Shown here one piece after another: positions 1-64,000 of a DNA stretch of 64,000 nucleotides. The notes beneath the pieces were generated by a model. The model was given only the letters and a program-made list of their open reading frames with translations. It was not told where the DNA came from and did not search any database. Source of the stretch: Diphasiastrum complanatum (lineage: Eukaryota; Streptophyta; Lycopodiopsida; Lycopodiales; Lycopodiaceae); the NCBI GenBank assembly GCA_029204225.1, contig CM055100.1, positions 50,566,606-50,630,605 on the forward strand, given 5' to 3'. The number at the start of each line of letters is the position of its first letter. Position 1 is the stretch's first letter. Both the position numbers and the translations under genes were made by a program.

Positions 1-2813
1 CGAAGTGAAAATTATGCGTTTAAGTTGCTAATGTATTCCTCATAGACATCAAATCACATGTGCACAGACATTTAACTATATGTGTCATGTACTATTCAAG
101 CATTATGTGTCATTCTCATATATATATTTGATTTCTCACTTGACATCTTTATATGTATTAAAACTAGACCTCCAATAGGTATGATGACAATCACTTGCAT
201 GCTCAATGCATCAATGAATAGTAACAAGCATTCATGTTTGCAAATAAGAGTGTCATTTATGGAAATGGAAACCTGTCTCAAATCCCAACTACGTGTAAAA
301 TGAAGGAATACCTTGAGAGTTTATGCTTTAAACCTTGATTATTACTAAATGGTTTATCAGCTTTGACCCATTTCATAGCTAGTGTCAAGCTTTGCCTACA
401 AACATATATGTGATTTTAACTTAAACCACTTGGACATTGCAAGTACTTCTAGTTGCTAGATGGCCTCCCATGTAATATGTCCTGAAAAAATGTCGCCTAG
501 ATCCTTATCTAGCCACTTTAAGCCATGTCATTGACTTATCTTCTTGACAGAAGCAACACATGACACTCACCTGTAGCACTACCGTGTACAATGTGCCAAG
601 AACTATTTGAGATAGCCTACATCACTTTCTAGTCTTCCTTTTTCCTCCCTCACAAAAGATATATGCTTCCTAAGCCACGTTATGCAGATATGATCTTTCC
701 ACTATGATCTACATGAGAAAGGAAAACTTCCTCACACGACTTCATAGTGAGCTTTCACTTCAACCCAATCTAGACTAGTTGCATGTCTTTACAACAAAGG
801 AATGCACCCAACACAAAGATTATGTTGATGCCTCCTATTTTGTATTTAACATGAGGTTCGATTGTGTCCACCTTGCAATTGCAATACTCACAATCTACTC
901 AATCAGTGACCATGGCTGCCAACTCTAATTTTCTAGGGAATAAAGACGTATAGAAATTCCTGTCAATTTGAGTGATGCATTTCATTCCGGATTATGGTTT
1001 ACATGAGCTATTGTGTGGTAATGTTTGTATAGGAAAAGGCCTCCATCCTAGGGTCTTCCCAGTGTGAGGGACCAAGAGCGCACTCGCAGCAGGGAAGGCG
1101 TGAGGCGAGGGGCCCTGCCCAGTGTAAAGCATAGAAAAAACTTTCTACTCATAGTACCTGTTCTGTTTTTAAAACTGTCCAATAATGATCTTACATGTGT
1201 AAGGTATCTTGGTGCTTTCTATTTACAGCAGGCACATCTTAATATTTGTAACGTGCATTCAATAAAGCCTATTTCGAGCAGGGCATGATTGTGCTAATCG
1301 TTTGTCGAAATACAGAAAAAACTTTCAGCGGTGCTTTCCAAATGGATGAATCACTACTTTTAAAATGCTTAAATATAATGTAACCTATCAGTGATCAATC
1401 AGCAATCATTGTCTGTACAAAGTTCCTCCTCACCACATTCACCATCATTCATCTGGGGAGAACAGCCTGAAAAGAGCAACAAAGCCTAGCAATGTGGAAG
1501 AGAGAATACCCAAGTGTTAGAGGCAGGACGTGCAAGTACGTGTTACATGTAAAATTATGGAGCATCAAGTGGAAACACTAACTAGCTTGACTTCTTGCTA
1601 TCTATATTAGTGGTAATGCGATAAAGCCAAACTCTTGCCCACTTCGATGTTTACGTACACATGGATGACATCGTCCTTGCATAGACATACGCAGTCTAAG
1701 CATTCCTTGAAAAACACGGAATCAGTGGATGGATGAATGGTGTGATTGACACAAATAAGTGAACAAATACAAATTCTGAAGGAGCAACCGATGTCGAATT
1801 TTAATAACGTGATATTTTGAGTTTTATCTTAAGAAGTGTTCCTTTGGCAGTAAGATTCGGACTTCTTCTGGAAGCCATAGACTGCATACTTGGCCATACG
1901 CAATTTAATTCTGATCTCTGAGCTTTACAGAGGCTGGAACGCTTTTAAGATAAAGTGCCTAGCATAAAAGCAATCAAGAATCGAGAGAAAAGATGAAAAG
2001 GATGCCCAAAAGCGGCAAGCTTGAACATCATCTCAGAAGAGAATTGAGGATGTTAACAAATATGACTTGGAAAAGAATAATCACAGCTTACCATTTATCA
2101 TTGGAGGAAAAGGTTTGTGAAGGAAGTGAAAGTTTCTAAAAGAATGAGCACTTTTAATAAGCACAAATCATAGAATTATTAGTGAGCCTCTTACCATAGC
2201 ATCCTTTCAATGACTGAATTTCGTGAATGTAAGAACTCAAAATGTTACTAAATAATCTCAAAATAAAAGAGACAAAACTATTGCTTGAACAAGGTCAAAG
2301 TGAGAACTCTAGCCTTTACAAGTGATTCAAGCTTGCTAACAGTTGTTCATGTGGCTTTACAAGAATGACAAATGGTAATATCACAAGAAATTGCCAAACC
2401 AGTCATCTGTATAATATGCCAATCTCAGATGTTTCCAAGCACAACTGGATACTACTGCTACTTCAGATTGACTTCATACCCATATGTAGACTGTGCACTC
2501 CAAGCCATGAAGAATATGACAAAGTCTAATTCAAGCCATGTTTCACTACAACGCTTTTAATAATCAACAGGATAAGCCCTCAACTATTCCAATTATGTCG
2601 ATCGTGAATGTCATTATGGACCGACAAAGCCTAAAATCAAAAGGACACAATACAGGTATGTGCCACATGTCCCTCCAAAATAGAAAATTTCCAAAAAAAA
2701 CATGTTCGTAAAAGCTTGAAGATGTCATATCGCATTCCATGGAGCATCCGTCAATCGGAATTCCACAAGTATTCACACAGGAAATCAAAAAATTCTCACA
2801 CATCAAAAACGGT
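1..2813. other. Non-coding flank downstream of the profilin gene
   Basis: No conserved exon, domain or repeat was recognised on either strand. Open frames here are all under 82 codons and unconvincing. The part just below 2814 is probably the 3' UTR of the minus-strand profilin gene. A short GC-rich patch near 1065-1120 was inspected and left unassigned. Confidence 0.4.
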
Positions 2814-2948
2814 TCAAATGCCTTGGTCGATCAAGTAGTCACCGATTCTCTCCACTGCGATATTGCAATCACCTGGTTGAACAGGCTCATCATATATGCC
2901 TATGATTAGAGCACTGGTTGTTTTCTTAATGGTGACGCCTCCAGGTCC
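2814..2948 (-). CDS. Profilin exon 3, intact C-terminal exon
   Basis: The exon follows acceptor TTTGGCAG and reads [20 protein letters not shown], then [20 protein letters not shown] and DQGI with a TGA stop at 2814-2816. It supplies the last beta strands and the C-terminal helix of profilin (G-VTIKKT...A-I-GIYDEP and [12 protein letters not shown] are family hallmarks). No indel or stop interrupts it, unlike exons 1 and 2 of the same gene. That contrast means the pseudogene call rests on exons 1 and 2 only. Confidence 0.9.
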
Positions 2949-4617
2949 CTGCCAAATATGAAAGATTTCTTAAATCTAACATGGTGAACTGTATAGAGTG
3001 ACTTTTGAAATTTTGATTTCAAATTGTAACCTTTCCAATCCACGCCTAGGTACATCTTTTGAAGCCAAAGTTGGTTGCAAATGGAAAGAGGCAAAGGCAA
3101 GCAAGCTAGCATGCATGCTTCAAAATTGTTGAGAGCAAAATTTGAGAAATGGATTCTATAAACATTATCATAAGCAACTTAATCATATATTGAGAATTGT
3201 AATAAACAGTAAGATTTCCCTATTGTAGATTTACATAGAAACATGACACTACTGATTGATTTAAAAAATTATGAGTTATTTTTCCTAAGTCAATCACAAT
3301 ATGCAAGCAACTTTTATTAGCAGCACTCGTTGTTATTGCCATTTCAGTTCCAACCATTATGATAGTGATGACAGTTTCTGTTTAATGGTTCCAAAGATGC
3401 GTGCACAGCTGTGAGGAACTTGATTTTAGTCGAGATAAAATTAATGCTTCAAGTTCAAATATAGTGATTGTGTTCTATTCACGCACAGGCATGCACATGC
3501 CCATATATTATGTAGTCAAAACAAACAACCATTTATCGCGTTGTCCTGTGGAATGTCTGAATTTATAAGTCTATCCACGAACTCAAGCCATCAACTACCT
3601 CACCATAGCACAACCAGACACCAAAAATCTTTATCAGAATATGCACTTTAAAAGAGGAGGTTATCATCAAGGACTTCAAACTTTCAAACAATGAGACAAA
3701 GTGCTTACTCAAGCTAGCTACTTAAACCAGCTAAAAGCTTTGGTGTGGATCTTAGGTTTAATGTTTGCCTCAGACATTCCATGTGTCATAGGTGCACATG
3801 CTTTTAAATTTTTTGTCAGGCCTTTCCACTTGATAAATTAATCCCCAAAGATTTGAAGGGCTTCTTGACTCATAAAACTGTATTTGAAATTTGAACTGCA
3901 AATAAGTTACAGTGGTATATTCCAGACCACAAAATTTACATTATAGGGCAGGATAGAGATTTGGGATACTGATGCAGCGAGTAAATAAAAAGACGTACAG
4001 ACATTTTGTAAAGCACAAAAACTGGTCGTACCTCTACATAAGACAAATTGCCAACCCCTTGCCAACACGACTCTAACACCAGGTACCATCATCACTCGTC
4101 CTTTGCAAAGAACAGTGACCCCGTGAAATTCACAAAATCAGAGCATCCAAAATCTCACTATCCAGTTAGGTCTCCTAAAGGATCCGATAGTATAATTGAA
4201 ATCTCCCTTAGGGTTTCTGTCTACTTTGATTGTTATGAGAAGGAATGGCCTTGCTATCATGGACATTATCATTCCCCTCCAAAGTTAGCCCCAAAAAATT
4301 CTTTGTGGTTAGGAAGCCCACTCTAAATGCAATCAAGAACATGGAAAGAGATTTATCAAAGAACATCACATGTCATAAGTTTTGCAAAGCATAACCAAAA
4401 AGACATTCAAGTGCACTTGAAGTTGAACGCAACAAAAAAATATTTGTTTTACAATGAAGAACTGGTCTAAAAACCAAACCTTTCAACTGAGGTGCATTCA
4501 AAACAGGTAATGCAGACAAGCAACGGTAGCGAAAATCTTAGACCTAATATGAGAACCAATCAAGCCAACTGGTTGTAATGATTCCTTGTGACATAGAGGT
4601 TTGACAGAATGTCTGAC
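2949..4617 (-). other. Profilin intron 2
   Basis: Bounded by GT (GTCAGA) and AG (TTTGGCAG) on the minus strand. AT-rich, with no recognised element. A stretch at 4060-4130 loosely resembles profilin exon 2 in one frame but was rejected in favour of 4618-4758. Confidence 0.75.
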
Positions 4618-4758
4618 CTTCTTCCCACGTATAACTGCACCAGCCTTCACCCTGAATAACCATGTATTTCACTCCAGCCAAAAATAGACCATGCTGAGCA
4701 AGTTCACCAGAATCATCAAACGCTTTTCACAATATTTGCAATTTCAACTGGCAGTCAC
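4618..4758 (-). pseudogene. Profilin exon 2, with two extra bases
   Basis: The exon lies between acceptor ATATGCAG and donor AAGAAG|GTCAGA (minus strand). It reads EIANIVK, then after one extra base FDDSGELAQHGLFLAGVKYM and VIQGE, then after another extra base (GAAGGCTGG where GAAGCTGG is expected) GAVIRGKK. This is the central profilin segment with the G-LFL-G-KYMVIQGE signature. A TGA lies between the acceptor and the EIANI frame. Length is 141 bases, close to the family's exon 2. Confidence 0.85.
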
Positions 4759-5861
4759 CTGCATATGTGTCTTGTAAGTTGTAAGTTAGGTGATAAAGAA
4801 GGAACACAATGAAGGGGGAAAACTAGAGGCAGCAAGGCTAATAATCATCAAGATCTAGATCAAACTCGCCTATCCTCCCATTAAACTCATAAAAATCCAT
4901 ATCATAGTGTCAGTAACTAAAATAGGTCTTAATCCAAAAAACATGATTGCAAGCTTTTCAACGTGCGGGCTATGTATCATACATATTTACTAATACATAG
5001 CAGCAATAATAAACATTTAACACAGAAAATTATATTTGCATAATTTAAAAACAAATTGTATGATGTATCCTATAAGCTTTATGGCTAGAAATTTTTTCTA
5101 TCTCTCAAAAAGTTTTTGGTGAATTTGCTCTTAAAATGTAAGTATTTGATATGAACTCGATCTAATAATAAAGAGAAAACGGGACATATAACGGTGTGTA
5201 AAACTTCTTCGTTGCACTCAAAAGATTTGTCCAATTGCACAATCCAGCTCATATCGTTCTTTTTTTTAACTTTTCCTTGAAATTTTTAAGGAGAACTGTA
5301 CAAAAGGGTGTAAGTATGCCACTTTATCAGCAGTAGAACATTAAACGATTGTGTACTAAGGGAAGCCCTTTTGGAATAATGAGCTATTGCTCCCAAACTC
5401 ATGGATGATGAGGATAAGGATGAACTTGTGAAAGACAACGTAATGGCCTACTTTGTAATAACGTTGTCAATAATTTGGGAAATCGTGATATGGATTAAGA
5501 ACCAATTCTTTTCTCTAGAACTTGAAACAGGTGGCCGAAATTCAGCCACACGCAGCCTACAAACATTCTTTCACTTGGGCTCCCCAAAACTGGTTAATTG
5601 AGGGCCTATGAACTCGTGCTATAAGGGGACCAATTTACCTTTGTAAATAAATCAAAAAAGTGTCCTAGGAGTAATTTATTTAAATGCGAACTCCAATATT
5701 TAACTAGTTGAGGAGACTGACTAGGCAAATTTAAAACTTTCTATGCTAAATAAACGAGATTAAACATTTATGCTAACTAAACTACCAAAAAAATTTCAAT
5801 CATTGTTCCTTTCCTTCCTTAAAATAGGATATGAAATAAAATAAAATTGTGATCTGGGTCG

Positions 5862-5887
5862 CGGAACGCTGCCGAGGGTGCGTTCCG
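5862..5887. repeat. GC-rich hairpin in AT-rich intron
   Basis: CGGAACGC and GCGTTCCG form a perfect 8-bp stem around a 10-base GC-rich loop. It is an isolated GC island in an otherwise AT-rich intron. Confidence 0.6.
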
Positions 5888-6276
5888 GATCATGATCCAC
5901 ATGATCTGCTGCAACTATAATTTATACTACTAGTGCAAAACGTGAGGGCTAACGTGGTGGTAGAATTTTACATAGTTCCACAGCATACAGAACAAACATG
6001 TACAGACTGCCATTTCATACTTATCAACGAAAACAATTAAATTTTTACCAGTAACTTTGAATAAATCGGGTTTAATTCCTCAACGTATCTCATGTTCTGT
6101 ACCACAATTTCCGGGATGTTTAGCATGTTCTGGAACTTCAAAGATAGGATGCAATTGAAAAGAATGAAACCAAACAAGTCTTGTATACCCAAATGTTGAA
6201 AAGAAGGAAAACAATATGTTTGAAGCTAATGTCCCTCACCATTACAACTTCCCCATGCATCATTATGACTAAAAAG

Positions 6277-6301
6277 AATTCTATGCTGCCAGCATAGAAT
6301 T
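6277..6301. repeat. Perfect 12-bp inverted repeat
   Basis: AATTCTATGCTG, a single C, then CAGCATAGAATT: two perfect 12-base arms with a one-base centre, in profilin intron 1. Confidence 0.7.
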
Positions 6302-8322
6302 TTACTTAAACATGTCAAAAAGCTAGGCATGTGAACAAGTTCAACTGTTTTTGCTCTGTGTCCTGCCCATCAGTTGTGTAGTGGATTGGAGTTGTAGTTC
6401 CTCCTTCAAGGAGAGGAAAGGAGAGTTCTAACCACCAGCCTCTCTAATTATTGAAGGACCAAGAGCTTCAACTGTTGTGCCAAACCAACTTTTCTCAAAA
6501 ACGTCACCTATCGCATTGTGTTTTGAAACAGTTCCCCTCTTTCAACATGCCAGATGTCTGATAGTGCAATTTTCCCCAATGTATGTCTTCGAAACTATGC
6601 ATGCTAGTTAAAGATTTTGCAGCATACGGGTACAGCAGACTTTAGCATAATTCACTTATTTCTACTTGTACAATATTTTAGAAGCCCACTTTGCAAGTAC
6701 AGCACGAAATGAACTTTCTAAAAAATCTTTGGAGCAAGATTCATTAGGTGGAGCAAATACTCACAACATAAGAAAATAAGGCCACGAGAAGAAGTGTAAA
6801 TTACCCCTATAGAAACAAGTGCAAGGTAAACATTTAGACACACTCAATTTTGATCAGCCGCACAATGAGGACATTAGTAAGGAGAATGACTAGCGTAACA
6901 TGAAAACATAAAGCATGGAAAAAATAAACTCTCTTTGGATCATAAGATTCAATAGGTGAACACAGGTGGCATCTTCCAGGCACTTAGTCTGCCTTGGCCT
7001 GGCACATCCTCAGCCACGCAAACATTCAGGTGAGAGGCTAACGAGGGATGAGGGAAAACACAGAAATGCATAGCTGAGATGTGTTGGGGCCAAATCTTCA
7101 AATGTCTTCAAGCACCATATGTGAGACCCATAGTCAGCATAAAATCCAACCAACGGCTAACAAAGCCATTGTCTTTTGCCATTCAATGGACATGAGAAAA
7201 GCAAGAAAACAGATGGCTCAATGCAATCCATAATAGACAAGTGAGTGAGAGAGCAGATGCAAATGGCACTTAGTTTGCAAAGTGCTCACAAACTCTGACA
7301 AATAGCCAGTTGCCTTGTGTCACATTGAAAATGTCAAATATCATAAGCTAACATCTTCCTAATGCCTGTATGATGATTCATGGCTAAATGCAAATGGTTT
7401 GCACAATATAGCCCTATTTACCACAAATTTACTTCTTCAAAAAGCTAAAGTGAAAACACAGTTTTTACGTGGCAAATTACTTTTTTTTTAAATCCATGGC
7501 AAATAAGTAACAATAAACAGCCTTATGCCACTGATAAGCTGATTAATCAGGTTGTTCTTTCTGGCTGCAATGACCTAAAAAGACCTTTTAAAAGAATATT
7601 GATCTCTGTAAAACAAAGTCTGAACAAAAAACACCCCAAGGCAAAAGTTACCAGACTCCCCCCCATACCAATACCCTATGCATAACCAAGAAAACACTCA
7701 AATCCATCCTCTATGATATCTAGCACTATTCACAAGGAGTGAAATAATATGATCTGACAAAATTGGGGCAACAAGCATTATCAAGGTGAGAACAGCAGCC
7801 TATCACATGACCATGACATACTAAAAAGTCAGATCCTTCAAAAGAATCAAAATTTGTTTTTTTTCCTGTATCACCTCATTTGTGTATTTGTGTGGCCAAT
7901 TTGGATTCAAACTCACAACCTCGAAAAAGGAAGGCAGATATCATCAACATGCCATAAATAGTATGCAACTCAACCAAGGGATCCACAACACGGGCACAAT
8001 AATAATCACTAAAACACGAAGCACGAACAATTACTGACTTTAAGGCCAACCCTTGTTTGTACGTGTGTACGGTCATTAGAGGAGTCATTAGCAGAATTTG
8101 ATTTGTAAGAATTTGTACGATCCTGTAAATAGAGGCCTGCAAATTACCCAAACGAACCACGAGACTTGGCACCAAGAGATCTATCAAAACAAAAGGCACA
8201 CAGCAATCCATTCGTTCTTGTACGGCTGCACGAAAAAAAGAAACCGACTAAAATTCAACGTGTACGGAGCTGTACGGATTTGCAAAATTCTGGAAATACG
8301 AAGCAGAGAGGATAAAGAATAC

Positions 8323-8450
8323 CGCTGGGAAAGTGGCACTCCTGCGCCCAGGCGCTGCCGTCCTGTCCCAGAATGGCAGCTGCGGTCAGGTGCTGGCCTC
8401 TGCCTAGGGTCCATCATCAGATGATCGTCCACATACGATTGCCAAGACAT
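8323..8450 (-). pseudogene. Profilin exon 1, with one extra base
   Basis: The ATG is at 8448-8450 and opens MSWQSYVDDHLMMD, the profilin N-terminal helix. An extra C in the run of three C after that Asp codon (about 8407-8410) shifts the frame. In the shifted frame the sequence resumes as GRGQHLTAAAILGQDGSAWA and ends near FPS. The exon is followed by a GT donor (GTATTC, read on the minus strand). As written the frame runs on into intron 1 without making profilin. Confidence 0.88.
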
Positions 8451-8900
8451 TGTGCTGCTCCTAGCTGCCCGGCTCTCGATCCTCTGCTCAGATCTGCGCC
8501 GCTTCCTTCCAATTCCAAGGCCCGATTGATCGCGCCTCACAAGACTGAGGCACCTCTTCCGATCCAACACGCAACGCAGAGAGACTAAGCTTCCAAGGAA
8601 TTATTGACAGGCTCAAATACGCAACAAACAGCAAGGCAGAGCGGAGGAGAGGAGGCGGGGGGGATGCGCCAGCGCATCCACATCGGGATGCGATGTAAGC
8701 GCTGGCACAGCCACATCCCTGACGTGGAAAAATCAGCATCCGGAAGCGCATCCACAAACTGCCCCTTAAGATCTCCCAAAAACCCAAAACCGCCGCATCA
8801 TGTGGCAGTCTACCAAAAACTGGATGCGCATCCGACGAGGACGGGTTTACGCACTATTCAAATACGACGGGTTTACCCACTATTCAAGATTAATTAATGC
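8451..8900 (-). promoter_or_regulatory. GC-rich 5' flank/promoter region of profilin
   Basis: The 450 bases upstream of the profilin ATG are much richer in GC and CpG than the surroundings. A G-rich run lies at 8641-8662 and the motif GGATGCG and its complement CGCATCC recur at 8660-8850. This fits a 5' UTR plus core promoter. No confident TATA box was fixed, so the limits are inferred. Confidence 0.4.
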
Positions 8901-10713
8901 TAAAAGAAATTTTTAAGTAGTAGTTAAATATTGGTGTGAATTATGTGAGAACGTGTGCACGCACAACATGGGACATCATTAAAATGGGAATAAAGGTGGG
9001 CCAATATATTTGAATTTTGGGGTGTAACAAGATTATAAAAAGTTGGACCTAGACCTTTTATAATATGAAAGTCTAGGTAGGATTTTTTGCTGCTTTGCAT
9101 TGGGTTTACCTCTACTAGAAGGATTCAAACTTTGAAATATCCAACAACCAAGATCTTAATTTGCGTCTAGTCTTTGGAGGTGGTGGAGACACGATGCACG
9201 TGGAGAGATTGCGGCTTCCACTGAGAGAGCCCCCACCACCCTTGGATTGGGGTATGAGCAATTGCAAAAAATACATTGCTATGTTGTAAAGCAAGTTGCA
9301 ACAGCAAGCAACTCTTGTCCAAACCGAATGTGTAAGGGGTTGAACCATTATTGCATGTGCCCTCCTGAGCTCGTCATCCATCATGTGCTTGCACTGAAAA
9401 TCCAGTGTAATGCCTAAAATATTCAACGCCAATGAAAGAGGTAGATTATGCATGAAAATGCCTTGCCAAATTTTAGGACAAAATAATCTGAAAAATAGGC
9501 AAGTTACCAACCATTGTCCTTTATCGAAATTAAATGGCAAATCAAGAATCAAACTTTTCATCAAATCATCAAACCTTTAAGACGCTATACATCATTCATT
9601 CACATGATCAAATAGATATTTGCATCTCGCAAAGCCTAAAAGAGTCTAGACACCTAATATGCCTACAAATTCTCTTTTGTTCTCCCTTTGGAAAAAAGCT
9701 ATAGAGAATGAAATCTAGACTTTTATTGAGAAAATTTTGTTTGCATTCAACTAGAGGATTGTCTTTTTGAAAGGTATACTAATAAATCAATATGTGTATT
9801 GACCTTCGTGGCATTTTCCATATAACTACGCCAACCACAACTAGGTCAAAGCTCAAATATTAAGTCGAGTGGCTCACATGTTCCCCGCCATGGAACAAAA
9901 ATCAACAAGCACTTGTTCAATGATTTTACACAAACATGCTTCATATATTTCATAATTACGAAAGATGATGTCAAAACATCTTATTTTGGGATGGGAGTTA
10001 CTCCTCTTTCAACCCAAACCTACATATTTTTGCATAGATACTATTTTTAATATGGACAATAGGATGTTCTATATCTTTAGCTCTATATCTCAACTCATTT
10101 TTTGCTCCGTCTCATAGGCAAAGGGGGTATTGAAATCCTTGCCCGAATCTAATATTTCAGAAAGCATAGATGAAACATTTGTTGCTCATAGGCCCTTGGG
10201 CAATCATGTAGCCATCTTGAATAGCTAGCAGTTCTAAATTTTCTAGATGGTGTGTATGCTCATCTCATGGGCAGGAACATGAGGTGTCTTCTTGATAAGG
10301 CGCGTAACTTCCACTTTGGTATGTGTGTTCGGCATGGTATGAATCATCAGATGGGTTATCAACAAAATGAGTCTGAACTGGTGCTTTGTTGGGTCGATTT
10401 TATTGATTTCCTCTTTCGGGTGGTCCCTTAGGAGGTGGACCTAAGAGCACTAGTTGAGGTAGGTATTGCAAAGTGTTTTGCCTAGGTAGCTCTTGAATCT
10501 GAATTGGTGGATTGTTTCATTGATGATATTGATTCGGTGGAGGTCAGGAAACAAAAGGTTGTCTAGGAGGTTGCTAGTGTCCCTCATGTGTGTTCTCGGT
10601 GGTTGTACCTTGGGTTATAATAGCAATAAGATGACGTATTTTGAAGAATTTGGGATCAATTAAGATCCAAATCCATAACCTGATCTTTGGTTAGAAATAT
10701 ATCACCGATGTTG
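8901..10713. other. Unrecognised region, possible degenerate coding relic
   Basis: A minus-strand open frame of 149 codons at 9115-9564 has no recognisable domain. Around 10250-10560 the minus strand reads as Pro/Asn/His-rich peptide interrupted by stops, which could be an old retroelement gag, but no motif supports that. No gene is called. Confidence 0.25.
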
Positions 10714-11001
10714 CCAATATAGAAAAATCAACATCTACTCTATGAATGAGATACAAACTCAATAAAAACTTAATCAAATATCAAACATATGATATGATGA
10801 AGTTGTTGTCCGTAAAAAAATAGTAAGCTATATATTTCACAAATGTGGATCTGAAAATAGCATAAAATAAGCATTCTACACACAAGATTGCAAGATATCA
10901 CAAATATAGTGCACCAATAGATAGATGAACCCAAGAGAAATCATGTATAAGCATGAAGTGAGATGAGAGAGAGAGAGAGAGAGAGAATGTGTCTCTTCCC
11001 A
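10714..11001. repeat. Left copy of a ~0.3-kb direct repeat with (GA)n
   Basis: From AGAAAAATCAACATCTACTC to AATGTGTCTCTTCCCA this segment is closely repeated at 34231-34580 in the same orientation, including a GA tract near its right end (about 10 repeats here, more than 50 there). The 23-kb retroelement island lies between the two copies. Confidence 0.7.
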
Positions 11002-11244
11002 TGTTATTACTAATCGACTAATCGGTTTTTAATCTTCATCCAACTATTTATCCAATTCTGCAGATTTTCTGGTGTGTTTATACAGTCTGCAGAATTACAA
11101 GTGTTTTTACACAGTCTGCAGAAATACACGAAGTTTGACAACAGTGTCGCATTTTCTCTCTCTACAAACCCGACAGTGTCGCCTGTCAAGAATCTCGTGT
11201 AAAAATACAGTGTCAACTTTTTCGCATTTTTCGCATGTTTCAAT
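11002..11244 (-). mobile_element. Probable LTR fragment, minus orientation
   Basis: The reverse complement carries GGCGACACTGTCGGGTTT, TTTACACGAGATTCTT and TTAGTCGATTAGT, which resemble parts of the LTR at 52141 onwards. It has no coding content and abuts the copia integrase fragment. Identity as an LTR is inferred from shared short motifs only. Confidence 0.35.
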
Positions 11245-12342
11245 TGCTACACGCCTTACAACATGAAGAAATTTGTTCATCTTGGTGACAATAGTACTCA
11301 CACTATTGAAGGTGAAGGTACTGTAAGATTGTAATTCCAACATGATCAGTTCAAACTACTATCAAAGGTTTTATATGTTCCTAAACTCTCTACAAATCTG
11401 TTATCAGTAAGTAAAATTACATATTTACGTCATAAGGTAGAATTCAAATCTGATCAATGCAAAATTATTGATAGGAGTAATAAGATCCTTGCACTCAACA
11501 AGAGACATGGATACTTATATAGATTGGCGCATTGTTATTCTGATTCTAGTCAAGCCTTGAAAACCTTTGTTCTTGTCAATAAAGCATTACTATGGCATCA
11601 TCGCTTAGGACACTTGAATTATGCATCTGTTTTGAACATGTCCAGACAATCCATGGCTTTTGATCTCGACTATCCTTCTGGTAAGGTCGATCTCCCTGTC
11701 CGTCATACTGCAATCTTTGGAAAGCAGACTAGGATTCCTTTTAGATCGAGTCATAGGCATGCAACAAAAGGTCTGTTAGATGTTGTTCATACAGATATAT
11801 GTGGACCTATGCAATCTCCTTCATTGTTAGATGCAAAATATTTCATTACTTTTATTGACGAATTCTCCAAAAGAACAGCTATTTACTTCATTAAACAGAA
11901 ATCAGAGGCTTTCATCAAGTTCAGACAATTCAAAGAGCATGCAAAAAATCAGACTGGTAAATGAATCAAAGCACTAAGGTCAGATAAGACGAGAGAATAT
12001 ATCTCCACCAAATTCAAGGAGTACTACCTTAACAACAGCATTGAGCAACAATACATTACCTCCTATTCGCCTCAGTCAAATGGTCTTGCTGAGAGAAAGA
12101 ACAGAACCTTAGTCAAATCAGCAAAGTGCATGTTATCACATGCAACACTTCCGAAGTCCTTCTGGGTTGGAGTTGTTTCACAAGCAACCTATATTCAGAA
12201 CAGATGTCCTACTAAAGGTCTCTCAGAAAAAACACCATTCGAAATTTGGACAGGTACCAAACCTTCTTTATCAAACTTACGAGTTTTTGGATGGATTGCT
12301 TATGCGTAGATTCCTCACGATCTCAAGAAGAAGCTCATGATT
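11245..12342 (+). pseudogene. Ty1/copia protease-end to integrase fragment
   Basis: Conceptual translation in broken frames gives, in order, the end of the protease region (HLGDNSTHTIEG), the GAG-pre-integrase zone (LLSVSKI, then LWHHRLGHLNYASVLNMSR) and the integrase core. In the core the acidic residues can be placed in VHTDICGP, the degenerate RSDKTREY and NGLAERKNRT. The paired cysteines expected before FGKQTR are missing. Stops interrupt the frame at about 11332, 11962 and 12308. The fragment ends at KKKL and is fused directly to the tail of a WBP2-like gene. No LTR, gag, RT or RNase H belongs to it. It is a dead fragment of a copia polyprotein. Confidence 0.85.
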
Positions 12343-12402
12343 GGGTCTCAACTTCGAAGACGGAACTACAGTGGTTCTGTTAGCGAGGAAGCCCAACTAT
12401 GA
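12343..12402 (+). pseudogene. WBP2/GRAM-like gene, 3'-terminal fragment
   Basis: The 19 codons read GSQLRRRNYSGSVSEEAQL followed by TGA, the same C-terminus as the longer copy ending at 22683. The upstream part of the gene is missing; the fragment is joined to copia integrase sequence. It marks the left edge of the tandem array. Confidence 0.8.
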
Positions 12403-12554
12403 TGTATGCATCTTAGCCCGAGTATCACAGAGTATGTCACAATAGCATGTAGATTTACACGGTTTGACTTGTTGGCACGGTTTGAGATATTGCTAGCCCA
12501 TATGTGTCCCACATGTGTCTACATTAATCCAAGCACCTCCACTTGGAAACGTAT

Positions 12555-12690
12555 CTCAGGCAGACAAGTTTATATTCAAATTCAGAGAGACAAGTTTAAA
12601 CGTATCTCAGGCAGACAAGTTTATATTCGAATCTAGGTAGACAAGTCTATATTCGAATCTAGGCAGACAACTTCGTATTCGAAGCTAGAC
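12555..12690 (+). repeat. 25-base tandem repeat within LTR, unit 1
   Basis: About four to five imperfect copies of AGGCAGACAAGTTTATATTC plus GAATC. The same minisatellite occurs in all four units with different copy numbers. Confidence 0.75.
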
Positions 12691-13438
12691 TTTACCAGCT
12701 AGCGCATTTCCACGCATACTAAGCTGATGATCTTCAAGGCTTTTTTAGTGCCCCTTCAGACACGAGCTATTGAATATTCGAATGCAGTTGTGTGTCCATC
12801 CTCTCTATCGAACCTATCTTTATCGACGCTTATTAACAACTATCAGAAGCTTACAGATTCGGATGTTAGACAAACAAACATTCGACCATCAGACAAATAT
12901 TTAATCTATCAAAGAAATGTTCGAGTAAACCATTCAACATTCACACTGATGTACGTGGCAGGTGACTGGCCACGTGTAACTTTTTTATGGTCTGGACACA
13001 AGCCATAACGTACGTCAAGTATCTATCATTGAAGTTTGAAGCCTGTTTTAAAGCTATTGAAAGACAGTCGGCAGCCAGGCGGACCTCGAACATCATATTT
13101 GAATTATTGAAGGCTATGTTTACACATTTGAAGACACCTTTCAATAACTCATTTCTCTCAATATTTTAGACGCAGAAGATGGGGACTTCATGTATTTCAC
13201 GCATTATTTGAAGGGCTCTTTTCAACATGTTTTCTCCAAAAGGGTTGCGTATTGTTTCAATTCCGTTCTCTGCTACGTATTAATAGTTTACTGATGACAA
13301 AGCAAGCTGCTTATTTCCAGATTGCAGAGGTAGCGTTTCATACCGGACTCTTTCTACGTGGCAGCAAACCATTGAATACCTCACCAAACATGATGTTTCA
13401 AATCTTACCGGCGTTCTGCCTACTTCTTCAAACACACA

Positions 13439-13446
13439 TATATATA
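13439..13446 (+). promoter_or_regulatory. Putative LTR TATA box, unit 1
   Basis: TATATATA followed by GCAGAGCCC; the same context recurs at 19411, 23707 and 25520. Spacing to the downstream AATAAA fits an LTR promoter. Confidence 0.5.
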
Positions 13447-14289
13447 GCAGAGCCCTAGCTCATTCTAATTAATTCATTCATTGTTTTGCATGGTAGAAAA
13501 CAGGAGTAGAACGCTTGTTGTTTTCTCTTGTCTGAGCTATTATGGCATAATAAAATACTGTCTGCTGTCTTAATTTAACTTGGATCAATGTAGTGATTCG
13601 CCAACTATGTATATGTAGACTGTATCTTCATAGGATTTTGAAGGAGTGGGTGACAGACACTTTCGGTTTCTCAAGAACGTTATACTGCATTTCAGTTTCT
13701 TGTAGAATGAATCACACCCCTGTTGTTATTGTTTATTCTAACTGATCCTAGGAAATTCATGGTGATTCTGCAGAATAATGGATTCTATGCTATGCATGGA
13801 TCTATATTTAGAACAAAACCCAATATTTAATCGAACTATGTTGTGTTTGGAACTGCTTTATCAAAATAAGTGAGTAGCAAGTTTATGAAGGTTGTTGAGG
13901 GTCAACATAGCCCATTGTAAGCATTGCCTGCAGCAATCGTTTGGCCTTGTGGCATTCTTGTTTTGGCAAAGTTCAGATCTAAACAGTGAAGCATGTGATC
14001 TTAATATTGTGGGGATGTCTAATCATTCCGAGTTCGTACTCTTCTCTTGAATCTGGATTTCTTGGTTGAACTGTCTAAATACCATTTTCAATGGCGGTAT
14101 TGGACGCCTATCCAGAAATGTCGTCAGACAACCAGCTTTACATTTCCATTTCGTTGGACTTCAAATATAAATTTTTTTTATCTCCAATAATGACATAATA
14201 CGTCTTTATGATGCTCTCCGTGGGAATGATAATCATTTATACTACACTTTGACTGACATTTTGGTTCGGTAAGCCATAAACCAGACTTT

Positions 14290-14307
14290 TGGCGTCGTTG
14301 TCGGGGA
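14290..14307 (+). promoter_or_regulatory. Primer binding site, tRNA-Asp type, unit 1
   Basis: TGGCGTCGTTGTCGGGGA is close to the TGGCGCCGTTGCCGGGGA primer site used by many plant Ty3/gypsy elements. It sits 6 bases after the end of the LTR-like repeat. Confidence 0.55.
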
Positions 14308-15682
14308 GCACAGCCAACCAGAGAGTTATTTGTCACTACAATGTTTGTTGGTTATTTTCTAGGAGGAAATGCTATGAAGTTTTGATGCTATGATGCTGCT
14401 ATTTTAAATTGGCTTTTATCCAGCAACCATGCTATTCAGCCTGAGGCGGGAGAAGATTTTCATATATATTTTTATATCTTCTATTTACTCAATATAGTTC
14501 AAAAGTACTTTTGTTGTAGCAGAATGTCTACGTACTGAAGTTTATCCTACACCTACTCAGAAGTTGTGCATAACTCATTCTTCATGTCTTGATATGAAAT
14601 TTGGTTATGTGAAATTGAGGGAGCGTTATGACCAGTCTACTATCTATGCCCAGTCTATGAAATTTCATATTGAAGGACGGATTTCTTCTGACAATTTATG
14701 TGGACTTGGCAAATCTGTCCACTTGATTCCTATTTGCTCTATGCTATTTGTGGAAGATTCCTTTGATTATAAAGAACTGGCTCATTTCAGCAGATGTTGT
14801 GATCCAAATATTTTCATATTTTCAGAAGAAATTATGGCCAAGTTATTTTTTAGCCAAATTGCCCTCCATATTTTGTCGGCTGCTACAATAGTGAAGTTGT
14901 GGCATTTCAGATACTTTCGTCCACCTTGAGAAAAGAGGGTAAAAAAAAAATTATTTATTTTAAAAAAATTTATTTTCTATTTATTATAGTTTTTAATATT
15001 AATTTTTATCTGTTTTTAATTTTCATCTGAAGATCTATCGTTATGTAAATAAGATTCTGGTTTTAAGTAAGCAAATACTATATCTATGCTTTTTCAGAAT
15101 CTGTTCTTTTCTATATTCTTTGTTTTGTTTTATTTTATTTTATTTATAGATCCTCGGTGTTTATTTATTTATTGGTTTCAAATGGTACTGAGATATTGTT
15201 TCAAGACTGTACTATGGTGCTGATCCAGTTAATGACGATATATTTGTTGGTGACCATTTTTATTACTGAAGGCCTTTATATATTTTTGGAGGCACTTTTT
15301 TGGCTTATCGACACTCTGTGCCGAGTTCGTTCGTAAGTTCAAGTGATACTTTCTTTGGGCATTCTAAACAGCGAGCTATTATTCTAAGTTCCAATGTTGT
15401 GCTGACTACATGGGTGGAGGCCATTTAATTGGGGAAAAGACCTAAAGCTTTTTGTTTAAGTTGCAAAAGATATATTTATGGGCACTCTTCTAAGTTATGT
15501 ACGCTACCTTATTCTAAGGTCCCTAATTGACCTAGCTTCAAGTTGGACATGAAGATTTAATGCCAAGGCCGGCACCGAGCATTATAAAATCGGATCATAC
15601 CTTCCTCTTCTTCGAGTCTTCAACGACCAGCATGTTTCTCTCTCATCAAATAGGATTCAAGCCTGCTCTCTCACTCTCTTTC
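14308..15682 (+). mobile_element. Internal region of unit 1
   Basis: About 1.4 kb matching 20270-21917 of unit 2. It carries a broken copy (best at 14564-14929, 121 codons) of the unidentified frame described at 20348-20971. Compared with unit 2 it lacks about 375 bases (21228-21596 in unit 2). Its end contains the TATA box and leader that precede the WBP2-like start codon. Confidence 0.55.
15583..15589 (+). promoter_or_regulatory. TATA box upstream of WBP2-like fragment, unit 1
   Basis: TATAAAATCGG lies 132 bases before the ATG at 15715; in unit 2 the spacing is 130. A CT-rich then GA-rich leader follows in both. Probably the captured gene's own promoter or leader. Confidence 0.4.
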
Positions 15683-15689
15683 TTATGTG

Positions 15690-15714
15690 GAGAGAGAGAG
15701 AGAGAGAGAGAGAG
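15690..15714 (+). repeat. (GA)n microsatellite
   Basis: About 12 GA repeats directly before the WBP2-like ATG; a longer homologous tract is at 22002-22030. Confidence 0.9.
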
Positions 15715-15817
15715 ATGGCGGTGAGTCCTCAGTTGTTTTCGAATGGGTTGCCTGTGCCCTTTGGAGACGAGCTTTTTGTGCTCACCTGCGAAGGTGTGGA
15801 GTGTCAAGCGGACAAGA
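15715..15817 (+). pseudogene. WBP2/GRAM-like gene, 5' fragment
   Basis: Thirty-four codons from ATG read MAVSPQLFSNGLPVPFGDEL and on to CEGVECQADK, matching the N-terminus of the copy at 22048. The reading frame is cut one base later, at 15818, by the start of a copia LTR (TGTTAGATTTC). The rest of the gene is absent here. Confidence 0.8.
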
Positions 15818-16258
15818 TGTTAGATTTCTTATGCTGAGCATCCTGAAAACCGAAGGCCGACTACATGTTTTGGACCTTCACATTTTTCCCCTTTGAGATT
15901 TTTTGTGCCTTAAACGCTTTTAAGGCACCTTTGCCTTTTTCGCAATTTTTCCTACCTTCGCCTTTTTCCCTGCCTTCGCTCTAGAGGCACCTTCGAGATT
16001 TACATACCTTTAGTCTAAGGGCACCTTTGGGTTTTTCGGGTTTTTCCAACAGTGGCAAATGGACGTCGCCAACTTATCATCAACCCTAAAAACAGCTGGA
16101 CTTTGTACATATACAAAGACTGGCATAAATAACATTCAAGGCTTATAAGATATTTGTCTCTTGACACTTGTAAATATATATACTAGCTGAATCAAGCTAT
16201 GTAAGTGTTCTTTTTAATCAGAGTTATCTGTAGCCAACGTTATCACGCTCAACAAGCT
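15818..16258 (+). mobile_element. Copia 5' LTR, truncated
   Basis: Matches the left part of the LTR at 42095-43006, including CTTCG- and AAGGCAC-rich text. It breaks off after CGCTCAACAAGCTG and jumps straight into gag, so the LTR end, PBS and gag start codon are deleted. Confidence 0.75.
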
Positions 16259-17110
16259 GGCTCATCTCTCATTGACAAACTCGATGGAGATAATTACCAT
16301 CTCTGAAAATTCAAAATGAAGGTTATACTTCTAGCCAAAGGACTGTGGGACATCGTTGATGGTACGGAGCTCAAACCAAAAGGTGATACAGCCATCATTA
16401 CCAAGTGGAGACTGAGAGATGGCATTTGCCATGATCACCCTCAACATCAAGGATACTCAGATCAACCACATACGTGCTGCTCAGACTGCTAAGGATGCAT
16501 AGGACATCCTAGCAACTCTCTATGACATCAGGGACGTCACTTCCAAGCTTCATTTGAGGAAGAAATTCTCCACCCTCAGAATGTCTGATGTAGATAGTGT
16601 TTCGAGTCATCTCAACACCTTCAAAAATTTTATGGAGCAGATGACTGCAACTGGCTCAGTCATAGAAGATTTCGATGCCTGAAGCTACGAAAATTGGGTA
16701 ATGGCAATTTCTACCCAGGAGCACCTCACTCTATCAAGAGTAATTTCGCTGCTCCTACAAGAGGAGATCAGAAGATTAAGATCCTCCTCAGGCTCAGAAT
16801 CGGGTCCTCAAGCTCTATATTCAAAAAATCAGAAGCTTAGATCCAAGAGTTCTACAAAGTCAGACTATATTGACAAGAAGAGCAACACGCAGTCTGGACC
16901 AAATTTTGGTTCAGATCAAATTCAAGCTCTTCATCATTCCAACCAGTGCAGAAACTTTTCTACAAATACTGTAAGAGGACTGACCTTGAAATCAAGGACT
17001 GCCGAACTTTGAAATACAACAACGAAAAGAAGAAGCAGTTCCAACAACAAGCACATAGTGCTACAACCAGTCACTCAAATCAGCAACAAGAAGAAGATGA
17101 AGCAGTTTTC
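16259..17110 (+). pseudogene. Copia gag relic
   Basis: Frames of the UBN2/gag type appear in pieces: IDKLDGDNYH, KMKVILLAKGLWDIVDGTEL, then WVMAISTQEHLTLSRVISLL followed by LQEEIRR and an Ser/Lys-rich linker. Stop codons and frameshifts interrupt it (for example at about 16304, 16501 and 16681). The zinc knuckle region is degenerate (KYCKRTDLEIKDC: the glycine-His of the knuckle is lost). Confidence 0.75.
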
Positions 17111-17129
17111 ATGACCAAAGTCGGTAAAC

Positions 17130-17330
17130 AACAGGATATCGATTCCTGGTATCTAGATTCTGGAGCAACTCAACACATGACTCACCATCGTGACTGGTTC
17201 AAAGACTATAAGTCATTCACCCACTCTCGAGTTGTGCAACTTGGAGACAACTCATCACATTCAATCGAAGGTAAAGGAACAGTTAAAGTTGAATTCAAAA
17301 GAGGTGAAGTCAAGCTGATGTCCAATGTTC
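17130..17330 (+). pseudogene. Copia protease relic
   Basis: WYLDSGATQHMTHH carries the aspartic protease D-S-G motif, followed by HLGDN-type text (VVQLGDNSSHSIEGKGTVKV). It stops at MSNV, where an internal deletion joins it to the far end of integrase. Confidence 0.8.
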
Positions 17331-18385
17331 ATCGGCTATTTCCTAGCTCACAAGGCATACAAGCTCTACAATCTGGATACTGAGAAGGCATTCACCAGTA
17401 GAAATGTCATTTTTGTGGAAGACCAGTTCATCGACCACAAAAGAAAAGATGTTGATAAATCTGACCCAAGGATCGAGCAACCAGACAATTCCGATCCAGG
17501 ATTTCAACTGCAGAATAATGACATTGGCTTAGACAATGAGTCAGAACCTCAACGAGTCAATCCACATCAGAAAACTGAAGTTCAACCCAAAAGGTCGAAC
17601 AGGTCCAGACAGCCTCCATCCAGATTTATGGATGATCCGTTCTGCTACTTTGTGCAAGAACCAACCACCGTTTATGAGGCTATGTCTACTCCTGATGCTG
17701 ACTAGAGTGGAAAGCAACAATGGACACCAAATTCGATTCTCTGGTGGAGAATCAAACATGGACAGTCACTGATCTGCCAAAGGATCAAAACCCAATTTCA
17801 TGCAAATGGATATTCAAAGTGAAGTACGATGTTGAAGGAAGGCTAAATTGTTACAAGGCTAGGCTAGTCGCCAAAGGTTTTTCCCAGATTCCAGATCTGG
17901 ATTATTCAAAGCCTTTAGTCCAATCATCAAACATGCTTCGATCAACCTACTCCTCTCCTTTGCAGCCGCAACAGATCTTGAAGTCCACCAAATGGATGTC
18001 CAGACCGCTTTCCTCAATGGAACCATCAAAGAAGAAATCTATATGACGCAGCTAGAGGAATACGAACTCAACGGCAAGCAACAACACCTTGTATGCAAAA
18101 TCCACAAGGTGCTCTATGGGCTGAAACAGTCACCCAAAGCATGGTTTCAAAAGATCAATGCATTTCTGATAGAGAATGGTTTTATTCCAAACTCGACAGA
18201 CTCGAATGTCTACTTCAAGTCTGTATCAGATTGCTTCATCATCATCACTCTCTATGTAGATGATACACTCTTATTCAGTAACAATCTGAATCTGATGAAG
18301 GATACAAAATGCATGCTGGCCCAGGAATACAAGATGACTGACATGGGTCCAGCCCACTATTGTCTTGGAATCCAAATCCAATGAG
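17331..18385 (+). pseudogene. Copia integrase C-end and reverse transcriptase relic
   Basis: After the deletion joint the frame resumes with FIGYFLAHKAYKLYNLDTEK (end of integrase), an acidic linker, then RT: CKWIFKVKYD, KARLVAKGFSQ, a frameshift, DVQTAFLNGTIKEEIYM, LYGLKQSPKAWFQKI and the catalytic LYVDDTLLFSNN box. YVDD is intact but the frame is broken near 17955-17995. The copy ends before RNase H. Confidence 0.85.
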
Positions 18386-18436
18386 ATCAATCCAACAGAT
18401 TGATTTTTATCAGTCAGCAACGATATCTCAACAACG

Positions 18437-20245
18437 TGTCTTAGCTTGAGTATCAAAGAGCATGTTACAATAGCATGTAGATTTACATGGTTTGAGTTGT
18501 TGGCACAATTTGAGATATTGTTGGCCTATATGTGCCACATGTGTCTACATTAATCCAAGCACCTCCACTTGGAAACGTATCCCAGGCAGACAAGTTTATA
18601 TTCGAATCCAGGCAGACAAGTTTATAGTCGAATCTAGGCAGACAACTTCGTATTCGAAGCCAAACTTTACCAGCCAGCGCATTTCCACGCATACTGAACA
18701 GACGATCTTCAAGGCTTCTTTAGCGCCCCTTCAGACACGAGCTATTGAATAGTCGAATGCAGTTGTGTGTCCATCCTCTCTATTGAACCTATCTTTATCG
18801 ATGCTTATTACCAATTATCAGAAACTTACAGATTCGGATGTTAGACAAACAAACATTCGACCATCAGACAAATATTTAATCTACCGAAAAAATGTTCGAG
18901 TTGACCATTTAACATTCACACTGATGTACGTGGCAGGTGACTGGCCACGTGTAACTTTTTTATGGTCTGGACACATGCCATAACGTACCTCAAGTATCTA
19001 TCATTGAAGTTTGAAGCGTGTTTTAAAGCTATTGAAAGGCATTTGTTGGCAGCCAGACTCCGAACTTCATATTTGAAGTATGGAAGGCTATGTTTACACA
19101 TCTGAAGACACCTTTCAATAATTCATTTCTCTCAATATTTTAGAGACAGAAGATAGGGACTTCATATATTTCAAGCATTATTTGAAGGGCTCTTTTCAAC
19201 AAGTTTTCTCTCGAAGGGCTGCGTATTGTTTCATTTTTGTTCACTGCTACATATTAACAGTTTACTGATGACAGAGCAGCGTGCTTATCTCCATATGGCA
19301 GAGGTAGCATTTCGTACTGGACTCTTTCTATGTGGTAGCAAACCATTGGATACCTCACCAAACATGATGTTTCAGATCTTACCGGCGTTCTGTGTGCTTT
19401 CCCAAACACATATATATAGCAGGGCCCTCGCTCATTCTAATTAATTGATTCATTGTTCTGCATGGTAGAAAGCAGGAGTAGAATGTTTGCTGTTTTCTCT
19501 TGTCTGAGCTATAAAATACTGTCTTAATTCGGCTTGAATCAATGGAGTGATTCGCCAACTATGTATATGTAGACTGTATCTTCACAGAAATCTGAAGGAG
19601 TGGGTGATAGACACTTTTGGTTTCTCAAGAACATTATACTGCATTTCAATTTCTTGTAGAACAAATCACACCCCTGTTGTTATTGTTATTCTGATTGATC
19701 CTAGGAAATTCATGGTGATTCTATAGAATAATGGATTCTATGCTATGCATGGATTTATAATTAGAACAAAACCCAGTAATTAATCGAACTATGTTGTGTT
19801 TGGAACTGCTTTATTAGAATAAGTGAGTAGCAAGTTTATGAAGGCTATTGAGGGTCAACATAGCCCATTGTAAGCATTGCCTGCAGCAATCGTTTGGCCT
19901 TGTGGCATTCTTATTTTGGCTAAGTTCAGATCTAAACAGTGAAGCATGTGATCTTAATATTGTGGGGATGTCTAATCATTCCGAGTTCTTACTCTTCTCT
20001 AGAATCTAGATTTCTTGGCTGAACTGTCTGAATATCTTTCTTGGTGTTTGTTTGTACCATTTTCAATGGCGGTATTGGCCGCCTACCCAGAAATGTCATT
20101 TCCATTTTGCTGGACTTCAAAGATAATGTTTTTTATCTCACCAATAATGACAGAATACCTCTTTATGATGCTCTCCGTGGGAACGATAATAATTTATACT
20201 ACACTTTTACTGACGTTTTGGTTCGGTAAGCCATGACATAAACCA
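18437..20245 (+). mobile_element. LTR-like repeat, array unit 2
   Basis: Second copy of the 12403-14283 repeat. Its first bases are replaced by copia sequence (joint at TCTTAGC). TATA box at 19411-19418. Ends ATAAACCA six bases before the primer site at 20252. Confidence 0.6.
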
Positions 20246-20251
20246 AACTTT

Positions 20252-20269
20252 TGGCGTCGTTGCCGAGGA
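20252..20269 (+). promoter_or_regulatory. Primer binding site, tRNA-Asp type, unit 2
   Basis: TGGCGTCGTTGCCGAGGA, two mismatches to the usual TGGCGCCGTTGCCGGGGA site of plant Ty3/gypsy elements, at the end of the LTR-like repeat. Confidence 0.55.
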
Positions 20270-20347
20270 GCATAGCCAACCAGAGAGTTATTAGTCACTA
20301 CCAATGTTTGTTGGTCATTTTCTAGGAGGAAATGTTATGAAGTTTTC

Positions 20348-20971
20348 ATGCTATGCAGAAGCTATGATGCTATTATTTTAAATTGGCTTTTATCCAGCAA
20401 CCATGCTATTCAGCCTGAGGTGGGGGAAGATTTTCAAATACATTTTATATCTTCTATTTACTCAGTATATTTCAAAAGTACTTTTGTTGTAGCAAAATGT
20501 CTACGTTCTGAAGTTTATCCTACACCTACTCAGAAGCTATGCATAACTCATCCTTCATGTCTTGATATGAAATTTGGTTATGTGAAATTGAAGGGCTATG
20601 ACCAGTCTACTATCTATGCCCAGTCTATGAAATTTCATATTGAAGGACGGATTTCTTCTGACAATTTATGTGGACTTGGCAAATCTGTCCACTTGATTCC
20701 TATTTGCTCTATGTTATTTGTGGAAGATTCCTTTTATTATGAAGAACTGGCTCATTTTAGTAGAAGTTGTGATCCAAATATTTTTATATTTTCAGAAGAA
20801 ATTATGGCCGTTATTTTTCAACCCAATTGCCCTCCATATTTTGTCAGTTGCTGCACTATTGAAGTTGTGGCATTTCAGATACTTTCGTCCGCCTTGAGAA
20901 AAGGGGATACATTTTTTTTTTATTTGTTTTCTATATTTGTTTTAGAATTTTTTATTTTCTATTTATTATAG
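20348..20971 (+). CDS. Unidentified 207-codon frame inside the LTR-type unit
   Basis: The frame starts MLCRSYDAIILNWLLSSNHA and runs through VYPTPTQKLC, SCLDMKFGYVKL, FHIEGRISSDNLCGLGKSVH and HFSRSCDPNIFIFSEEIM before an AT-rich tail that ends in a hydrophobic Phe-rich stretch. I do not recognise the family. The first part stays open in unit 3 (24321-24510) and the second part in unit 1 (14564-14929), with mostly conservative differences. That suggests it was once coding, but the short divergence makes this weak. Position directly after the LTR and primer site is where a gag frame would lie, yet no gag, zinc knuckle or protease motif is present. It may be part of another captured gene or chance. 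Confidence 0.3.
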   Translation: MLCRSYDAIILNWLLSSNHAIQPEVGEDFQIHFISSIYSVYFKSTFVVAKCLRSEVYPTPTQKLCITHPSCLDMKFGYVKLKGYDQSTIYAQSMKFHIEGRISSDNLCGLGKSVHLIPICSMLFVEDSFYYEELAHFSRSCDPNIFIFSEEIMAVIFQPNCPPYFVSCCTIEVVAFQILSSALRKGDTFFFYLFSIFVLEFFIFYLL

Positions 20972-21917
20972 TTTTTAATGTTAATTTTTACTTTATTTTT
21001 TAATTTTTATCTGAGGATCTATTGTTATGTAAATAAGGTTCTGGTTTTAAGTAAGCAAATACTATATCTATGATTTTCCAGAATCTGTTCTTTTCTATAT
21101 TCTTTGTTTTGTTTTATTTATAGACCCTCAATGTTTATTTATTTATTGGTTTCAAATGGTACTGAGATACTGTTTCAAGATTGTACTATGGTGCCGATCC
21201 AGTTTATGACAATATATTTGTTGGTGTTGTCCATTCCAAGGAATTTGCCTATATATATTTCTGATGCTGACTATCGAATGGTCTGACTAAGGCTATGGGG
21301 TTGCCAATTGTCACTTGGAAGTTTGAAACTTAGTTCCTGTTGACAATGTTTGCGAGGTCGCTGCACAATTCAAGGGGAGGTTATGTGGTACCCTGTTTAT
21401 GATATTTTCTATTTTTTCGACATTTTTATATAAAAGTTGGAAATGTGGTCAGCTAATGCAGTGCCTAGTTGAGTTTTCACTTATTTTTGATATTATGTAC
21501 CATGGTACTGTGTCGAGTTGCTGGTTTACGTTGGCAAGGCTTAATTAAGGTCGAGTTCTAAGGTCAAGGCATTGCATATATGGCATTGCCTATGAGCATT
21601 TTTATTACTAAAGGCCTTTATATATTTTTGGAGGCACTTTTTTAGCTTATCGACACTCTGTGCCAAGTTCGTTCCTAAGTTCAAGTGATACTTCTTTTGG
21701 GCATTCTAAGACAGCGAGCTATTATTCTAAGTTCCAATGTTGTGCTGAGTACATGGGTGGAGGCGATTTAATTGGGGAAAAGGCCTAAAGCTTTTTGTCT
21801 AGGTTGCAAAAGATATACTTATGGGCACTCTTCTAAGTTATGTAGGGCTGCCTTATTTTAAGGTCCCTAATTGACCTAGCTTCAAGTTGGACGCGAAGAT
21901 TTAATGCCAACGAGCAA
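20972..21917 (+). mobile_element. Internal region of unit 2, non-coding
   Basis: AT-rich sequence without a recognisable frame. It includes a purine run AAGGGGAGG near 21372-21380 and a 375-base block (21228-21596) that unit 1 lacks. Confidence 0.45.
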
Positions 21918-21924
21918 TATAAAA
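21918..21924 (+). promoter_or_regulatory. TATA box upstream of WBP2-like gene, unit 2
   Basis: TATAAAATCGGACC, 130 bases before the ATG at 22048, conserved with unit 1. A CT-rich stretch and a (GA)n leader lie between. Confidence 0.4.
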
Positions 21925-21997
21925 TCGGACCATACCTCCTTCTTCGAGTCTCTCTCTCATTGAATATGATTCGAGCCTACTCTCTCGCTCTCTTTCT

Positions 21998-22001
<4 letters not shown>

Positions 22002-22030
<29 letters not shown>
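22002..22030 (+). repeat. (GA)n microsatellite in WBP2-like leader
   Basis: About 14 GA repeats just before the start codon, homologous to 15690-15714. Confidence 0.9.
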
Positions 22031-22031
<1 letters not shown>

Positions 22032-22047
22032 TGTGGCGGAGAGAGAG

Positions 22048-22683
22048 ATGGCGATGAATCCTCAGTTGTTTCCGAATGGGTTGCCCGTGCCCTTCAGAGG
22101 CGAGCTTCTTGTGCTCACCCGCGAAGGTGTGGAGTGTCAAGCGGACAAGGTCCCCGATATTTCAGGGGGAAGTTTTTCAGCAAAAGAAAAGATATATCTT
22201 TCAAATTTTTGCTCGATCTTTGTTGCTGACAAGCCGCATTCTGTTGCTTACAAGCTGATCGGGAACCTCTTTGTTGTTGATAAGCCATTGCTATTTATAC
22301 ATGAGGAGCGCTTCAATCAACCAATATTTTTATGCAATAATGTTTCAGGCAAGGTACATCTTGTGATCCCAGATGGGTCTAACAGGTCTTTGTTTGGTCC
22401 CCATAACTTCAAAATTCTGTTCAAGGAAGGTGGTGTTGGAACTTTTGTTCCATTGTTCTTCAAACTGTTGCGATCTTTGCGTGAAAGTGACTTGTCATGC
22501 TCCACAATATCTATATTGGAACCTTTTCCAACTGCTCAACCACCACTTGACGAGATGATTAGACATGCGTAAATTGATCCAAATGATCTTACTAAACTGT
22601 ATTTACAGCAGCCTGATGTGACTGGGTCTCAGCTTCGAAGACGGAACTACAGTGGTTCTGTTAGCGAGGAAGCCCAACTCTGA
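22048..22683 (+). pseudogene. WBP2/GRAM-domain-like gene, intronless full-length copy
   Basis: The protein family is the plant counterpart of WW-domain-binding protein 2, a GRAM-type membrane-associated protein of about 200 residues with unclear plant function. The start MAMNPQLFPNGLPVPF, the centre EERFNQPIFLCNNVSGKVHL with FKILFKEGGVGTFVPLFF, and the tail DPND, YLQQPDVTGSQLRRRNYSGS are all in place and co-linear. Length is 211 codons plus stop. A TAA at 22570-22572 replaces the Tyr expected after DEMIRHA; a downstream frame continues without shift to the natural TGA at 22681. The copy contains an apparent insertion of about 15 residues around ADKPHSVAYKLIGNLFVVDK. The plant gene normally has introns, so this single-exon copy points to an RNA intermediate. 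The start was set at 22048 by the family N-terminus, not at an upstream GTG. Confidence 0.85.
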
Positions 22684-24221
22684 TGTATGCATCTTAACTC
22701 GAGTATCAAAGAGTATGTCACAATAGCATGTAGATTTGCACGGTTTGAGTTGTTGGAACGATTTTAGATATTGCTAGCCCATATGTTTCCCACATGTGTC
22801 TACATTAATCCAAGCACCTCCACTTGGAAACGTATCCCAAGCAAACAAGTTCATATTCGAATCCAAGCAGACAACTTTATATTCGAATCTAGGCAGACAA
22901 CTTCATATTCGAAGGCAGACTTTACCAGCCAGCACATTTCCACGCATACTGAGCAGACGATATTCAAGGCTTATTCAGTGCCTTTTCAAGACTTTACCAG
23001 CCAGCACATTTCCACGCATTCTGAGCAGACGATCTTCAAGGCTTCTTCAGTGCCCTTTCAGACACGAGCTATTCAATATTCGAATGTAGTTGTGTGTCCA
23101 TCGTAGCCTATCTTTATCGACGCTTATTAGCAACTATCAGAAACTGACAGATTCGGATGTTATACAAACAAACATTCGACCATCAGACAAATATTTAATC
23201 TACCGAAGAAATGTTCCAGTTGACCATTCAACATTCACACTGATGTACATGGCAGGTTGACTGGCCACGTGTAAGACACAGGCCATAAGGTACCTAAAGT
23301 ATCTATCATTGAAGTTTAAAGCCTGTTTTAAAGCTATTGAAAGGCAGTTGGCATCCAGGCAGACTCCTAACTTCTTATTTGAATTATTGAATGGTACATT
23401 TACACATGTGAAGACACCTTTCAATAACTCATTTCTCTCCACATTTTAGAGGTAGAAGATCGAGACTTCATATATCTCACGCATTATTTGAAGGGCTCTT
23501 TTCAACATGTTTTCTCCAGAAGGCTGCGTATTGTTTCATTTCAGATCTCTGCTACTTATTAACATTGTACTGATGACAAAGCAGCCTGCTTATTTCCAGA
23601 TGGCAGAGGTAGAGTCTCGTACCGGACTCTTTCTACGTGGCAGCAAACCATTGGATACCTCACCAAACATGACGTTTCAGGTGTTCTGCCTACTTCCCCA
23701 AACACATATATATAGCAAAGCCCCCGCTCATTTTAATTGATTCATTCATTGTTCACACCCCTGTTGTTATTGTTATTCTGACTGATCCTAGGACATTCAT
23801 GGTGATTTGCAGAATAATGGATTCTATGCTATGCATGGATTTATAATTAGAACAAAACCCAGTAATTAATTGAACTATGCTGTGTTTGGACCTGCTTTAT
23901 TAGAATAAGTGAGTAGAAAGTTTATGAAGGCTGTTGAGGGTCAACATAGCCCATTATAAGCATTGCATGTAGCAATCGTTTGGCCTTGTGGCATTCTTGT
24001 TTTGGCTAAGTTCAGATCTAAATGGTGAAGCATGTGATCTTAATACTGTGGGGATGTCTAATCATTTTGAGTTCTTACTCTTCTCTGGAATCTGGATTTC
24101 TTGGTTGAACTGTCTGAATATCTTTCTTGGTGTTTGTTTGTACCATTTTCAATGGCGGTACTGGCCGCCTTATACTACACTTTTACTGACATTTTGGTTT
24201 GGTAAGCCATGACATAAACCA
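22684..24221 (+). mobile_element. LTR-like repeat, array unit 3
   Basis: Third copy, 1.5 kb, beginning TGTATGCATC right after the WBP2-like stop codon. Shorter than units 1 and 2 through internal deletions (for example around 23755 and 24166). TATA box at 23707-23714. It contains a private 72-base tandem duplication. Confidence 0.6.
22918..23061 (+). repeat. 72-base tandem duplication in unit 3 LTR
   Basis: GACTTTACCAGCCAGCACAT through GTGCC(C/T)TTTCA occurs twice head to tail, with only a few differences. Units 1, 2 and 4 have it once. Confidence 0.8.
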
Positions 24222-24227
24222 AACTTT

Positions 24228-24245
24228 TAGCGTCTTTTCGGGGGA
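24228..24245 (+). promoter_or_regulatory. Degenerate primer binding site, unit 3
   Basis: TAGCGTCTTTTCGGGGGA at the position of the tRNA-Asp-type site of units 1 and 2, with several substitutions. Confidence 0.4.
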
Positions 24246-24533
24246 GCACAGCCAACCAGAGAGTTATCTATCACTACCAATGTTTGTTGGTTATTTTATA
24301 GGAGAAAATGCTATGAAGTTTTGATGCTATGCAGAAGCTATGATGCTGTTATTTTAAATTGGCTTTTATATAGCAACCATGCTATTCAAGCCGAGACTGG
24401 AGAAGATTTTCAAATACTTTTTATATCTTCTATTTACTCAATATATTTTAGAAGTAATTTTGTTGTAGCAGAATGTCTACGTTCTGAAGTTTATCCTACA
24501 CCTACTCAGAAGCTATGCGAAGCCCAACTCTGA
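24246..24533 (+). mobile_element. Truncated internal region of unit 3 fused to WBP2 tail
   Basis: The internal region runs to CAGAAGCTATGC (24518) and joins directly to GAAGCCCAACTCTGA, the last five codons of the WBP2-like gene. About 2 kb present in unit 2 (rest of the internal region and nearly all of the gene) is missing. Confidence 0.7.
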
Positions 24534-26199
24534 TGTATGCGTCTTAGCTCGAGTGTCAAAGAGTATGTCATAATAGCATGTAGATTTACATGGTTTGAGT
24601 TGTTGGCACGGTTTGAGATATTGCTAGCCCATATGTGTCCCACATGTGTCTACATTAATCCAAGCACCTTCACTTGGAAACATATTCCAGGTAGACAAGT
24701 TTATATTCGAATCCAGGCAGACAAGTTTATATTCGAATCCGAGCAGACAAGTTTATATTCAAATTCAGACAAACAATTTTATATTCGAATCTAGGTAGAC
24801 AAGTTTATATTCAAATCCAGGCAGACAAGTTTATATTTGAATCTAGGTAGACAACTTCGTATTCGATGCCAAACTTTACCAGCCAGCGCATTTCCTCGCA
24901 TACTCATAAGACGATCTTCAAGGCTTCTTCAATGCCCCTTCAGACACGAGCTATTGAATATTCAAAAGCAGTTGCGTGTTCATCCTCTCTATCGAACCTA
25001 TCTTTATCGACACTTATTACCAACTATCAGCAACTTACAGATTCAGATGTCAGTCAAACAAACATTCAACCATCAAACAAATATTTAATGTACCAAAGAA
25101 ATGTTCGAGTTGACCATTCAACATTGACACTCATGTTTGTGACAGGTGACTGGCCATGTGTAACTTTTTTATGGTCTGTACAAGGTTGGACACAGGCCAT
25201 AACGTACCTCAGTTATCTATCATTGAAGTTTGAAGCCTGCTTTAAAGCTATTGAAAGGCACTTGGCAGCCAGCAACTTCATATTTGAAGTATTGAAGGCT
25301 ATGTTTACACATCTGAAGACAAGTTTCAATAACTCTTTTCTCTCAACACTTTAGAGGCAGAAGATGGGGACTTCATATATTTCAAGCATCTGCTTATTTC
25401 CAGATGGCAGAGGTAGCGTTTCATACCGAACTCTTTCTACGTGGCAGCAAACCATTGGATACCCCACCAAACATGATGTTTCAGATCTTACCAGCGTTCA
25501 GCCTGCTTTCCCAAACACATATATATATAGTAGAGCCCCCGTTCATTCTAATTAATTCATTCATTGTTATGCATGGTAGAAAGCATGATTAGAACGCTTG
25601 TTGTTTTCTCTTTTGTCTGAGCTATTATGGCAGAATAAAATACTATCTACTGTCTTAATTCTACTTGAATCAATGCAGTGATTCGCCAACTATGTATATG
25701 TAGACTATATCTTCACAGGAATCTGAAGGAGTGGGTGACAGACACTTTCAGTTTCTCAAGAACGTTATATTGCATTTCAGTTTCTTGTAGAATGAACCAC
25801 ACCCCTGTTGTTATTGTTTATTCTGACTGATCCTAGGAAATTCATGGTGATTCTGCAGAATAATGGATTCTATGCTATGCATGGATTTATAATTAGAACA
25901 AAACCCAGTAATCAATCGAACTATGCTATGTTTGGAACTGCATTATCAGAATTAGTGAGTAGCAAGTTTATGAAGGCTATTGAGGGTCAACATAGCCCAT
26001 TGTAAGCATTGCCTACAACAATCGTTTGACCTTGTGGCATTCTTGTTTTGGCAAAGTTCAGATCTAAACGGTGAAGCATGTGATCTTAATACCGATACTG
26101 GCCACCTACCCAAAAATGTCATCAGACAACCAGTTTTACATTTCCATTTCGTTGGACTTCAAAGATAATTTTTTTTATCTCACCAATAATGACAGAATA
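24534..26199 (+). mobile_element. LTR-like repeat, array unit 4 (left part)
   Basis: Fourth copy of the LTR-like repeat, interrupted at GACAGAATA by the composite element at 26200-33960. TATA box at 25520-25529, AATAAA at 25634-25639. It carries the longest version of the 25-base minisatellite (24688-24868, about seven copies). Confidence 0.6.
24688..24868 (+). repeat. 25-base tandem repeat, expanded in unit 4
   Basis: About seven imperfect copies of AGGCAGACAAGTTTATATTC plus GAATC, against three in units 2 (18580-18660) and 3 (22830-22915). Confidence 0.8.
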
Positions 26200-27264
26200 T
26201 GTTGTAAAGTTACCTTTACAAGCTTTACTTCCGGCGCCACCAGCGCCAGCATTGTCCCCAACTGCTCCCGGCGCCACCGGCGCTGGCGCCGCTCCCGGTG
26301 CCACTGTGACTAGAATCCAGCCGACGCCAAGTTCCTATGGCTAAAAATCTTTGATCGGTTCTAGCGAAGTCCATAGAGCTCAGATCGATGTGCAATCACC
26401 TCACACCCACCAATACTATAGGGGAGTGCGGGTTGCGACTCAGGGCGCGCTCCAACCAAGTCTCAGCCTCCCTTACTGGAATGTTGTCCTGGCACTTGCC
26501 TTGGCATGCCAGCGCGCCCCGAAGACTAGGGTCGGTCACACACTTGAAATGTAACATTCTCAGATTTATCAATAAAGTGGGATTTTTCTCAAACTGACTC
26601 TGATTACCTTATGGGTTTCAGTGTTCGGTAAAAGCGCTAGTTGTAAGTTCGCTTCAAACTTCTTAATTTGGCATATAGCTGAAGGTCGTATCCCGGGACG
26701 CCAGCGATATGCCGTCGGGACCACTCGGTCCGTGGCGCCAGAGGTATTGGTCCAGGAACTGGTTGTCTCCATATCTGTCGCGGCTTGTGCTTCTGAGTAT
26801 TCCTTGCATGAACGTGAATGGGTTAAGCTCTTGGGGAACGGGCTCTAACCTGTCGGCTGAGATGGATGGCTTGCTTGGGTGGAAGTTACATGTTTATCGC
26901 TATCTAGTCTGGCGTGGAGCCAAGTTGGCTTCCAGCGCTCGTGACAAAGCTTTCAATTGGTTAAGTCTGATGTAAGTGAGACCACTTGCTTGGAATGGAT
27001 GTTACTCATTTGTAACAAAGCTTCGAGTTGGTTAAGTTTGATGTATGTCGGGCGGCTGGCTCGGAGGGAAGTCGCCCACATCGGGACCCCCGATTTGGCA
27101 TGGCGCCAGGTTGGATCTCAATGTTGGTTTCGGAACTTCAAGTTGGTGGAGTCTGATCATTGGCGAGTTGGCTGCGTGTATGTCAAGTGGATTTGGATGG
27201 CGAGAGTTGAAGGTTGGGAAGCTAAGTCGTGGTTCCCGGCTCCCTTTGGAATGCCTGCACTACA
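26200..27264 (+). mobile_element. Left LTR of the composite (plus)
   Basis: TG...CA termini, 1065 bases. Relative to the minus-strand LTR copy it lacks about 130 bases at CCTCACAC/CCACCAATAC (26408). Polyadenylation signal AATAAA at 26571-26576. The first 140 bases are GC-rich with repeated GGCGCC and CCGGCG words. Confidence 0.8.
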
Positions 27265-27266
27265 TG

Positions 27267-27279
27267 TGGTATCAGAGCC
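27267..27279 (+). promoter_or_regulatory. Primer binding site, initiator-Met tRNA type
   Basis: TGGTATCAGAGCC two bases after the LTR end. Confidence 0.85.
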
Positions 27280-29306
27280 GATTGGCCGGTCAACTATGCC
27301 AATCTCACGGAAATGGCCACTTTTTGGGGTTCATCAAGACAATTGTTGTGCAAGGTGCTGCCCACAGTGTAAGCACGGGTGCGTCCACGTTCGGGGTGGT
27401 CGGCAGAATGGGAGACTTGATGAGTCAAAGTGCTATCCTCAAGGTGTGAGCACGGTCAGTTCCTGCGGTTCGGGCCTGGCGCTGTCTGCACGTAGGATAG
27501 ATGAGGCAAAGTGCTGCCTAGGTAGGTGAAAGCACAATCTGTGCCTTGTGGGGTGCGGGGTGACATATTCAAACTGTACGGGTTAACCATTGATACAGAG
27601 ATGTTGTTCGAATTCGGGTGTAAAGGACGGGTGGTTAGCTGTCGGTGCGGGATAACTACCGATCGTTTAGCTATAAGGGCTATCGACCAGATTTGGTGGG
27701 GCGTGATTGAGACAATGTGCTGCTTAATGGTGAAAGCACAGATAGTTGGAGGGGTATTCTCTGTGGGCTGATTCTATGATCGATCTATAAGGGCGCGGCC
27801 AGGCAAAGGTCCTTTGGCAGGACTATCTCAAAGGGGGACCTTGTCTTTGTTACGTGTTAGTAAACATGCCTGAGTGTCTTGCTTGTATGTATTCGTGGTG
27901 AGTCTTAGTACTCGTGCTTTGCCTGGTTTGCATGATTGCTTGTGATACAAGGAGCTGATGGCTCGAGAAAGAACCTTTCTTTTGAAGGCTGACACCATCA
28001 AACAAAGAGGACTACAGAATCTGTGGGGTGGATTTGCAGTTCAAGTACTCGCACATGAATGGCCACGAAATGACTCGATGTTTGCAAAGGATGGATGGCT
28101 AGCCTGTTTCTTGGGTTAGTTTCATTTGCGACGATGCCCACCAGACGCAAGCAAGAAGTCAAAAGTTGTAAAGGGAAATTTCAAGGGAGATCTTCTATGT
28201 AGCAGTTGGTCTTCATCTGGGACGGCCACCTTCGGAACTGAAACTCACTGAGCATGGGTGATATCCAGTATCAGTTGGGTTTTTCCTCAAAAGGGAAAGA
28301 CTAGGATCTTCTTCAGAGATAGGCAACAAGTTGGATTAAGCCATAATCCTAGCAGATGGGAAGCAAAGTGTTGGAAAGGCTTTTTGTCTGAGAACTCTAC
28401 ACTAAGGCCGGTCAACTGTTTTTATCAGTGCGGGGGAACTATCACACACCTCTCTCTTGGGGCAAATTTTGAATGAAAGTTGATTAAAATGGGGGCAAAT
28501 TCAAGGTGACCTAGCCATACTCACATGAGGAGACTGGCGAACTTTGGACCTAATAAGTTGACAAGCTTTTGTTGTGGAAAGGAAAGCTTGTTATAGGCTT
28601 TCTCTGGACCAACAATGATGAGGAGACATAATGAGTACGCTGACTTGTGTTATGTGTAAAGCTGCTGATCAATGAAGGAACTGTGAAAGTTGAGTCTTGC
28701 ACGAGAGACTTGGCACTTTGAATGGACGCTGAGGGACAGTTCGTATTGAAATCGGACTAGTGCATACTCTGGGTGCATGTGTCTGATTCAAAGAGAACTA
28801 CTTGAAGCCAAGCTAGATGTACACTTCTTGTTTTGACTGTGAGGCATCTCACCAGTGATGGAATTGTGAAAGTCAAGTTTTGCACGACAGACATGGTGCT
28901 TCAAACGAACGCGAAGAGATAGTTCGTATGCGGATCAAATTGGTGCGACTCTTTGGCTCTCCACGAGGTCAATGGTTACATTTGGGTTGATTCAAAGACA
29001 ACTACCTCAAGCTAAGTGAGAGGTGCATTGCGGAGTACTCAATCTTTGCCTACCTTAAAGAGCCAAAAAGGAAAAGTATCAAGATCAAGCTGGGACAAGG
29101 AGAGAAATCCAGGTGCGAAAGCAACAAGGCAAGGAGTGGACCATAAAGTGGGCAATCAAACAATAAATCCTTTGGCTCAGGGAGCCTGGATACCTGTGTG
29201 GAACTGATCAAATCAAGAGCTCAAGAAGCTCAACACAAAGTGCATCAAGGACAAATCAGGAGCTCAAAGGAGTTCCAAAGTCAAAAGTCAGAAGTGACAG
29301 GGGCAG
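27280..29306 (+). mobile_element. Body of left arm, non-coding
   Basis: Two kilobases without gag or pol similarity, ending at the purine-rich ACAGGGGCAG, a possible polypurine tract. The same sequence is present inverted at 30115-31963. A 63-codon frame (29016-29207) recurs inverted at 30222-30413 almost unchanged, but its length and lack of motif do not support a gene. Confidence 0.7.
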
Positions 29307-29828
29307 AAGGTAATCAGAGTCAGTTTGAGAAAAATCCCACTTTATTGATAAATCGGAGAAAGTTACATTTCAAGTGTGTGACCGACCCTAGTCTCCGGGG
29401 CGCTGGCATGCCAAGGCGACTAACAGGACAACATTTCAGCAAGGGAGGCTGAGACTTGGTTGGAGCTCGCCCTGAGTCGCAACCCGCACTCCCCTATAGT
29501 ATTGGTGGGATTCGCCACCTCCCCTCATACCAAATACTCTACCCGGGCTGGTAAAGCACGTTTTCTCTCTCTAGGATTTTCTCTCTCTAGAATTTATTGA
29601 TCCCCAAGCTTCCTTTAATCATGCCTAGATTGTGTGAGGTGATTGCACATCGATTTGAGCTCTCTGGACTTCGCTAGAACCAATCAAAGATTTTCAGCCA
29701 TAGGAACTTGGCGCCGGCTGGATTCTGGTCACAGTGGTGCCGGGAGCAGCAGGGGCGCCGTTGATGCCGAGGACAATAATGGCGCCGGTGGTGCCAGAAG
29801 TAAGGCTTGTAAAGGTAACTTTACAACA
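29307..29828 (-). mobile_element. Inverted LTR 5' fragment
   Basis: Reverse complement begins TGTTGTAAAGTTACCTTTAC and covers the first 522 bases of the LTR, up to GATTACCTT. It stands where a plus-strand 3' LTR would be expected. It contains the 130-base part that the left LTR has lost. Confidence 0.8.
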
Positions 29829-30114
29829 TCCACCCCATCTTTATAAAATCGGATGTCCTCAACAGATGTCAGATTAAAGTAAAGGTGCCTCCCAATTAAA
29901 ATTAACTATACATTTGATCTACTTGGCACAGTACTCAATTTACTGGCCACTTTTTATTAACATTGAAGCTGGCACACCACAAGTCAGAGACTCAGCTCTT
30001 TGTACTGAAAAATTACATAACTTGAAAATATCACTTTGTTTGAAAAAAACGTAGATTTTATGTCGCTTACGTAAAACCCAAGAACCTTATTAACTAGTGA
30101 CAGAGGCCGTTCTG
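29829..30114. other. Spacer between inverted arms
   Basis: 285 AT-rich bases found only once in the window. No gene seen. Confidence 0.6.
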
Positions 30115-31963
30115 TGAAATGTTCGCCCCTGTCGCTTCTGACTTTTGACTTTGGAACTCCTTTGAGCTCCTGATTTGTCCTTGATGCACTTTGTGTTGAG
30201 CTTCTTGAGCTCTTGATTTGATCAGTTCCACACAGGTATCCAGGCTCCCTGAGCCAAAGGATTTATTGTTTGATTGCCCAATTTATGGTCCACTCCTTGC
30301 CTTGTTGCTTTCGCACCTGGATTTCTCTCCTTGTCCCAGCCTGATCTTGATACTTTTCCTTTTTGGCTCTTTAAGGTAGGCAAAGATTGAGTACTCCGCA
30401 ATGCACCTCTCACTTAGCTTGAGGTAGTTGTCTTTGAATCAACCCAAATGTAACCATTGACCTCGTGGAGAGCCAAAGAGTCGCACCAATTTGATCCGCA
30501 TACGAACTACCTCTTCGCGTTCGTTTGAAGCACCATGTCTGTCGTGCAAAACTTGACTTTCACAATTCCATCACTGGTCAGTTGCCTCATAGTCAAAACA
30601 AGAAGTGTACATCTAGCTTGGCTTCAAGTAGCTCTCTTTGAATCAGACAAATGCACCCAGAGTTTGTACTAGTCCGATCTCAACATGAACTGTCCCTTAG
30701 CGTCCGTTCAAAGTACCAAGTCTCTCGTGCAAGGCTCAACTTTCACAGTTCCTTCGTTGATCAGCTGCTTTACACATAACACCTTCAGCGTACTCATTAT
30801 GTCTCCTCATCATTGCTGGTCCAGAGAAAGCCTATGACAAGCTTTTCTTTCCACAACAAAAACTTGTCAACTTATTAGGTTCAAAGTTCGCCAGTCTCCT
30901 CGTGTGGGTATCACTAGGTTGCCTTGATTTTGCCCCCATTTTGATCAACTTTCATTCAACATTTGCACCAAGCGAGGGGTGTGTGTGATAGTTCCCTTCC
31001 ACATATAAAAATCAACTGACTGGACTTAGAGTAGAGTTCTCAGACAAAAAGCCTTTCCAACACTTTGCTTTCCATCTGCTAGAATTATGGCTTGATCTAA
31101 CTTGTTGCCAATCTCTGAAGAGGATCCTAGTTTTTCCCCTTTGAGGAAAAACCCAACTGATTCTGGATATCACCCATGCTCAGTGAGTTTCAGTTCCGAA
31201 GGTGGCCATCCCAAATGAAGACCAACTGCTCCATAGAAAATCTCCCCTGAAATTTGCCCTTTCCAACTTTTACTCATTTCGTTGCCGTTCACGTGCGAGT
31301 ACTTGAACTGCAAATCCGCCCCACAGATTCTGTAGTCCTCTTTGTTTGATGGTATCAGCCTTCAAAAGAAAGGTTCCTTCTCGAGCCATCAGCTCCTTGT
31401 ATCACAAGCAATCATGCAAACCAGGCAAAGCACGAGTACTAAGACTCACCATGAATACATACAAGCAAGACACTCAGGCAGGTTTACTAACAGGTAACAA
31501 AGACAAGGTCCCCCTTTGAGATAGTCCTGCCAAAGGACCTTTGTCTGGCCGCGCCCATACAAATCGATCACAGAATCAGCCCACAGAGAACACCCATTCA
31601 ACTATCCATGCTTTCACCATTAAGCAGCACATTGCCTCAGTTACGTCCCACCAAATCTGGTCGGTAGCCCTTATAGCTAAACGATCGGGAGCTATCCCGC
31701 ACCGGTAGCTAACCACCCGTGCTTTACACCCGAATTCGAGCAACATCTCTGTATCAATGGTTAACCCGTACAGTTCGAATATGTCACCCTACACTCCACA
31801 AGGTACAGACCGTGCTTTCACCTACCTAGCCCCCGTTCTGACGACCACCCTGACCGTGGACGCACCCGTGCTTACACTGTGGGCAGCACCTTGCACAAAG
31901 TTATCTTGATGAACCCCAAACAATGGCCATTTCCGTGAGATCTGCATAGCTGACCGGCCAGTC
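30115..31963 (-). mobile_element. Body of right arm, inverted copy
   Basis: Reverse complement of 27280-29300, ending at the same CCCCTGTC point. Non-coding. Confidence 0.75.
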
Positions 31964-31976
31964 GGCTCTGATACCA
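31964..31976 (-). promoter_or_regulatory. Primer binding site of right arm (minus)
   Basis: GGCTCTGATACCA on the plus strand, reverse complement TGGTATCAGAGCC. Confidence 0.85.
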
Positions 31977-31978
31977 CA

Positions 31979-33199
31979 TGTAGCGTAGGCATCCCAAAGG
32001 GAGCCGGAAACCACTACTTAGCTTCCCAGCCTTCAACTCTTGCCGTCCAAACCCACTTGACATACAAGCAGCCAACTCGCCAACAATGATCAGACTCAAC
32101 CAACTGGAAGTTTAGAAACAATATTGAGATCCAACATGGCGCCATGCCAAATCGGGGGTCCCGATGTGGGTGACTTCCCTCCAAGCAAGCCGCCCGACAT
32201 ACATCAAACTTAACCAACTCGAAGCTTCGTTACAAACGAGTAACATTTATTCCAAGCAAGTAGTCTGACTTACATCAGACTTAACCAACTGAAAGCTTCG
32301 TCATGAGTGCTGGAAGCCAACCTGGCGCCATGCCAGATTGGACAGCCATAAACAGGTACCTTCCACCCAAGCAAGCCATCCAAGTCAGCCGATAGCTTAT
32401 AGCTCGTTCCCCAAGAGCTTAACCCATTCACGTTCATGCAAGGAACACTCAGAACCACAAGCCACGACATATTTGGAGACAACCAAATGGTCCCGACACC
32501 ATACCGCTGGCGCCACGGACCGAATGGTCCCGACGGCATATCGCTAGCATCCCGGGATACGATCCTCAACTATGTGCCAAATTAAAAAGTTTGAAGCGGC
32601 CTTACAACTGGCGCTTTTACCGAACACTGAAACCCAGAAGGTAATCAGAGTCAGTTTGAGAAAAATCGTACTTTATTGATAAATATGAGAAGGTTACATT
32701 TCAAGTGTGTGACTGACCCTAGTCTTCGGAGCGCTGGCATGCCAATGCGAGTGCCAGGACAACATTCCAGCAAGGGAGGCTGAGACTTGGTTGGAGCTCG
32801 TCCTGAATCGCAACTCGCACTCCCCTATAGTATTGGTGGGATTCGCCACCTCCCCTCATACCAAGTACTCTACCCTGGCTAGTAAAGCACATTTTCTCTC
32901 TCTAGGATTTTCTCTCTTGAAAATCATTTTCTCTCTCTAGAATTTATTGATCCTCAGGCTTCCTTTAATCATGCCTAGATCGTGTGAGGTGATTGCACAT
33001 CTATCTGAGCTCTCTAGACTTCGCTAGAACCGATCAAAGATTTTCAGCCATAGGAACTTGGTGCCGGCTAGATTCTTGTCACAGTGGCGCTGGGAGCGGC
33101 GCCGGCGTCGGGAGCGGCGCTGGAAGCAGTAGGGGCGCTGTTGGCGCCGGGGACAATACTAGCGCCGGAAGTAAGGCTTGTAAAGGTAACTTTACAACA
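31979..33199 (-). mobile_element. Complete LTR on minus strand
   Basis: 1221 bases with TGTTGTAAAG start at 33199 and GCTACA end at 31979; the longest version of this LTR in the window. Confidence 0.8.
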
Positions 33200-33960
33200 G
33201 TCACACACTTGAAATGTAACCTTCTTAGATTTATCAATAAAGTGGGATTTTTCTCAAACTGACTCTGAATACCTTCTGGGTTTCAATGTTTGGTAAAAGC
33301 ACCAGTTGTAAGGCCGCTTCAAACTTTTTAATTTGGCACATAGCTGAGGGTCGTATCCTGGGACGCCAGCGGTATGCCGTCGGGACCATCCGTCGGGACC
33401 ATTCGGTCCGTGGCGCCAGCGGTATGCTGTCGGGACCATTTGGTCCAAGAACTGGTTGTCTCCATATCTGTCGCGGCTTGTGGTTCTAAGTGTTCCTAGC
33501 ATGAACATGATTGGGTTAAGCTCTTGGGGAACGGGCTCTAACCTGTCGGCTGAGATGAATGGCTTGCTTGGGTGGAAGTTACCTGTTTATGGCTGTCCAG
33601 TCTAGCGTGGTGCCAGGTTGGCTTCCAGCACTCATGACGAAGCTTTTAGTTGGTTAAGTCTGATGTAAGTCAGACCGCTTGTTTGGAATGGATGTTACTC
33701 GTTTGTAACGAAGCTTCGAGTTGGTTAAGTTTGATGTATGCCGGGCGGCTGGCTCGGAGGGAGGTCACCCACATTGGGACCCCCGATCTGGCATGGCGCC
33801 AGGTTGGATCTCAATGTTGGTTTCGGAACTTCAAGTTGGTGAGGTCTGATCATTGTTGGCGAGTTGGCTGCTTGTATGTCAAGTGGGTTTGGATGGCAAG
33901 AGTTGAAGGTTGGGAAGCTAAGTCGTGGTTCTCGGCTCCCTTTGGGATGCCTGCGCTACA
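33200..33960 (+). mobile_element. Right end of plus-strand LTR
   Basis: Starts mid-LTR at TCACACACTTGAAATG and runs to the LTR terminus GCTACA. The joint to the inverted LTR at 33199/33200 shares GTCACACAC, as in 26534-26542, so a microhomology joint is likely. An about 25-base duplication of CCGTCGGGACCAT lies at 33380-33440. Confidence 0.75.
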
Positions 33961-33965
33961 AAATA

Positions 33966-34045
33966 CCTCTTTATGATGCTCCCCGTGGGAATGATAATCA
34001 TTTATACTACACTTTTATTGACATTTTGGTTTGGTAAGCCGCGAC
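33966..34045 (+). mobile_element. LTR-like repeat, array unit 4 (right part)
   Basis: CCTCTTTATGATGCTCCCCG to TTGGTAAGCC continues the unit interrupted at 26199. It ends before the primer site, after which the sequence is unrelated. Confidence 0.7.
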
Positions 34046-34230
34046 AGTTTCCAAAAAGAAATGACAAAGATATGGAACCTCTCAATTCTCTTCTAGAACT
34101 TATATCTAGCAAATCACATAGAATGTAGAAATCTCGATCAACCTATGATCTATCCTCAATCTAATGACTCTTGCCACTTCCTAAGATTGAAACACACTCT
34201 AATAAAGTTCAATAATCTCACAAATATGAT

Positions 34231-34580
<350 letters not shown>

Positions 34581-35069
34581 GTGTGTACAATTATATATAG
34601 CAGATCCATGACTCATTAATGAGTTTGGTTTTCCTCCATATCAAAAACCCTAGCATTAATGTGGACTAGATTCAAATGTCTCCACATTCAAATTGAATCT
34701 TCTAAAACTCGTGTACTACACTTTCCCACACTTTCAGAAAGTGTTTATTCAAATGCTTTTAGACTAATATAACTTTGGAAAGTCAAACTCTAAGTCTAAT
34801 ATGAAAATTGGCTTCAATTGCCAATTATACAAATACGATCAAAATAGCAAATCTAGTTGAATTTCTCACACGTATGACCCATAACATCACAAATGTCACA
34901 TCATATTAGGTCATTATCAGAAACGGGTCGATATGCTGAAAATTTGTTACCAGTATGTGCACCCTTGCAATGAGGGCACTAGTTGTTCTCTCATCTATGA
35001 TGTACCTATCCAGTTGGTAGCTGACCAGAAATAGAACTCTAGATAGACTTCAAGGTATTTTAAAACTCC
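34581..35069. other. Unrecognised spacer
   Basis: AT-rich; no gene or repeat seen. Confidence 0.4.
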
Positions 35070-35660
35070 TTAGTGATGGTGTTGCTGATTAAGCAACTCC
35101 ATTTGGGATTTCCAAAGCTGATCACGAGTATCATTGGTCAGCTTTGATTCATGGACAACACGATGTGCTCTCCTTTTTCTAGAATCCTCAACATCGGATC
35201 CTTTGTCTTCTTCTCTGATGGCATTGGACATGGTTGTCTTTAAGGTCGTATATTCATCATTAGATCGTAGCTCACGTCTAATCCATCTGGGGAGCCCGAC
35301 TAAGAATCATATGATGAGCATGTTTTCAGTAGGCTGCTCTTGTACTTGACTCTTGAGACGTTTAAAGCATTCAATGTAGTCTCGTGCTTTTTCGTCCTTT
35401 GCCATCTTGAAATTACTTAATTTGACAAAGGGGCTTTCAATCAAATGAAACGGTTTGAAACGTTTGATGAAGGACTCTTTCAATGAAGACCAACGAGATG
35501 TAGCACTCAGCTCGGGGTCGAGAGTCAAGTCGAAAGGCTCGGTTGAGATTGTATGCAGAAGACTCGATTGAGGTTTAGGACTCGGCTCGGTTGAGGTTGA
35601 TGTGGAAGACTCGGTCAAGATGATATGCAAGGACTCGGTCCGTGGTCGAGATGGAGCCAA
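35070..35660 (-). pseudogene. Ty3/gypsy-type retrotransposon gag relic
   Basis: The minus-strand translation contains WSSLKESFIKRFKPFHL and KMAKDEKARDYIECFKRLKS, then LPRWIRRELRSNDEYTTLKT, the pattern of the plant retrotransposon gag domain (W..L...F...F, then the ...YI.RF..L pattern). A TGA at 35307-35309 interrupts an otherwise open frame that ends at a TAA at 35070-35072. Neighbouring pol sequence is absent. The N-terminal codons overlap the minisatellite at 35500-36030. Confidence 0.65.
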
Positions 35661-36030
35661 AAGTCGGCTCGGTCAAGATGTAATGCTAGGACTCGGTCGA
35701 GATGCGAAGCAAGGACTCGATCCAGAGTCAAAAGTTGGCTGAAATGATTCAGTCAAGATCAAGACTCGGTCGAGATGCTAAGCAAGGGCTCGGTCCAGAT
35801 GCGAGGAGTTGGTCGAGATGCTAAGCAAGGACTTGGTCTAGATTCAAGTCAAGGACTCGTTCAAGGTTAAATCTGTTGGTGCTCAGCTTGGACAGTGATG
35901 AAGGTAAGGACTCGGTCCAGCGACGAAGATCAGGGATCTGTCGAGAACGAAGTCATGGACTCGGTCCAGATGCAAGTTCAGGACTGGGGGGAGGACGAGG
36001 TCGTGGACTCGGTCGAGGACAAAGACGACG
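35500..36030 (+). repeat. Degenerate minisatellite with GACTCGGTC core
   Basis: The word GACTCGGTC or close variants (GACTCGGTCGAGATG, GACTCGGTCCAGATGC) recurs about 15-20 times at irregular spacing of roughly 20-40 bases, often followed by CTAAGCAAG. Confidence 0.75.
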
Positions 36031-37013
36031 TGAGAAGAAAGATAGGGCAATGTTTAAGAGGGATGAAAAGAAAGGAGCAGAGCGGTGTGGATGGATGGAG
36101 CGGGCGTGTAGATCAAAATCAGAACGTCTAAAACTCGTCAGATTTGCAGACATGTTGGGAAAATAGTTGCAAGGATCTGAGTATTTGTGAATGTCATATA
36201 CAAATAATGCATTTTCAAGCATTTTGTGTATGTGTTCAAGTGGCAACGATGCCAAATGTTCACTGATTTTCTATCAGCATATTGATTCTTCAGATCTATT
36301 ATAATTGGCACATTCTTATTCAGGTTTTCTTACTGTCGCTGTTACCAGACTCTACAAGTCGTTCTTGGCAATCAGAGTCTTGGTTTAACGTTCAGCCAAG
36401 TATTGTAGTATAGTATTTATTCTGTCTGTCAGAGGATGCTCAGATAACATTCACTCTTGAAAACGTACTCACATTACTTGAATATATGCAAGTCATGGTA
36501 CTCATCGATGGATCCGAATGCAACTTGGATGAACACCTACAATTCCTACCTCTAAATGCTACATAAGTCAAACGAAATAGATCCTTATGAACTGAAATTA
36601 ACATACATGCAACAAAACATAATCAAGAGCAAGAAAAAAAAAAAGCTAATTAGCAAGCATAACAAGTGCAAGAATCAATTAACACTCATCTCTTGATTCT
36701 TGGACTTCCCAAGGACATCAAGAACTGAAATATAAATTGATATGCAAGATCTAAACCACAATTTCAACCTATTCAATTTACTTGAATGCTTGATTCTACA
36801 CTAATCCACAAACAAGAAAGCTAATTCACTCTAATCCACAATGCGTAAGGAAAGGAAACAAGAAACTAAGCTAATTTCACAACCACACACACAAAGGGAT
36901 GGAAGTGCATGATCATAAAAGCATCACTCAAGACAACTAGAATGATCAAGGAGCTCAAGATTGCCAAAACTCGTGGAGGATCTTCTATTTCATAACAAGA
37001 GTAGAGACAATAC

Positions 37014-37018
<5 letters not shown>
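36031..37018. other. Unrecognised spacer
   Basis: AT-rich with no convincing gene; an A-rich run at 36630-36645. Confidence 0.35.

Positions 37019-37082
<64 letters not shown>
37019..37082 (+). repeat. (CT)n microsatellite
   Basis: About 31 CT repeats, followed by a T-rich stretch to 37355. Confidence 0.95.
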
Positions 37083-37085
<3 letters not shown>

Positions 37086-37354
37086 TTTTTTCTCTTTACT
37101 GCCAAAATTTTTTTTTTGATTTTTTTTTATTTAATAGTTTTTTTTTTGTGAGTTTTTCTCATTTGATTTTTTTAAGTTTTGATTCTTTTTTTAATTTTTC
37201 TTTTGCATGCTTTGATAATTTTTATTTTTTTAATTCTTTTACTCTTTCTCTTCTCTCCTCCCTCCTCCATTTAAAAAAAAAAAAATTGATAGGCCCTTTT
37301 TTTTAATTACCTCTATTGCATGTTTTGATAATTTCAAATTTTTTAATTCTTTTA

Positions 37355-37359
<5 letters not shown>

Positions 37360-37446
<87 letters not shown>
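37360..37446 (+). repeat. (CT)n microsatellite
   Basis: About 42 CT repeats. Confidence 0.95.
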
Positions 37447-37448
<2 letters not shown>

Positions 37449-37489
37449 CTTCCCTTCTTTCTTTTTGCATTTTTCTTTTTTAAGAATTT

Positions 37490-38070
37490 GACGGGTGGGG
37501 GGTAGCCCTTGCCCCCCACCCCCCCACAGCTCGCTGGTCGCGAGAGCAGGCTAGGCCAAGCGGGGGTTGGGGGCTCACCAAAACAATCGGGGCCAGCCCC
37601 TTGTTGGCGAGGGGCTCCCCCCGGGCCCCCTCCCACGCTCCTCTACCTACCCTCACTCCTTCCATGTTTTCTTTTATTTCACGAAGAAAGGATTGTGAAT
37701 ATATTGTTAAGCCATTTGACATCAGCTTGTCGACTCCCCTTCCCCTCGATTCGCACCCCCCCCCCCCCCTTGACCTGCGACCCTCCCTACAGGTCATCGG
37801 GACTTACTCGTCGGGCGAGTAGGACTCGGCGACCTGCAGGGCGGGGGGGGGATCGAAGGGAGGGGCTTCGAGCGAGGGTGGCCGGGGGCGTTTGGGTGCG
37901 GGAGGGGGGGTCGAGCAAGGGTGGTCGGGGGCAACCCCTCGCTGAGGGGGGGGAGGGGGAGGGATCGAGGGGAGGGGGGTCAAGTGAGGGTAGCCGGGGG
38001 CAACCCCTCGCCAATGAGGGGCTGCCCCCGGTCGTTTGGGTGCGGGAGGGGGGGGGGGGGGGGGGGGGCT
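37490..38070. repeat. G/C-homopolymer-rich block
   Basis: Runs of 5-24 G or C, including 38046-38069. Imperfect repeats of GGTGGTCGGGGGCAACCCCT and GGTAGCCGGGGGCAACCCCT and a GTTTGGGTGCGGGAGGGGG word occur twice. Frames open through it are compositional. Confidence 0.8.
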
Positions 38071-38618
38071 TCCATAATTCTATGTATGTTATTTTGTTCG
38101 TTGTTTAGCCAGAATCGTTCCAAATTGGATTCAGGTGAAAGAGAAAGGAATCCATCAGCAAAATTTGCAAGCAACCTCACACTCAGCTTCTACGCACACC
38201 AACATATTTGTGAGAGATATACTAGACATTCGCAATCAACAAGTAGCAATCAACCAAATGCATATAGGGCTCTGCTAAATTTTAGTTAGCATTGGAGAGC
38301 AGATAGGCTTCAACAGCCTTGAAGGTCCGTAATGCTCCATCTTTCGCTTTCTCCAGAGACCCCGGAGTCTTCCACAATCATTTCGTACTCGTAATGGATA
38401 CCTCATGCATATTATGCCCATTTTTGGATAAATTAAAAAGCAAAAAATATGTTTGTTATTTTCAAAGGCAGATTCTACACTTCTTTTTCTGCCTGTCTGT
38501 GCCTGTCCGTACGGATTTCGTACGACTTCCACGTGGCACATTTGTGTTGGTCAGTCAAAGTCAAACCTGCCTATTATGCTTCGTAATGTACTTCTGAAAA
38601 AATTCCAGGTATCCATTA

Positions 38619-38716
38619 CGCAATGGAAGAAGCCGGGCAAAGGCCATTCTGCCCGGTTCGGCTTTCCAAAAAAATTTAGGCTCGAACGGCCTCTGGCCGG
38701 CTCTTTCCATAATGCG
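38619..38716. repeat. ~100-base foldback sequence
   Basis: CGCAATGGAAGAAGCCGGG at the left is nearly complementary to GCCGGCTCTTTCCATAATGCG at the right; a second small stem (CCGGGC/GCCCGG) lies inside. It may be a small MITE-like insertion next to the Bet v 1 pseudogene exon. No target duplication was seen. Confidence 0.5.
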
Positions 38717-38742
38717 AAAACCCAGTCTAAAACGTTGCACTC

Positions 38743-39265
38743 TCATGCAACCGATGATTTGATGGTGGTCTTGGCATAGCTTAAGTCCGTGCCCACTTAT
38801 CCACCCTCCACAATGCTCGCAACAATTGTGCACGAGTCTTCATCTACACTTTCAATCTTCTCCTTCAAGAATGTAGCGTGACTCATAATTGCAAATAAAG
38901 CATGAAGCGAAGCATTAATATGATAGGAACTTCAAATATTTGGAACCTAGTCAGCATGTGTCAGCTGGTTATTACTGATACTCACCACCAGTGACCGTCA
39001 AATTTAATATAGCTAAACATAGAGCCACTTTGAGTAACTTGCTCCAATTTCAAGGATAAATAGATGTAGGACATTAGGGCGTGTTACCTGATCTGAAATT
39101 GAGTTGTCTGACACTGCCAGCAGCGTGGCCATCACCCTCAACAATTTCGACGTTGTTCACAAAGCCTGGAAGAGCCTTTGCAAGCAAAGTAGGGTCGTTG
39201 AGAGCTGCCCACAGATTCTAATGTGGCACGTTGATGTCAAACTGAGCTGATATTTTTCCCATCAT
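38743..39265 (-). pseudogene. Bet v 1 / major-latex-protein-like pseudogene
   Basis: The family binds small hydrophobic ligands (hormones, metabolites) in the cytosol; proteins are about 150-160 residues from two exons. Exon 1 (39088-39265) reads MMGKISAQFDINVP then, after a TAG in frame, LWAALNDPTLLAKALPGFVN and VEIVEGDGHAAGSVRQLNF, including the family's glycine-rich EGDG loop, and stops at a GT donor (GTAACA) in the conserved intron position near codon 60. Exon 2 (38743 to about 38881) reads LKEKIESVDEDSCTIVASIV then EGG, a TAA, and VGTDLSYAKTTIK before a TGA. The C-terminal helix is not recognisable. Three stops make it a pseudogene. Confidence 0.75.
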
Positions 39266-39769
39266 TTTTTATCCTTTTCTGATTTACCGCAACGAAATTG
39301 CAATGACAACTTGCTGCTGCAGTCATATCACACACTCTTAAACGTTCAATAAATTTGGTCTGTACTTGAGATATGATTAGCTACATAGAGTGGGATCAAG
39401 AGTGTATACCTGCCTTACTACTATATTACACCTGCTCTATCAATCTAATGAATAAAGAGCTCATAACAACGCCATTCGCATCAGTACAGGAAGCTCGTCA
39501 TAGGTATAAATAATTAGGTGCTTAAATGCCAGAATGCCAAATATCTAACTACAGACCAGTCACTCAATTATAGATACGATCAGCACCAACTTGAACTTAC
39601 TTTGTATGGGGCTAATTGGGTTGCGGTTGTCGTCTGCTGAAGACCTTCTAAGATGGACGAGTGCGATAATTGTCAGCTAATTGAGCATCCGAAGTCGGGA
39701 CTCATAATAGGCTGGGGAAGGATGTGCGGAGCGATTGCTTTATATGCACATTTGAAATATTTTGCTAAC

Positions 39770-39770
<1 letters not shown>
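39266..39770. other. 5' flank of the Bet v 1-like pseudogene
   Basis: No gene recognised. Confidence 0.4.

Positions 39771-39838
<68 letters not shown>
39771..39838 (+). repeat. (GA)n microsatellite
   Basis: About 33 GA repeats. Confidence 0.95.
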
Positions 39839-39843
<5 letters not shown>

Positions 39844-39942
39844 ACAAGTATTTGTATTTGTTGGATGGAAGGATTCGTTACAAATTTTTAAGAGACATTT
39901 TTACAAGTATTTGTTGGATGGAAGGATTCGTTACAAATTTTT
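39838..39942 (+). repeat. ~55-base tandem duplication
   Basis: ATTTTTACAAGTATTTGT through GGATTCGTTACAAATTTTTAA occurs twice in succession. Confidence 0.85.
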
Positions 39943-42094
39943 AAAGCTACCCTTGGAAAAGTCCATTGAGCTTCCGAGACAACTTGTTCGAAAAGGTACT
40001 GGCCTACTTTATTTCAAAAAACTAAAAGATACAAACTGTTATCTCAAGCTTGAGTGTTCAATTCTTAGTGCACTATCACAACGAAGCACATTTTCTATTG
40101 TGTTTCATTCCTAAGGATTATGCTTTGTTTGTAAAGAAAGTGTTGTAGTGCTAGTTTACAGCTCAATAGAATTACCCTATCAATTTAGTTTGTCTAGCAG
40201 CGACATCATCTTCGTCTTCAGAGTTATCTAGATACAATTTAAGATCTCGTTGCAGAAGAGATAGTTGTGATAGCCAACAATTTGTTTCAAGTTTTGCCCC
40301 AACAATAGAACTTGAATCTCCTATATTTGAGGAGCAATACATGGAGCCGTTGTCTGAACAACCAGATACATAACCATTCTATGAGGTCGTTAGACGTACT
40401 CAAGAGTCTACCGCACAGGATGATGACCCACCCTTGCAAAGCCATACTCAACTTCATGATGACATATTTGAGTCCGTGCATGTTTCCATCCAAGAGACGC
40501 CCACAAAAGGTAAAGACCTTGTTTCTTGTTTGAATCACTTTTGCTCTTATTTTTTTTTAATCATTTAGTATCACATATTTGTGAGGCATTATGTTTTATA
40601 GAGTTTCTACTGTATTTGAGACATTATTCTCATTATTTTGATACAGACATATCTATGTCAATAAGTTCTGACAAGACTAAAAGTCCCAACCAGCATCCCT
40701 GTACCTTTTGTTCCATTATGCAAGATGAAGCTGTGAGGCTAATCAGGGAAGACTTGTCTCATCTAAAAGACGAATTTCGCAAGTATGGCTACCTGGAGTC
40801 AAAGGGCTCCTTCACTTTTTATCATGCACCAACATGGATGGAATGAAATTGAGGTAACTCCTCCAATCATTTTAGAGTGGGCCCTGTGGCACGTCGTATA
40901 CGAGGAGTTTGAGGCCAACCTTGCAAGAAGCTTGGAGTGGTCCCTGGAGTGGCTCTTGTTAATATGTTGTTGTATACGAACACCTCTAAAATATCTACTT
41001 TGATATCTCATAGTCCATGTCTAAGTGCAACTATGAATTTATTAATACAATGGTACTCTTCATTCTATGGAATAATAAGTGAATTTATCTATTTGCAATA
41101 TCAAATTATTATGAATTATATTAGAGCTATAGTATAGATTTTTGGAGCCACTCTCATGATCTCTCATTTATTGTTGCAGGCTCAATGAAGCATATGTCAA
41201 GCCCAATCTATCTGATAGAATATTTCATATCAGACAGTCTGGTTCTGTTGACAAAGAAGCTCTTTTGAAACACATTACTCACGAAGATTTGATTTGGATG
41301 GGCAAAGAGCTAGAAAAGGAGACCAAGAGAGAAGGAGCTTAGAAGACATGGCTCTTTGGCACTCCTGAGCCAGATCGTCTATACGCTATGGCATTATTTT
41401 TTGGTACATGATAATTATCACCATAGCAATTTTGAAGACTTTTTATGGATAAATCTAAACTCATATGTAGGACGAGTTTGAAGAGAGGACAAAGGAATAG
41501 CAAGTCGAATCATCAAAATTAGGAGAACAAGCAAGGGAACATGCCATGAAGGAAACAAAATGGCATTTCAAGGTGAAGTGCTACAAGCTTTCTCAGGTAG
41601 CCAATCCTGCAAATGGTGATGACTTTTTTCGACCGGTGATGATTATTCCATGGGACAAGCCCAAGCTTCACATGGCTTCAAAGGAGAAGCTAGTCCATTC
41701 TAATGCATTTAATCAAAAAGTAAATGTTTTGATTAATTCATCAGATTTAATTGAAATAGAACTTGATAAATGTACAACCCATGCTTTTTGTTTGATTGAT
41801 TGTGAAAACTTTCTAATTTACACTTTTTATATCGGAGTGTAGATTAGTGTAGATTAGTGCAGCTAGAAAGGCGAACATATTGAAAATTATGATCAATCCT
41901 TCAGAACATCCTTCTGTTGCTTGCAAAAAACTACCATCAATTTTCACAACATGTGGACATTGGAGTAACTTGGAGGGTGGACAGTCCATGTACATCAGTG
42001 CTATGGTTGCATCGATAAGACTTTTTACATTTTGCTATTATTTACATCTACTCAGTGTACATTTGAGATTGGATAACAAGCTCATGGTTTTAAT
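39943..42094 (+). other. Cluster of unidentified short open frames
   Basis: Plus-strand frames at about 40638-40846 (CTFCSIMQDEAVRLIREDLS), 41181-41342 (LSDRIFHIRQSGSVDKEALL) and 41546-41842 (KETKWHFKVKCYKLSQVANP) have amino-acid usage that looks coding. They could be exons or pieces of a degenerate transposon gene. Stops separate them and no family was recognised. Confidence 0.25.
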
Positions 42095-43006
42095 TATTAG
42101 ATTTCTTATGCTCAGCCTTAACAAATCGTTCAAGTAATGAGCATCCTGAAAACAGTCGAAGGCCGACAACATATTTCGGACCTTCGCATTTGTCCAAACT
42201 TCATTTTTCCTTAAAACATTTTTTCGTTTTAAGGCACTGTCGTCTTTTTCGCACCTTCGGAAAAATGCGACACTGTCGGGTTTTTTGCCTTTTTTCGCAC
42301 CTCGGGGATTTTTGTGCCTTAATCGTTCTAAGGCACCTTCGCCTTTTTCACAATGTCGGAAAAAAATGACATTGGCGAGAAAAAGCAACAGTCGGGTTTT
42401 TGCTTTGGGAAAAATGCGACACTATGACCAAATTTCAATTTAAAGGCACTATCGGGTTTTTTGCATTTCTCTACCTTCGCTTTAAAGGCACCTTCGGGAT
42501 TTTCGCACCTTTAGGATTTACATGCTTTCTCTGTTCAAGGGCACTTTTGCATTTTTTTGGGTTTTTCCATGGTAGACCGACGTCGCCAACTTATAATCAA
42601 CCCTGAAAATAGATGGACCGCTAAATATCCCAAGGGTGGTTACCCACTTTGTACAATACAAAGACTGGCGTAAATTACATTCAATGCTTGTAAGATATTT
42701 TTTTAAGACACTTGTAAATATATATTACTAGCTGAATCAAGCAATGTAAGTGTTTTAACATTATAATCAAAGTTCTTTTGTAGCCAACGTTATCACGCTC
42801 AACAAGCTGAAGTTATCACTTCAAGCCATTGTACTCGCTGTTGATATTAATCAGAGTGCAATTTTTGTCTCACTACTGTATTGTTCATTTGCACAATTTT
42901 GTATGAATGATTCATCTTGAATATTTCTGTTGCTAACTATTGTGTTTCAATTCCTACACGCCTACGCTCAAGCTTCTGCTGCCAATCATCCCCAAGTTTT
43001 ACGACA
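42095..43006 (+). mobile_element. Copia 5' LTR
   Basis: 912 bases from TATTAGATTTCTTATGC (first G mutated) to TTTTACGACA, immediately before the primer site. Rich in CTTCG, AAGGCACC and GCGACACTGTCGGG words. Confidence 0.8.
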
Positions 43007-43018
43007 TGGTATCAGAGC
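43007..43018 (+). promoter_or_regulatory. Copia primer binding site
   Basis: TGGTATCAGAGC, initiator-Met tRNA type, adjoining the LTR end. Confidence 0.9.
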
Positions 43019-43149
43019 GGGCATTTCAGTAATCTGCATTTCTACTGTGGATTATCAATCTTGTTTTTACCAAGATGTCTCTCTAGCAAACGCACAGCCA
43101 ACAATATTCCGACAATCATTGTTTCTACCAACGATCTCATTCAACCAGA

Positions 43150-43967
43150 ATGGATCCATCATCTAGTTCATCTCACATTGACAAACTTGATGGAGATAAC
43201 TACCGTTTCTGAAAATTCAAAATGAAGGTTATACTACTAGCCAAAGAACTATGGGACATCGTTGATGGCACAGAGCTCAAACCAGAAGGTGATACAGCCA
43301 GCATCACCAAGTGGAGACAAAGAGATGGCAAAATATTTGCCATGATCACCTTCAACATCAAGAATACTCAGATCAGCCACATACGTGTTATTCAAACTGT
43401 TAAGAATGCATGGGACATCTTAGCAATTCTCTACAACATCAAGGATGTTACTTCTAAATTAGACTTGAAAAAAAAATTCTTCACCCTGAGGATGTCTGAC
43501 GCAGAAAGTGTTTCGAGTCATCTCAGCACGTTCAAAAATCTTATGGAGCAGATAACTGCAACTGGCTCAATCATAGAAGATTTCGATGTAGTCATGACTC
43601 TATTATCGAGTCTATTTGAAACCTACGAAAATTGGGTAATGGCAATTTCTACCCAGGAGCACCTCACTCTATCAAGAGTAATATCGCTGCTTCTACAAGA
43701 GGAGATCAGAAGATCAGCATCCTCCTCAGGCTCAGGATTGGATCCCCAAGCTCTATATTCAAAAAATCAGAAGTTTAGATCCAAGAGGTCTACACAGTCA
43801 GACTATCCTAACAACAAGGGCAACATGCAACGACCTATATCAAACACACCATCAACTTCAGAGTCTTCAACCTTCCATCCAAGACAAAATGTATTCTGTA
43901 AGTACCGTAAGAGGACTGGTCACCTTATCAAGGATTGCAGAACGCTGCAATACAACAACAAAAGATC
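43150..43967 (+). pseudogene. Copia gag
   Basis: Starts MDPSSSSHIDKLDGDNYRF, then a TGA where Trp is usual, then an open frame from 43222: KMKVILLAKELWDIVDGTEL, WRQRDGKIFAMITFNI, LMEQITATGSIIEDFDVVMT. The UBN2-type gag fold and a zinc knuckle follow, the latter degenerate (CKYRKRTGHLIKDC; the second cysteine is Arg). Apart from the TGA the gag frame is nearly intact, making this the best gag of its family in the window. Confidence 0.85.
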
Positions 43968-44243
43968 GATTTCGAGTATTTGGACTCAGGTGCATCACAG
44001 CACAGGACTCACCATCGACACTGGTTTCATGACTACAAGTCATACACCCATCCTACAGTTGTGCAACTTGGAGACAACTTGACTCATACTATCGAGGGTG
44101 TAGGAATAGTCAAAGTCGAATTCCAGAAAGGTGATGTTATGTTTTTGTCCAATGTTCTTCACATTCCAAATCTGACCAAAAACCTACTCTCAGTTAGCAG
44201 AATCACAGATTCGGGTCAAAGGGTCGAATTCGATAGACGTGCC
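43968..44243 (+). pseudogene. Copia protease fragment
   Basis: YLDSGASQHRTHHRHWF has the D-S-G catalytic motif, followed by VVQLGDNLTHTIEG and IPNLTKNLLSVSRI. It is in another frame from gag and ends at VEFDRR where the CACTA sequence begins. Confidence 0.8.
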
Positions 44244-44655
44244 CACTACAACAATTGCCGCGATTTTCAACGTGAAATCGCGTTTTAATTTTTTTTTAAA
44301 TCGATGCGGGAGTCGAAAAACGCATCGCCATAGGGTCGTCGAAATCCATCGCATTTAAAATCTGTCGGAATCCGACGACAAACCCAAAACCAGTATCTGG
44401 CCAGTAAAAACATTTATCGAAAAACATGCCACGTGGACATCGGAGTTCGACTACCCTGCCACGTGGATGTCGAAATCCGACGTTCACATGGTAGAAAAAA
44501 AAAACGTGAAAAATTAATTTTCCCGTTTTTTTTTTGCCACGTGGACGTTAGATTCCGACAATTTTTTTTGTTTTGCCACGTGGCCGTCCGAACCCGACGC
44601 TTTTTTTTTTTCTTTGAAATCCCACGGATTTTAAATGTGTCGGGATTTTGACATT
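44244..44655 (+). mobile_element. CACTA (En/Spm-type) terminal fragment
   Basis: Begins CACTACAACAATTGCCGCGA, the CACTA-type terminus, and then carries at least four subterminal repeats of GCCACGTGGACGTCGGATTC type (about 44411, 44459, 44537 and 44576, each ending near TCCGAC). The opposite terminus (TTGTAGTG) was not found to the right, so only one end is called. It interrupts the copia protease. Confidence 0.65.
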
Positions 44656-45786
44656 GCTAAAAAATAGAAAAAAAGCTAAAATTTCATGATAGGAACTCTT
44701 ACTTCAGTGTGGAGATTATGACAAGAACTGCAAATATACTATGTATGCCATATAGTACTACATAGCAACTAACCTCTTACAATCGTTTCAAACATGTAGA
44801 ATGAATATTTAGATCAACTATGATTCACAATATTAATCAAGTCACTAATACACTACAAACCCATTCGTTGACTGGTATGGAAACTAATATAAATTGCAAC
44901 CAAACATACTCCAATTGACAGGAAGTACATATGGAAAATAAATGATTTCGGAAAATGACATAGATGAAACGAACTGAAAATAGATAAAGCCACACCTATT
45001 TGTGAGTGCATATGCATGTAGCCGGAAAGCAAAAAAGTGCTAGTCATAAATGCTTCAATTGATTCTACTATGTTTGTCACTTTGCTTATGTCCTTTGCTA
45101 GGATAGAACTGCTCTCAACTAGAACAACCATGAGGGCTCTCATTGACAATAAATCAATGAATTCTCAATGGTCGTTGATAGATCAGCTTTAGACAATAGT
45201 TGCAAGCTTCCTTTCCATGGTCGTGAAGGCTCAGCTAGCTGAGTCTCTGATGTGACAACTAGCTTAGTGATGGCTTTCCTTCATATCTAGTACTCATAGG
45301 CATAGTGAAGGCTTGCAAAGTAATAGCAGTGATGGTCAGATGTATTCTATAGGTAGCGATGTTAATAATCACATCTCTCTACTCTCTTTTGGAAATCAGC
45401 AATAATCCTTCAGTACTTTGGAATCAACGTTCAATTCCTCAGTGGCTATAACATGATTGAATGGTTAGATGGCTCACTCGTTTGGCAGCGATGGTAGGCT
45501 AGCTCTCCAAATCTTGCAAGGAAAACTGGATTCTAACTCATAGAACAGAGATATCTCAAGCGAGATAGTCAGTCAATGGTACTCTTCAAAGTTCATTTTG
45601 AGTTCTGATTTTCAACAGAAATGCCATCATACTGATCACGCTTCACTAGCTTTCTCAAGCTGATATCTCATTTTACATGTATCAGGCAGCGATGGATTAT
45701 CCTTTATGGCTCAATAGGGAGTAGTAACAAGGTAGCCATACTAGATCTGATGGGAATCAAGCTCTGACTACTACCAATGAGAATCG
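44656..45786. other. Unrecognised region; possible retroelement leader at right edge
   Basis: No coding domain. On the minus strand 45787 downward follows a primer site and could be an untranslated leader of an element related to the copia at 45801-50272. A GGGAATCAAGCTCTGA/GAGAATCGAGCTCTGA duplication lies at about 45750-45793. Confidence 0.35.
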
Positions 45787-45787
45787 A

Positions 45788-45799
45788 GCTCTGATACCA
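45788..45799 (-). promoter_or_regulatory. Primer binding site, minus strand
   Basis: Reverse complement TGGTATCAGAGC, one base from the LTR at 45801. Confidence 0.75.
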
Positions 45800-45800
45800 C

Positions 45801-46541
45801 TGATGCGAATCGATGCAAAATGAAATGAACGAAACAAGAATGAATTCGAATGGAGTTCGGATATGATTGCTGGTCATTGCCTGTTGTATGACCTACGTTT
45901 AAGTTAATTCAGTATTCAACAAGATTAAACATATGTGCGGAATGGATAAAATAAGCGAATGAGATGCACGAACAATAAGCAGACAATAACTCAATCGAGA
46001 TCAAAAAATTTAGAATGATATGTGCATAACAGCTACAACATCATCTATTGATCCTCTTTGTTTTAAGCACTGTGTGACAGACCTACACAACGCATTGGCG
46101 TGAGAGAAGTGGTGTTCTCCCAGGAACAATGTCTCGCTTACTAGCGGACTTCTTGGATCTATGTGAATCCTGCTTACAAAATTGTCTCGCTCACTGGTGG
46201 ACTTCTCTATTCTATATTTTGTCTATCTGTGTATGTGTATATCATTAGTGCACCTAGCAACTACATATATTTAGAGTAAAATTTCTGATTAGATAGATTA
46301 AACAGTCTAAGACTATACTTCATGGTACTTGTTTGATCTTCCTGGTCTTTTGGAGCGCGAAGGTCGAACGTATTTGACCTTCGAGTGTCTCGAACACTTT
46401 CATTTCACGTCGTTCGACCTTCTCCTGTTGTTTGTGTTGTTCGCAAACTTTTCATCTTTGAAGTCTTTGTTTTTGAGGTATTTGTCAGGTTGGAGTCGAG
46501 AGCTAGCAGAGCTTTGGTAATAGAAACACTTTATTTCTTCA
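45801..46541 (-). mobile_element. Copia LTR, minus strand (left-hand copy)
   Basis: TG...CA bounded (TGATGCGAAT to TTTCTTCA on the plus strand), 741 bases. On its right is the polypurine tract (minus strand GAGAGGGAGC), so it acts as 3' LTR of the element; on its left is a primer site, as for a 5' LTR. Confidence 0.7.
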
Positions 46542-47250
46542 GCTCCCTCTCAAAGCATGGTAGCTTGATGACTCCAAGTCTGCTCCTCTGTTTCTCGAAC
46601 AAACCTTTGTCTAAGGCCTTTGTGAAGATGTCAGCAACCATCTTCTTCGTTCCAATGAAAGTAGTCTGTAGCTTCTTCTTTTCGATCAGATCCCTTATCA
46701 AGTGGTATTTGATTGCACTGTATTTTGTCCTTGAGTGAAACACGGGATCCTTTGTCAGGTGTATTGCGAATGTATTGTCCCTCTGCAAAATTAGAAGTTC
46801 ATTTCTCGTTTCACCTAGTTCGTCAAGAAACTGTTTGAGCCAAGTGATTTCATTGGCCATCTTTGTTGCTGCTACATGTTCTGCTTCGCAAAGGATGACT
46901 GAGCTACGATGGTCTGTTTTTTGTTGACCCAGAGAATTGCTGCTCCTGTTGTGATGGTACATCCTCCTGAGACACTTTTGCAATCGTCCTTGAGAGATGC
47001 CCAGCTAGCACCACTGTAGGAAAGCAGTTGGAACCCTGCATCATGAGAATAACATAATCCAAAATCCTTCGTTAATTGAAGGTATTGCAAGATTCGCTTT
47101 GCGATCTTCCAATGAGTCGAGCCTGGATTCATACTGAATTGACTCATCCTGAACATGACATAAGCAATGTCAGGACGTGTGTTATCTGCAAGATACATTA
47201 GTGATCTGATTAGCTTCCTGTATGGTGTATGCTCCATCAATTCTCTTTCT
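46542..47250 (-). pseudogene. Copia RNase H relic
   Basis: Minus-strand text YLADNTRPDIAYVMFRMSQF, KSVSGGCTITTGAAILWVNK, then WLKQFLDELGE, KYSAIKYHLIRDLIE and VADIFTKALDKGLFE is the usual copia RNase H to C-terminus. A frameshift near 46890 splits it. Confidence 0.85.
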
Positions 47251-47329
47251 TATTCAGTCAAGATTGTTCTTGCAAGCATTGGAGTATTTGCTCCTTTGTA
47301 ATTCATCATCCCAAAATCTTCTAGGATAT

Positions 47330-48080
47330 TTTGGGTATATATGGACTGATGAAAATATAATTTTCCTTCGTCATAGTCTCTATCAATCTATAAGCCAAGA
47401 TAACATCTGGTTTTTCCTAGTTCTGTAATCTCAAAATGTTTCGAGATGTCGCACTTCACCTCAGCAATAAGTTCTTCACTTTTGCAGAGTATCAGGGTGT
47501 CGTCCACATATACAGCTACAATGATGATCTTCTCATTTGTAATTTTTACATAAAAATTGGAATCAGCTATTAGTAGTTTGAATCCTAAGGATTTCAGGGC
47601 TTGATCTTTCTTCTTATACCATTGTCGTGCTGATTGCTTCAGATCGCAGATACTCTTGTGCATTTTGCATGCATAAGTGGGAAGTGAGTTCAAAATGTAG
47701 CCTGGAGATTGATCCATGTAGACTTCTTTTTCTAGCTAGGCATAGGGCTGAATGTTTCACAACTGGAGAGAAGGTCTCAACATAGTCAATACCATATTTC
47801 TAAGAAAAACCCTTCGCTACAAGTCTGGCTTTATACTTTGTGAGATTTCCATTCGGTCCATACTTCAGCCTCCTGTATACCCACTTGCATTGTACAACCT
47901 TTCACTTATCTGGTAATGGCTGCAATGTCCATACCTCATTCTTCTTCATGGATTCCATCTTCTCATTCATGGATTGGATCCATTTGTCCTTGTTTTGACA
48001 CTCAATTGCTTTCTCAAATGTTTGTGGCTCTCCACTAAATCCACAAAACTCTCCAGATGTAGAAGCTGATCTACCTAGCA
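47330..48080 (-). pseudogene. Copia reverse transcriptase relic
   Basis: Minus strand: DKWIQSMNEKMESMKKNEVW, CKWVYRR, KARLVAKGFS, a gap, then ICDLKQSARQWYKKKDQALK and the catalytic AVYVDDTLIL. Stops and a deletion of the central RT (between VVKHSA and DQSPGYILN) disable it. Confidence 0.8.
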
Positions 48081-48479
48081 CAAATTTTGTTGGTGCTCTT
48101 CGCTCTCTTGTTGATCTTCTGGGAGATCCTTCTGGTACCGCAATGCTCTTGCCTTTATCTATTTTGCTAGGTTTGGAACCGTTTTGGTTTACAGGTGTAG
48201 TAGTAGCAGTAGGCTGGCTTGCAAATCTTTCTTCGTCTGATCGTTGCTTGATTGAGGTGCGACTCGAACATCTTCGTCTGAGTGTTTGTCTCCTACTCCC
48301 TCTGTCACGGTTGGTAGATCATAATATTGTCTTCCAAGAACTTCATAACTGACAGGATCATTGTTGGCCATTGTTCTGTTCTCATCGAACTTGACGTCTC
48401 TGATTGTCTTCATTGTGTTTGTCTCTGGCATATAGATTCTGTAGTATGACGAATGATTGTCGTATCCTACAAGATACCC

Positions 48480-49216
48480 TTGTTCTACTTATCATCAAGC
48501 TTCTTTCGAAGCTTGTCAGGAACATGTGCATATGCTGCACAGCCAAAGATTCGAATACGAGTCAGATTGGATTTTCTACCCCACCATAGTTCGTGTGGTG
48601 TTGTGTGAAGAACACCAGATTTTCCTATCCTGTTCTGAATGTAGGCAACTATAGGTACTGCTTCAGCCCACAACACTCTTCGAGCCTTCAAATAGGCCAT
48701 CATGCACCTAGCAGCTTCCATGTGAGTCCTATTCTTTCTTTCTACAATACCATTGTGCCGCGGTGTATAGGATGTTGTCCTTTTGTGAATGATTCCTCGA
48801 TCATTGCAGAAATCAGTGAATCGGTTTGAGATGTATTCTCCACCTCGATCTGTTCTGATCTACTTCACCTTGTTTCCTATGCATCTTTCTGCCCAGTTCA
48901 CATATTCTGTGAACTTGTCAAATGCATCTGATTTATTGTGAATGAAGTAGACTTGGACGAACTTACTGTAATTATCAATAAAGGTGATATAGTACTTTGA
49001 GCCTCCTATTGAGATCACATGGAAAGGTCCACAGATGTCTGAATGTACTAGCTCCAAAATCTTTGTCGTTCTGTAGGAGTCCTTGACAAAAGGAGTACGT
49101 GACATCTTACCTTTTATACATGCATCATAGGTCGTCGAACTGGTTGCATTCGAGATGCTTACCCCTGTGATTACTCCATGATGGCTTGCTTGATACAATA
49201 CCATTGAATTTATATG
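48480..49216 (-). pseudogene. Copia integrase relic
   Basis: Minus strand: CIKGKMSRTPF, HSDICGPFHVISIGG, YYITFIDNYSKFVQVYFIHN, TDRGGEY, NGIVERKNRT and the tail HELWWGRKSNLTRIRIFGCA. The D,D,E set is visible. A stop at 48860 splits the core. Confidence 0.85.
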
Positions 49217-49912
49217 TCATAGTCTCCTATGCCATAGAATATCTGACGAATCATCATGGGTTTGATGCGATTGATTTGCAGGTAGGTGTACCTTCAAGTG
49301 ATACAGGTTGTCTTTTCTTCTACCTTGTGTAATCAATGTACTGGTGCTTGCATCAACGACATTGCATGCTTTGTCTGAGAACATCACACGCATCCCAGCA
49401 TCTGCTATTCTTGCAACTGATAGCAAGTCCTGCTGTAGTGTAGGTATGAACAGAATGTCTTCAAGTTGTCTGTCTCTACCATTTGTATTGAGCCACAACG
49501 AATCAATACAATTCACTTGATGCTTTGATCCATCTCCAAGAATAATAAATCTTGATGGATCTACACTTCGAAAGTCAGACATTATCCGTCTTGATGTAAT
49601 GAAGTGTGAGGTTGCCCCTGAATCAAGGATTATCTCCTGTGTGTCGGGTGTCGATACTGCACACATGTCTGCACAGATGTAGGCGGTCGAATTTCCATGA
49701 TTCGATCTTTCTTCTCCCATCTTTGAGATTTTTGGCTCTTTGACATAGGATGAACTATTATTGTTCTCCTGTCTGCCTTGAGCTTGTTTGTTTCTTGGGT
49801 TCTGGTAACAGTCCATGGCTACATGACCCTTCTTGTGACAATGGATACACTCAATCTTCGGATTGAGTTTTTGTCTATTTGGGTCTGTGTATATCATTAG
49901 TGCATCTAGCAA
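49217..49912 (-). pseudogene. Copia gag end, zinc knuckle and protease
   Basis: A 231-codon open frame on the minus strand. CIHCHKKGHVAMDC is an intact CX2CX4HX4C knuckle. IILDSGATSHFITSRRIMSD is the protease D-S-G region, and LLSVARIADAGMRV starts the GAG-pre-integrase part. The first codons overlap the truncated LTR joint; most of gag is missing. Confidence 0.85.
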
Positions 49913-50272
49913 CTACATATATTTAGAGTACATTTCTGATTAGATAGATTAAATAGTCTAAGACTAATCATGGACTACAAGAGCGGCAGATTAGGCACGT
50001 CCTAATGCTCTTCTGTTGACATCGTCATATCATATCAGGAAACTGTACTTCATGGTACTTGTTTGATATTCCTGGTCATTTTGAGCACGAAGGTCGAAAG
50101 TATTCAACCTTTGGATGTCTCGAACACTTTCATTTCGCGTCGTTCGACCTTCTCCTGTTGTTCGTGTTATTCGTGAACATTTCATCTTCGAGGTCTTCAT
50201 TTTTGAGGTATTCCTCAGGTTGGGAGTCGAGAGCTAGCAGAGCTTTGGTAATAGAAACACTTTGTTTCTTCA
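49880..50272 (-). mobile_element. Copia LTR, minus strand (right-hand copy, truncated)
   Basis: Matches 46235-46541 with one insertion of about 85 bases (around 49965-50045) absent from the left copy. The U5 part toward the gag is lost. Confidence 0.75.
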
Positions 50273-50477
50273 GGATCAATCAATGAGAAAAAGTGGTAGC
50301 TCTACATCTTTGATGGTGGAGCTAGTTATGATCTTCGTTCAAACCTCAACAACTCTCAATCTCACACTATTTCACAAAGAACATAACATTAAATCTAAAC
50401 CCTAAAATCTACAAAGAACATAACATTAAATCAAACTCTTCTATCTATATTCTTTTTGCTCTCTCCGATTTACAGAT
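50273..50477. other. Short unrecognised spacer
   Basis: AT-rich, with a near-duplicate of CAAAGAACATAACATTAAAT. No gene. Confidence 0.4.
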
Positions 50478-50807
50478 GATCCGGCCTGCTACTTTGTGCA
50501 AGAATCAAACGTTGTTTCAGAGGCAATGTCAACCCCTAATGCCGATTAAGAAAAGACCAATGCATCTTTAAACAAGAATGGTTTTATTCCAAACTCGATA
50601 GACTCGAATTTTTATTTCTAGTTTGTATCGAATCCCTTCATAATCCTCACATTTTATGTAGATGATATGTTTCTATTTAGTAACAATCTGAATTTATTGA
50701 AGGATTCAAAATGCATGTTAGCTCTATCAAAGGAGCACCATCTCAAATTTAACGATATGTTAAAACTAAAGTTCAAAGCTTTTTCAGGATCCACATTAAG
50801 GGGGAGT
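50478..50807 (+). pseudogene. Copia reverse transcriptase scraps and polypurine tract
   Basis: DDPACYFVQESNVVSEAMST matches the linker at 17626-17700 and FIPNSIDSNFYF with FYVDDMFLFSNNLNLLKDSK matches the RT at 18181-18320, with the part between removed. AAGGGGGAG (50799-50807) is the polypurine tract directly before an LTR. Confidence 0.8.
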
Positions 50808-51208
50808 GTTAGATTTCTTATGCTCAGCCTTAACAAATCGTTCAAGTAATGAGCATCTTGAAAATAGCCGAAGGTCGACAACATATTTCGGACCTTCGCA
50901 TGTTTCCAAACTTCATTTTTCCTTAAGACATTTTTTTGTTTTAAGGCACTGTCGCCTTTTTCACACCTTCGGGAAGAATGCGACACTGTCAGGTTTTTTG
51001 CCTTTTTCTGCAGCTCAAGGATTTTTGTGCCTTAATCGTTTTAAGGCACCTTTGTCTTTTTCACACTGTCAGGAAAAAACGACAGTCGAGTTTTTCGTAT
51101 TTTTGCACCTTCAGGAAAAATGCGACATTGTGACCAAATTTCAATTTCAAGGCACTATTGAGTTTTTCACATTTCTCTACCTTCGCTTTGAAGGCACCTT
51201 CGAGATTT
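50808..51208 (+). mobile_element. Copia 3' LTR, truncated
   Basis: TGTTAGATTTCTTATGCTCA onwards, the same LTR as 42095-43006, cut after GGCACCTTCGAGATTT. The perfect TGTT start here defines the family's LTR terminus. Confidence 0.85.
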
Positions 51209-51880
51209 ATTAAGAAGACTCTAGGTCTTGTTCTTCATCAAGGAATGGTACTCAGCATCCATGGTAGCTTTCCATTCGTCGCATTGGGCATTGATAATGC
51301 TTCTGCAATAGTGGCAGGTTCATCATGACTGATGAACGCCTGAGGAACAAAACGATCAGGTTGCTGTCACTTCTTGCAGACCTTCAAACTACAGATGTTT
51401 GAGTAAATGCTCTCCTGGGTGAATGACTAGGATAGCTTCAGCTTGTGGTTGAACAATTGTGGTTCTAGGCCCATCGATGGTAAATGGAGTTTTTGGGACA
51501 AACTCCTGCGTTTGAACATTCGTAGGTCAATGTCTATCGATGGAGAATGGAGCTGCTATGACAGACTCCTATATTGGCTGCTTCTGCTTAAAATTATGGA
51601 ATTTGTCTTTAAGAAAGACAACATCACGGCTGACTGAGATGTGACCTGTATCAATATCATAGATACAATATGCCTTGTGCGACATCGAATAGCCGATAAA
51701 GATATACTTACAACTTACTAGGTCTAACTTCTTTCTCAGATCAGATGGAATTTGAACATAGCAAAGGCATCCGAATATATGCAAATGTTTCAGACTTGGT
51801 TTGTAGCCGTAGTAGGCTTTAAAGAGTGTCTTGGAGTCAACTGCCTTCGTGCTAGAATATTTTTGCAGATAGCAGGCTGT
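51209..51880 (-). pseudogene. Copia integrase-end/RT-start fragment, minus strand
   Basis: Minus strand: AYYGYKPSLKHLHIFGC, QIPSDLRKKLDLVSCKYIFI, GYSMSHKAYCIYDIDTGHIS, and at the left the RT entry CDEWKATMDAEYHSLMKNKT. No LTR belongs to it. Confidence 0.8.
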
Positions 51881-51889
51881 AGAAATTGC

Positions 51890-52140
51890 TTACAATCAGA
51901 GCTACATAGCTCTATCTCTGAACCCACGTACTCATGCTAGAATTAAACACATAGAAGTTCAGTTCCATTTTCCTAGAGAGAAAGTTCAGAATAAAAATGT
52001 TGTACTAATTTATTGTCATACAGATAATATGTTGGTTGATATTTTGACAAAGCCATTGTCTAGAGATAAACATTATACCTTAGTAGATATGATAAATCTC
52101 AATTGCAGTTCAAATTCATAGCAATAAGCTTAACGGAAAG
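51890..52140 (+). pseudogene. Copia RNase H C-terminal fragment
   Basis: Plus strand: NPRTHARIKHIEVQFHFPRE, then YCHTDNMLVDILTKPLSRDK, the family-typical end of copia pol. It directly precedes an LTR start at 52141. Confidence 0.85.
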
Positions 52141-52940
52141 TGTTGGAATTTAATCTTACTCCTACTCTTCCTAATTGCCCTCCTTCCTTCTCTCAATTTT
52201 ACTCTCTCAAATGAAACCTTAAAAAACTGGACTGTTTTTCAACAGTTTGCATTTTTTCTCACAATTTTTGACAGGCGAAAAACCTGACATTGTCGCCTTT
52301 ATTTTTGCAACACTTGTGTTCTCAGTTTTTAGGCCATTTTAAACACTTTCAGAAATGCAACAAAAGCGATGCTGCATTTTTCCTTGTAATTTTTGCCTTG
52401 GGAAAAAGCGAAAATCCGACACTACAGTTTTTCACGGGATTCTACAAAGGTGAAAAACCTGACACTACAATTTTACACATGATTCTACACAGGCGAAAAA
52501 CCCGACACTCTACAAAAATACACAAGATTCTTCACAGACTATCTACGTCTTCGCGCTCCAATAACAACTGTTCTAATTAGTCAGTTAATCAGTTGTTAAG
52601 CGATCTTCTAAATGTAAAGCTAGAATAATGCAAGATCTTCTAGTAGCTATAAATTGTAAATGAGCGATTGAAGATATAACAGAGATCAGTGAGAACAAAG
52701 ATCAAATGACCAGAATGGGTCTTTAGTAGCTGACTCCTTAGAGTTAGTGATATAGAGAGAGATAGATATTCAAAACTTTAGCAAATGCTTTAAATCTGTG
52801 AGTAGGATCACGCGCTTATCAGCGCAATTGTATTGTGGTCTAATTGTTGTTACTACAACTTTATTATACAGATTCGCCACTGTTCTACATCTTTTTGCAT
52901 TCTTGTTGAATGAAATTAACTCTCACTCCTCTTACGCAAA
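52141..52940 (+). mobile_element. Copia 3' LTR
   Basis: TGTTGGAATTTAATC follows the end of pol by about 25 bases. The LTR contains repeated CGACACT-type words (GAAAAACCTGACACTACA three times around 52430-52520). Its right end is not certain. Confidence 0.55.
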
Positions 52941-53528
52941 CACCAATATAAAGACTCATGGAATGGATTTGATACGCGGTTATTTCCATCTGGAGGAGCA
53001 GGTAACATAGTAGAAGACATTACGTGATGAACAAACATCAAGGTTATGAAGTGATGAGGGTGTATGGTTGTCTCTGACGCCTAAATTATTTTTACATTCT
53101 CTTCATATCAGATTATCAATATCAAAGAATTGCATGGCTGTCTCAAACGCCTAATTGTTCCTGCAAGCTCTCTTTCACGTCAGTCTAAGACTCCTACACT
53201 GATAATCCTATAAAACACAAAGAACAGTTCGTAATCTCCGTTATCTAAGTAATCCATGATCCTGTTAAACAAAGTTATCACTGTTCTTCATAGTACTCAT
53301 TGTCTTTCTCTTGTTGGTTGGGACTTCGTTGAGAAGTTTCCCCAACAGAATCTACTTGTGGGCTTACAAGACACATACCACAATAAATTCCCATCTTGGG
53401 CTAACATTAGGGCTAACAATTTGGGTGGCCTCATGTAGAAGGATTCATCTTCTAAGGATATTGTTTGATCCTCTTCGATATAGTTTCCCGGCAATCAACT
53501 GATGGGGTCTAACCTTTAGAATCAACTT
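52941..53528. other. Unrecognised spacer
   Basis: No gene identified. Minus frame 53297-53494 shows no family motif. Confidence 0.35.
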
Positions 53529-53762
53529 TCACCGTTCTGCCATGGATAAGGATTTTTCAGGTTGGCCCTGCATAAGATATTCCACTATGTCTGCGGCCCA
53601 TTCAGGTACGGTGTCAATATAAAACCAGACATCATCGAGTAGATCATCATCGGGTTGGATTGTAGTTTCCTTCCCTTTAATTAGCGACACATGATCTACC
53701 ATATAATGTTGATTGCCCTTGCAAACCACTATCCGAAAATCAAACTCCAACAACAAAAACAA
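53529..53762 (-). pseudogene. Possible Ty3/gypsy pol fragment (RNase H-integrase junction)
   Basis: Minus-strand DDDLLDDVWFYIDTVPEWAA then DIVEYLMQGQ resembles the D.FPD...W..DI..YL..G linker ahead of the integrase zinc finger in plant Ty3/gypsy pol. Only 78 codons remain, so this is tentative. Confidence 0.35.
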
Positions 53763-53784
53763 CCATCAAGTAATTTGCCCTGTG

Positions 53785-54484
53785 TGACAAAATTTTACAG
53801 CAAAATGAATCCCAATCAATCCTAAAAGTGATGGAGGATGCACAAATAAAAGATCTAGATCCAAACTATGAGCTAGAATCAAGACTAGTTACCAAAACTA
53901 GCAAATTTGGCATTTAACTCCACATCAGGCACATAGATTTGATCAAATGAACCAAACTAAAGTACAGCAAGCTTCTCAGACCTGTAAATAGATTCAGTAC
54001 CTTCCAAACCAAGCAATTCATGCATAAGAACACTCACATCCAATAGCTAGAACTCGCCACCAAAAGACAATGATGATAGAAGTGGAAAAACTCGATTTTT
54101 CTTGATATTTGGATGGAAATCCCACCATACATTTATACTTTTCAAGCTCGGATCTGAGCATATTAGGGCACATCTGAACTTATCATACCCTAACCCTAAA
54201 ATCTAACCTAATAGGTCATTGGATCCACCCTAACTTGGGGTCAAGATCTCGAGATCCAAAAACAATGTAAAACATGCTATTTTTAGATCCTAGAATTTCT
54301 CTAGCCTATCCAAACACTATTTGGACTCATTCCAAAGTTGCCACTCCTATGCTAGGTTAGGAATGAGACTTACAAAGAGTATCCTATGCTATTTGGCATG
54401 TGTGACAAGCCACAACATGGCCATAATATAATTTTCAAGCAATATGACCAAAATTGGTCAAGCTAGAATTGTAAAATTTTAACA
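53785..54484 (-). mobile_element. 3' LTR of the minus-strand copia derivative
   Basis: Reverse complement TGTTAAAATTTTACAATTC...AATTTTGTCA, 700 bases; GTGAGGAGGAG polypurine tract adjoins at 54485-54495. Confidence 0.85.
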
Positions 54485-55620
54485 CTCCTCCTCACAATTT
54501 AGCTTGATGAGACTATCCTGGATCAATAATTAATACATGGATAAAAACAACATAATTTCCAAGTCCTTGCTTTGTTGACTGAGTATGATCACTCATCATG
54601 ATAAGAATATGATTTGAGCTCCAAGTTCTCAAATGTAGTGAGAGCTCAATAAAGGTTGTCTTCAAGATCCAAGCTTTGTCTTTGGTAGTTTGTTGAATGA
54701 TCACCTGGGGCTGAAAAATGTGAGTCTCCTCCTCAAAATAAACATGAAAAACAACAGCTTTCCATAAGATCCAACTTTTGTATGAAGCACATACAACCAA
54801 AGCTTGAGATATCAATGGATCACAAGATGAGGCCTTTGAATACATATTTGAAACTGCAATCAAAGTAGTAATGATCACTATTTCATCATCATAAGATAGG
54901 ATGAAAAACAATGTTCATACTAGCATCATCAAAGGACTTTGTCAAATACATGACATGTTTTCTATCAAACACAAAATAAGATGAGTAAAGGGAGATATGG
55001 ATAAACTTCCTTGCTGCTCCTTTCTCTTTACCCAAACCTTCATATTGATGTATATTCAGGTCTCTTTTGCCTTGAGACAAGTGCTCCTTCTTGGGTTCCT
55101 CCTTGATGTCTTTTTTCTTCATCATGCTCACTCCCTCTTGGTGTTGATGATGAAAAGGACTTTGTTTTCAAGTCTCCAAACCTGAATGTTTTCCTTCTCA
55201 ATATGACCTTTTGAGTCAACAAAACAATCGCCAAGATTATTTATACCAAATTTACTAGTCCACAATTGTTTACCACTAGCATTTTGCATTACATACTTGT
55301 TGAACTTGAAACTAATGAGGCCAAATACTCTTGTATGGATATAAGTGTCCTTCAAGGATGATTCACTTATTCTCATACAAGGTTCACAATATGCCTCTTT
55401 GAAAATGAAGCCAAATTCTTTCAACTTATGAATGAAAATGTCATGTTTACATCTAGCACACTCAAGAGTAAGTAGATATGAAAAACACCTTTCATTCCAT
55501 ACTTTAGAATTCAAAGGGATTTCATTACAAAACTTAGCAAATGAAGTACAAAATGTACCCCCCTTTCCAACTTGCCTTTCCTTGTCCACAAAAATGAGCA
55601 TTGATAGCTCCATCTTTGCT
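54485..55620 (-). other. Unidentified sequence replacing pol in the copia derivative
   Basis: The minus-strand frame of 55128-55988 stays open from integrase remnants into text such as WNERCFSYLLTLECARCKHD, GFIFKEAYCEPCMRISESSL and TSKFGINNLGDCFVDSKGHI, followed at 54889-55131 by KKKDIKEEPKKEHLSQGKRD. No RT, RNase H or integrase core motif is visible. It may be captured host DNA or a strongly diverged remnant. Confidence 0.4.
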
Positions 55621-56090
55621 CTTGTGGCTCTCCTTGGAATAGTTGAAGCTCTCAGATTTTGCTCCTCCTCTTGATCAAGCTCCTCCTTGATCTCATCCAT
55701 ATCTTTTCCAATATGATTCTTAGAGGATTTATCATTCAATATTACAAACATTGTGGCTCTACGATTGCTCTTTGTGCTAGCAAAATGTACATCTAAATGA
55801 ATCAACTTAAGAGAGTGAGTAGTCTTAGTGATAGTGTTAGAGAAAGGCAACCTATGTGCTTTAGCCAAAGCACATGCTTCAAAAACCTTTTTCTCTTTTC
55901 CCATGGATTTTGGAAGGCTAGAGCAAGATCCTCCTTGCATGTGGCTTCCATAGACTTGGTGTTGATGTGACCAAGCCTCTTGTGCCACAAATCATTTGTG
56001 GTCAATTTGTCCCCCTTGGCTACCATCACAAATTGGTTAGGATCAACAAAAGCATCAAGCTTAAACAACCTCCCAAACCTTTATCCTCTT
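55621..56090 (-). pseudogene. GAG-pre-integrase and integrase start
   Basis: Minus strand: LWHKRLGHINTKSME, CALAKAHRLPFSNT and LKLIHLDVHFAS, that is the HHCC region and first Asp of copia integrase with a frameshift near 55960. It ends in an acidic KDMDEIKEELDQEEEQ stretch that looks like an integrase-RT linker, implying a deletion of the core. Confidence 0.7.
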
Positions 56091-56545
56091 GCTATGATCT
56101 TCCCATTCTTCTTGATGTTGTATACATTAGTAGAAAACTCCACAATGAAACCATGATCAAAAAGTTGGCCAACACTAAGCAAATTCTTAGTGATGCTAGG
56201 AATGAAGAAAACACCATCTATCTTAGTCTTCTTGGAGGATCCTAAGCATAAGGGAATGGATCCCACACCTTCAACTTTACATTCATGATCATTTGACGTA
56301 AAAATGGACTTTATAGGTCCTACATAAGGTGTGAGTTGAGAAAAATACTCCCTTTTACCCGACATGTGGGAGCTAGCCCCACTATCTATCCACCAAGGAT
56401 CTTCACCTTTGACATTTGATGATGAAAAGGTTGAAATCATGAGTGAGTCCTCATGATAGCTCTCTTCCTCCTCTTGTCCAATGTTGGCTTGGCTTTGATC
56501 TTGCTTCCTCTTGAAGCATTCCGAGGCACAAAGCCCCATCTTGCT
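56081..56545 (-). pseudogene. Copia protease of the derivative
   Basis: WWIDSGASSHMSGKREYFSQ carries the D-S-G motif; FFIPSITKNLLSVGQL is the usual downstream text. Open over 152 codons and starting just after the zinc knuckle. Confidence 0.85.
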
Positions 56546-57390
56546 ACAATAGTAGCACTTTATCTTAGATTTGTCCTTCTTGGGCTTGACTTGTGATGAT
56601 CATGATGTAGATCCTCCTTGATCTCCATCCTTTGCTTGATCCTTTTTGAATGCTCCTCCCTTGATCTTTGCTTTTCCTTTGCTCTTGAAAAATAAGGCTT
56701 TGTCATCATCATCATTGATGGAGAGCTTCTCCATCCTTGATTTGATATGAGTCTTCCTACTCTCTTCGACCAACAACACACTTTGAAGGTCTTCAATTGT
56801 AGTCAAGTTTCCCATGATGGCATAGCTTTGGACAATGTTAGTAAAATCACTACATAAGCCATTCAAAACTATTTGCACAAGCTCACTCTCTTTAATAGGT
56901 CCACCAACATAAGTAAGCTCTTTGTTCAAATATTTTACTCTCAAAACAAATTGATGTCCACTCTCACTCCTCCCTTGGAAGCATTGAAGAACTTGGTTCT
57001 TGAGGGAAAGTAACCTTGAGGTATTCTTGGACTCATAGATCTTTTGAAGAGTCTCCCAAGCCTCTTGGGCTGAGGTACATGCTCCTACTTCTTTGAGCAA
57101 ATCATTTGCAACATTCATCTTAATACAATGAGTGCAAGCTTGCACCTTCTCTTGTATTTAGTTGCTTCTTGTGGATGGATTGGCTCATCTTCCTCTCCAT
57201 TCACAATATCCATCAAATCTTGCATGATAAGGATGGATTCCATTCTTAACTTCCAAATTGAATAATTTGAAGAGTTCAATCTATCACTAGAATCCAAAAG
57301 ATAGGCACTTATGGATGCCATCTTCAATGATAAGGAGATAGATTCAAAGAAACAAGATAGATTGTACAAGATATGATCTCTACTATCCAT
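56546..57390 (-). pseudogene. Copia gag of the derivative
   Basis: MASISAYLLDSSDRLNSSNY, then IWKLRMESILIMQDLMDIVN, AWETLQKIYESKNTSRLLSL and VLNGLCSDFTNIVQSYAIMG form a complete DUF4219/UBN2-type gag. The frame is broken near 57130 and 56600. The knuckle CYYCSKMGLCASEC has Leu where His binds zinc. Confidence 0.85.
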
Positions 57391-58097
57391 CCCACTCTCT
57401 TTGGGACCTGAGATGAATCACTCTCTGATTTCTCAGCAAGATCTAAGGTGATTTTGAGCTTGATCTATCTTCTAGATCCAAACTTACTATAGATTTGAAC
57501 AAACTAGTCTCCTCCTTGATCTCAACTTCACAATAAGGGTGAATCCACCTATACTGAACCAAAAGCACTTTATAGCACACAATTGTCTTACAAATAAAGC
57601 CTCTTAAATTTAGGTTGAATAACATACATATTCAATCACAAACCTATCCAAAACCGAGTAGAATCGAAACACAATTTTCACTAGTTTTGCATTTCTAGAT
57701 GAAAACTCATCAAAACATTTGATCTGAACCTAAAAGATGTATTTTTGGGACATTAAAAAGCCTAAGAATGACCTAATTAAGCTCTCAAATGGCTGATCCA
57801 AGCTTCTAAGAGTGGTGTCATTCAAATCCTTATAAAAATCTCTACTAGGAGACGTACTCCAAGATTCAGCTCATAAGAACTTTCTAATTTGGTTTGGTTG
57901 AATAGAAATGGGTCAATCTCGGTTCCTACAGCTATAACTCAGCAAAAAAAGTTCCCTTTGATCTATTATCACTCAAATGAAACCAAATTTGAAGGTACAA
58001 TCACTAGATTAGCAACTAGTAGCAGGGACAAAGCCAATACTACTCAAATCTAGGATCCAACGGTGAGAAAATCAAATCTAAAGCTCACTTTTGATTA
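57391..58097 (-). mobile_element. Untranslated leader of the copia derivative
   Basis: Seven hundred bases between gag and primer site without a coding frame of note. Confidence 0.6.
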
Positions 58098-58110
58098 GGC
58101 TCTGATACCA
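58098..58110 (-). promoter_or_regulatory. Primer binding site of the copia derivative
   Basis: Plus strand GGCTCTGATACCA, reverse complement TGGTATCAGAGCC, touching the LTR end at 58111. Confidence 0.9.
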
Positions 58111-58693
58111 TGACAAAATTCTACAGCAAAATGAATCCCAATAAATCCTAAAAGTGATGGAGGATGCACAAATAAGAGATCTAGATCCAAACTATGAGCT
58201 AGAATCAAGACTAGTTACCAAAACTAGCAAATTTGGCATTTAACTCCACATTAGGCACATAGATTTGATCAAATGAACCAAAGTAAAGTACAAAAAGCTT
58301 CTCAGACCTGTAACCAGGTTCAGTAACTTCCAAACCAAGCAATTAATGCATAAGAACACTCACATCCAATAGCTAGAACTCGCCACCAAAAGACAATGAT
58401 GATAGAATGGAAAAACTCAATTTTTCTTGATATTTGGATGGAAATTCCATCATACATTTATACTTTTCAAGCTCGGATCTGAGCATATTAGGGAACCTCT
58501 GAACTCATCATACCCTAACCCTAACATCTACCCTAATAGGTCATCGGATCCACCCTAAATTGGGGTTAAGATCTCGAGATCCAAAAACAATGTAAAACAT
58601 GCTATTTTTAGATCCTAGAATTTTTCTAGCCTATCCAAACACTATTTGGACTCATTCCAAAGGTGCCACTCCTATGCTAGGTTAGGAATGAGA
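58111..58693 (-). mobile_element. 5' LTR of the copia derivative, truncated
   Basis: Closely matches 53785 to about 54370 with few differences, then breaks off at GGTTAGGAATGAG, losing the outer U3 end and any target duplication. Confidence 0.85.
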
Positions 58694-59384
58694 AAAAGAA
58701 ACGTTATGATGCCAAGTATAGAAAAACAAAAGTAAACTGCTATGTTTGTCTTGTCTTGCTTATCAACTTATCAGCTTATCTCCTTCGCTCTTACCACTAT
58801 GAATCCAAGTCTGATTACCTTCCACATGTAGATATGATCATGTTTCAATTTACAAGACCATTATGCCACTACCGATCCTCCAACTTCTCAACACCAAAAG
58901 TGTTTGTATTCCCTATACGATTGTCCTACAACCAAAACTCTTCTAGGATGGGCATCTTTCACTTATGTTGGCCATTTTGTTTATTGAAACCTTTCAATTA
59001 TATCAAAACAAACTTTCATTGCTCTTCTATGAAGAAAGATCAATGCCAACTCGTCCATTCACATACCTTTTGTTAGCCATTTGGTCAAAACAAGCTTTCA
59101 TTGGCCTTCTATGAAGAAAGACTGAGCCCAACTCATTCATTCATGTACCTTTTGAGTAAAAAAAAAGTACTTCAAAAGCAAGACACAAGAATTTTGGTAG
59201 CATTGAGCTATATTGCATCAACGGCGAATTCATATTTTTCTTGATTTTAGATTGGCTTGGCCAAGGACACAAAAAATGTTGATCCTTGTATGGTAGTATT
59301 GTTCAGGTTTTGACTATTGTCATAGTGCAGCAACATGCTCGCTTTTATGTCTAAGGACTTTAGTCTAAATCGTACACGATGTTC
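58694..59384. other. Unrecognised spacer with an 80-base tandem duplication
   Basis: 59003-59077 and 59085-59157 are head-to-tail copies (AACAAACTTTCATTGC...TTCTATGAAGAAAGA...CATTCAC). No gene. Confidence 0.5.
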
Positions 59385-60404
59385 TGTTGGAAATTAAGCT
59401 CACGGTTTCCTCCTTGAAGTCAGACGGTCGAACCATTTGAAGAACAATTGCATCGGGCTTCCGGCTGATCTTCATCCATGGATCAAAGCATAAAGGGTAA
59501 CCAATCCTATTCTTTTCACATTCGAATGTCAAGTTTAAGTTATCTGAGGAACATTGAAGACTTGGCCATTTTCAATGTCTTCAACAAAATCAGTCTTTTC
59601 TGCACAATCAGCAGAAATGAACTATTTATGCACAATCTGCACAAATATAAGGGAAAGTTTAGCAGACCAAAGAAACCGCAATGTGCTGCACCGCACCGAA
59701 TCGTATGAGTCAACCTTACGGTTGTAAGCAAAGACTTGAACCGCAAGCCACCGCCAAGGCAATGGCTGTGATCTACCGCAAGGCATCGTAGAAGTTAACC
59801 TTGCGGTCACTATACGAAGACCAAAACTGAAGGGAACCGCAAGCTACGTCTTGCAACAAATGCTGCGACCGTTACGAACCGCCAAGCCAACATTGTTGTT
59901 CACCTACAACTTCTACGACGGTGCAACTTCACGCTCCCGAAGTAGAGCTTAAACCTGACTGATGTACGATCTGTATAGATGTCGTTGTGCATTATTTCAC
60001 GACCAATTACACAATTCAGATTAAACTAGCCTTGTGATTATAAATTAGTTAAACAATTCTTGTAACAAACAAGAACGATGTGTATAAATACATCTCCAAC
60101 TCTCATTTACAAACAAGCGAGAAAAGCGAATCTGTAATCAATTTGTTGCTCTTGCTTCATTACAAGCATTGAATGTAATATACAAGTAACACTTCTTCAT
60201 CATCTATGTTTTATGTGGATGTCTGTGTGTTGTGATTTCATTACATCAATCTATTTGCTTGTTTAGCTCATTCACTCAATCTGACAGATCACAGACGTCT
60301 CCGACTCCTCAACATTTGTTCAGATGACAACTGTTTCTGACGCCCGAGGAACAGGGCTAATCGTTCTGCATCATTATTCTGTGTTGAACCTTCTGATTCT
60401 AACA
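59385..60404 (+). mobile_element. Probable solo LTR
   Basis: TGTTGGAAATTAAGC at the left and GATTCTAACA at the right give TG...CA termini over 1020 bases. A TATA box (GTATAAATACATC, near 60082) and a U5-like CTTCATTACAAGC stretch fit an LTR. There is no internal region on either side and no clear target duplication (TGTTC and AATTG). Orientation is read from the TATA box. Confidence 0.55.
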
Positions 60405-63164
60405 AATTGACAATAACTTTAACACTCTTCGGTGGATGTGATCAAACTAGTGTCTAAACATGCATTTGTTTTTTAACCGATCTTATATATATCGATTCAG
60501 GAGTTGTTCCGCAATATTCCTTCTTCCTCCCGTTTTGATTTCCATCAGTTGGAATCCGAGCATTCCTATCAGAGTTTGTCTTGATCCAGCTGGTGTCGTT
60601 TCTAGTTTCCAAACCACCCAACATGTTCTACCTTATTGGTAAATGTACCAAGTTTACATCAATTTTGGGAGAGAAATTATGCATAATTTTTTGTATTTAG
60701 ATACTCATGGAATTAGTATACCATTATCAGGCAAATAGACAATAAAAGGTGATAAATCATATTTTAGAAGACTATTTTCGTAACTTTTGTACACCATCTA
60801 GTCAAGATTGGGATCAACAACTTTCTTAGCTAAGTTCATCATATAAAATAGCTGAATCAACATGTGTCTCACCACATGGATATTCTCTTCGATAACCATA
60901 GTTTCCAATGCTAGCATATAAATTACCCATTGTCTTGGCCTCTTTCTAGAGTATAGGAACAATTGAGTTATATACAACAACAATCCAAGGACGAAGAGGA
61001 TAGACATTGAATGTATGCATATTTTGAAGGGAAGCAAATAGATTTGAGGCTAAGTTTGCATGGCAAAATTGTGTATATGGTCAATCTCAAACAGAGACAT
61101 TGGCTCCCACATACTATGGTCCCTTACGCATTCTTTTGAAGATTATTCTAGTCTCTTAGAACCTTCAAATATGAGGTACTCCATTGTCAAGTGTTATTTT
61201 TCATGTCAATTTTCTATGTGCATCTATTGGCGTATATGAGAATCTTGCCATGGAGTCTCCAAATGATTCTAAGCTCTTTGCAAATCTTTCAATTGTGATT
61301 CTTCAAGTTCAACTACAACACATCAAATGATGGTACCAAGTGTAGTATTTGGTTCAATGGGATGGTCGTCCCATTAACGAGGACATGCGAGTCCATTGAT
61401 GTTCTTGCTCACGGTCCTTTCCTTTAGGACCACAACAGAGCACTTGCAACTAACATACAAGTGGAACTAAACCTTTCTAGGTGTATATTCTTTCACATGC
61501 CCACATTGAAATCGATAACTTCAACGTTGGCTCATTGTTCCTTTACATGCAACTAACATACAAGTGCAAATAAAAAGCCCTTTTCTAGGTATATATTCTC
61601 TCACATGCCCACATTGAGATTGATAACTTCAACATTGGCTTATGTTCCTTTATATGCCAACACTAACAACAACATTAGGGGATATTTTGAAACATTCTTT
61701 TCATGATTACTACATTATTTGGGCATTACTAATCATGAGTCATTATTTGAGTACATATGCTTTTTGGCTTTTAGAAAATTCTTCAAGGGTGCCCAAAGTG
61801 GTACTAAAATGCCATAGCTCGCACAAGAACTTCACTTGGTTTTCTTTGGAGACCTTTGTAGGAGGCTCTACAACAACTCTTTGCATAAGATTTGCAACTA
61901 CTTTTGGTTCTAAATATTGATCGTACAATGTTCTTAGTTGGAGATTGTTGCACAATCTACATTTATTGCCATTTTTTCTAGATTTGAAGCTTTATGTGAA
62001 TCTGTTTATAACTACATGATGACACATTGTTTGTTAAAAAAATTTACCACCACTTGTTCAAACTCTTGAGGTTCACAAGCCTGAAGTTTGCTCTCATTGA
62101 CAATATTTTGGTTCTTTGCTACTTAGATTTTCAAGATGGTTTTAAAGCTTGTTTGGTGATCAAACAAGCTTCCAAGCAGGTCCATTGCATTGTCGGAACA
62201 TAGTGCTATAGGTGACGCTGGTTGATTTAGCATATCATGTACTTTATCACTCGCTAAATTTTGTTACAAAAAATGATCACATTATGTATTTTGACCTTAT
62301 AGACTCGCCGGGTTTTCAACCTCTTTTTAACATTGCTATTGTTATTGTTGTTTGTAACAATAGGCTTGCAAGTATTTGACATCATGCCTATCTATGCCTT
62401 CATCTTAGTTGGAACATCTAATCAATTGTAGTCGAGTGACCATTAACCACTTTCCAAACACAACATTTTGTGGATGATTGAAGAGGTCTGTAAAGGTGCA
62501 GCCTGTTCCACCATACTGGCTTGCATCTGAAAGCCTCAGAGTTGGAAACAAAGTAGCATGTTGAAGAAATTGGAAATAGGAAACAAACTTACATCAATGC
62601 TAAGTCTAATGATAATCCTTGAAATTTGAACAAGAAAAAACTTGTGTAACCTTCAGCTTCACAGAAGCCACTCATGAAGTTGTCAATCATCAACTGCATC
62701 AGATATGATGATATATTGTGACAGAAAAACTTATTCCCTCATAAAATGCCAACCCTCCTTCCTGGGGCTGATTTATCACTCCAATCACGCTTCAAAAAAT
62801 AGGTAGCTCAAAAATAGTTTAGGGGCTTGAGTTGAAAATCGTCGTTAGAACCCTCTACTAGTGTCTTCGGACAGTGAACAAAAGAGACTGACACTATTTA
62901 TACTTTAATCAGCAGGTATTGGATATGTTCCTTTTCCTCAAGCCACTCAAAAGGCAGCACATGGACAGGCTAGATGTTTACACTGATTTGCATAAGATAC
63001 AATTAGTTCCAAATATTTTCTCATTGAGTCTTCTATGTTGGTTGTGTCATTTTGTCCTTGAGTAGTGAGTTTTCACTTTTACGTATACTTTGTACTTCGG
63101 ACTGAAAAGTAATTCATTATTTTCAGGCCCATGTTCTACCGATCAGTTTTTTTAACTGACCTCC
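60405..63164. other. Intergenic region downstream of the kinase gene
   Basis: A 79-codon minus frame at 60798-61037 and a 70-codon one at 61743-61955 have no recognisable domain. 61446-61661 is a tandem duplication of about 105 bases (TGCAACTAACATACAAGTG to TTCAACGTTGGCT). The part just below 63165 is likely the kinase 3' UTR. Confidence 0.4.
61446..61661 (+). repeat. ~105-base tandem duplication
   Basis: Two head-to-tail copies containing CACATGCCCACATTGA and CTTCAAC(G/A)TTGGCT, with scattered differences. Confidence 0.8.
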
Positions 63165-63248
63165 TTAAGGGACACCTGCAATCAATTCGGGAATAATTGT
63201 AACAAGGTTGGCATCCATGGCTTCATATTTTTGAAGAAACGGGTGTTG
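63165..63248 (-). CDS. MKK last exon
   Basis: Acceptor TTTTGTGCAG, then QHPFLQKYE and 18 further codons to TAA at 63165-63167. A GT at 63174-63175 could be a donor, but ending here gives a normal MKK length beyond HPF. Confidence 0.75.
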   Translation of the reverse strand, partial: QHPFLQKYEAMDANLVTIIPELIAGVP

Positions 63249-64000
63249 CTGCACAAAACATGAAAAGCTGAGTTAATGAAGCAACGCAATCCAGGAAGAG
63301 CTGAGTTAGTGAAGCAACGCAATCCAGATGCCAACTGCTATAACATGTTTGGAGTTTTTCATGACGGTACTGCTGCCTTGATGCTCTAACAGCAACCTTA
63401 ATTGCAGAAAATTATCTCATCCGTAGCACAACATAAGAAGAGGCTACGACAAGCCTTGTAACAATGAAACTTGCATAAACCATAAGTGCACTGTACACCG
63501 TCGAACAAACATGCTAGATAATCAGCCCACTCATGGTGGTGTAGGGTGCTTGGGTGGGGCTTGCCCACCAAGGGTTGGATTCCCTGCTGATGCATAAGCA
63601 AGCAAAAAAAATTATTCTGGATAAGGTGAAGAAAGCTCACCAAGAGATGTGCAGCTGACATCCTATTCTTGGGTTCTTTCTGAATGCTGTCATCAATATT
63701 CAACCCAAATTAGGACTCATATATATTGCATCAAAAATTCAGAGCTCTGCTCTAAAATGATCAGTAAAGATCAGAGCCCACCTAAGACACGTACAATGCT
63801 AGCACTTCATTCCCAATGACAAACATTTTAGTGCCTAACATATAGAAGGACACCTCACCAGGCAGAAATTAGGGAACAAAATTCTGATGAAAATTGGTCT
63901 GCAGGCGCAAACGGAGTAGGCTGATCCACAATCATTTCCAATAGCTCATAAAAATCCGAAAACCGGTGTTCTTGATCTGGAGTGAGGTAGGGATAGCGCC
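63165..64000 (-). CDS. MAP kinase kinase, 3' end (partial, three exons)
   Basis: MAP kinase kinases phosphorylate MAP kinases in defence, stress and cytokinesis signalling. Three minus-strand exons splice in phase: 63859 to beyond 64000 ([43 protein letters not shown] plus two bases of Cys), 63641-63686 ([15 protein letters not shown]) and 63165-63248 ([20 protein letters not shown] then ELIAGVP and TAA). These are the last kinase subdomains, with the QKxPxxR(x)SA..L...HPF signature of subdomain XI. The FYELL..IV.QP text resembles group A plant MKKs (MKK1/2/6). All splice sites are GT-AG and no stop or indel is seen. The catalytic part and start lie outside the window. The end at 63165 assumes read-through of a possible donor at 63174-63175. 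Confidence 0.85.
63641..63686 (-). CDS. MKK micro-exon, 46 bases
   Basis: Acceptor GATGACAG, one base to complete Cys, [15 protein letters not shown], donor GTGAGC. In-phase splicing with both neighbours supports it. Confidence 0.85.
63859..64000 (-). CDS. MKK exon (continues beyond window)
   Basis: The codon frame is fixed by [15 protein letters not shown]; donor GTGAGG follows at 63858 downward, splitting a Cys codon after two bases. Confidence 0.85.

Follow-up and report, generated by a model that had tools for sequence, protein, structure and literature searches.

Where in an LTR retrotransposon a spliced host gene is carried, and how it came to be there, are the questions raised by a 64,000-nt stretch of Diphasiastrum complanatum (CM055100.1), here called the window, whose positions serve as coordinates throughout. 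Positions 12340–34046 hold a tandem array of four repeats, which are the damaged LTRs of a small LTR retrotransposon. An earlier note had described four tandem long copies in the order LTR-internal-LTR-internal, which is borne out (pairwise identity about 80–95%, piecewise), and had placed a WBP2-like gene last in the internal region, directly abutting the LTR. The WBP2-like/GRAM gene instead sits inside the LTR, in U3. The name WBP2 for the captured gene is our assumption and follows that note. The features of the array are as follows.

12340–14275, + strand: LTR-A; left end lost, begins inside WBP2 exon 5
12403–12566, + strand: WBP2 3′UTR of LTR-A, aligned with the parent (L027); last word CAGGCAGACA at 12557–12566
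14276–15250, + strand: internal domain A; primer site 14290–14307; right part deleted
15251–15816, + strand: left piece of LTR-B, matching 21593–22149; first base is LTR position 210; reaches WBP2 exon 1 (15715–15816)
15817–18438, + strand: rearranged copia-like segment in LTR-B, in the place of most of WBP2
18439–20238, + strand: right piece of LTR-B with WBP2 3′UTR, repeats, R and U5; terminus GCCATGACA
20239–21383, + strand: internal domain B, complete; primer site 20252–20269, ORF 20348–20971, purine tract 21372–21380
21384–24214, + strand: LTR-C; all WBP2 exons kept, the sole such LTR in the window's array
21887–21998, + strand: putative leader, lying after the 5′ segment of the LTR and ahead of the (GA)n in the WBP2 5′UTR
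22048–22683, + strand: WBP2-like CDS in LTR-C; five exons joined, intronless; early in-frame stop 22570–22572
22684–22847, + strand: WBP2 3′UTR of LTR-C up to the 3′ junction; 22838–22847 is CAAGCAAACA, an altered CAGGCAGACA
24215–24518, + strand: internal domain C, truncated
24519–26199, + strand: left piece of LTR-D; deletion start within WBP2 exon 5
26200–33960, no strand given: nested TG..CA insert in LTR-D; inverted copies; flanks GAATA / AAATA, alike at four of five bases
33961–34046, + strand: right end of LTR-D; terminus ..GCCGCGACA

The position of the gene follows from the boundaries of the LTR. Its 5′ end is 21384 (TGTGG.., behind the purine tract that precedes the 3′ LTR), 664 bases upstream of the WBP2 start codon, and its 3′ terminus is ..GACA, with a tRNA-Asp-type primer site 13 bases downstream. 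In a genome search, 17 of 41 matches to 21300–21700 begin exactly at 21384, corresponding to about 10 distinct sites (five rows are one insertion on C15, and three pairs look like one site on two contigs each). The (GA)n of the WBP2 5′UTR, considered as a purine tract followed by the LTR start, was ruled out on the same grounds. Capture in the internal domain, flush with the LTR, is what the window read alone would suggest, but it is highly improbable given this common start of the dispersed copies and a 3′UTR that is parental, and it is refuted by a solo LTR on C15 that contains WBP2. What had been taken for a restart of the repeat after the stop codon is the parental WBP2 3′UTR: in the third unit the gene simply continues into its UTR, and the apparent restarts in the first and fourth units are truncations, at about 12340, where copia integrase-like sequence to the left (recognised by eye) is fused to LTR-A, and at 24519, where there is a deletion. 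The WBP2-like gene reported after the first unit proves to be WBP2 exon 1 only, followed by the copia-like segment, the gag part of which resembles 43222–44082 (Pfam copia-type gag), with protease and RT recognised by eye. The fourth repeat, said to end at 26199, is split by the nested insert and has its true end at 34046. Repair-like fusions are also seen within the array, for example at 12340 and 15816/18438.

The array elements are a non-autonomous LTR retrotransposon family. The TATA box (13438–13447) and AATAAA (13549–13554) of LTR-A, and the tRNA-Asp-type primer sites (14290–14307 and 20252–20269), were found as previously described. The primer site of L032, TGGCGCCGTTGCCGGGGA, includes GCCGTTGCCGGGGA, which is complementary to the tRNA-Asp 3′ tail; this tail has 13 occurrences in the genome, and one fetched copy bearing it is a tRNA-Asp (GTC) by ARAGORN, with a different discriminator base. 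The array primer sites match that of L032 at 16 of 18 bases (by eye). The repeat is dispersed in the genome, as had been expected, with at least 98 matches (40 of 259 candidates scored). One WBP2-less solo LTR, on C7, ends TGTGG..GACA within an exact 5-base duplication, ATAAT, and a target duplication is absent around an LTR on C14 (flanks TAAGC / CAAGT). In the array and on C20, C2, C5 and C13 the internal domain measures about 1.1 kb; no pol is recognisable in it, a Pfam search with its ORF gives no match with E up to 10, and it lacks the gag-pol of an autonomous Ty3/gypsy element (Athila/Tat-like). Of the earlier classification as non-autonomous Ty3/gypsy, the first part stands, on the short internal domain and lack of pol; the second is no more than putative, its only pointer being the primer site, of a type that we take to be associated with Ty3/gypsy. 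No autonomous partner of the family was found. A copia RT/RNaseH-like ORF (by eye) upstream of a truncated internal domain at L054 was read as a nested element, not as a partner.

The captured sequence is a nearly complete spliced WBP2-like mRNA. Its intron-bearing parent is single in the genome, on C10, with a 99.94% identical copy on C4, and contains four GT-AG introns; the captured copy lacks each of them exactly and retains part of both UTRs. The proposal of a spliced host transcript within an LTR element, in the form of an intronless WBP2-like gene (22048–22683), is thereby upheld by the comparison with the parental gene. A plain segmental duplication of the WBP2 locus would fit the tandem arrangement and the parallel copies on C29 and C461; it is refuted by the parental introns, the parent has different flanks and the LTR family is dispersed, leaving that explanation next to no probability. 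The captured ORF has no Pfam match; the parent protein has a Pfam GRAM match below the cut-off (E 0.18) and matches a GRAM domain protein in PDB (8ujw, E 2e-4). All WBP2 copies examined are broken.

Host-gene capture by LTR elements proceeds by read-through or template switching. Here, it is probable that the family gained the spliced WBP2 mRNA in U3 by template switching, and that transposition and then unequal recombination led to the array. Parental 3′UTR sequence continues for about 165 bases downstream of the element's stop, up to a 10-base word, CAGGCAGACA, that 3′UTR and LTR have in common and at which LTR sequence takes over. As background, 10-mers from nine WBP2-less U3 zones are present at 17 of 8037 parent-locus positions, junction word included, a figure that is slightly too high since the parent's own junction word is counted in. 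Six WBP2-less LTRs (L032a, L032b, L040, L042, L048 and L051) align with LTR-C up to position 503, and four of them (L032b, L040, L042 and L051) resume at the 26-base repeats after about 75–210 intervening bases. The ancestral U3 at the capture site is not certain, because seven other WBP2-less LTRs (L033, L039, L053, L054, L055, L059 and L065) diverge from LTR-C already at 185–310.

During minus-strand synthesis, reverse transcriptase on the U3 repeat word CAGGCAGACA would have jumped to the same word in the 3′UTR of a co-packaged WBP2 mRNA, copied that mRNA up to the (GA)n close to the 5′ end, and then returned to U3 as template, with loss of a short U3 piece (about 75–210 bases, judging from the four measurable relatives). 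Both LTRs receive their U3 from that of the cDNA, so that a single event would place the gene in both. The WBP2-bearing element would then have transposed, and unequal recombination between LTRs may have built the array. The leader at 21887–21998 counts against this explanation: all 15 of its genome matches are in WBP2-bearing places and none is at the parent. Compared with a WBP2-less LTR, it has one 25-base match (E 4e-4).

A copy that lacks introns and keeps part of each UTR, in an LTR that did reach a second site, might also be expected if a LINE-type processed WBP2 copy landed in a family LTR and the altered LTR spread later by ordinary retrotransposition. This is unlikely in view of the junctions. 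Poly(A) is missing after the 3′ junction in all four array LTRs (no A run longer than 3 in 60 bases), and at the junction of the C15 copy there are four A (GACAAAATTC) and no more. No target duplication around the WBP2 cDNA was seen by eye, the position of the 5′ junction not being fixed. The U3 appears replaced rather than interrupted, and at the 3′ junction WBP2 and LTR share a 10-base word. That microhomology would also suit repair at the DNA level, in which a microhomology-mediated or synthesis-dependent process would have inserted a WBP2 cDNA or retrocopy in the LTR, as would the further fusions at 12340 and 15816/18438 and a WBP2 fragment on C15 that has no LTR sequence (L030). Repair, however, requires a separate source of cDNA, whereas template switching explains the sense orientation and the replaced U3 segment with no extra step, and we regard repair as distinctly unlikely.

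Template switching, our preferred reading, has also to accommodate the second WBP2-bearing LTR. This solo LTR on C15 has ACAAG on either side, with all five fetched empty sites as comparison, so that the target duplication sought for a dispersed gene-bearing copy is present. Its terminus is GTAACGCC, without the usual GACA, and a 4-base duplication with ..GCCA reads equally well. WBP2 is absent from the other LTRs of the family. LTR-C and the C15 copy are grouped at 92/85 in the 5′-U3 tree. In R-U5, the array is no closer a relative of the C15 copy than WBP2-less LTRs are (K2P 0.084–0.138 versus 0.090–0.116), and a single clade of C15 and array R-U5 is rejected (p 0.036); either LTR backgrounds must have recombined or the gene was captured twice. 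Extra units on C29 resemble LTR-B/LTR-A hybrids, with a right part of 99.7–99.9% identity. It is conceivable, if improbable, that the hypervariable mid-U3 is a pocket in which the 26-base CAGGCAGACA repeats act as template-switching points for the capture of host mRNAs, and that cargo passes between LTR backgrounds by switching at these repeats, in which case LTRs, not internal domains, would carry and exchange host genes. The mid-U3 segment of the C7 LTR, searched for a captured gene, gave 20 matches; in three C21 stretches fetched from these, no signs of a gene were seen by eye, and two continue as LTR.

Captured genes are usually described between LTRs, and the captured sequence of Bs1 is internal in position; here, it lies within LTR-C and the C15 solo LTR. 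MMTV sag is a protein-coding gene in U3, an established viral gene as opposed to a broken host copy. The literature searched contained no example of an LTR holding a protein-coding host gene, the nearest case being Cassandra, with 5S rDNA. Gene capture by LTR elements is already known, and what is new is a nearly whole host protein-coding mRNA inside the LTR.

Cassandra carries 5S rDNA inside its LTRs and resembles the D. complanatum element in being non-autonomous with host-derived sequence within the LTR, not at its ends (PMC10853983), and in forming tandem arrays (PMC4717578). It differs in its cargo, a non-coding 5S RNA gene of which some 70 or more bases are present (PMC10853983), and no Rfam match at the gathering score, 5S included, was found in 12300–34100. 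Bs1 of maize, with captured exons within the element sequence (PMC13317346), and TRIM elements with gene fragments are likewise LTR elements holding intronless host exons (PMC13317346, PMC4717578), although the TRIM fragments are partial and in internal regions (PMC4717578). Tandemly arrayed TRIMs share the LTR-internal-LTR-internal order but are smaller, and the accessible text describes no protein-coding gene in their LTRs (PMC4717578). The BARE-2 and Veju-L chimaeras are alike in template switching between co-packaged RNAs, with the BARE-2 change in the LTR; the donated sequence comes from a different retrotransposon or from unknown DNA and not from a host mRNA (PMC13317346, PMC1950507).

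Blurred junctions usually obscure the route of capture. In D. complanatum the 3′ junction can be located with single-base precision, because one genome contains the parent, LTRs with and without the gene, and empty sites, and, with the gene-bearing LTR also inserted elsewhere in that genome, gene capture by such elements comes clearly into view. A gene in U3 is copied to both LTRs at once, is retained when only a solo LTR is left, and within the 5′ LTR has the element's promoter downstream of it, so that its fate differs from that of cargo between the LTRs. Searches for captured genes that are limited to the space between LTRs would miss such cases.

The intronless WBP2 copy, which the earlier note assigned to the internal region, is located in U3 of LTR-C, the third of the four tandem array LTRs: the start codon at 22048 sits 664 bases inside the LTR, upstream of the TATA box. 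The LTR itself starts at 21384 (TGTGGTACCCTG) rather than right after the WBP2 stop codon, as had been claimed. This base (query base 85) is the exact beginning of 17 of 41 matches to window 21300-21700 from the best 40 of 82 candidates scored, corresponding to about ten distinct sites, since five rows are one C15 insertion and the pairs C20/C596, C11/C1577 and C14/C909 each look like one site seen twice. In full elements a purine tract and TTA directly precede the LTR start. For the 3' end, ..GACA is the best reading, taken from a solo LTR on C7 that has ATAAT repeated in both flanks; the flanks of a C14 LTR (TAAGC / CAAGT) show no target duplication. Array LTRs end at 20238 and 24214, with the primer site 13 bases further on. 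At L032, a WBP2-less locus, this region reads TGGCGCCGTTGCCGGGGA; a 14-base part of it, GCCGTTGCCGGGGA, is the complement of a tRNA-Asp tail with 13 occurrences in the genome. The single fetched instance of the tail is tRNA-Asp by ARAGORN, with a different discriminator base.

The array repeat was found elsewhere in the 1.74-Gb genome, where the earlier note proposed to look for it, and constitutes a dispersed family, with at least 98 matches to window 12343-14343 (best 40 of 259 candidates scored) and at least 48 to the internal domain (best 40 of 69). In the internal domain, the reading of ORF 20348-20971 is mostly kept in four loci (L060, L039, L032 and L031), with some stops and shifts; it has no Pfam match, and could be either a protein of the element or another captured gene. 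WBP2 remains are kept in all four array LTRs, and array copies run parallel on C461 and C29. The C29 array (G000:C29:173370-199172) has two additional units of ~5.97 kb each, the left part matching window 16939-18573 and the right part matching 12598-15851 at 99.7-99.9%. We read these units as the probable product of recent unequal crossing-over of LTR-A with LTR-B; alternatively they may be a haplotype or assembly difference, with C9, the contig of the window, the shorter haplotype or collapsed. LTR-D is interrupted by a nested insert at 26200-33960 (near-identical 5-base flanks GAATA/AAATA), 7.8 kb long and bounded by TG..CA, which contains several inverted and direct copies of one sequence and has the look of an LTR-type element with a palindromic or foldback structure. 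Elsewhere in the window, direct repeats at 53785-54368 and 58111-58693 are 95.5% identical and enclose minus-strand ORFs that are copia-like by eye, so 53785-58693 is perhaps a fairly young copia element.

Six LTRs without WBP2 (L032a, with a gap, L032b, L040, L042, L048 and L051) are similar to LTR-C up to position 503. Similarity returns at the 26-base repeats (LTR-C ~1454-1537) in L032b, L040, L042 and L051, with ~75-210 bases between the two matching parts; it picks up again only at 1660 in L032a, and L048 has no match to LTR-C beyond 503. Seven others (L033, L039, L053, L054, L055, L059 and L065) diverge earlier, at 185-310. The variable zone is 0.7-1.7 kb long in L033, L053, L054, L065 and L066 (the last with its left end cut), where it is TTCGA-rich in appearance, with no gene likeness by eye; the C7 zone was also searched in the genome, and the matches fetched gave, by eye, no sign of a gene.

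One intron-bearing WBP2-like gene is encoded in the genome, present twice, on C10 and C4 (99.94% identical across two stretches of 3.1-3.2 kb), with no further intron-bearing match among all 30 candidates scored. Its exons are:

C10:26394701-810, parent exon 1
C10:26400653-764, parent exon 2
C10:26403760-831, parent exon 3
C10:26404023-228, parent exon 4
C10:26405116-226, parent exon 5

The joined exons give 203 residues without an inner stop, and all four introns are GT-AG. Comparison with this parent, suggested in the earlier note, bears out a spliced origin: all four introns have been removed exactly in LTR-C, as they have, by eye, in the C15 copy, and the WBP2 copy in the element derives from mRNA. 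Compared with the parent, LTR-C has 21 extra bases inserted, and its reading frame stops early, at 22570-22572; the C15 copy lacks the stretch of query 359-435. A working protein from the captured copies is unlikely. K2P distances are 0.070 for LTR-C vs parent (539 sites), 0.063 for C15 vs parent (453 sites) and 0.087 for LTR-C vs C15 (477 sites). A separate WBP2 fragment at 4201-4779 (minus strand) of L030 (C15:120000-129999), also seen on C2027, comprises a portion of the leader, exons 1-3 and some of exon 4, with three stops and no match to the element LTR on either side.

The 3' junction reads ACGTATCACAGGCAGACAATAATGG in the parent, ACGTATCACAGGCAGACAAAATTC in C15 and CTCACCAGGCAGACAGAATTC in the WBP2-less L032a. 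CAGGCAGACA is exact in 6 of 9 WBP2-less zones and AGGCAGACA is present in 8 of 9; of the 8037 parent-locus positions, 17 (0.2%) carry a 10-mer of the nine zones, a background count that takes in the junction word itself. This word has since been altered in LTR-C and LTR-D. There is no A run longer than three in the 60 bases after the junction in any of the four array LTRs. The shared word and the lack of such a run speak against a LINE-type insertion, and the junction fits template switching by reverse transcriptase between U3 and WBP2 mRNA. On the 5' side, parent similarity starts at (GA)n of the WBP2 5'UTR. The leader, which precedes it at 21887-21998, has 15 of 15 genome matches in WBP2-bearing places; outside these, 25 bases of it match a C4 LTR (E 4e-4).

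A WBP2-bearing LTR is also found at C15:415k, where the fetched 10 kb contain no second LTR. The sequence flanking it upstream is repetitive (best 40 of 574 candidates scored); five of the 40 rows are the C15 insertion itself, and all five copies fetched from the other 35 are uninterrupted, i.e. empty sites. ACAAG stands at both sides of the C15 LTR and occurs in single or changed form in the empty sites (ACAAG on C3 and C2, AGAAG on C13 and C17, ATGAG on C18). On this sequence evidence, the WBP2-bearing LTR is one that has moved. C4246, C4899, C5058 and C648 represent one insertion with C15, because the left flank is common to all.

The first 290 bases of the LTR group LTR-C with C15 (15-row tree, support 92/85, not starred). 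In the R-U5 tree (13 rows) C15 falls outside a clade (98/94) made up of the four array LTRs, and constraining C15 into that clade is rejected (p 0.036), a weak test because the group was picked after distances had been looked at. R-U5 of LTR-C alone (457 sites) is as close to C15 as that of any other LTR (0.084). In the 26-base-repeat zone, C15 resembles C20 and C6 by eye, and the array resembles C16. It is possible that the cargo passed between LTR backgrounds; a second WBP2 capture is less likely, because the array and C15 copies have the leader in common.

In the excerpts of open-licence PMC literature compared (PMC10853983, PMC13317346, PMC3726574, PMC4717578, PMC1950507 and PMC3445842), we found no host gene inside an LTR other than the 5S rDNA within the LTR of Cassandra (PMC10853983).

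Downstream of the element's stop codon the resemblance to the parental 3'UTR continues. The parent is missing some 17 bases around its own stop that all four element copies with the region keep (LTR-A, LTR-C, LTR-D and C15; the region is absent from LTR-B), so that parent and copy end differently. The parent stop codon is at ~1592 of the parent locus L027, the site of this lack. The captured copies may preserve an earlier form of the end of the host gene.
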